Virus record (IMG/VR): IMGVR_UViG_3300005663_002365
Span: 1-23,626 of that record
Origin: a virus
Direction: 5' to 3' (one strand)
DNA length: 23,626 bases
Shown: in pieces, positions 1-23,626 of the stretch
Numbering within the stretch: the stretch's first letter is position 1
How the letters are laid out: each line of letters begins with the position of its first letter
Notes under the pieces: generated by a model
What the model saw: the letters and a program-made list of their open reading frames with translations, nothing else
Told to the model about the DNA's origin: nothing
Database searches by the model: none
Position numbers and translations under genes: made by a program

Positions 1-861
1 AGCTGATACGGCTGCCCTTTTGCCAAATTCATCATTCGCTGCGGTTAATTTATCCTGATTTTTTTCAATTTTAGTAAGTATTTGAGAATAGGATAATCCC
101 TGTTTGGCACTTTCTATAAATATATTTCTTAGTGCCGTGGCAGAGGAAGAGGTATCTATTCCTGCATCAGATAATTTTCCTAATAAAGCCGTTAATCTCG
201 TAAATGGAACACCGGCTGCATTCGCTGCTCCGGCTACTATTGGTAAGCCTGTTTGTAACTTTTCAAAGTTTAAAGCGGAACTTTGAGTAGCAACTGTCAA
301 TTGATCTAAAATTTCAGGCGTATCAATTGAAGAAAAGTCATCAAATGTTTTTATCATCGCACCAACCAATTCAGCAGTATCAGAAAGCTCCCCCCTCATA
401 GCAATTGACCCCGCTATGGTTGCTTCTGTCATATTTATAATGTCGGGAGTTTCAAATCCAAGTCTGGCAAAAGCTTCTTGTAATCCGACCACTTCGGTTG
501 CGGTCTTAGCTGTAGTAGCACCCAGCCGCTTAGCATCATCCTGTAATGATATTAATTCCGGTCTTGTGGCTGTTGCCATCACAGAAGCCAGATTTGCATT
601 TGCCTGTTCAAAATTTGCGAAAACACTTACAGCATTGCCCACAACGCCTAATATTGCCGTCGCTCCTAAGATCAATCCGAAACTGCCTAAGGCTCTTCCG
701 ACTTTCCTTATTGGAGAAGTTAATTTCGTAAAGGCTCTATCTGCCCTTGCTACCGCTATCTCTGATTTTACAGCAAAAGATTGAACACTCTTTGACATAA
801 CCCTGGTAGTCTTAGAGAACTTATCAACTGCCGTAAACTTTGTAAATACATTTAAAGCCAT
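1..861 (-). CDS. Phage tail tape measure protein, N-terminal part (cut by window edge)
   Basis: The minus strand is open without a stop from the ATG at 859-861 to base 1, giving 287 codons. The product begins MALNVFTKFTAVDKF. Residues from about 75 on match the TP901/PhageMin_Tail type domain: blocks such as FANFEQANANLASVM, then AKRLGATTAKTATEVVGLQEA, then a region ending in AGIDTSSSATALRN. The hydrophobic stretch near residues 55-72 (LGSFGLILGATAILGVVG) is usual in these proteins. Tape measures set tail length and take part in DNA delivery. The gene follows tube and chaperone genes, which is its normal place in contractile and siphovirus tails. The C-terminal part lies outside the window. 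Domain and synteny agree, so the call is firm. Confidence 0.93.
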   Translation of the reverse strand, partial: MALNVFTKFTAVDKFSKTTRVMSKSVQSFAVKSEIAVARADRAFTKLTSPIRKVGRALGSFGLILGATAILGVVGNAVSVFANFEQANANLASVMATATRPELISLQDDAKRLGATTAKTATEVVGLQEAFARLGFETPDIINMTEATIAGSIAMRGELSDTAELVGAMIKTFDDFSSIDTPEILDQLTVATQSSALNFEKLQTGLPIVAGAANAAGVPFTRLTALLGKLSDAGIDTSSSATALRNIFIESAKQGLSYSQILTKIEKNQDKLTAANDEFGKRAAVSA

Positions 862-866
862 AATCG

Positions 867-933
867 AATTAAGAATTAAGAATGTAGAATTAAAAATTCA
901 TAATTCTTAATTCATAATTCTTAATTCTTAATT
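867..933. repeat. AT-only 17-bp perfect inverted repeat with internal direct repeats
   Basis: The arm AATTAAGAATTAAGAAT at 867-883 is the exact reverse complement of 917-933. The 33-base loop holds further copies of AATTCATAATTCTTAA. It fills the 84-base gap between the chaperone stop (946) and the tape measure start (861). A transcript would fold into a long A-U hairpin just ahead of the tape measure start. It could attenuate or insulate translation, or be a member of a dispersed AT repeat; neither can be settled here. Confidence 0.8.
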
Positions 934-945
934 GGAAGAATGCCA

Positions 946-1511
946 TTATTTTTTCTTTAAATTATCGTTAACTTCTTTAACATCATCATACCAGTATTCT
1001 AATCCCTGATAATCTTCCTTATCTAAATAAAGATTTTTGATTATATTAGGAGGCCAGTGATGTTCCCGGACAACAGACTTGATCATGTTGTCAGTATTCG
1101 TAGGATCTAACTGATAAAAAAAATTACAATAGAATTTGTAATTTTCCTATCGGCAGTATCAAGAGCTTTTATTATTCCTTTAGCTTGACCGGTAAGACAA
1201 GCTAAGTAAGCAACTATACGAGCATCACCATCGCCTGCTTTTATTCCCTTTAAATGGGGCTCTAACATTCTACCATTTAATCTGGCCTTATATTCAAGAT
1301 GTGTTACTGCCAATTCTTCTTTTAATGGGAAAGATAGCTCTTGTTTGAATTCTCCTTTGTCATTCAAAGACAAAAATCCCAAAGAAATGGCTTCTGCAAG
1401 AGTATCTATTTGATCTCTATATTCCTCACGAGCTGAGGGAAATATTTTTTTTCTGTCTAACCAGCCATCAATTTCTTCAATGGCTTTTTCTAACGGAATT
1501 TTTTGTTTCAT
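946..1511 (-). CDS. Tail assembly chaperone, frameshifted long form (gpGT-like)
   Basis: A -1 shift on the T run (1116-1123) joins the chaperone ORF to a second open frame. In the zero frame the codons are ATT TTT TTT ATC AGT TAG. Slipping back one base gives TTT TTT TAT CAG TTA GAT, and reading continues for 56 codons to the TAA at 946-948. The extension includes HHWPPNIIKN and DKEDYQGLEYWYDDVKEV. The fused product is 188 residues. The downstream frame has only one ATG, well inside it (1084-1086), so independent translation would make a 45-residue fragment. In the family the extension domain contacts the tape measure. The +1 frame stops within nine codons, so only -1 (or +2) makes sense. Confidence 0.72.
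1107..1511 (-). CDS. Tail assembly chaperone, short form (gpG-like)
   Basis: The ORF encodes 134 residues, starting MKQKIPLEKAIEEIDGWL. Its ATG overlaps the tube gene's TGA as ATGA. Position between tail tube and tape measure, size, mostly helical charged sequence, and the frameshift signal at its end mark it as the upstream member of the lambda G/GT or Mu/P2 E/E' type pair. These chaperones coat the tape measure and recruit tube protein during tail assembly and are absent from the finished virion. The zero-frame product ends IVIFFIS just after the slippery run. No single conserved motif was recognised; the call rests on synteny and the frameshift. Confidence 0.78.
   Translation of the reverse strand: MKQKIPLEKAIEEIDGWLDRKKIFPSAREEYRDQIDTLAEAISLGFLSLNDKGEFKQELSFPLKEELAVTHLEYKARLNGRMLEPHLKGIKAGDGDARIVAYLACLTGQAKGIIKALDTADRKITNSIVIFFIS
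1116..1123 (-). promoter_or_regulatory. Programmed -1 frameshift slippery site
   Basis: In mRNA sense there are eight U's followed by AUCAGUUAG. The heptamer U UUU UUU is in the right phase for tandem slippage, and the zero-frame stop UAG comes two codons later. A stop this close is a common stimulator. I did not find a clear downstream pseudoknot by eye. Confidence 0.7.
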
Positions 1512-1918
1512 CCAACTATCTTTTTTAGTTTGTTACCACCAGATATTTTCAAAGTAAATGTAGCCGCATTACCATTGCCTTGCATATCGCCCACGGGCTT
1601 ACCGGTGCCGCCATAAACAGTTCCGTTTATATGAGTAATTGTCCATTCTGTCTCAACAGGCGATTCGGCAAGTTCAACCAATTTCTCTAAATCACCCCTT
1701 GTATTCATATCCCAGGCAATTACGGTTTCCAATGACCATCTGACACGATTCATTTGATCTATCATCTCTCCGTTACCGGCGATCATATTAACATCGTCGT
1801 TAGAACGAAATCCACCTGTATCAAAAGTGGAATCTTCATTTGATTTTGGTAAAATAACACCTGACCCTACTGTCGGATGATTAAAAGTTATTTCTAATAT
1901 GTCTCCACCAACTGCCAT
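1508..1918 (-). CDS. Phage tail tube protein
   Basis: The product has 136 residues and begins MAVGGDILEITFNHPTVG. It is beta-rich, with an ending (GNAATFTLKISGGNKLKKI) typical of tube proteins of Mu gpM type. A central stretch, TEWTITHINGTVYGGTGKP, fits the hairpin-rich fold of tube monomers. It lies directly after the sheath gene and overlaps the chaperone start by ATGA, the standard order sheath, tube, chaperone, tape measure. It would polymerise into the inner tail tube. The fold assignment comes from pattern and synteny; no profile search was possible. Confidence 0.82.
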   Translation of the reverse strand: MAVGGDILEITFNHPTVGSGVILPKSNEDSTFDTGGFRSNDDVNMIAGNGEMIDQMNRVRWSLETVIAWDMNTRGDLEKLVELAESPVETEWTITHINGTVYGGTGKPVGDMQGNGNAATFTLKISGGNKLKKIVG

Positions 1919-1928
1919 TGATTATTAT

Positions 1929-3443
1929 TTAAGTAGTTCCAAAATTAAACCCGGCTTCTGCGGTGGTGCTTGCTATCCTTGCAAATCCACTTCTTTTATA
2001 CCGGAAAAATGTTTCTAATCTATCGGGATTAGTTGTACTGATCACAACGGTAATAGAATCTTGCATAAATGCAGGAGTAACAGTTAACGCCTTTTTAGAA
2101 AGGGATTCTGCATATTTATCAATTATTTGTTTCCATTGTTTGGGCTTTATAATCTTTTGAGCCGAAACGGTATCTTCATCTGCCGCTATTGCATGATCTA
2201 CAACGTTAATAAGTTCCAGTAAATAATATCCAAATCTGATATTAAAATCTATCATCAGATTCCTTGAATATCTAAATTGTGGAGGTGTTTCTCCTACCGG
2301 GTGATAGGTAGTAACAAAATCCTGTACCTGGTATTTTTCATTAACCAGGTCAACGGTAGAGCAGCCTTTTTTAACAATAGCATCCCTATTATCATAATCA
2401 GTCATAGAACCTATTGATATTGGTGTAGGCATATCAGGATAGGACCTGCCTGCTGTATCTAAATGTGGGTTATCTTGTGCCTGCCTGCCAAATAATAACG
2501 TTTCATTTGCTGCTGCCTCAAAGGGTAAGCCCGCACTTAAAGGAGCCGGACATATAGCTATTGTAACTTCATCTTTTCTGCTATCCGTAACACTTGAAGG
2601 ATCATCTGCTACCGACCCGGTAAGTGCTATAAAGGGTTTCATTATAATTCCTGAATACCTGCCTGTAGGGTTGTTAGGATCGGGAATACCGTTAAACGCT
2701 TCTAAAGTATCTAATATGCTGGTAACTGTTCCATAGCTGTTGACAACTATAGTATTCCAGTTAGTTCCAAATAAAGCTAATGCGGCAGAAATGCTTGGAG
2801 TTGCTGAGCCGGATTGAGTAGAATTAACTGCATAAGTTATTCCTAAGTCATTATCGTCGGTATCAACGGTTACTGAAATATCATCAGCGGTTAAGCCTTT
2901 CCACTTACTTGTGAGTGTTGCTTCGTAATCTGTTTCAGTTGCTAAAACAGGGCAGCCCGTAACGGCATTTATCGCATCTGCTATTTTAGCTGTAATATCT
3001 GCGGTTGTATCGTCTTTTAAAATATTAATATTATAAAATGTTCCGTCTATTCCGGCTCTGCCGGAAATTATTAAAGTATGTGTGCCATTGCCGGTTGCAA
3101 CTCCAACAGGCGTAACGGTCAAGACTTTTGCAGCTGCTGCCAGTGCAACGGCTTGTGGATAAACAACTGTAGGTATTCCTCCAATTCCACCACCTGCCAA
3201 CGGGCGTAAAATTCTCATTATATGATAAATAGGAGAGCCATATCCGTATAAGGTACCGGCTTGTTGGGCAGATGTAATTTCTTTTGCAGCAAGATCTAAA
3301 GTTGCCTGTTGTGCAGTATTGGCTTCTGCTAAAATGGCAATTCGCTGAGGTAAATTTGGCGTAACCTGAGCGAAATCACCTTTTATAATTTTATATCCTA
3401 CTATTCTTGATATTCTTTCCGAACCTACTGCATCACTATCCAT
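1929..3443 (-). CDS. Contractile tail sheath protein
   Basis: The chosen ATG (3441-3443) gives 504 residues starting MDSDAVGSERISRIVGYKII. An in-frame ATG 13 codons upstream (3482) would add MHFFVVYNSKIIY, which looks unlike the family's N-terminus and would overlap the divergent acyltransferase ORF. Features of Mu gpL-like sheaths include the N-terminal block PNLPQRIAILAEAN, the internal GTFYNINI region, and the C-terminal core GYYLLELINVVDHAIAADEDTVSAQ followed by DRLETFFRYKRSGFARIAS. The last block forms the sheath handshake domain in this family. The protein makes the outer contractile layer. Its upstream neighbours are divergent, so a promoter for the tail operon should lie near 3443-3540, but no TAnnTTTG box was found there. 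Confidence 0.9.
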   Translation of the reverse strand: MDSDAVGSERISRIVGYKIIKGDFAQVTPNLPQRIAILAEANTAQQATLDLAAKEITSAQQAGTLYGYGSPIYHIMRILRPLAGGGIGGIPTVVYPQAVALAAAAKVLTVTPVGVATGNGTHTLIISGRAGIDGTFYNINILKDDTTADITAKIADAINAVTGCPVLATETDYEATLTSKWKGLTADDISVTVDTDDNDLGITYAVNSTQSGSATPSISAALALFGTNWNTIVVNSYGTVTSILDTLEAFNGIPDPNNPTGRYSGIIMKPFIALTGSVADDPSSVTDSRKDEVTIAICPAPLSAGLPFEAAANETLLFGRQAQDNPHLDTAGRSYPDMPTPISIGSMTDYDNRDAIVKKGCSTVDLVNEKYQVQDFVTTYHPVGETPPQFRYSRNLMIDFNIRFGYYLLELINVVDHAIAADEDTVSAQKIIKPKQWKQIIDKYAESLSKKALTVTPAFMQDSITVVISTTNPDRLETFFRYKRSGFARIASTTAEAGFNFGTT

Positions 3444-3539
3444 ATATATGATTTTTGAATTATAGACAACAAAGAAATGCATGTTATTTTAAATAAAAAA
3501 ATTTTGGTTACAAAAAATGTATTATCTTTACCAAAAATT

Positions 3540-3986
3540 ATGATACATCCATCAGTTAAAATAGGTAAATATTGTATTATTGCTGAAAGTGCTATGATAG
3601 GTGAAAATACTATCATTAAAGACTTTTCTGTAATAGGAAAAAATGTTAGAATAGGAAAGGATTGTATAATCGGCAGGTATTGCGAAATAAGAGATGATTG
3701 TGAAGTTGGAGATGGAACTTCATTTGGCAGTCGATGTACATTGTCTGCCGGAACTATAATCGGTGATCATTGCGTAATAAAATATTCATTCGTAGCAACG
3801 GATACTAAAGATTTAACTACCCCTGGCAAAAAAACAACCTGCACAATAGGCGATAATGTATTAATTGGAGCTTGCGTTGTCCTCATGCCCGGCATAAATG
3901 TAGGTAATTTTGCTATAATCGGAGCAATGAGCCAGGTAAGGCATGATGTAGCTCCCGATAAAATCGTATATGGAAATCCATGTTAA
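3540..3986 (+). CDS. Left-handed beta-helix acyltransferase (hexapeptide repeat), divergent
   Basis: Starting at the ATG at 3540, the product has 148 residues and begins MIHPSVKIGKYCII. Nearly the whole chain is hexapeptide repeats of the [LIV]-G-x4 type, for example SVIGKNVRIGKDCIIG and later IGDNVLIGACVVLMPG. The family (LbetaH acyl- or acetyltransferases) moves acetyl or longer acyl groups from CoA or ACP to sugars. An earlier in-frame ATG at 3477 would add 21 residues (MHVILNKKILVTKNVLSL) and overlap the sheath leader, so I prefer 3540. It is the first of three plus-strand genes inserted against the tail operon's direction. The substrate cannot be told from sequence. A TATCTTTA at 3523-3530 resembles a -7 element but lacks a well-placed -33 partner. 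Confidence 0.85.
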   Translation: MIHPSVKIGKYCIIAESAMIGENTIIKDFSVIGKNVRIGKDCIIGRYCEIRDDCEVGDGTSFGSRCTLSAGTIIGDHCVIKYSFVATDTKDLTTPGKKTTCTIGDNVLIGACVVLMPGINVGNFAIIGAMSQVRHDVAPDKIVYGNPC

Positions 3987-4504
3987 CTGACAGACAAAAA
4001 TTTTGCTTAGAAAGAAGGGACAACTGGAAGCCCTCCATAAATATTGAGATACCTGAATTTGTTAGGTTAGGCAAAAATTGCCATATAGAAAAAAATGTTG
4101 TATTTGCCTTACATGGACTGGGAGCAGAATTTATTGACGATCAATGGATGTTAATCCCGCATAATGGAACAATAGAGATAGGAGACAACGTTACCATACT
4201 TGACAGCACAATCATAATGAGAGCTACAAAAGAGGCAACAAAAATCGGTAGTGGTTCTATATTAGGCGTAAAATCCCACATTGGACATAACGTGCAGATA
4301 GGCAAAAATTGTCTGATCGGGTCCTCAGCACTATTAGGAGGTAGTTCTAAGATCGGTGAAAATACCTACATCGGTGTTGGCGCCTTAATTAAAAATAAAA
4401 TCATTATAGGAAAAAAATGCACTATCGGTATGGGAGCAATTGTTACAAAAAATGTTCCCGATGGTGAAACGTGGGCTGGTGTGCCGGCTAATAAAATTAA
4501 TTAA
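3980..4504 (+). CDS. Left-handed beta-helix acyltransferase, second copy type
   Basis: The product has 174 residues, overlapping the previous gene by seven bases, which points to translational coupling. Residues 1-60 are a non-repeat head (MLTDRQKFCLERRDNW). From about residue 55 there are continuous hexapeptide coils such as GTIEIGDNVTILD and then SHIGHNVQIGKNCLIG. The C-terminal segment NVPDGETWAGVPANKIN has the GxPA motif seen near the end of many sugar O- and N-acetyltransferases. The two neighbours share the fold but are not close copies. They may act on different positions of the same glycan or form a mixed trimer; both are inference. Confidence 0.87.
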   Translation: MLTDRQKFCLERRDNWKPSINIEIPEFVRLGKNCHIEKNVVFALHGLGAEFIDDQWMLIPHNGTIEIGDNVTILDSTIIMRATKEATKIGSGSILGVKSHIGHNVQIGKNCLIGSSALLGGSSKIGENTYIGVGALIKNKIIIGKKCTIGMGAIVTKNVPDGETWAGVPANKIN

Positions 4505-4505
4505 A

Positions 4506-4709
4506 ATGAAAAATATTAGATTGATTAAAGTGGGATTTAAAAAACGCTCACTTATGTTTGATATAATTGATTTAGGAAATTTCAGCTTGATGGTTTTTCA
4601 ATTTTGGTTTTTTGGTTTTGGAATTGCATATCAATTAATAGATAGTTTGGAAAAAGATATTGCTGAATTTGAAAAGGTAAAAAAGGAATGGAATACGAAC
4701 AAAAGCTAA
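4506..4709 (+). CDS. Small membrane-associated protein, unknown
   Basis: The product has 67 residues, MKNIRLIKVGFKKRSL onwards. The ATG starts two bases after the acyltransferase TAA, so it is probably co-transcribed. A basic N-terminus leads into one very hydrophobic stretch at about residues 25-44 (GNFSLMVFQFWFFGFGIAYQL), long enough to cross the membrane once. A charged helical tail (EKDIAEFEKVKKEW) follows. It could anchor or assist the acyltransferases at the membrane. A longer frame from 4440 overlaps the acyltransferase heavily and is not favoured. Confidence 0.6.
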   Translation: MKNIRLIKVGFKKRSLMFDIIDLGNFSLMVFQFWFFGFGIAYQLIDSLEKDIAEFEKVKKEWNTNKS

Positions 4710-4737
4710 AAAAGTTGAAATGAATAAACTATAATTA

Positions 4738-4754
4738 AAAAATGTGTTATTTTT
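4738..4754. terminator. Weak AT-only hairpin between convergent genes
   Basis: AAAAAT (4738-4743) pairs with ATTTTT (4749-4754) around a five-base loop. It sits in the 48-base gap between the convergent plus-strand acyltransferase operon and the minus-strand operon. Position suggests a two-way terminator, but the stem has no GC pairs. Confidence 0.25.
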
Positions 4755-4757
4755 CTG

Positions 4758-4979
4758 TTATAATTTTTCCTTAAGCTCTTCTGCCTTATCCAAATACCAT
4801 TTTTCCTTTTCTAATTCCTGTTTCATATTATCCTTATGTCCTAACCGCATACGATATTTAAAGGCTGTTAATGTACAATAATTAATTGCTGCCCGGGCAC
4901 CCCATATAGAAACCATCATATCAATAACTTCTATTGGATATTGTTTATAATGGGATGGGTGTATTTTGTCTTTAGGCAT
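4758..4979 (-). CDS. DUF3310 family phage protein
   Basis: The product has 73 residues: MPKDKIHPSHYKQYPIEV onwards. It shows the DUF3310 pattern: a P-x-HY motif near the N-terminus, IEVIDMM, a central helix ending FKYRMRLGHKD, and the closing EKEKWYLDKAEEL. Members are small, common in phage genomes and sometimes labelled nucleotide kinase-like, but no activity is secure. The usual GNaiKYi stretch is changed here to NYCTLTAFKYRMR. The gene overlaps the end of its upstream neighbour by 49 bases. Confidence 0.8.
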   Translation of the reverse strand: MPKDKIHPSHYKQYPIEVIDMMVSIWGARAAINYCTLTAFKYRMRLGHKDNMKQELEKEKWYLDKAEELKEKL

Positions 4980-5647
4980 AATTTTGAAATTAAAAGTTTA
5001 GGATAAATTGTTTTTGTTTTATTATTAATATTTAGCGATCCAGCACCATTTTTTTTAACTTTTTTCTTTGACCAAACTGTAGCCATTCCTACCCTATCTC
5101 CTTTACACGAAAATAATTCACCTTGTTTTGTAATATAATATCCTATACAATTCTCATATCCTTTTGCTATGGTCGGCAAATAGATCCCATCTTTAGGAAT
5201 TTTAGGGATAACTATTTGAATCAAATCATATTTTTTGGCCCCGTTTCTTTTTTTCAATAATACATTTTTCAATTCTGCAATATTTTTTTCAGTAATATCC
5301 AACTTTTTTTGTCTTAATATCTGCATAAGATACCATTTTGCTAAATTTTTTCTTCCCCTGCTTTTAACTTCCTTGTTTCGTTTTCTTAATTCTTCAGCCA
5401 ATTCTGGATGAGATTTTATGTAATAATAAGTTGCCCTCCCAATAGCATTCCTTGTTTCAACAATAAGATTATCAAGGCGTAATTCTTTTTTCTTTTCTGT
5501 TAATCTTATTAAGCCATCCTGAACGGCATCTTGTCCTTCATACGTAGAAAGCAAAACAGAATATTCAGGTCTTCTTAATGTTTTATTAGCATACCGAACA
5601 GCTCTGTTATATTCTATCTCTGTTATCATTATTTCCAAATTATTCAA
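4931..5647 (-). CDS. Unknown protein, possibly sigma-like head with NUMOD-like tail
   Basis: The product has 238 residues. The first ATG is at 5647, and an alternative at 5629 gives MITEIEYNRA. The N-terminal half (about 1-80) is helical, and EGQDAVQDGLIRLTEKKKEL is loosely reminiscent of region 2 of extracytoplasmic sigma factors. The middle is very basic and lysine-rich. Residues 170-190, GYYITKQGELFSCKGDRVG, resemble the short beta motif at the start of NUMOD4 and related phage endonuclease modules, but no HNH follows. A DNA-binding role is plausible. The family is not recognised with confidence. It lies between a glycosyltransferase and DUF3310. Confidence 0.6.
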   Translation of the reverse strand: MNNLEIMITEIEYNRAVRYANKTLRRPEYSVLLSTYEGQDAVQDGLIRLTEKKKELRLDNLIVETRNAIGRATYYYIKSHPELAEELRKRNKEVKSRGRKNLAKWYLMQILRQKKLDITEKNIAELKNVLLKKRNGAKKYDLIQIVIPKIPKDGIYLPTIAKGYENCIGYYITKQGELFSCKGDRVGMATVWSKKKVKKNGAGSLNINNKTKTIYPKLLISKLCLKTKYTHPIINNIQ

Positions 5648-5650
5648 AAC

Positions 5651-5670
5651 TTAGGACATTTTAGGACATT
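5651..5670. repeat. Tandem 10-bp repeat in an intergenic leader
   Basis: TTAGGACATT occurs twice without a gap (5651-5660 and 5661-5670), then a third copy starts with TTA. It lies four bases upstream of the 5647 start, within the 32-base gap after the glycosyltransferase stop. It may be a binding site or a slippage product. Confidence 0.6.
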
Positions 5671-5679
5671 TTATAGCTA

Positions 5680-6315
5680 TTACCTAAAATAATTCCAATA
5701 AAATTCATAACTAATAGGGTCTAATGTTCTTTTTAGGAATCCGTTATCTTGAAATTTAAATCTATGTAACCTATCTACATGGCTTCTGCCTCCTAATTTC
5801 CCTATTCCATGCTTTATTCCCAAGGAATACAATTTATCGGGCTTAAATACTTTGTAATTTAAGGTCCGGTATAAATGAAGATCGGTATATGTTTCATAAT
5901 CCTCACACCATTCAAAGTTCATGTCGGGCTTTATTAGCGTATTCATTGCTGCAGAACGTTGATCATGCAGCATTTCAAAGTACTTTTTTATCTTTATATT
6001 GTAATATATAGTATGATTTGTACCAAAAAGATCGGGCTTGCCATGTTCTACCCACTTATCTGTCATGTATCTTAGATAATCCGGAGAATACCAATCATCA
6101 TTTTCCCAAAATGCAATAATATCAAGCCCCTTTTTCCTTAAAATATCATATCCTTTACGATACCTGAATGTAATATCCGGCTTATCTGATTTTGGTTTTT
6201 CACTTATTAAAACTGTACAATACGGCTTTAGAGTCTGTGCTTCTAACATCCTGAAACTATTGGCAAGCAATTTAAAACGATCACCTCGATCTGGAATGAT
6301 AATACCTACTTTCAT
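5680..6315 (-). CDS. GT-A glycosyltransferase, paralogue of the first domain of the 12277 gene
   Basis: The product has 211 residues, beginning MKVGIIIPDRGDRFKLL, a family 2-like N-terminal beta strand. The acidic metal/nucleotide-sugar site is ENDDWY at residues 71-76. It aligns along its length with residues 60-270 of the product of 10889-12277. Shared blocks are the DITFRY/DITYRY strand, ENDDWY/EDDDWY, PDLFG/PDIFG, the IYY motif and GIKHG (166-170). It therefore probably transfers a sugar from a nucleotide-sugar donor. It starts 31 bases beyond a strong terminator that closes the upstream gene, so it may depend on read-through or on a promoter not recognised here. Confidence 0.82.
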   Translation of the reverse strand: MKVGIIIPDRGDRFKLLANSFRMLEAQTLKPYCTVLISEKPKSDKPDITFRYRKGYDILRKKGLDIIAFWENDDWYSPDYLRYMTDKWVEHGKPDLFGTNHTIYYNIKIKKYFEMLHDQRSAAMNTLIKPDMNFEWCEDYETYTDLHLYRTLNYKVFKPDKLYSLGIKHGIGKLGGRSHVDRLHRFKFQDNGFLKRTLDPISYEFYWNYFR

Positions 6316-6345
6316 CGGAATTTGTTAATCATTAAAATAAAAAAT

Positions 6346-6375
6346 CCCCGTCAGATGCTTAGCCGTCTGACGGGG
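6346..6375 (-). terminator. Rho-independent terminator
   Basis: CCCCGTCAGA (6346-6355) and TCTGACGGGG (6366-6375) form a perfect 10-bp stem with a 10-base loop. In the minus-strand sense the stem is followed directly by ATTTTTTATTTTA. It lies 13 bases past the stop of the 6388-6990 gene and is the best intrinsic terminator in the window. On the plus strand no T run follows, so it acts for minus-strand transcription only. Confidence 0.85.
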
Positions 6376-6387
6376 TGGTAGTACCTC

Positions 6388-6990
6388 TCATCGGAATCTA
6401 TTTTTGATTTTATTTATTTCTATCTGTCTTTTTGCCTGGTATGCCTGATCAGTATTGCCTAAACTCTTTTGCTCCCCATGTCTGCGATACCTTTGTAAAT
6501 AAGAATTGCAATAATTCAATTTACAGCCTTTAGAAAGTAATCTCATATTAAACTCGTATTCTTCACCTAACCAAAGAGTTTCATCAAACCCGCCAAATCT
6601 GTCAAAGCAATCCCTTCTATACAATACAGTACCCCCATGAATTACGTTTAAGTTAATTATATCTTGTAAAGTTGGATTCTTAATAGTTGGAATATAGGGC
6701 TTTTCTAACCCATTTGACCAGAAATTGATAGCATTACCATGAATAAAATCAAAACCCTGGATGGCTTTTAAGCTATCTTCTATGCAATTTGGAGTTAATA
6801 AATTATCTTCGGAACAGAAGCGGATATAATCACCTGTTGCTTTTTCTAATCCCCGGTTAATATTATAGGAAACGCTTTTGTCTGATTGACTTAATATAAA
6901 CTCTGTCTGATAGGTTTGATTCTCTATGCTTTCAATTGCCTGCTTTAAAAAGCCCCTATCTTCATTACATGGAATAATGATACTAACCAT
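6388..6990 (-). CDS. Family 2 glycosyltransferase
   Basis: The product has 200 residues starting MVSIIIPCNEDRGFLKQAI, the classic GT2 opening strand and helix (QAIESIENQTYQ). The donor site is FCSEDN (58-63) in place of the usual DDD-type triad, with E61 and D62 as likely acidic ligands. The acceptor half has IHGGTVLYRRDCFDRFGGFDE (118-137) and GEEYEFNMRLL (142-152), matching the GGFDE...ED-x-(D/E)-x-x-x-R pattern of GT2 enzymes. It overlaps the acyltransferase gene by eight bases and ends in a strong terminator. It would act in the cytoplasm on nucleotide-sugars; the acceptor is unknown. Confidence 0.92.
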   Translation of the reverse strand: MVSIIIPCNEDRGFLKQAIESIENQTYQTEFILSQSDKSVSYNINRGLEKATGDYIRFCSEDNLLTPNCIEDSLKAIQGFDFIHGNAINFWSNGLEKPYIPTIKNPTLQDIINLNVIHGGTVLYRRDCFDRFGGFDETLWLGEEYEFNMRLLSKGCKLNYCNSYLQRYRRHGEQKSLGNTDQAYQAKRQIEINKIKNRFR

Positions 6991-7351
6991 TTCTTAAGAA
7001 TTTAGCAGGATTACCTACCATGACATAATTATCCTTGACATCTTCTAAAACTACTGCACCCACTCCGATAGTTACATTATTGCCTATCTTGACCTTGTTT
7101 TTTATCATGCAGCCAATTCCTAAATAACAATTATCACCAATTGTAACACTTCCACCAAGTATTGTTCCGGCTATGATAAGACAATGCTTGCCTATGTTTA
7201 CATTATGTGCTATGTGGCAATTATAATCTATCTTGGTACCTTCACCTATACGAGTATCATCAAGCGTTGGTCTAACAATATTGGTTCCTGAAAAAATTTC
7301 AACCCTTATTAGCTTATATGCTCCTAAAATAATGTTCACTGTCATACCCAA
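6983..7351 (-). CDS. LpxD-like hexapeptide acyltransferase
   Basis: The product has 122 residues, and the start may be M1 or M3 (MTVNIILGAYKL). The segment RPTLDDTRIGEGTKIDYNC (27-45) followed by HIAHNVNIGKHCLI closely follows the catalytic-histidine coil of LpxD, the UDP-3-O-acyl-glucosamine N-acyltransferase. The rest is hexapeptide coils ending VMVGNPAKFLRN. Unlike LpxD (about 340 residues) it lacks the N-terminal uridine-binding domain and the C-terminal helices, so it is a minimal acyltransferase. It is coupled by overlaps to two glycosyltransferases and lies near a PIG-L deacetylase. This fits N-acylation of a freed sugar amine, which is inference. Confidence 0.85.
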   Translation of the reverse strand: MGMTVNIILGAYKLIRVEIFSGTNIVRPTLDDTRIGEGTKIDYNCHIAHNVNIGKHCLIIAGTILGGSVTIGDNCYLGIGCMIKNKVKIGNNVTIGVGAVVLEDVKDNYVMVGNPAKFLRNG

Positions 7352-7947
7352 TTCTTTAAAAATTCAGGAGGATTTAAATTTCTTGTGCCCCTATAATTAT
7401 GTTCTATGTAATCTTTGACCGGAAACTCAATAAGCATAGAACTTTTACTTTGTTCGTATAAATCTAACATCGTCTTGATGCAAGGAGCGCCATGATGTGC
7501 GAATTTAATATATTTTAGATATTGAATTTTATTTATAAGCATAAAATAAGGATGCAAATAAGGTATCCCAATAGTAACATTTCTTCCGTTTTTATCCGTA
7601 TAGCATATTTCTCCTATACCATAACTTGAATCTTTAAGATCAGCTTGCATTTTTTCTATTATACCCCCCTTTTTCATCTCAATATCGCTATCAAAAAGCA
7701 ATGCATGCTTTGTCAGGCAACTTGCAAGACCATAATTTAACCCCTCTCCATGTCCTATGTTGCCCCCTATGTGGTAAGTAGTGCAATTATCATAAGGATT
7801 TGATTTTAAATAAACATCACATTTATGTCCCGGGGTGGACCCGTTAACAATTATTAAAGGCAATTCGGGATAGAATTTTCTTACAGATTTTATGGCTCTA
7901 TCAATAAGCCCCTTAGTATTATAGACAACAGTTATTCCGGTTAGCAT
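7342..7947 (-). CDS. GT-A glycosyltransferase (GT2-like)
   Basis: The product has 201 residues. The N-terminal part, MLTGITVVYNTKGLIDRAIKS, and the following PLIIVNGSTPG form the first two strands of a GT2 fold. The acidic site is FDSDIE, with DSD at 86-88. GHGEGLNYGLASC before it matches the helix that contacts the nucleotide in GT2 enzymes. It differs clearly from the other glycosyltransferases nearby, which suggests a distinct linkage. It overlaps the LpxD-like gene by ten bases and follows the methyltransferase by 11 bases. Confidence 0.82.
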   Translation of the reverse strand: MLTGITVVYNTKGLIDRAIKSVRKFYPELPLIIVNGSTPGHKCDVYLKSNPYDNCTTYHIGGNIGHGEGLNYGLASCLTKHALLFDSDIEMKKGGIIEKMQADLKDSSYGIGEICYTDKNGRNVTIGIPYLHPYFMLINKIQYLKYIKFAHHGAPCIKTMLDLYEQSKSSMLIEFPVKDYIEHNYRGTRNLNPPEFLKNWV

Positions 7948-7958
7948 AAGTAAGTAAT

Positions 7959-8579
7959 TTAGAATAATCGTAATTTAATCTTTTCTAAGTTAATCCTTTT
8001 CACAGCTGCCTCGTAATAGTCTTTGTCAATTTCAAATCCCCAAAATTCATATCCTAACCTGTGGGCTGCTATGGCACTGCTACCTGAGCCCAAGTGAGTA
8101 TCTAAAATCTTATCGCCTTTTTTGGCATAATTCATTAATAACCATTCATAAAGTTCAATAGGTTTTTGGGTAGGATGTATTTTCTTTATAGCATTTTGTT
8201 TCCCATCATTAGCTTTAAACTTAAATATTCTTGTCCTTGAATTATCACTTATCCAAGCAAGTTCTGCATCAGAGAAGCCATTGGTATGGCCATTAAAATC
8301 CTTATCCCAAATTACCCAAGATTTTACTGCAGGAAGATAATTTGTGAAATAATTACCACCCCATATTATTTGTTTTTTACTAATCCTGAATAGGTCTGCG
8401 AAATATTTATATGATGGTATTTTTTTATTCCATTTTTTACTTTCATTTTTGAATTTTGTATTATAATGCTTTATTGAGCCTATACCATATGGAGGATCCA
8501 CAATGGCAAGTTCAAAGAAATTATCAGGAAATTCCTGCATACTTTCTATACAATCCCTATTATATATTCCGGCTTTCAT
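7959..8579 (-). CDS. DNA methyltransferase, N6-adenine/N4-cytosine, beta-class order
   Basis: The product has 206 residues. The catalytic motif IV is DPPYGIG at 28-34, and the AdoMet-binding motif DTHLGSGSSA is near the C-terminus (160-169) after HPTQKP (135-140). Motif IV before motif I is the beta-class arrangement (D12/DAM-unlike solitary phage enzymes). DPPY allows adenine N6 or cytosine N4 methylation. The target recognition region between residues 35 and 130 is short. No restriction endonuclease gene is adjacent, so it is probably an orphan phage enzyme that protects viral DNA. It overlaps the HAD gene by 20 bases. Confidence 0.93.
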   Translation of the reverse strand: MKAGIYNRDCIESMQEFPDNFFELAIVDPPYGIGSIKHYNTKFKNESKKWNKKIPSYKYFADLFRISKKQIIWGGNYFTNYLPAVKSWVIWDKDFNGHTNGFSDAELAWISDNSRTRIFKFKANDGKQNAIKKIHPTQKPIELYEWLLMNYAKKGDKILDTHLGSGSSAIAAHRLGYEFWGFEIDKDYYEAAVKRINLEKIKLRLF

Positions 8580-8922
8580 TTATTAATTTATATATTTCTT
8601 CCCAATCTTCTGGGATACCCCCAAGATTTCTGTCATCTATATAAATATCTGCATAGATTTTGGGAGATGGTTGGAAAAGTATTTGTTCGTATGACGCATT
8701 TACATTGACCAGAATCCCTTCCAGCCCTTTTAATGTTAACCAGTCATATGCAGCTATAAGCTCTGATCCGCCCCTACATGTCCAGATAATTAGTGTATGA
8801 CCTTCGCTGAGCAATCTTTTTAACACATTAACCACGTTAGGTTTAGTTGCTCCTATTTCCGGATACTTATGATCGACAATTGTTCCGTCAAAATCGATTG
8901 CTATTATTAGCTTATTTTTCAT
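8560..8922 (-). CDS. HAD-superfamily phosphatase (BT0820-like)
   Basis: The product has 120 residues, MKNKLIIAIDFDGTIVDH onwards. Motif I is DFDGT with nucleophile D10 and acid/base D12. Motif II is the threonine in WTCRGG (48), and the last motif is KIYADIYIDDRNLGG, with K88 and D96/D97. There is no cap domain, so the enzyme is small and could act on a bulky or polymeric substrate. The closest remembered group is the short Bacteroidetes/phage HADs of the BT_0820 type. In this setting it could dephosphorylate a sugar intermediate or a nucleotide; neither is proven. It shares one base (TAATG) with the upstream GT-B gene. Confidence 0.88.
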   Translation of the reverse strand: MKNKLIIAIDFDGTIVDHKYPEIGATKPNVVNVLKRLLSEGHTLIIWTCRGGSELIAAYDWLTLKGLEGILVNVNASYEQILFQPSPKIYADIYIDDRNLGGIPEDWEEIYKLINESRNI

Positions 8923-9863
8923 TATGATATTACCAAAAGTATTTGCTTTAATCGTTCACCTGTTGCCTTATAACTATGTTTTTCTTTAACCCAGTTGTAT
9001 ATATGAGTTTGTAATTCACTAATATCTTGCTTTGACATAGAATTTAAATATACAATTGCATCTTTAAATTCCTTTTCATTAGCAACCAATATCATTGGAC
9101 ATTCTCCGTATATTTTTTCGTAAATATCTTTATTAAGATTTTGGGTAATAACGATCTTCCCGCAAGAGGCTGCCTCTAAAGCCGCATATCCATAATGACC
9201 ATATTCAAAGCCTTCAATTTCGGGCTTAAAGAGTTCTATGTACACATCGCAATCAGAAATTCTTTTCATATTTTCCGAATGGGGGACTGACTTTTTAGAA
9301 TAAATAAAATCAAAATTGCCTTCACCGGGGCAGCCGTTGCTACTTATTTCATCCATCATTGAAACGATCTTATCGGTTCCTTTTATTTCCGGGTTACTTG
9401 GATAGTGTGCTATTTTTATAGGACTATTTACCTGGTGCTTAAATGCCGGATGGTCTTTAATATCAATACATCTCTCAACATATTGCATATTTTTAGCTCC
9501 TAACTTAAAAAATTCACAATGATTGGTTAAGGTCCCATGAACCATATTGAATGCTCTATTGCACCATGCAGCCCTTTTCCTGTAAAAATTGCCTGTATGA
9601 AAAACAAATATTTTTGCTGACGGTAATTTATATTTTAATACCGCAGTATAAGAATTAATACAACTATGAAATACTACTATTGTATCAGCTGTTCTAATTA
9701 ACGAATTTATTTCTGATCTTAATTTTATCAGACTTTCTGATTTGTATTTAAATCCATGGGGGACCGCCTTAACATCAATACAATCAACGCCAACAAGCCT
9801 TAAAGCATTAGCCATATTGTGCATATGATTTGCCCAGTCGTTATCGCATAAAAATAGTATCAT
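8922..9863 (-). CDS. GT-B fold glycosyltransferase (GT4-like)
   Basis: The product has 313 residues. The C-terminal Rossmann half shows the GT4 signature: DVYIELFKPE (206-215) followed by EYGHYGYAALEAASCGKIVI (220-239), in which the two glutamates surround the nucleotide-sugar as in the E-x7-E motif. The N-terminal half begins MILFLCDNDWANHMHNMANAL with the acceptor-side HMHNM helix. It is shorter than typical GT4 enzymes (about 370). The ATG overlaps the PIG-L stop (ATGA). The first 12 codons recur upstream of the PIG-L gene as a vestige (10450-10500). Confidence 0.87.
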   Translation of the reverse strand: MILFLCDNDWANHMHNMANALRLVGVDCIDVKAVPHGFKYKSESLIKLRSEINSLIRTADTIVVFHSCINSYTAVLKYKLPSAKIFVFHTGNFYRKRAAWCNRAFNMVHGTLTNHCEFFKLGAKNMQYVERCIDIKDHPAFKHQVNSPIKIAHYPSNPEIKGTDKIVSMMDEISSNGCPGEGNFDFIYSKKSVPHSENMKRISDCDVYIELFKPEIEGFEYGHYGYAALEAASCGKIVITQNLNKDIYEKIYGECPMILVANEKEFKDAIVYLNSMSKQDISELQTHIYNWVKEKHSYKATGERLKQILLVIS

Positions 9864-10453
9864 ACTATCTGCCTTATTACTTCAAAACATTCAGCATATT
9901 TGCATCCCGCTTGCAAGCCCCTATAAATTGCATTAGATACAATAAATTCTACATCCATATATGGTCTGTGTTGCTGTGATTTATACTCTTTTAAAGCCAG
10001 TATCTTTTTATCAAGATGCCTTTTTCCTATTTTAAAAAACAAATTAGGAGAAAATTTAAAATGATTATGTGGAAAATCGTATCCGTAAATATTGATGTTT
10101 TTAAAGGCTCTCAATGTTTCTTCATAAATAACTTTATGATCCTGGTGTATGTCGTGTTGAGAAAATATAAATACCGTATCAATGTCAATTTTCTTTTTTA
10201 TTGAAATCATTGCATCTAAAATTCCCTGCCTGTTTTTGTGGAAAAATCTTACTTTATTATTTAATATAATTATCTTACCATTAACACCCAGACTACGACA
10301 AGATATAAGCATTTGATGTTTTAACTTTTTTATGCCGCAATAGGAAAATGCAACGATATTAACTACGTTACCCTCCTCTATTAATCTTGAAATAGTGGCT
10401 CCGGCTCCAAATTCCGCATCGTCAGTATGAGCGCTAATAAATAAATAATTCAT
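9860..10453 (-). CDS. PIG-L (LmbE-like) N-deacetylase
   Basis: From the ATG at 10453 the product has 197 residues, MNYLFISAHTDDAEFGAG. AHTDDAEFG (8-16) is the zinc-binding (A/P)HPDD-x-E motif of the family. The second zinc/catalytic motif, SQHDIHQDH (97-105), matches H-x-D-x-x-x-H. These enzymes remove acetyl from N-acetylglucosamine units in lipids, thiols or antibiotics. An earlier in-frame ATG (10474) would add MGKSDNR, which is the out-of-frame reading of a vestigial gene, so it is rejected. Next to a GT-B enzyme and close to an LpxD-like acyltransferase, it would free an amino group on a sugar. Confidence 0.92.
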   Translation of the reverse strand: MNYLFISAHTDDAEFGAGATISRLIEEGNVVNIVAFSYCGIKKLKHQMLISCRSLGVNGKIIILNNKVRFFHKNRQGILDAMISIKKKIDIDTVFIFSQHDIHQDHKVIYEETLRAFKNINIYGYDFPHNHFKFSPNLFFKIGKRHLDKKILALKEYKSQQHRPYMDVEFIVSNAIYRGLQAGCKYAECFEVIRQIV

Positions 10454-10500
10454 TCTATTATCTGATTTGCCCAATCGTTATCACATAAAAATAATATCAT
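10450..10500 (-). pseudogene. Vestigial 5' end of a second GT-B gene
   Basis: A 16-codon reading frame, MILFLCDNDWANQIIE, ends in a TGA that overlaps the PIG-L ATG. Its first 12 codons give exactly the same peptide as the start of the GT-B gene at 9863. The DNA differs at three codons (3, 6 and 9), all silent. Both copies also begin with the same ATGA overlap with the upstream gene. This looks like the stump left when a related glycosyltransferase was deleted or exchanged. Confidence 0.75.
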
Positions 10501-10892
10501 GATTGTAATTCTTCTCCGGTTAATGCGAAATATAAGTTTTGAAGTTGGTGGACGTATTTAATTTCTGATGTGTATCCTAATCTTGCATCATAATGTCCTT
10601 CAATACCTAATTGATATATTCCATTCTTAAAGGGCACTATTTCTATATAGCAATAATAACCTTCTACTAAATTACACCAATGTCCACTTTCGTTTTTCTG
10701 TAACCCAAACTTCTTTAACCATTCTTCTGTGAGGGGCAATCCATATAATTCTTTTGTTGGGGTTGTATAGCCTCCGCTTAATTGTGTCATTAATAAGGTT
10801 TCGTTTTCATCAAATTTAGCCACTTTATAAGCCCCTCCAATACTTTCATTTGTTCCAACTAAATTTCCTATTCTTAATTCTGTTGCTTTCAT
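10497..10892 (-). CDS. Conserved Bacteroidetes phage protein, unknown function
   Basis: The product has 131 residues. It opens MKATELRIGNLVGTNE and closes KYVHQLQNLYFALTGEEL. Between them is the GLPLTEEWLKKFGLQK block. This set of three blocks is familiar from small proteins found over and over in Bacteroidetes phages and prophages, and is one reason for assigning the host. The middle is beta-rich, with YYCYIEIVPFKNGIYQL. No catalytic motif is visible. It sits between two glycosyltransferase-type genes with ATGA overlaps on both sides (10889-10892 and 10497-10500). Confidence 0.85.
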   Translation of the reverse strand: MKATELRIGNLVGTNESIGGAYKVAKFDENETLLMTQLSGGYTTPTKELYGLPLTEEWLKKFGLQKNESGHWCNLVEGYYCYIEIVPFKNGIYQLGIEGHYDARLGYTSEIKYVHQLQNLYFALTGEELQS

Positions 10893-12277
10893 TCTATTCT
10901 CCCCCTACTTACGTTAAATGTTTTAACAATTATCTTATCCAGCCATACACATTTAACCCCGGAATCAAATACGCGACTTATAAATTCAAAATCCCCCATC
11001 CTTTCGTGAGCAAAATGATGGATAAATTTAAAATAAATTTCTTTGCTTACAAAAAAACAGCTGCCTCCTATTGAGCCCCTTATTGGACTTTTCTCCCAAA
11101 CGTTATCTTGCGGATAAATACCACCCCCCCTTATGCCTATCCATGCCCGGACAAAGATAACATCCGCTTGAATATCCTTTATTTCATTGAATATATCATA
11201 ATCAACTAAGTAATCATCATCATCCAATAAGTAAACAAATTTACCTTTTATTTCTGATAATACTAACTGAAATGAGCTATTGGCATAATATAAACCCATT
11301 CCCTTTTTATCTTTAATAAATATCTGCTCAAAATCACCTTTCATCTTAGATATTGAACGCTGATTTTTCTTAAATCCTTCAGGTCTTTTATCTCCATGGA
11401 CCCGGGTAATCACAGAAACTATAGGAATTTTACCATAACTTTTTTTCGTGATCTCATAATTGTCCCTAATAGCCATGAGTTTATAAAAAGAAACGTCTTG
11501 TCCTACCATATTTTTTAGTTTGTTAGAATCGAGATCCATAATAGTATATCTATCCCATTTTTTTTGATGTCCACCGCCGCCTACATTAGTAAAGCCATGT
11601 TTTATGCCTACACAAATAGGCTTACCGGGTACAAATGTTTTTCCCCGATTTGATTTCCATAACTCTTGGTCTAAATACGGACAGTCATAATCAAACTCGC
11701 TTCTAAGCACATTCCGGGTTACAAGTGTAGCCATCATGCTTGCTCTTTTTCTATGGACAAATACTGCATACTGCTTTGTAATTATATGATAATAAATACT
11801 TTGCCCTATGCCAAAAATATCTGGTCTATCAGCTTTCTCCCACTTTTCGATTAAAGTCTCAATATAATTATCAGCATACCAATCATCGTCCTCCCAGCAA
11901 ATAACTACATTACATCCTTTATTGAATAATTCATTAAATCCCAAATGATAACGATAAGTAATATCCACTCCACTAAATAAAGTTTTATCATTTACAATCC
12001 TGATATACTTTGGTTTTATTGTTTGTCGTACTACTAAAGACTTCGCTTTACCCAAAAAATACGGTCTATTCCCCTTTGTCGGGATCACTACACCAATTAC
12101 AATCGCTGATTCAGGCTGATTTATCTTTACAAGAAACCCATTTTTTACCAATCTAACAGCCTGCCCTGGCGGAAAATCCTTATCGCTTACGATTGTTAAA
12201 GAGCCGTCTGATTTTTTTCTTGTAAATATCTTATTAAAAGCTCCATTTACCGTTAAAGATTTTAGTTTATATCTCAT
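10889..12277 (-). CDS. Two-domain GT-A glycosyltransferase with N-terminal phage-like domain
   Basis: The product has 462 residues. Residues 1-55 are a small beta domain with SDKDFPPGQAVRLVKNGFLV, similar in feel to short phage structural proteins that end in a 'LIKNG' type motif. Residues 57-270 are a GT-A domain with VVIPTKGNRP (63-72), EDDDWY (129-134) and GIKHG (224-228), homologous to the gene at 5680-6315. Residues 283-462 are a second GT2-type domain with PIVSVITRVHGDKRPEG and LDDDDYL (351-357), and an acceptor-side MGDFEFISRVFD. Two catalytic sites suggest addition of two sugars or alternating polymer synthesis. The head domain could target the enzyme to the virion; this is inference. 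Confidence 0.85.
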   Translation of the reverse strand: MRYKLKSLTVNGAFNKIFTRKKSDGSLTIVSDKDFPPGQAVRLVKNGFLVKINQPESAIVIGVVIPTKGNRPYFLGKAKSLVVRQTIKPKYIRIVNDKTLFSGVDITYRYHLGFNELFNKGCNVVICWEDDDWYADNYIETLIEKWEKADRPDIFGIGQSIYYHIITKQYAVFVHRKRASMMATLVTRNVLRSEFDYDCPYLDQELWKSNRGKTFVPGKPICVGIKHGFTNVGGGGHQKKWDRYTIMDLDSNKLKNMVGQDVSFYKLMAIRDNYEITKKSYGKIPIVSVITRVHGDKRPEGFKKNQRSISKMKGDFEQIFIKDKKGMGLYYANSSFQLVLSEIKGKFVYLLDDDDYLVDYDIFNEIKDIQADVIFVRAWIGIRGGGIYPQDNVWEKSPIRGSIGGSCFFVSKEIYFKFIHHFAHERMGDFEFISRVFDSGVKCVWLDKIIVKTFNVSRGRIE

Positions 12278-12507
12278 TGGAATTCCCCATTAATTATTTT
12301 ATCATAAATTTGGTCAGCTATGGCTTTCATTTTATCGCAATACTTTTTATCTTTTCCATAAGAAGCGTAACCAAATTCGCCTTTCTCAAAATTAAAACTA
12401 ATAATAATAACTCCATCCCTTCCATGTTTTTTAGAAAGAACTTCACAATCTTTTTTGGTTATCCAATTATCTGAATAATCTGAAATATTTCCGTCTTTAA
12501 TCATCAA
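12274..12507 (-). CDS. Small protein, unknown
   Basis: The product has 77 residues, MMIKDGNISDYSDNWITKKD onwards; a second Met follows at once. It is charged and soluble with a beta hairpin-like middle (GVIIISFNFEKGEFGYASYG) and a C-terminal helix (CDKMKAIADQIYDKII). It overlaps the start of the large glycosyltransferase by four bases (ATGA) and its upstream neighbour by 11. I do not recognise a family. Confidence 0.65.
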   Translation of the reverse strand: MMIKDGNISDYSDNWITKKDCEVLSKKHGRDGVIIISFNFEKGEFGYASYGKDKKYCDKMKAIADQIYDKIINGEFQ

Positions 12508-12691
12508 TTTCTATGAATGCTAATATAATAACTAAACCTAAAATAAAACAAACAAACACAAGTGATATTACCAATCTTTCCCCTATTGTCAACCTCGCTA
12601 TAAATACATCCCATTCAATAAATATAGCACAGCCCCAAACCAGTAATAAGCTCACTACAACATAAATTGTTAAAAATATTGATTTTTTCAT
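12497..12691 (-). CDS. Small two-helix membrane protein
   Basis: The product has 64 residues. Two hydrophobic spans are evident: about residues 5-25 (IFLTIYVVVSLLLVWGCAIF) and 40-60 (LVISLVFVCFILGLVIILAF). They are joined by a short loop with WDVFIARLTIGERL, and the protein ends EIDD. It begins eight bases after the terminase stop. Small double-span proteins in phages can be holins, but the position beside terminase is not diagnostic and no lysin gene is in view. The role is left open. Confidence 0.6.
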   Translation of the reverse strand: MKKSIFLTIYVVVSLLLVWGCAIFIEWDVFIARLTIGERLVISLVFVCFILGLVIILAFIEIDD

Positions 12692-12699
12692 AATTTTAA

Positions 12700-14721
12700 T
12701 TATTTAGTCCTACCCAATACCGCATTAACGTAATCAGCCCAGGTATAATATTTTACTTTTAATTCTTTCATAACCAAATATACTAAAATATCTCTGATAA
12801 CCATATTATAAACGGCTACATCAAAGAAGTGATTTTGAACAATGCTATTTTTCTTGACCCATTTAGAAGCAATGCCTTGACCGTCTTTGTTTTCAGTTAT
12901 CCTGTGTTCCGATTCGTAATGTGCGAAGAAATTATTATACGAATATTTTCCAGCTGAGGAAGTTGGAAAATTCATAAATCCGGAGGGTTGCTGATCATCA
13001 TTGCCCTCATCCCATTTTAAATCCATCCTATCGGAAAGTTCGTCTTTGATGATATTAACCTCAGCCAGGTAAAGCTTGCTCCTTTCTTTTGCCGGCCTAA
13101 ATGTAGGCAAGTCAGCTCCATATCTAATAAACTTTCCGGTATCCTTACCTTTAATGCCAATTACCTGAAATTTAGTATCATCAATATAATTATATGCCTG
13201 TAAGGTATAGTGCCCGGTATCAACGCCTGTAATAAATATTCTCATTCTCCTTTTTGTGTCGGTTACAAATACTTGATCTAAAACATTATCAAACTCGAAC
13301 CAGACACTATTTGGCTTATGATGTTCATACGTCCATCGTTCCCTATCTACTTTGTACTTTTTTTGACCCTCCAAGGGAATGAAGGTACCCACGCTTCCCT
13401 GATCAATACTATAACTTGACCCGCTTTCACTCCATCCAACGATCTCATAATCTAATCTGGCATCATTGACAGTTCCATTTAAATCACAAGCACAAGTTAT
13501 TAATACAATTTTACCATTGCCGTCTTTTATAGACAGCTTTTCCGGTATGGAATCTATGGAATAATTACGAATATTTTTTTGTAATTGATTAGCTTTCGGG
13601 CTCTTCCCTCTTTGTTCATAGGTTTCTCCTAAACAAAGATTAACGAATGTTTGATATAGATTTTCTTTCTGATTTTCTCCTATTGGATTAGCTTCCAAAT
13701 ATTGACGTACATAATGTTCCCAATCATACATACCTGCGGGTGCATATAGACTTGAAATGTGAAAAGAATAATAGCCCGGAGTCGAAGGCTCTGCAGTAGG
13801 TATAAAATGCCCGGCTAAATTAAGTTCGTATTTCTTGCTGTCATCAAAGAAACCGGAACATTTTTGGCATATATAACCTACGCTCCCGCTTATTAATTTG
13901 TTATGATCATCTAATTTCCACGTAATACCTCCCTTCTCTTTGCCTTCAGTTCCATCAATATCAACGGACCATTCCAATACAATCAATTCTCCACAATTCG
14001 GGCAAGGGATATGATACTTGCGTTGGTCACCCAATAAAAACTGTGGCTCAATATTAGATTGTTGTTTTAATTCTGGTGTTGAAATATAAAACAGTTTCAT
14101 CTTGTCATAATAAGCAGCAAATCTTTGCTCAATCATCTTAGCAGTGGACCCGGAAGACTTATCTAACATTTTAGCTGCATCAAAATCGTCAATAAATCCA
14201 TATTGCACTGATCTTTGCCGCAGAAGTTTATGGTTATTAGACGACCCGGCTATAAGCATTCCACCAGGGAACTCTTTTTTAAGATTTGTATCTCCGGTCT
14301 TCATGTTCCTGGCTCTTGCAATATTCGATCTTATCAAATTCCTGATCCCGCAACTGTCAATCATATTATCAACTTTAACTATTGCTTCTTCTGACAGGTC
14401 CGCATGACCGGTCAGTAATAATATATTACCCGGACTTTGTGAAATAACCCATCCTATTCCTGATTCAATAACCCCAACACTAAAACCTACCTGGGCGCCT
14501 TTCATAACAGCAACAATCCTGGCCGGATGGTCTGGGCTCAAACAGTCTACAATCTCTTTGGTATAGGGTGTAATATCAAAACTAAATTTGCCTTTATATC
14601 TTGAAACGCTGGAATCCATATACCGATTTTTCTCTGTCCATTCACTCGGTTTTATAGTTGACAGCTGAAACCTGCCGGCTTCTATTATTTCACTAAGATT
14701 TTCTAAATAATCCTCTGACAT
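12700..14721 (-). CDS. Terminase large subunit, GpA type
   Basis: The product has 673 residues, the usual size for lambda gpA-like terminases. KPSEWTEKNRYM (24-35) is the typical N-terminal block. The adenine-proximal/Walker A variant is KGAQVGFS (74-81) and the Walker B region is FIDDFD (176-181). A zinc-ribbon-like insertion has C240-x2-C243 and C285-x2-C288. The C-terminal nuclease begins near ITCACDLNG, with D413 likely catalytic. It cuts concatemeric DNA and drives it into the prohead. The small cysteine-rich gene overlaps its start by 29 bases. No obvious small subunit lies immediately upstream; a candidate is at the right edge of the window. Confidence 0.94.
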   Translation of the reverse strand: MSEDYLENLSEIIEAGRFQLSTIKPSEWTEKNRYMDSSVSRYKGKFSFDITPYTKEIVDCLSPDHPARIVAVMKGAQVGFSVGVIESGIGWVISQSPGNILLLTGHADLSEEAIVKVDNMIDSCGIRNLIRSNIARARNMKTGDTNLKKEFPGGMLIAGSSNNHKLLRQRSVQYGFIDDFDAAKMLDKSSGSTAKMIEQRFAAYYDKMKLFYISTPELKQQSNIEPQFLLGDQRKYHIPCPNCGELIVLEWSVDIDGTEGKEKGGITWKLDDHNKLISGSVGYICQKCSGFFDDSKKYELNLAGHFIPTAEPSTPGYYSFHISSLYAPAGMYDWEHYVRQYLEANPIGENQKENLYQTFVNLCLGETYEQRGKSPKANQLQKNIRNYSIDSIPEKLSIKDGNGKIVLITCACDLNGTVNDARLDYEIVGWSESGSSYSIDQGSVGTFIPLEGQKKYKVDRERWTYEHHKPNSVWFEFDNVLDQVFVTDTKRRMRIFITGVDTGHYTLQAYNYIDDTKFQVIGIKGKDTGKFIRYGADLPTFRPAKERSKLYLAEVNIIKDELSDRMDLKWDEGNDDQQPSGFMNFPTSSAGKYSYNNFFAHYESEHRITENKDGQGIASKWVKKNSIVQNHFFDVAVYNMVIRDILVYLVMKELKVKYYTWADYVNAVLGRTK

Positions 14722-14905
14722 TTATCCAATTTTTTTTTATCCATTTACAAAAATTCTTATTTTTCCCAGGCGATGGAACACGAATACCATCATTATAATG
14801 TTCACATCTTTCACAAGCATATATCAAAGTAGCAGTAGCCGAATCATACTTATCACAGCTAAAATTATTATATGAACACCTAAAATAAATACTATGGCAT
14901 GTCAT
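14693..14905 (-). CDS. Small cysteine-rich protein, possible zinc binder
   Basis: The product has 70 residues, MTCHSIYFRCSYNNFSCDKY onwards. Six cysteines (3, 10, 17, 31, 34, 53) and two histidines include C31-x2-C34-x-H36, a plausible metal knuckle. The C-terminus is basic (KNKNFCKWIKKNW). It overlaps the terminase start by 29 bases and so is likely co-translated with it. The family is not recognised, and a nucleic-acid role is a guess from composition. Confidence 0.6.
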   Translation of the reverse strand: MTCHSIYFRCSYNNFSCDKYDSATATLIYACERCEHYNDGIRVPSPGKNKNFCKWIKKNWINVRGLFRKS

Positions 14906-14918
14906 AGTTAGTGGTAGT

Positions 14919-15287
14919 TTATTTCAAATAGTTATCAATTATGGCTTTTGCTCCGTCAAAGTCCCAACAGATTTTTGTCCACCAGCCATTAATGCTTAAT
15001 TTATCCAAGCAATCATTTTGAGCTTGTGTAGATTTATTTGGCTTTATTTTCAATTCAATAGCTAATCCACTGACGTTTCCCCTCTTTGCAAATATAAGAA
15101 TATCGGGTGCTCCTCTACGTATTCTCATTTTATCTGCCAAATAACGTTCATAAGGAGTACGTTTTCCCTCATTATGTGGATGAATAAAAAACACTTTAGG
15201 ATATTGCAATTCAAGATAAGTGCATACTTGAATATGCAATATTTGTTCTTTTGAGAGAAATTTATCAAAAGGATTATTTTTTCTCAT
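14919..15287 (-). CDS. VRR-NUC domain nuclease
   Basis: The product has 122 residues, close to the stand-alone VRR-NUC size. HNEGKRTPYERY (38-49), RRGAPDILIF (57-66, catalytic D62), LAIELKIKP (75-83, E78 and K80) and STQAQNDCLDKLSINGWW (86-103) give the full PD-(D/E)XK pattern of this family. Phage members are thought to be structure-selective, acting on branched DNA during replication or packaging. Its place just before terminase fits resolution of branches before packaging. The call is firm from the motifs. Confidence 0.92.
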   Translation of the reverse strand: MRKNNPFDKFLSKEQILHIQVCTYLELQYPKVFFIHPHNEGKRTPYERYLADKMRIRRGAPDILIFAKRGNVSGLAIELKIKPNKSTQAQNDCLDKLSINGWWTKICWDFDGAKAIIDNYLK

Positions 15288-15315
15288 ATTGTTTTATGGA
15301 TTTAGGTTTTATTTA

Positions 15316-15552
15316 TTATTTAATAAGTAAATCTCTTGCCCTTTCCCATATTTTAGCGACTTCTATTATCGTTGCCTTTGGTTCTCCGTCATCATTGACT
15401 TCTACCATATTAGTCCGTATTAAATCTTCCAAAACTTCTCTGTACTCCTTTGCGATAATATTCTCAAGCTCCTCCATACCTGTTTCAAGTAATGAAATAT
15501 CATACTCCTGATCCATGTAGTCAAATAATTCTTGGCGGGTTTCTGTTTTCAT
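15316..15552 (-). CDS. Small acidic helical protein, copy 1 of a tandem pair
   Basis: The product has 78 residues beginning MKTETRQELFDYMDQEYDI. It aligns with the next gene upstream at T-E-T-R-x-E-L-x-D-Y-M, the (I/V)AK(E/D)YR block, IxEVAKI and the shared C-terminus DLLIK. It is strongly acidic and helical. The family is unknown. The pair arose by tandem duplication and has since diverged. Confidence 0.7.
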   Translation of the reverse strand: MKTETRQELFDYMDQEYDISLLETGMEELENIIAKEYREVLEDLIRTNMVEVNDDGEPKATIIEVAKIWERARDLLIK

Positions 15553-15555
15553 TTA

Positions 15556-15780
15556 TTATTTAATGAGTAAGTCTGTTGCTCCGCTCAATATTTTTGCAAC
15601 TTCCTTTATCATTGACTTTGAATCTCCCTCTATAACATAAAGGCGTTTTATATTATTTAGAACCGATCTATAATCTTTTGCAACTATATCCTCAATGTCT
15701 TTTGCTCCTTCATCGGACAATATTAATTCAAACTCATTAGACATATAGTCAATAAGTTCCTTGCGTGTCTCTGTGTTCAT
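15556..15780 (-). CDS. Small acidic helical protein, copy 2 of a tandem pair
   Basis: The product has 74 residues beginning MNTETRKELIDYMSNEFEL. It is paralogous to the gene three bases downstream, with the same start, middle (VAKDYRSVL) and end (KEVAKIL..TDLLIK), and four residues shorter around position 55. Its ATG overlaps the end of the upstream gene by four bases. Function unknown. Confidence 0.7.
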   Translation of the reverse strand: MNTETRKELIDYMSNEFELILSDEGAKDIEDIVAKDYRSVLNNIKRLYVIEGDSKSMIKEVAKILSGATDLLIK

Positions 15781-15986
15781 AATTTAATAAGTGAATTTGT
15801 AAATTTTTCCAATCTTTTATTAAACAAAAAACTAATTTCTCTTTGAGATAATTTATTTACAGGAAAATCTTTTGGCAATCCTAAATGCAAGGCAAATTTA
15901 GCATAACTATCAAAAAGGATAAATCCTCTTGTCTTATTTTTAACAATAGGTGCATCAAATTTAAAAGCTAATTGTTTTGCTTTCAT
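15777..15986 (-). CDS. Small protein, unknown
   Basis: The product has 69 residues, MKAKQLAFKFDAPIVKNKT onwards. It is basic, with an aromatic N-terminal strand and a helical C-terminus (REISFLFNKRLEKFTN). The TAATG overlap with the gene above and the four-base overlap below place it in the same operon. No family recognised. Confidence 0.6.
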   Translation of the reverse strand: MKAKQLAFKFDAPIVKNKTRGFILFDSYAKFALHLGLPKDFPVNKLSQREISFLFNKRLEKFTNSLIKL

Positions 15987-16210
15987 TACTTTTGTTTGAA
16001 GTAGTTATGGTATTCAGAAAGCCACTGTTCTAAAAAACACAAAATACACGTATGAATTTGTTTTGGGCAATCTCCATCATGTGCTCCATTATCAACAAGA
16101 TAATCAACAACATTTTTTATTGCCCTTTTTGCCCTTTTAATATCACCTTGATATTCATTCCCTGCAAGCCACTCCACAAATGTCAGCTTGTCTGTTGGTT
16201 TGTTTGGCAT
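15986..16210 (-). CDS. Small protein, unknown
   Basis: The product has 74 residues, MPNKPTDKLTFVEWLAGNEY onwards. It is mainly helical with a cluster of three cysteines (DCPKQIHTCILCFLEQW), of which C-x2-C with the nearby histidine could bind metal. The leader before the ATG (AAATAACC) is the same as that of the next upstream gene, a typical Shine-Dalgarno-free Bacteroidetes start. Family unknown. Confidence 0.6.
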   Translation of the reverse strand: MPNKPTDKLTFVEWLAGNEYQGDIKRAKRAIKNVVDYLVDNGAHDGDCPKQIHTCILCFLEQWLSEYHNYFKQK

Positions 16211-16212
16211 GG

Positions 16213-16377
16213 TTATTTATTTTTCGTGATTAATTTCAATGCTTTTGTCATTACGTTCATCTCTTTTTCAATAGCTACCCTCTCTGGATGATTTAACGGT
16301 AATACTAACGATAATTCCTTTGCTCTCTTAAAATGTTCCCAGTAACTATACTTTAATATTTCTGCTTCTATGGTCAT
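16213..16377 (-). CDS. Small helical protein, unknown (54 residues)
   Basis: The frame runs from the ATG at 16375-16377 to the TAA at 16213-16215 and encodes MTIEAEILKYSYWEHF followed by a charged helix (ERVAIEKEMNVMTKALKLI). The identical AAATAACC leader ahead of this and the next downstream start supports it as a real gene. It is tightly packed (two bases before the next ATG). Function unknown. Confidence 0.6.
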   Translation of the reverse strand: MTIEAEILKYSYWEHFKRAKELSLVLPLNHPERVAIEKEMNVMTKALKLITKNK

Positions 16378-16383
16378 GGTTAT

Positions 16384-16596
16384 TTATTTTAATGGTTCCA
16401 TTTTATTAATAGAATTATTGCAAATTTCAACACCCCTTTCTATACTATCTTCAATTAAAGTAGCCCTGCATATTGCAGAGCCATCGGCTTGTTTTCCCAC
16501 ATCATTAGTATAATCATGTGCAATTTTTTGAAATAACTTCCTAATTTCATATATATCCTCTTTTTTCATATTTGCTGATATTGGTTTAGCTTTCAT
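16384..16596 (-). CDS. Small protein, unknown
   Basis: The product has 70 residues, MKAKPISANMKKEDIYEIRK onwards; M10 is an alternative start. Helical and mixed-charge, it fits the spacing of the operon with six bases to the next ATG. No family recognised. Confidence 0.55.
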   Translation of the reverse strand: MKAKPISANMKKEDIYEIRKLFQKIAHDYTNDVGKQADGSAICRATLIEDSIERGVEICNNSINKMEPLK

Positions 16597-16608
16597 TGGT
16601 TAATCACA

Positions 16609-16833
16609 TTAATCTAAGTCTCGTGAATAAGCTGCAGTATTTAACTCGCTATATAATTCTTCTATTTTTTGTCCCAACTCCTCATTTTCTTTATTCAATT
16701 CCAAACATTTCGCCTCTGCCCACTCTAAGGCTTTGACTATGTCGCTTACAGCAATGTCCTGCCCAGCTAAGTTTTCTACCAACCTATCCCGGACAGTAAT
16801 GGGGCAGATTTCTTTGCTTGTTAATTTTATCTT
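16609..16833 (-). pseudogene. Coiled-coil reading frame without a usable ATG
   Basis: Seventy-four codons are open, reading KIKLTSKEICPITVRDRLV at the top and ending LNTAAYSRDLD at the TAA (16609-16611). The middle is a charged coiled coil rich in E, L and K (around ECLELNKENEEL-like spacing). The only in-frame ATG upstream (16840-16842) is followed by CTT and then TAA, so the frame is cut at codon 3. A TTG at 16780-16782 could start a 57-residue form. Codon use and length suggest a real gene, either recently broken or using a non-ATG start. Confidence 0.45.
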
Positions 16834-16867
16834 TTAAAGCATTTTAATGTTTTAATTTCTCCATTCA

Positions 16868-16939
16868 TTATTTTATCAGCTTTTCAAGTTCTTTTTTAGG
16901 AATTTTACGCACTATCTTAAATTTGCAAACCCTGAACTT
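16868..16939 (-). pseudogene. C-terminal remnant of a gene related to the pentapeptide-repeat gene
   Basis: Twenty-three codons read KFRVCKFKIVRKIPKKELEK... up to TAA (16868-16870). They match the last residues of the pentapeptide-repeat gene (KFRVQKFRVIRKIPKEELRK..., stop at 17489) at 15 of 22 positions. No start codon belongs to this piece. The first 23 bases overlap, in another frame, the 3' end of the HNH gene. It marks the downstream border of the HNH insertion or the debris of a duplicated gene. Confidence 0.7.
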
Positions 16940-17483
16940 CAAACTTAATTATTTTAGTATATTTTTTACTATTACAACCACGACAAAGTGGTTGAATATT
17001 CTCAATATTATTTGAACCACCCCTACTAATAGGAATAATATGGTCTTCTGTTAGTTTTGTTTCGGGCTCCCCTTTTAAACAACATGGACAAGTCCAATTA
17101 TATTGTGCCTTTAGATTTTCCCATTCACCCAATGTATGCGAACCAATTGCTCCCCTTATTTTTACCCGTCGTTGTTGTGTATAAAAATTTACTTTTTTTT
17201 TATTATCTTTCCTATATCTGTGGCGATAAGTTTTCATATCTTTTGTTCTACCATCTTTCCAATTGCGGGCATCTTTACCTATTTTCCCCTGTAAAGATTC
17301 GCTAACTTTCTTTCTCGCTGAAACACTGTGATTTTTCCCCTTCATCCAAGTTTCTTTGCCTTTTTGAGCTTTACCAATATTTTCTTTATGTTTAGCAGAA
17401 AACTTTTTTCCCTTATGAGCGAAGCTCATTTTTCTTTTAGTTTCGTTAGAATGAGGTTTACGTTTATAAATTCCTGATGGCAT
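16917..17483 (-). CDS. HNH homing endonuclease with NUMOD3 repeats
   Basis: The product has 188 residues. The N-terminus carries NUMOD3-type DNA-binding motifs (SNETKRKMSFAHKGKKFS at 12-29, and related KHKENIGKAQKGK and ARKKVSESLQGK). The HNH domain is at 130-175: C132-x2-C135, the catalytic DH at 147-148, the N-rich SRGGSNNIENIQPL, and C167-x2-C170. Cysteine pairs would hold zinc. Such free-standing enzymes spread by cutting alleles that lack them. It lies between the intact pentapeptide gene and a remnant of a similar gene, and its last codons (FEVQGLQI) overlap that remnant in another frame. Confidence 0.92.
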   Translation of the reverse strand: MPSGIYKRKPHSNETKRKMSFAHKGKKFSAKHKENIGKAQKGKETWMKGKNHSVSARKKVSESLQGKIGKDARNWKDGRTKDMKTYRHRYRKDNKKKVNFYTQQRRVKIRGAIGSHTLGEWENLKAQYNWTCPCCLKGEPETKLTEDHIIPISRGGSNNIENIQPLCRGCNSKKYTKIIKFEVQGLQI

Positions 17484-17488
17484 ATTTA

Positions 17489-18178
17489 TTATTTTATAAT
17501 TTTCCGAAGTTCTTCTTTGGGAATCTTACGAATTACTCGGAATTTTTGTACACGAAATTTACCGTCACTTGCATAGGGAATTGCAATTATGTCCTTTACA
17601 TCAAATTCTACCTCTACATAAGTTTTAGATAAATCAAAATTCGTATCTTGTAAGCACCATTCTAAGGTAGCTAAATTCAATCCCCGCCCACAAGAGTTCC
17701 CTTCGTCTTTATCGCAATTTTTAATAGCTTCCTTGTAAGTTTTTCCTACTTCATATTTAGTTTGCCATCTGAAAGCCCGCAATTTGCCTTTTTGATACCT
17801 CAAAATGTTAAGCAGACAAGTATTTATTTTTATTCCTTTGGCAAAACGGAAAGTGGCATGACTTAATTTGGCAAAACTTAAATCGGTTGAACGTAAATCG
17901 GCTGAATGTAAATCGGCAAAACGTAAGTCGGCAAAACTTAAATTAGCTGAACTTAAATCGGCTTCACGTAACTCGGCAAAACGTAATTTAGCAAAAACTA
18001 AATAGGCAGAACTTAAATCGGCAAAACGTAAGTCGGCAAAACTTAAATCGACTTTTTCATCCACTGCTTTTTCCAGTGTCTTTTTGACGGTATTATCTGT
18101 ACATTTGTATTCAAATAATACTTTTACTTTAACTCTTTCAACCACAAAAGACTTAATTTGAATTTTTAGTGTTTTCAT
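17489..18178 (-). CDS. Pentapeptide-repeat protein
   Basis: The product has 229 residues. Residues 44-114 are about 14 pentapeptides of the A-(D/N/E/K)-L-x-x form (for example FADLR, SSAYL, FAELR), which fold as a square right-handed beta helix. A non-repeat N-terminus (1-43) and a C-terminal domain (115-229) with YEVGKTYKEAIKNCDKDEG and VEFDVKDIIAIPYASDGKFR flank it. The C-terminal domain resembles the cap domains of other phage pentapeptide proteins, whose role is not known. Some pentapeptide proteins mimic DNA and protect gyrase; that is a possibility only. The DNA of the helix contains long exact direct repeats. Confidence 0.85.
   Translation of the reverse strand: MKTLKIQIKSFVVERVKVKVLFEYKCTDNTVKKTLEKAVDEKVDLSFADLRFADLSSAYLVFAKLRFAELREADLSSANLSFADLRFADLHSADLRSTDLSFAKLSHATFRFAKGIKINTCLLNILRYQKGKLRAFRWQTKYEVGKTYKEAIKNCDKDEGNSCGRGLNLATLEWCLQDTNFDLSKTYVEVEFDVKDIIAIPYASDGKFRVQKFRVIRKIPKEELRKIIK
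17909..18048. repeat. 35-bp direct repeat and 15-bp tandem units in the pentapeptide gene
   Basis: The 35 bases at 17909-17943 recur exactly at 18014-18048, offset by 105 bases, which is seven 15-bp units. Many other units share CGGCAAAAC. Changes by whole units would keep the reading frame and alter helix length. Confidence 0.85.
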
Positions 18179-18225
18179 AGTTTTTAATTTTGATTAAATA
18201 TAATATTATGTGCTGTATATTCCAA

Positions 18226-18489
18226 TCAATTAGCTTGTTTTAATCCTTTTATTTCCCTTTCAATTATTTCAATAATATCATTTATTATTTGATCACTTGT
18301 ACCCAAATGCTGTGTGTCTGATTTCTATTTTTTTATCTCCTCTATTGCTCTTTCTAGCTTGGTGTTGGTGTATATATCTAATAATTCATTTACGGCTTGA
18401 TGGAAGCGTGTTTTGTCCATCTCCCTACATCCATTGATTGTGATAATATCAAAAATTTTATCCGAATGTTTTTGTGTTATTATTTCCAT
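18226..18489 (-). pseudogene. Small gene with an in-frame amber codon
   Basis: From the ATG at 18487-18489 the frame gives 54 residues (MEIITQKHSDKIFDIITING...) to TAG at 18325-18327. The same frame then stays open for 32 more codons (TSDQIINDIIEIIEREIKGL near its end) to TGA at 18226-18228. The second part is helical, charged and protein-like. Either the short form (18325-18489) is the gene and the rest is decay, or TAG interrupts a former 87-codon gene. The window uses TAG as an ordinary stop elsewhere (for example at 4931), which argues against reassignment. Confidence 0.5.
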
Positions 18490-18490
18490 T

Positions 18491-18748
18491 TCACCTGCGT
18501 TTTATGTGGTTGTATATAATATCAAGCTCTTTTAACTTCAATTCAATCAGTTCATTTAGTACAATTCGCTCCTCTGGAGTAGTATTTTTTGACATAGCCC
18601 CCAATCCCCTCATGCTATTTTCCGTAATGAGTCGTAATTGTACCCAGCTTTGCTGTTTGATAGCCCCCTTTTGAACGCAAAGGGGCTTTCTATAGTTCCT
18701 ATCAATAAAGGAACTGAATTGCTTAGAACTGAGTTTAACGCCTTTCAT
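18491..18748 (-). CDS. Small protein, unknown
   Basis: The product has 85 residues, MKGVKLSSKQFSSFIDRNYR onwards. It has a basic N-terminal half and a C-terminal charged helix (ERIVLNELIELKLKELDIIY). Its ATG shares one base with the stop of the HNH gene (TAATG), so the two may be coupled. Function unknown. Confidence 0.6.
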   Translation of the reverse strand: MKGVKLSSKQFSSFIDRNYRKPLCVQKGAIKQQSWVQLRLITENSMRGLGAMSKNTTPEERIVLNELIELKLKELDIIYNHIKRR

Positions 18749-19254
18749 TACAATATTTTTAATTGTCCATTCATCGGAACTACTGCTTTCCAGATTTTAT
18801 AATTAATAATATTAGTAATACTTGTTGGGCATAAATTGTATTTGGATGCTATTTTTGCATGACTATAATTTTTTGTAGTATAAAGCTCACGGATTTCTTT
18901 TGCTATTTTATAATTTATTTTTGCGTGGCTCAATCCGTTTTTAACAGCGTGTATTACATTTTCTTGCCGGGTAGCCCATTCCAAATTTTCAGTCCTATTA
19001 TCTATCTTTATTCCGTTTTTGTGATTAACCTCTGGTTTGTTATATGGATTTGGAATAAAACATATTGCTACTAATCTTTGTATACGTTTTGTTTCTGTTA
19101 TCCCATTTTTTGTTAAGCCAACTAATAAATATCCCTTACTATTTGGAGGTGTTTTTAATATTCTATTTTTCCCACGCTTTAAACTTTTGATTCTTCCAAT
19201 ATTACTTATTTGATAATGTCCTTCGTATCCTTTTATGTCTTTCCAAATTTCCAT
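18748..19254 (-). CDS. HNH homing endonuclease with NUMOD4 and helix-turn-helix
   Basis: From the ATG at 19252-19254 the product has 168 residues. Residues 1-40 are NUMOD4 (EIWKDIKGYEGHYQISNIGR). Residues 58-107 are the HNH_3 core, with FIPNPYNKPEVNHKNGIKID, H78, N80, and the NRTENLEWAT block. Residues 115-155 are a helix-turn-helix (HAKIASKYNLCPTSITNII) that likely reads the target. Upstream ATGs in frame (to 19413) would add residues encoded by the leader hairpin and promoter, so they are rejected. The gene has its own promoter and structured leader, unlike its operon neighbours. Confidence 0.9.
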   Translation of the reverse strand: MEIWKDIKGYEGHYQISNIGRIKSLKRGKNRILKTPPNSKGYLLVGLTKNGITETKRIQRLVAICFIPNPYNKPEVNHKNGIKIDNRTENLEWATRQENVIHAVKNGLSHAKINYKIAKEIRELYTTKNYSHAKIASKYNLCPTSITNIINYKIWKAVVPMNGQLKIL

Positions 19255-19277
19255 AATATAAAAACCCGACTTAGCAT

Positions 19278-19379
19278 TGCTTAACGGTCGCTCAATAGAA
19301 ACCGTATCCATACTTTTCAGATAGGATATGCTTATCGGGTATTTTTTCGGATTATCAATATTGAGCGTTTGGTTAAGCA
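19278..19379 (-). promoter_or_regulatory. Structured 5' leader (inverted repeat) of the HNH gene
   Basis: TGCTTAAC (19278-19285) and CGCTCAATA (19289-19297) pair with TATTGAGCG (19359-19367) and GTTAAGCA (19372-19379). The 17 base pairs have a 3/4-base internal loop and enclose 61 bases. In minus-strand sense the outer arm begins about where transcription from the 19383-19413 promoter should start. The HNH start lies about 23 bases past the other arm. This could gate translation or stabilise the message. Confidence 0.65.
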
Positions 19380-19382
19380 TTA

Positions 19383-19413
19383 CAAAGATAAACATTATTA
19401 TCATAATACACAA
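19383..19413 (-). promoter_or_regulatory. Bacteroidetes-type promoter for the HNH gene
   Basis: Minus-strand TATCTTTG (19390-19383) matches the -7 consensus TAnnTTTG. A TTG (19413-19411) lies exactly 20 bases upstream, as in the two other promoters in the window. The predicted start near 19376 leaves a leader of about 120 bases. Confidence 0.7.
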
Positions 19414-19425
19414 GTATTTTGACTT

Positions 19426-19719
19426 TTAATATTTTAGTTCTAATTGTTTATTTAAAGGACAAATCGCCCACCTGATCACCGGATAATTAGAGATTAAATC
19501 CAGGACTTTATCATATTTATAAACATCCTCCGCCTTTACCAGTTCCCTCATCCTGCCGGTAACCTGGTTTATGGGAATGTCTAACTCTACCGATAATTGT
19601 TTGTTGCTCATGGGTCCTATGCTACCCAAAGCATTCAAAACCCGTTCCTTTCTGCTGGGTAATTCAGATTGGATATCTACATAAGCGTCCAACGAAGTTT
19701 GTTGCATTTTTGTATTCAT
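19426..19719 (-). CDS. Winged-helix DNA-binding protein
   Basis: The product has 97 residues. M5 (MQQTSLDAYVDIQSELPSR) is the likelier start, since QQTSLxAY is a common opening in Bacteroidetes phage homologues as I recall them. RKERVLNALGSIGPMSNKQL and then SVELDIPINQVTGRMRELVK form a helix-turn-helix; the following basic and aromatic segment would be the wing. The likely role is a regulator or replication accessory. It is the last gene of the early operon before the HNH insertion. Confidence 0.75.
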   Translation of the reverse strand: MNTKMQQTSLDAYVDIQSELPSRKERVLNALGSIGPMSNKQLSVELDIPINQVTGRMRELVKAEDVYKYDKVLDLISNYPVIRWAICPLNKQLELKY

Positions 19720-19723
19720 GGCT

Positions 19724-20050
19724 TTAGATTTTAATATGATCCTTAATTAATTTTATTTCCGCTTCCATATTAGTCATTCTTTGATTGAGTAAATCCGTCT
19801 TTGTGGGCAGCTTGAATTTGCTGTACATCTTTCCTTTATACTCCTCCTGAAAAAATGCAAGTGCAACTTTGTCCCCTGGCTTCCACTGTTTTGCAACTTC
19901 AATACTATCCCCCCACATTAATCCATTATACCACTTGTCCATTCCGATTTGAATTCCTACTGAACAATATAGGTTACCGTTCTTTGCGGTTTTGGTCTCC
20001 TTGCAATCTATTTTGCTAAGGGTTACCTCTTTTAAAATTACGTCATCCAT
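19724..20050 (-). CDS. OB-fold-like protein, possible single-strand DNA binding
   Basis: The product has 108 residues. KTAKNGNLYCSVGIQIG, KWYNGLMWGDSIEVAKQW and KPGDKVALAFFQEEYKGKMY give alternating beta strands and a 'PGDKV' turn like SSB and other OB folds. A C-terminal coiled segment (QRMTNMEAEIKLIKDHI) follows; there is no acidic SSB tail. It overlaps the nuclease gene by eight bases. A role with the nuclease and the NinB-like protein in recombination or replication is inferred from the order. Confidence 0.6.
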   Translation of the reverse strand: MDDVILKEVTLSKIDCKETKTAKNGNLYCSVGIQIGMDKWYNGLMWGDSIEVAKQWKPGDKVALAFFQEEYKGKMYSKFKLPTKTDLLNQRMTNMEAEIKLIKDHIKI

Positions 20051-20798
20051 TGGTTTGTAGTTTTATTTTGTCAGGATAAATCAAATTCTTTGGCTTTGGG
20101 TTTGGGTTCTCTGCATCATATATTTTCCTGGTGTGCTCATATAGTTTAAAGCTATCTGAATAATGCCTGTCAAATTCTGCCAGCTGCCAGCCGGCACCTT
20201 GTATCTTTTTGCCTGTTTTGTCCGGTCCCCGGGTGCGGGATTTGAGCCATAGTATTCCTGTTCGTTTTATTTGCTTATCCGGATTGGCTTCATTCCACAG
20301 CATACAATAGGCAGATAGTTGAAGTTCATGGGTCTTGTAGATACCATTTGAAGTTTTGTAATCTATGAGCCATAATTGACCTATCATTTCGCAGACAATA
20401 TCAATAGTACCCCCTACCTTCATTGTATCAGATATTAATGTTTTCTCGGGTCCGGCTATAATCTTTGGCTTGTAGGTATCCCAGAACTCCACAAATCTCA
20501 TTATCATTTGCCACTCAAGGAAATTATATTTTTCATTCTCTCTTGTCCACAATACATCCTTTCCATTCAGATACTTTTCAATAGCATTGTGGACTTTAGT
20601 ACCTTGCTCTCCGGCTCTTGCCAGGACTTCACCGGCATTGCTACCCATGTCCTTTAGCCATTGTATATAGCCAAATCCTTTTGGATATACATCTAATACG
20701 GTTGTTACACTCGGGTAGAATGTCTCACCGTCTTTTGTGTAGAACCTTTCGTCTAAGAATTCTACGCAGTTATTCTCTGGCCTGTGGAATGTTTTCAT
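20043..20798 (-). CDS. PD-(D/E)XK nuclease, RecB/Cas4-like
   Basis: The product has 251 residues. YPSVTTVLDVYP (28-39) is the typical opening, followed by GTKVHNAIEKYL (66-77, H70), E118, VGGTIDIVCE (128-137, D133), LIDYKTS (144-150, D146 and K148) and ELQLSAY (158-164, Q160). This is the full RecB-family order: H, E, D, DxK, Q. It would resect DNA ends in phage recombination or replication. Neighbours are a NinB-like protein and an OB-fold protein, which form a recombination module. No annealase such as RecT was seen in the window. Confidence 0.9.
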   Translation of the reverse strand: MKTFHRPENNCVEFLDERFYTKDGETFYPSVTTVLDVYPKGFGYIQWLKDMGSNAGEVLARAGEQGTKVHNAIEKYLNGKDVLWTRENEKYNFLEWQMIMRFVEFWDTYKPKIIAGPEKTLISDTMKVGGTIDIVCEMIGQLWLIDYKTSNGIYKTHELQLSAYCMLWNEANPDKQIKRTGILWLKSRTRGPDKTGKKIQGAGWQLAEFDRHYSDSFKLYEHTRKIYDAENPNPKPKNLIYPDKIKLQTNG

Positions 20799-21277
20799 TA
20801 TCCTATATGTTTATTTGCATCTTCAATATCAATAATCAACATTTCCTTTTCTCTCGGCTTGGGAATTTTAATATTAAACATTTCTACTGACCATGCTATA
20901 ATATTTTCCCAATAAGCGATAAATTCCGTATTATCAAGGTCTTTGGACGTTTCTACTGACTCCATTTCATCGCCATTTGGCAGGTTCCAAACTATTGTCC
21001 CCAAAAACTTCATTTTCATTAGCTCGTGTACCTCATCTGCATTTACTTTTCTATTAAAAGTCTGCTCTGAGTTGAAATAATCTACCAATGCTTTTATCAC
21101 TACTCCCCAATAGTAGCTGTTCATTAAAATTGACCGGGTGTTCTTTATACCCTTAATCACCAGCTCAATCGTTTTCCCTTCAAAATTCTCCAAATCCCAT
21201 TGAAACAACTCCTTGTTATCCATTACCAATTTGTTTGCCTGGACTTTGGCTGTGTGTTTAATAATTAAATCCTTCAT
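20798..21277 (-). CDS. NinB-like recombination protein
   Basis: The product has 159 residues. The N-terminal beta part includes GKTIELVIKGIKNTRS, then RSILMNSYYWGVVIKALVDYF, then DEVHELMKMKFLGTIVW, and late FIAYWENIIAWSVEMF. This order (SQNxxYWGxV, HExxK, exposed aromatic helix) matches the NinB/Orf family, which helps load recombinases on single-stranded DNA. A small terminal extension KEMLIIDIEDANKHIG follows. It shares one base (TAATG) with the nuclease start. The similarity is by recalled pattern, so confidence is moderate. Confidence 0.72.
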   Translation of the reverse strand: MKDLIIKHTAKVQANKLVMDNKELFQWDLENFEGKTIELVIKGIKNTRSILMNSYYWGVVIKALVDYFNSEQTFNRKVNADEVHELMKMKFLGTIVWNLPNGDEMESVETSKDLDNTEFIAYWENIIAWSVEMFNIKIPKPREKEMLIIDIEDANKHIG

Positions 21278-21505
21278 TTATTCGCTTGTATTTTTAATTA
21301 TTTCTTTTAATGTTTCTAAAGCATCAGGATTGGCTAATTCAGCTTCGGTATGTTTTTTTATAGCTTCTAATCCTTTTAAACAGAAGGATATATTAGGGTT
21401 ATCTTTTTTCAAATGAAAAAGAATGGCATCTAACATGAATGCCCTGCACTCAATGGCTCTTTTCCTCATTTCTATTCCTTGATCAATTAGTTCTTTTAAT
21501 TCCAT
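21278..21505 (-). CDS. Small helical protein, unknown
   Basis: The product has 75 residues, MELKELIDQGIEMRKRAIEC onwards. Helical, with three cysteines, and acidic towards the end (TEAELANPDALETLKEII). Part of the early operon, immediately before the NinB-like gene. No family recognised. Confidence 0.62.
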   Translation of the reverse strand: MELKELIDQGIEMRKRAIECRAFMLDAILFHLKKDNPNISFCLKGLEAIKKHTEAELANPDALETLKEIIKNTSE

Positions 21506-21509
21506 CGAA

Positions 21510-21746
21510 TTAGGTTTTAAATTTTTGTTGTAAGATTTTTTCTGCCTTTTTATATGCCTTGTTAAATTCTGATTTGGTTATTCGGTCGTATCTGCTTTGA
21601 GAAACATCCTTGTTCAAAATATAATATGCTATTTGAGCTGTACAACCATACAATGAAACATATATTGCCTCTTTTTCATTAAGAATATAAAAATAAGCAG
21701 AGGCGTCTCGTTTAAAATAAATCGGGTATTGCGTTTTCTTGCTCAT
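21510..21746 (-). CDS. Small conserved-looking protein, unknown
   Basis: The product has 78 residues, MSKKTQYPIYFKRDASAYFY onwards. Aromatic, beta-rich N-terminal half (YFYILNEKEAIYVSLYG) and a helical basic C-terminus (FNKAYKKAEKILQQKF). The pattern is familiar from Bacteroidetes phage early genes, but no activity is known to me. Confidence 0.65.
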   Translation of the reverse strand: MSKKTQYPIYFKRDASAYFYILNEKEAIYVSLYGCTAQIAYYILNKDVSQSRYDRITKSEFNKAYKKAEKILQQKFKT

Positions 21747-21761
21747 GGTTTTAGGTTTTGG

Positions 21762-22043
21762 TTAATTATTATCACTTAATTTCTCTTTTTTACTACCAAC
21801 ATCCAATCCCTCTCTACTTACTTGGTGTAATCCACCCTTTTTATATGCCCTATACCAATCACGAAAGTATTTTAATTTCCTAATACTATAGATTTCTGGA
21901 ACTTCTACCAACAATTCCAGTGCGGAACGCCCCATAATGTCCTCAATTTCCTTAATTATGCGTATTTTTTCATCATCCGGCTCCGGCTCTTGGGGGAGCT
22001 GAGGGACATTGTCCTCAAATAAATTAAGTTGCGATTTTAACAT
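21762..22043 (-). CDS. Small protein with an N-terminal clamp-binding-like motif
   Basis: The product has 93 residues. QLNLF at residues 5-9 (MLKSQLNLFEDN) fits the bacterial sliding-clamp binding motif QL(S/D/x)LF. A proline-rich acidic linker (PQLPQEPEPDDEK) follows, then helices (IKEIEDIMGRSALELLVEV) and YFRDWYRAYKKGG. In an early phage operon, recruitment to the host replication clamp is an attractive idea, but a match of five residues is weak evidence. The core family is unknown. Confidence 0.6.
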   Translation of the reverse strand: MLKSQLNLFEDNVPQLPQEPEPDDEKIRIIKEIEDIMGRSALELLVEVPEIYSIRKLKYFRDWYRAYKKGGLHQVSREGLDVGSKKEKLSDNN

Positions 22044-22047
22044 TTAG

Positions 22048-22293
22048 TTAATAGGTTTTTTTAATATAATTAGCTAATAATTCTCTATTTTTATTATCTA
22101 ATTGGCTAATAAAGGTTTGAATATGGCTTGTTTGAGGAGTTGGATTTGTATCAAGTTGCCTACAAATACCAACCCATTTTTTATTTAAATGTTCAACAAG
22201 ATGCTTATCATCTTTCCAAACCTGATCAATAAAGTCTGGTTTAAATCCGTTTAAAAAATCAATTAATTGATTTAGTGTTATTTCTGTTTTCAT
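22048..22293 (-). CDS. First gene of the early operon, unknown
   Basis: The product has 81 residues, MKTEITLNQLIDFLNGFKPD onwards. Helical, with VWKDDKHLVEHLNKKWVGIC in the middle and LDNKNRELLANYIKK at the end. It lies about 28 bases below the TATCTTTG promoter box and so is the first gene expressed from the operator-controlled promoter. Function unknown. Confidence 0.65.
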   Translation of the reverse strand: MKTEITLNQLIDFLNGFKPDFIDQVWKDDKHLVEHLNKKWVGICRQLDTNPTPQTSHIQTFISQLDNKNRELLANYIKKTY

Positions 22294-22320
22294 AATTGGT
22301 TTTTTTGATTAACAATACTA

Positions 22321-22351
22321 CAAAGATAAAAACTCTACTTGACATTATCAA
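22321..22351 (-). promoter_or_regulatory. Early operon promoter, Bacteroidetes type
   Basis: Minus-strand TATCTTTG (22328-22321) is a perfect TAnnTTTG -7 element. TTG (22351-22349) sits 20 bases upstream and is contained in the operator palindrome. It should start transcription near 22314 and run into the 22048-22293 gene and beyond. Confidence 0.8.
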
Positions 22352-22356
22352 GTAGA
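22334..22356. promoter_or_regulatory. Operator palindrome over the early promoter
   Basis: TCTACTTGA (22334-22342) and TCAAGTAGA (22348-22356) form a 9-5-9 perfect inverted repeat. It covers the -33 element and part of the spacer. Its core TTGA-N5-TCAA recurs at the same offset in the 22606-22636 promoter. A dimeric repressor bound here would block RNA polymerase. Confidence 0.8.
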
Positions 22357-22424
22357 TGGGCAATTATTTTTAATTTATTTTTGCCCTTTGGGGCTTGTTT
22401 GAGCCAATTACTCGGGAAATTATG

Positions 22425-22601
22425 TTAACCAGATTTTTTTTTGCCTTTGAGCTTTATCTTTGCGTCCTTATTTACATAAGGAATATCACCAACCATCACA
22501 ACCGATAATCGTTTGTCTTTAATAAGCTCAGTTATCCATTGGGGGCTACATTTGTTGTTTCTGGCAAACTGAGCTTGAGAGATTAGATTTGAAGTATTCA
22601 T
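22425..22601 (-). CDS. Small helix-turn-helix regulator
   Basis: Starting at the ATG at 22599-22601 the product has 58 residues (MNTSNLISQAQFARNNKCSP...). An ATG 13 codons upstream would lie within the promoter and is rejected. ISQAQFARNNKCSPQWITEL followed by IKDKRLSVVMVGDIPYVNKD is a MerR/excisionase-type helix-turn-helix plus a short wing. The C-terminus is a lysine run. The start codon is only about five bases below the -7 element, so the mRNA is leaderless or nearly so. It is the only regulator seen beside the two operators and is the obvious candidate to bind them, though 58 residues is short for a repressor. Confidence 0.75.
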   Translation of the reverse strand: MNTSNLISQAQFARNNKCSPQWITELIKDKRLSVVMVGDIPYVNKDAKIKLKGKKKSG

Positions 22602-22605
22602 TTGG

Positions 22606-22636
22606 CAAAGATAAAAAATCTTATTGACAATATCAA
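22606..22636 (-). promoter_or_regulatory. Promoter and operator of the regulator gene
   Basis: Minus-strand TATCTTTG (22613-22606) and TTG (22636-22634) are again 20 bases apart. The palindrome core TTGA-CAATA-TCAA (22624-22636) lies at the same distance from the -7 element as in the early promoter. Only the inner four bases of each half-site are conserved here, so this operator is probably weaker. Confidence 0.78.
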
Positions 22637-22641
22637 GCAAA

Positions 22642-23254
22642 TGGTAAAAAAATCCCGTTCCGTATTTTATGCCTCAAATTAAGCCGGTGGATTTTCTTGT
22701 TGGTGATCTGGCTACGCACCGCCCTGCGGAGTTCCGCTTTGCAGTACCTGCAAATTTTTCCGAAAAAAAACTCAAAATTCCAACCCGTGGGCTGCTCTTT
22801 TTATATTTCTTTTCCCTTTTACACCCTTGCCGTGAGAAAAGAAGCAAAAGAATAAAAAGAGAATGCACAAAAAATTTTCGTTAGAAACTTTTTTAAGCAT
22901 CGGCATATAGACAAGAAAAATGTCTTTGTGCATTTTTTTTTATGCTAAGGGAAGCAGGGCGTATTTAAATAGCTTAGCTCTCTGGGGCGGTGGTGTGGGT
23001 GGCTGTGCTGGGCTTCTTTGGTATGGGTTTGAGTGGCATTGGAGGCATGGGCTCTTTTTTGTTTGGCTTGGGTGGCTTGGGAGCGGGGATCTTCGGTGCG
23101 TGGGCAGAGCCGGTACAGACCCTATTGAGCACAGCACACTATCCCTGTTGTGTGCTGGACGAAATATTGGGGCTGTGTGGCTGTGCGTGAGCATATTGGT
23201 CGCGTGGGCGTGGACGGATGGGTTGCCTGCCGCGTGGGCTTTGGAATGGCTTTA
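22642..23254. other. Non-coding, GC-richer, palindrome-dense region
   Basis: No convincing gene is present: the open frames give low-complexity glycine-, proline- or lysine-rich peptides. Instead there is a series of hairpins: GCGGA-GT-TCCGC (22726-22737), TTTGCAG-TAC-CTGCAAA (22738-22754), a 9+7 bp pair of arms at 22795-22813 and 22846-22861, the terminator-like stem at 22862-22934, and CAGCACAC/GTGTGCTG (23132-23139 with 23150-23157). From 22980 to 23100 the plus strand is strongly G-rich, with repeated GGCTTGGGTGGCTTGGG-like units. It could be a replication or packaging locus, a structured RNA, or a dispersed host repeat. Confidence 0.6.
22862..22941. terminator. Terminator-like double hairpin, possible small RNA end
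   Basis: AATGCACAAA (22862-22871) and TTTGTGCATT (22925-22934) form a perfect 10-bp stem. On the plus strand a run of nine T's (22933-22941) follows, as in an intrinsic terminator. A competing inner hairpin AGACA/TGTCT (22909-22913 with 22921-22925) lies against the outer arm. On the minus strand the stem is also followed by a T-rich stretch, so it may stop transcription both ways. Confidence 0.5.
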
Positions 23255-23626
23255 CTATTTGCTTTCACCTCTTGATCTTTTTTCGGAAAATTCTTCAATC
23301 ATATTGACAATATCTTCTTTTGTTTTATCAATGGTACTATCAACGGCAATGTTTATTTCTTTCTTAATGATCCCCCGATACTTTGAAATAGCCTTATTAT
23401 TCATTCCTACCTCTTTTGCCAGGATTGTTAAGACCTTATCTAAGCTGTTTTCAAATTCAGCAATAATATTTTTAGAATGCTGTGCAAATAAAATCTTTAC
23501 CATTTCAGTAGGAAGAACCTCTCCCCTCATTTTTTCTTCTTTGATAAGTGCTATCCTGGTATCAACCTGCTTTTTAGCAAGCTCTGCCTTCTTTATTTTT
23601 TTGTCGAGACTTATCCATTCTCCTGG
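23255..23626 (-). CDS. Possible terminase small subunit / Nu1-like protein, C-terminal part
   Basis: The frame is open from the window edge to the stop at 23255-23257 (123 codons, 5' end missing). It reads EWISLDKKIKKAELAKKQVD, then LIKEEKMRGEVLPTEMVKIL, then a helical remainder ending EEFSEKRSRGESK. The lysine-rich helix followed by (R)GE-(V/L)-(V/L)-P-x-x-x-(V) and a long helix is the pattern seen in DNA-packaging proteins of the gpNu1/small-terminase type. It lies on the terminase large subunit's strand but 8.5 kb upstream of it, so the assignment is tentative. An internal ATG at 23528-23530 is not the real start, because the frame continues above it. Confidence 0.55.
   Translation of the reverse strand, partial: PGEWISLDKKIKKAELAKKQVDTRIALIKEEKMRGEVLPTEMVKILFAQHSKNIIAEFENSLDKVLTILAKEVGMNNKAISKYRGIIKKEINIAVDSTIDKTKEDIVNMIEEFSEKRSRGESK

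Follow-up and report, generated by a model that had tools for sequence, protein, structure and literature searches.

An exchangeable glycan-building and -editing island among the structural genes of uncultured phages and its candidate role in glycosylation of the virion

The role of phage glycosyltransferases (GTs), be it on the host surface, the DNA, or the virion, is usually guessed and, to our knowledge, virion glycosylation has been demonstrated in few phages only. Among large eukaryotic DNA viruses, chloroviruses and mimivirus use virus-encoded GT sets to build a complex capsid glycan without the secretory route of the cell, and we know of no domain common to a GT and a capsid-adjacent protein in these viruses. 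The gtr modules of serotype-converting temperate phages such as P22 and SfX need a flippase and membrane-bound transferases. As summarized in later articles, GTs of mycobacteriophages (Che8 gp110, Corndog gp38, and Myrna) glycosylate capsid and tail-tube proteins (Freeman et al., 2023, via PMC11256854, PMC12363180, PMC12619734) and other phage GTs build diverse glycans on DNA (Pyle et al., 2024, via PMC12619734).

The locus described here shares features with each of these systems. It was found in the window, the entire 23.6-kb linear viral contig analyzed, whose phage together with dozens of uncultured relatives carries an interchangeable set of genes for attaching and editing sugars amid the genes for building the particle. 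As in the mycobacteriophages the GTs are phage-encoded, although the virion target was shown there and is predicted here; in the available summaries one or a few GTs are reported per mycobacteriophage, whereas the present islands encode several enzymes including a deacetylase, acyltransferases, and methyltransferases, lie in exchangeable form within the structural genes, and include a GT joined to a domain from a head protein. This distinction is drawn from the descriptions in those articles. GT sets are likewise virus-encoded in the large eukaryotic DNA viruses, which are unrelated and have eukaryotic hosts. Phage genes alter glycans in gtr modules also, but flippases and membrane-bound GTs are confined to the latter, and phage GTs act in DNA glycan hypermodification, whereas the enzymes for hydroxymethyl bases were missing in nearly all relatives of the window phage. 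The genes of the block and its borders were as follows, with identities referring to the near-complete 48-kb relative G001:

1932..3443, minus strand, tail sheath (phrog_165), left border of the island site
3477..3986, plus strand, left-handed beta-helix acyltransferase, start at 3477 or 3540 equally possible
3980..4504, plus strand, left-handed beta-helix acyltransferase, sharing 42% identity with the full-length acyltransferase of G001
4758..4979, minus strand, DUF3310 protein, an ordinary phage gene ending the block, in the same place in G001
5680..6315, minus strand, GT-A glycosyltransferase of the WE(N/D)DDWY family, assigned by homology and predicted fold, the type present in the islands retrieved
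6388..6990, minus strand, GT-A glycosyltransferase of GT200 type, PF00535 above cut-off, 72% identical
6983..7351, minus strand, left-handed beta-helix acyltransferase, N-terminal third missing in comparison to G001
7342..7947, minus strand, GT-A glycosyltransferase of GT201 type, PF00535 above cut-off, 91% identical
7959..8579, minus strand, N6/N4 DNA methyltransferase, PF01555 above cut-off
8560..8922, minus strand, HAD-type phosphatase, phrog_1238 (E=2e-29), below the Pfam cut-off
8922..9863, minus strand, probable GT-B glycosyltransferase, weak Pfam match, a conserved neighbor of GT genes in relatives L011, L014, L121, L123, and L124
9860..10453, minus strand, PIG-L family N-acetylglucosamine deacetylase, PF02585, 74% identical
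10497..10892, minus strand, phrog_10066 protein, dN/dS 0.70, also occurring outside islands
10889..12277, minus strand, double GT-A glycosyltransferase with two catalytic domains (WEDDDWY and LLDDDDY), 89% identical, dN/dS 0.12
12113..12277, minus strand, N-terminal domain of the double GT (~55 aa), matching the small protein whose gene immediately follows that of the major capsid protein (phrog_6286-like)
12497..12691, 64-aa membrane protein
12703..14721, minus strand, terminase large subunit (TerL), right border of the island site

The glycan-building block between TerL and the tail sheath is real, and its reading in the first-pass annotation as a phage-borne island for glycan building and editing was supported, every gene of that inventory being recovered in its place. 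The count of four GT-A genes with five GT-A domains was also correct: two genes passed the Pfam GT2 cut-offs, the gene at 5680..6315 had a GT-A fold, and the fourth was the double GT, which scored just under the cut-off (22.9 versus 23.3 bits) but was clearly homologous. The product of 5680..6315 had no Pfam match but was homologous to the N-terminal half of the double GT, and its predicted structure (AlphaFold pLDDT 94) matched SpsA in Foldseek with a probability of 1.0. The candidate GT-B had a weak match to Pfam group 1/4 (E=0.0015, 19.3 bits against a cut-off of 27) and none in a sequence search of the PDB. The PIG-L deacetylase (52.1 bits, cut-off 28.2) retained the AHxDD and HxxH signatures as AHTDD and HDIHQDH, both of them preserved in G001, and all three hexapeptide acyltransferases (PF00132) exceeded the cut-off of 27 bits with 111, 71, and 58 bits. 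The acyltransferase at 6983..7351 was a truncated copy of 122 aa compared to 184 aa in G001. Both plus-strand acyltransferases were missing from this place in G001, such that either an insertion in the window or a loss in G001 may have occurred. Relatives of the first (3477..3986) adjoin the sheath in L065/L155 and L131. Accessory island proteins mostly lacked a Pfam match, with a few assigned to FkbM and GT2, and searches for RNA families and tRNAs found none.

A chance assembly was ruled out, as the block is conserved in G001, L011, and L014 and its glycan genes are under purifying selection (dN/dS 0.07-0.20 with G001). The HAD phosphatase and DNA methyltransferase had been listed within the block in the first-pass annotation; their membership in the glycan pathway was rejected since a similar pair, an 84% identical HAD copy followed by another methyltransferase, lies in the early region of G001 outside the glycan block, and the pair is therefore probably a passenger in the island. 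The phrog_10066 protein is perhaps not part of the glycan pathway either.

The position between TerL and sheath was likewise as first described, but the idea that the island stands in place of head genes was not upheld. The head genes of G001 (portal-protease-decoration-capsid) come after the baseplate and TerL directly adjoins the sheath in many relatives, and thus the head genes are relocated rather than replaced by the island. Cellulophaga phage phiSM and Flavobacterium phage FCL-2 (Ficleduovirus) encode a related TerL at 37-38% identity and share the sheath, tube, and head gene types of the island phages. Unlike these, they keep the usual gene order with the head genes located between TerL and sheath, and no glycan island is annotated in that stretch.

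As most loci were retrieved via the WE(D/N)DDWY GT itself, which biases its presence in the islands, 46 relatives were picked by the tail sheath alone. Their TerL-sheath junction was empty in 24 loci, held sugar genes in 18, and held other genes in four. Islands lay among structural genes at three places, namely TerL-sheath, before the portal gene (as in G011 and G012, both with an empty TerL-sheath junction), and from the tape measure to the head protease; one of the two alternative places belongs to an unrelated phage group. Independent coming and going of each gene across relatives, which the first-pass annotation had named as evidence against a common system, was observed in part as strong single-gene turnover, yet sugar genes still fill 18 of the 22 occupied junctions, and the turnover thus resembles a single function being diversified more than it does random cargo.

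The window contig contains no head genes and its post-capsid comparison rests on relatives. A profile built from six post-capsid proteins only was run on 3,054 distinct ORFs (E<1e-4) and matched 29, being 12 post-capsid proteins, 17 island proteins, and nothing else. The window GT was matched in post-capsid-only searches with E=3e-8 and 5e-8 and that of L011 with E=3e-16, while profile-profile alignment (hhalign) of GT and post-capsid N-termini gave 99.6% and E=3.5e-24. For the double-GT orthologue of G001, the post-capsid protein was the best non-self match among the 82 ORFs of its genome, and in the unrelated phage L013 the GT N-terminus resembled a head-region protein of that same phage, its best non-self match among 29 ORFs (score 122, z=23). 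The 17 island proteins span four catalytic types, which implies that the head domain was repeatedly fused to island enzymes. Gp23 of FCL-2 is a stand-alone post-capsid domain and matched phrog_6286 by sequence (E=7e-30), as did L105 (9e-7) and L059 (3e-6), with no such match for G001 or the window GT. Neither sequence search nor Foldseek gave a significant PDB match for the domain, Bacillus YqbF (2hjq) being dropped at E=8.6, and Foldseek against viral models returned small phage proteins with probabilities near 1 but E above 0.01 and no functional names.

The sharing of a capsid-adjacent domain by a GT suggests that sugar chains are built on the phage's own particle. Host surface, virion, and DNA had all been proposed as targets, and this domain on the double GT favors the virion. 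With moderate confidence, the island is best explained as a virion-glycosylation system acting on the particle and most likely on the head. Late in infection, soluble phage GTs would move sugars from host nucleotide-sugar donors to a particle protein, several transferases would lengthen the chain, the PIG-L enzyme would strip acetyl groups from it, and acyltransferases, joined by methyltransferases in relatives, would decorate it. At least one transferase would be guided to its target by binding of the N-terminal domain, common to the post-capsid protein, to head components. The gene set, held at a preferred place among structural genes, would be traded between phages and give related phages different coats. 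Borrowing of host donors had been predicted earlier and was supported, the islands encoding neither multi-pass membrane proteins nor a flippase or polymerase. Against virion glycosylation, the head domain occurred in only about one third of complete TerL-sheath islands and was absent from those of G002, G004, and G005, though G005 encodes the post-capsid protein.

Host-surface modification and DNA glycosylation fit less well. The former, in which capsule or lipopolysaccharide would be altered in lysogeny or late infection and superinfection blocked as by serotype-converting phages, is rather unlikely. It is the published interpretation for a group of gut phages whose structural genes include a GT (PMC8008677), and the mix of genes and their turnover resemble O-antigen loci. 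The islands of most relatives lie on the opposite strand with their own promoter-like element (TAnnTTTG at 22 of 24 junctions of divergent islands compared to 21% in shuffles), and one relative is a prophage integrated at tRNA-Lys with an intact island, features that would also fit a lysogenic-conversion gene. Within the window itself the promoter-like motif occurred no more often than by chance (38 versus an expected 36.6). However, island genes are co-oriented with structural genes in the window, in G001, and in the TMP-protease group. No flippase, membrane GT, or polymerase was found among 209 island ORFs, of which six had one weak hydrophobic stretch and none had two, and the enzymes therefore look cytosolic, unlike those of gtr modules. 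Modification of the host surface also leaves the head-protein domain on the GTs unexplained.

Mobile cargo, with the TerL-sheath junction tolerating insertions and sugar genes gathering as morons without a common target, is very improbable. The high gene turnover, nearby homing-endonuclease genes, and the four non-glycan junctions, one of which (L163) holds replication-type genes, agree with it, but the predominance of glycan genes in occupied junctions, the sugar islands at two further structural places including one in an unrelated phage group, purifying selection, and repeated fusion to the head domain do not. Least probable is DNA glycosylation, with transferases building glycans on modified bases as in the phages cited above, which could draw on a C5-type methyltransferase recognized by motif in G001 (L006:6782-7744) and a Tet/JBP oxygenase in one relative (G013) but is opposed by the late-region location of the island, by the head domain on the GT, and by a hydroxymethyl base left unaccounted for since, with the window and several relatives incomplete, the Tet/JBP domain was missing in nine of ten records and a thymidylate-synthase-like enzyme in nine of nine.

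Three island enzymes and the double GT had no match among 50,697 cultured phage records, so that the biology of the island has so far been seen only in uncultured phages and in a small number of bacterial genome bins, and a search of literature mostly outside subscription journals found no matching account of such islands. A fuller version of virion glycosylation, credible but tentative, would be that phages with Bacteroidota-type relatives repeatedly joined GTs to the domain by which a capsid-associated protein docks and that exchangeable islands cover the head in edited oligosaccharides specific to each lineage. This would be the phage equivalent of giant-virus glycan coats, with targeting via a borrowed structural domain. 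If true, multi-step and editable virion glycosylation would be common in uncultured Bacteroidota-type phages and fusion to a head domain would offer a direct and testable way to recognize what a phage GT acts on. Exchange of islands would then let phage coats vary like bacterial O-antigens, bearing on adsorption, persistence, and immune recognition.

The window spans an entire public record: a linear viral contig 23,626 bases long, in which the minus-strand genes run from early genes through the terminase large subunit (TerL), the glycan-building block, the tail sheath and the tail tube into the tape measure. Its closest TerL matches were the Cellulophaga phiSM and Flavobacterium FCL-2 phages (37-38% identity). 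Every gene named in the first-pass annotation was found in the window, including the following:

3477-3986 and 3980-4504 (+): two acyltransferases
5680-6315: glycosyltransferase (GT) of the WE(N/D)DDWY family
6983-7351 (-): third acyltransferase
7959-8579: DNA methyltransferase
8560-8922: HAD
10889-12277 (-): double GT with two GT-A domains, its N-terminal domain at 12113-12277

One assignment in the block was weak: the GT-B gene scored below cut-off (E=0.0015), and a PDB search gave no match for it. The GT at 5680-6315 had no Pfam match and was confidently predicted as a GT-A fold (pLDDT 94), its structure matching SpsA. The window showed no gene for nucleotide-sugar synthesis. A terminase small subunit fragment (23255-23626) lies 8.5 kb from TerL (12703-14721) with early genes between, unlike in the nearest relative G001, where the two are neighbours, and a GC-richer stretch between them (approximately 22660-23250) looks unlike the remaining sequence; the separation reflects either a rearrangement or an assembly join. 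An AT-rich inverted repeat at 864-936, between a phrog_4648 gene and the tape measure, is predicted to form a long hairpin (z=-4.6).

No head genes were found in the 23,626-base contig, and the block had been suggested to occupy their place. G001 (IMGVR_UViG_3300005253_000562; 47,987 bases) carries the same block at the same position and has its portal, S49-type protease, decoration, and major capsid genes, named by homology to the annotated phiSM/FCL-2 order and by relatives' gene maps, downstream of the baseplate, whereas phiSM and FCL-2 hold their head genes between TerL and sheath. The head module is thus located elsewhere in this lineage, and the block does not replace it. Orthologous glycan genes of the window and G001 had dN/dS values of 0.07-0.20, similar to TerL, sheath, and tube (0.06-0.13). 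Both plus-strand acyltransferases were absent from G001, while the third is full length there, unlike in the window. A YopX-like gene, an HNH/AP2-like endonuclease, and a SAM methyltransferase occupy the place of the window HAD and DNA methyltransferase; since the G001 early region encodes a HAD 84% identical to that of the window followed by another methyltransferase, this pair was treated as a passenger.

HNH homing-endonuclease-like genes are scattered in these phages (window 16917-17483 and 18748-19413; loci L003 7522-8031 and L005 3539-4105), including within the G001 glycan block. The G001 tail region (L005) also encodes two proteins (4112-5689 and 5702-6808) with many tandem copies of a ~35-aa repeat (WTARSAAEANxWxSVTFGNGLFVAVS), probably of variable copy number, and a TnpB-like transposon nuclease (8780-10018) flanked on both sides by baseplate hub genes.

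A search of viral contigs, with the WE(N/D)DDWY GT family as query, yielded 79 loci, a set biased towards its query, with islands at three sites:

Site A: the TerL-sheath junction; both genes are present in 33 loci, near-duplicates among them
Site B: preceding the portal gene; L099, L100, L105, L111, L112, and L125
Site C: tape measure to head protease, in another group of phages; L013-L016, L113, L115, L117, L121-L124, L126, and L127, among others

Island content varies in GT-A types, FkbM and other methyltransferases, hexapeptide acyltransferases, PIG-L, and GT-B. Since this set was chosen by GT, a second was picked by tail sheath only, which avoids that bias and leans towards the sheath's close relatives. 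TerL and sheath were adjacent in 24 of the 46 sheath-picked loci having both (a few near-duplicates included), with glycan genes between them in 18 and other genes in four; the glycan calls used GT-family profiles from the same group's islands, which glycan genes of other kinds could escape. One of the four (L163, 2445-9536) has a set of replication-type genes there, encoded on the opposite strand. The related phages G011 (L112/L164) and G012 (L105/L210-L211) have the island at site B and an empty site A, and no island before the portal was seen in G001, G002, G004, G005, and G006, whose islands are at site A; several records are fragments. In many islands, unknown ORFs of similar size (440-490 aa) recur that could amidate sugars, and an island-like stretch adjoining the sheath in L180 (469-1848) encodes a protein starting MCGI that resembles glutamine-dependent amidotransferases.

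The first ~55 residues of the window double GT are similar to the N-terminus of a small G001 protein whose gene directly follows the major capsid gene (post-capsid protein), the comparison being with G001 as the window is without head genes. For three phages, every ORF in the genome was ranked by its similarity to the GT N-terminus, and in all three the best non-self match was a capsid-region small protein (G001, 82 ORFs, z=6.4; G006, 82 ORFs, z=6.9; G008 locus L013, 29 ORFs, z=23), G008 belonging to another phage group with a different shared domain. Searched against 3,054 distinct ORFs, a profile built exclusively from six post-capsid domains matched (E<1e-4) 12 post-capsid proteins, 17 island proteins, and no other ORF, and profile-profile comparison of the two sets of N-termini gave 99.6% (E=3.5e-24). 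The island matches include L180, which lies beside the sheath with no WE(N/D)DDWY GT nearby, was classed 'unclear' by script, and has a catalytic part that clusters with the other type 2 enzymes. The catalytic parts form four groups; types 1 and 2 have Pfam GT2 matches, mostly below cut-off, and those of L065 and L105, having no Pfam or PDB match, are putative glycosyltransferases by context only. The shared domain, present in roughly one in three complete site-A islands, resembles phrog_6286, a family without known function; structure prediction gives it a small beta-rich fold (pLDDT 86) that has no significant PDB match.

The best reading, which we hold somewhat more probable than its rivals together, is that the block glycosylates the virion, probably the head. 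One weak hydrophobic stretch occurred in six of 209 island ORFs and two in none, and no flippase or polymerase was found among the islands; being soluble, and with no nucleotide-sugar synthesis gene seen in the window, the enzymes would act in the cytosol on host sugar donors. Phage particles are assembled in that same compartment, and a GT bearing the head-protein domain would be positioned on head precursors. The data show the gene content, its location and turnover, the selection and the shared domain; docking, acceptor, and timing are inferred. Modification of the host surface is a possible but considerably less likely role, favoured by one relative being a prophage (integrated at tRNA-Lys in a Bacteroidetes genome bin, carrying an integrase and bounded by a 16-base repeat) and by opposite-strand islands having their own promoter-like element: TAnnTTTG, a motif known as a Bacteroidota promoter element, occurred in 22 of 24 divergent junctions compared to 21% in shuffles keeping base composition alone. 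The lack of membrane proteins in islands and the head domain on GTs argue against it. That the islands are pure cargo is improbable given the bias of occupied sites to glycan genes and the selection on those genes. Glycosylation of phage DNA is about as improbable, as Tet/JBP was absent in nine of ten records and thymidylate-synthase-like enzymes in all nine. An island-bearing relative, G013, encodes an oxygenase of Tet/JBP type that scores above its family cut-off (L209, G013:C1:42029-42391) and may modify DNA in addition.

Among 50,697 cultured phage records there was no match to the double GT or to three further island enzymes, and a literature search, outside which most subscription papers fell, turned up neither glycan islands located at fixed structural junctions nor GTs carrying a fused head-protein domain. 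Phage-directed virion glycosylation is already known in mycobacteriophages, and a block that glycosylates the virion would therefore represent a known kind of system.

Follow-up and report, generated by a model that had tools for sequence, protein, structure and literature searches.

A small winged-helix protein as candidate autoregulated early brake acting on two tandem phage promoters

When two neighbouring promoters of a phage early region carry the same short inverted repeat at the same position, is the repeat an operator, which protein reads it, and what would binding do? The question arises at the right end of a 23.6-kb IMG/VR fragment of a phage of Bacteroidetes-type bacteria (the window, meaning the whole stretch of DNA analysed). 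Its genes, nearly all of them on the minus strand, include those for tape measure, tail sheath and terminase as well as an early operon. In the direction of that strand, the order at the right end is promoter, 58-aa ORF, another promoter, early operon. The features needed below are these.

22624 to 22636, minus strand: candidate operator of the regulator promoter, TTGATATTGTCAA, matching the early site at 12 of 13 positions
22606 to 22613, minus strand: -7 element TATCTTTG of the regulator promoter, 4 nt before the ATG (consensus TAnnTTTG; PMC7366714, PMC6847099)
22425 to 22601, minus strand: 58-aa winged helix-turn-helix protein, candidate regulator, ATG at 22601 (ORF, AF2 model, 59% identical ortholog)
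22339 to 22351, minus strand: candidate operator of the early promoter, TTGATAATGTCAA, a TTGA-N5-TCAA starting on the TTG
22329 to 22356, minus strand: 9-5-9 inverted repeat with the early operator, then GTTTTT; terminator-like hairpin, 3' end of the regulator transcript
22321 to 22328, minus strand: -7 element TATCTTTG of the early promoter (promoter pattern)
22048 to 22293, minus strand: early-operon gene 1, 81 aa, unknown product (ORF; family searches without convincing match)
20798 to 21277, minus strand: NinB/Orf-like recombination mediator, early operon (phrog_72, E=3e-13)
20043 to 20798, minus strand: PD-(D/E)XK exonuclease, early operon (PF12705; phrog_298, E=6e-40)
19426 to 19719, minus strand: second conserved winged-helix protein, 97 aa, early operon, rival binder (phrog_1123; INQVTGR helix invariant between both phages)

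Elsewhere in the window, the tail and terminase genes are separated, at positions 3477-12277, by a run of glycosyltransferase-, hexapeptide transferase- and deacetylase-like genes together with a DNA methyltransferase-like gene, a cargo that, from the translations alone, is unusual for a phage of this size. Positions 22940-23300 are G/T-skewed and relatively GC-rich in an otherwise AT-rich fragment, with Pro/Lys-rich peptides in the minus-strand frames and no Rfam match. Rfam and tRNA scans were empty.

Two promoters with one motif at one position

On the minus strand, the early promoter has TTG at 22351-22349 and, after 20 nt, TATCTTTG at 22328-22321. The regulator promoter has TTG at 22636-22634, the same N20 spacing and TATCTTTG at 22613-22606, then CCAA and the ATG at 22601. 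Both fit the sigma-ABfr type, with CTTG at -33 and TATCTTTG at -7 separated by N20, the consensus being TTTG at -33 and TAnnTTTG at -7 (PMC7366714, PMC6847099). The first-pass annotation had described TTG-N20-TATCTTTG with TTGA-N5-TCAA at an identical offset on both promoters, and its coordinates are correct. In the window TTGA-N5-TCAA occurs at 22339-22351 and 22624-22636 only. The count alone is unremarkable, because two compare with 0.9 expected by chance and 25 of 100 shuffles give at least two. The window has three TTG-N20-TATCTTTG promoters; two carry the motif, at an identical position, and the one at 19413 (minus strand) has none. This coincidence of both sites with promoters is not chance. 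The 13-mer spans about -35 to -23, over the -33 element, on promoters with a perfect -7 element.

Four nucleotides separate the -7 element from the regulator AUG, both in the window and in the related phage described below. Since a distance of 4-5 nt from the -7 element to the start site is reported for F. johnsoniae (PMC6847099), the regulator mRNA is predicted to be leaderless or nearly so. Near-leaderless translation had been regarded as distinctive, a view that published transcript maps do not favour: about 3.7% of 5' UTRs are shorter than 10 nt in B. thetaiotaomicron (PMC7366714), and, among F. johnsoniae transcripts with a likely promoter, 13% have leaders of at most 10 nt (PMC6847099).

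As had been noted before, the early site forms a perfect 9-5-9 inverted repeat (22334-22356), and symmetry at the regulator site is confined to the core. From this difference, strong repression of the early genes and weak self-repression had been proposed. The hairpin at 22329-22356 has an RNA folding energy of -11.6 kcal/mol (z -3.5; 1 of 200 shuffles as good) and was matched by an independent terminator scan. The early site of the relative lacks the additional arms, its folding energy is no better than that of shuffled sequences, and both of that phage's sites are 13-bp cores of equal symmetry. The proposed difference in repression is therefore unsupported, because the extra arms form a terminator-like hairpin that is absent from the relative. 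A terminator, or an element with two uses, is a simpler account of the added symmetry than stronger repression would be, though the arms may also contribute to binding.

Concerted change of the sites in a related phage

One close relative was reached through the exonuclease (85% identical): IMGVR_UViG_3300023284_002928, a 20.5-kb IMG/VR record (L003, the same as G001). Its gene order is the same, with a 61-aa ortholog of the regulator (59% identical, L003:4036-4218), the early promoter and the early genes, and the order of regulator, early promoter and early genes is thus conserved, although early-operon gene 1 differs from that of the window. Both of its promoters carry a 13-mer at the same offset (N20) but of other sequence, TTGTATCTTACAA and TTGTATATTACAA, the 13-mer being TTGTATMTTACAA there versus TTGATAWTGTCAA in the window. 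The pattern TTG-N7-CAA-N10-TAnnTTTG has exactly two matches in each phage, and a reversed control pattern has none. Good copies of the other phage's site are absent from both the window and G001.

The early promoters of the two phages are orthologs. Their flanks agree at 24 of 30 positions upstream and 22 of 29 downstream (46/59), and their -7 elements at 8 of 8, but they agree at only two of the seven inner operator bases, a result with P 0.007 for 2/7 or fewer if the flank rate applied. The promoters inside either phage agree at six of the seven. Inner-base agreement is 12/14 within phages versus 3/14 between orthologs (Fisher 0.002). Positions 4 and 10 stay complementary through the change, from A-T to T-A in both promoters, and the dyad symmetry is kept. 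Duplication or conversion of the whole promoter was rejected as the source of this likeness, as the flanks are near background within each phage (14/30 and 9/29 identical in the window; 11/30 and 13/29 in the relative). The spacers are alike at 7/10 and 7/10 positions within phages versus 6/10 and 7/10 between them; a spacer without within-phage excess likewise points away from conversion of the whole promoter, and the excess is confined to the inner bases. Such concerted change favours a single phage-encoded factor that reads both sites, and an altered preference of that factor would be the simplest cause. With only two phages known, this covariation amounts to a single event and is weighed accordingly.

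No further close relative was found with the regulator alone or with the two-sequence alignment in viral_contigs and in genome_contigs, and the exonuclease alignment in genome_contigs, together with the phages and plasmids searched, gave none beyond L003/G001. Loose DNA scans for the operator brought no further regulator among the matches listed. Distant HTH_17-like matches in B. fragilis phages (33-37% identity) were set aside, BF766P1, the one examined, being without such a promoter pair, and L129 and L130 were rejected as relatives as the regulator is absent from them, at an exonuclease identity of 51%.

The same terminator-like hairpin (CCCCGTCAGAC...TCTGACGGGGATTTTTT) occurs at unrelated places in the two phages, at window 6331-6375 (minus strand) between two glycosyltransferase-like genes and at L003:3952-3995 (plus strand) just upstream of the regulator promoter. 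In L003:3870-3995 a TTG-N21-TAACTTTG promoter is followed about 100 nt later by this terminator with no obvious gene between, a candidate small RNA just upstream of the regulator.

The candidate binder and the competing readings

Two winged-helix proteins were recognised among the proteins common to both phages, and these were the candidates for the binder. The AF2 model of the 58-aa protein (mean pLDDT 79, two-sequence input) has helices at residues 9-15 and 20-28 and strands at 34-37 and 40-44, that is, an HTH and then a beta-hairpin wing, a feature of the Xis/MerR-like winged-helix superfamily. After the wing the model has only a low-confidence basic tail, and a C-terminal dimerisation coiled coil is absent. 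Foldseek placed Pukovnik Xis from a mycobacteriophage (probability 1.00, TM 0.69) and P2 Cox on top, with BldC close behind. VIA-align 2 gave Z 6.9 for Pukovnik Xis (51 residues, 2.9 A), 6.7 for lambda Xis, 6.3 for BldC and about 6 for the MerR family; these values, 6.5-6.9 for the Xis chains, are middling, and fold likeness alone proves no function. Sequence profiles stayed below their curated cut-offs (TIGR01764 excisionase, 17.2 of 28.8 bits; HTH_17, 16.8 of 27), and the regulator profile found no convincing match among PDB sequences. The protein had been thought unlike CI-type repressors, which agrees with the fold predicted here, Xis/Cox/BldC/MerR-like and not CI-like. An unannotated 84-aa winged HTH protein, broadly similar in type (51% identity over 37 aa), is encoded at L128:1441-1695, in the record of the Dolichospermum phage Dfl-JY14. 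It adjoins a methyltransferase-like gene and a 240-aa hypothetical gene and is possibly the controller of a restriction-modification pair.

Between the orthologs of the 58-aa protein, the recognition helix (residues 20-30) is identical at 4 of 11 positions versus 20 of 25 in the wing and tail (Fisher P 0.02). In the 97-aa protein the putative recognition helix INQVTGR is unchanged between the phages, though the site differs at five of the seven inner bases. The 58/61-aa protein is the better candidate because its recognition helix has diverged and its gene lies behind the regulator promoter. Together with the concerted change, this supports the earlier proposal of the 58-aa protein as the candidate binder, and we regard it as the best candidate for both sites. 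Directly behind the 97-aa gene the window has an HNH endonuclease gene (18748-19413) that is absent from L003. Its ORF ends in PMNGQLKIL, resembling the end of the L003 winged HTH protein, PANGQLKIL (L003:7115-7408), and the gene seems to be an insertion that displaced or duplicated the tail of the winged HTH gene.

The shared 13-mer could instead be a phage dialect of an extended -33 promoter element that host RNA polymerase reads, perhaps with a phage cofactor, the palindrome being incidental. Because the TTG half already belongs to the promoter, what matters is the frequency with which the other half is found in promoters. As a control we used TTG-N20-TAnnTTTG promoters before ORFs in other Bacteroidetes-type phage contigs (n=182), a biased set taken from the operator-scan contigs with the scan hits removed; the exonuclease-search loci were left out as they held too few real promoters. 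In this biased set 52 of 182 promoters (29%) have CAA at a distance of exactly 10 nt upstream of the -7 element, with the consensus TTTGGWARWTTCAA, and CAA keeps this phase for spacers of 19 and 20 alike (26% and 27%). Named phages (crAss001, phi38:1, phi14:2, phi18:1, 11b and B40-8) have CAA at N10 in 8 of 89 -7 sites (about 9%) versus a background of about 2% for the remaining offsets. Any chance estimate with CAA taken as random is therefore too favourable, and half of the palindrome can be ordinary promoter DNA. The inner bases of control promoters are also alike at six or more of seven positions in 15% of within-phage pairs versus 3% of between-phage pairs. The symmetry as a whole is much rarer: CAA with a complementary 4/10 pair is found in 9 of 182 control promoters (5%), the generic form being G4/T10 and non-palindromic, and none of 562 same-contig promoter pairs with unrelated flanks in other phage contigs combined a palindrome (5 of 6 pairs) with likeness at 12 of 13 positions. 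A column-wise promoter model gives 4e-5 for a promoter pair that is palindromic and alike. Window and G001 each have exactly two such promoters, with the dyad symmetry kept through the change, and the window's third promoter of this type is without the motif. A mere promoter element is, on this balance, unlikely. The extended element TTTGGWARWTTCAA is frequent in TTG-N20-TAnnTTTG promoters of Bacteroidetes-type phages (L208-L327 and L331-L386; named phages L388-L393), and for F. johnsoniae host promoters only AT-rich motifs at -18/-28 are reported, without a clear -33 motif (PMC6847099). TTG...CAA symmetry near such promoters is thus partly a general feature, and calling it an operator needs comparison.

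The sites could also be operators of another repressor, be it the 97-aa winged-helix protein, a host protein or a repressor encoded beyond the fragments. Since window and G001 are incomplete, another regulator may lie outside them; the 97-aa protein is conserved in both early operons, and the L354/G004 locus described below has an analogous promoter pair beside a CI-like gene. This reading is nevertheless a poor fit to the invariant INQVTGR helix of the 97-aa protein, to the lack of an HTH_3 gene in either fragment and to the concerted change, which a host factor does not obviously explain, and we think it quite improbable. Overlap with the -33 element is no proof of repression, for lambda CII and T4 MotA activate from there, and the 58-aa protein could be an activator of this kind, driving its own gene and the early operon. 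In all four promoters of the window and the relative the -33 element is CTTG, one off TTTG, and there are weak PHROG matches, at E 0.006 between the ortholog and a late transcriptional activator and at E 0.14 between the window protein and a CII-like regulator. The near-perfect -7 elements and correct spacing, however, suggest promoters that are active unaided, and an autoactivator would require a separate way to start. We give activation very little weight.

A proposed brake on early genes

The locus had been described as an autoregulated genetic switch. Both promoters, the regulator and the early genes lie on the same strand in both phages, with the regulator gene between the two promoters, a tandem layout without an opposing promoter. 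No integrase (PF00589) was found in the window or G001, both incomplete records, and HTH_3 of the CI type (PF01381) had no match at E<=10 in either fragment while being positive in 14 of 14 controls. The switch is not what this layout suggests, and lysogeny is not indicated by these incomplete fragments, which have neither an integrase nor a CI-type HTH gene. One binder for both promoters without an opposing promoter gives negative autoregulation with co-repression of the early operon, the logic of Cro. Our preferred reading, to which we assign a probability of about 0.52, is that the Xis-fold 58-aa mini-protein is a Cro-like autoregulated early brake that represses both promoters and gives a pulse and no bistable switch. 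The protein would bind the 13-bp inverted repeat over the -33 region of its own and the early-operon promoter, and occlude RNA polymerase at both sigma-ABfr-type promoters. Upon infection both promoters would be open, and the accumulating protein would then shut off the early genes and itself together, resulting in a self-limited early pulse. Here we infer the identity of the binder, repression as the direction of control, dimeric binding and the timing.

Lambda Cro is a small early phage DNA-binding protein with sites on its own and an early promoter, and the predicted self-limited early pulse is like Cro-type shut-off. Unlike lambda Cro, the window system lacks the Cro/CI HTH fold and has tandem promoters of the sigma-ABfr type with one site per promoter, and a CI-like partner was not found in the fragments. 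The divergent CI/Cro lysis-lysogeny switch has opposing promoters, whereas in both phages here they are in tandem on one strand. The predicted fold is shared with the winged-helix excisionases Xis, Cox and Apl that also regulate promoters (P2 Cox, 186 Apl, RdfS). RdfS binds and negatively autoregulates its own promoter (PMC11963761), and this fold relative is a precedent for autoregulation by a protein of this kind. The excisionases differ in using direct repeats or a filament region, where the window has one short inverted repeat. Recombination directionality factors of the Xis/Cox kind are encoded beside an integrase and an att site, and the two incomplete fragments yielded no integrase. BldC, a 68-aa MerR-like promoter regulator, is alike in size, fold (TM about 0.6, Z 6.3) and lack of a dimerisation helix or coiled coil, but binds 9-bp direct repeats head-to-tail (PMC5859096), in contrast to the inverted symmetry of the window site. 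Proteins of the Xis/Cox/BldC type usually bind direct repeats or form oligomers or filaments (PMC5859096, PMC11963761), and by this comparison an inverted-repeat site would be a departure for the fold. Classical MerR proteins have an operator centred in the promoter spacer and a C-terminal dimerisation coiled coil, whereas the 13-mer starts at the TTG of the -33 element and the 58-aa protein has no coiled coil.

A locus selected by pattern, L354/G004, was found with a degenerate operator pattern. It resembles the window in that one 13-mer, TTGTTTYTGTCAA, overlaps the -33 element in both of two promoters and keeps the offset from TATCTTTG, but differs in its Cro/CI-type HTH protein (PF13443, E 2e-4; phrog_8, E 9e-9), its divergent orientation and a non-palindromic 13-mer. 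In L354:263-1400, the CI-like gene has a divergent promoter, and a 31-bp promoter/operator stretch, TTGTTTYTGTCAATTATTTGCTGTATCTTTG, is common to that promoter and to another, 645 bp downstream. The layout of two promoters with one -33-overlapping site may recur with different regulators, which is only suggestive.

A more specific version of the early brake is doubtful but worth stating. A single-domain winged helix of 58-61 aa without a dimerisation helix might act as a symmetric dimer on the 13-bp inverted repeat and be the whole control element of the early region, and the sister phages might have swapped specificity (TTGATAWTGTCAA versus TTGTATMTTACAA) by a handful of recognition-helix changes. 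If so, the pair with swapped specificity would be a natural one for reading the DNA code of the protein.

Gene timing in phages of Bacteroidetes is little described, and we found no paper on such a phage early operator in the open-licence literature. If our reading is right, about 60 residues and two 13-bp sites would make a minimal early-gene brake for sigma-ABfr promoters, and the pair of sister phages makes its specificity directly testable.
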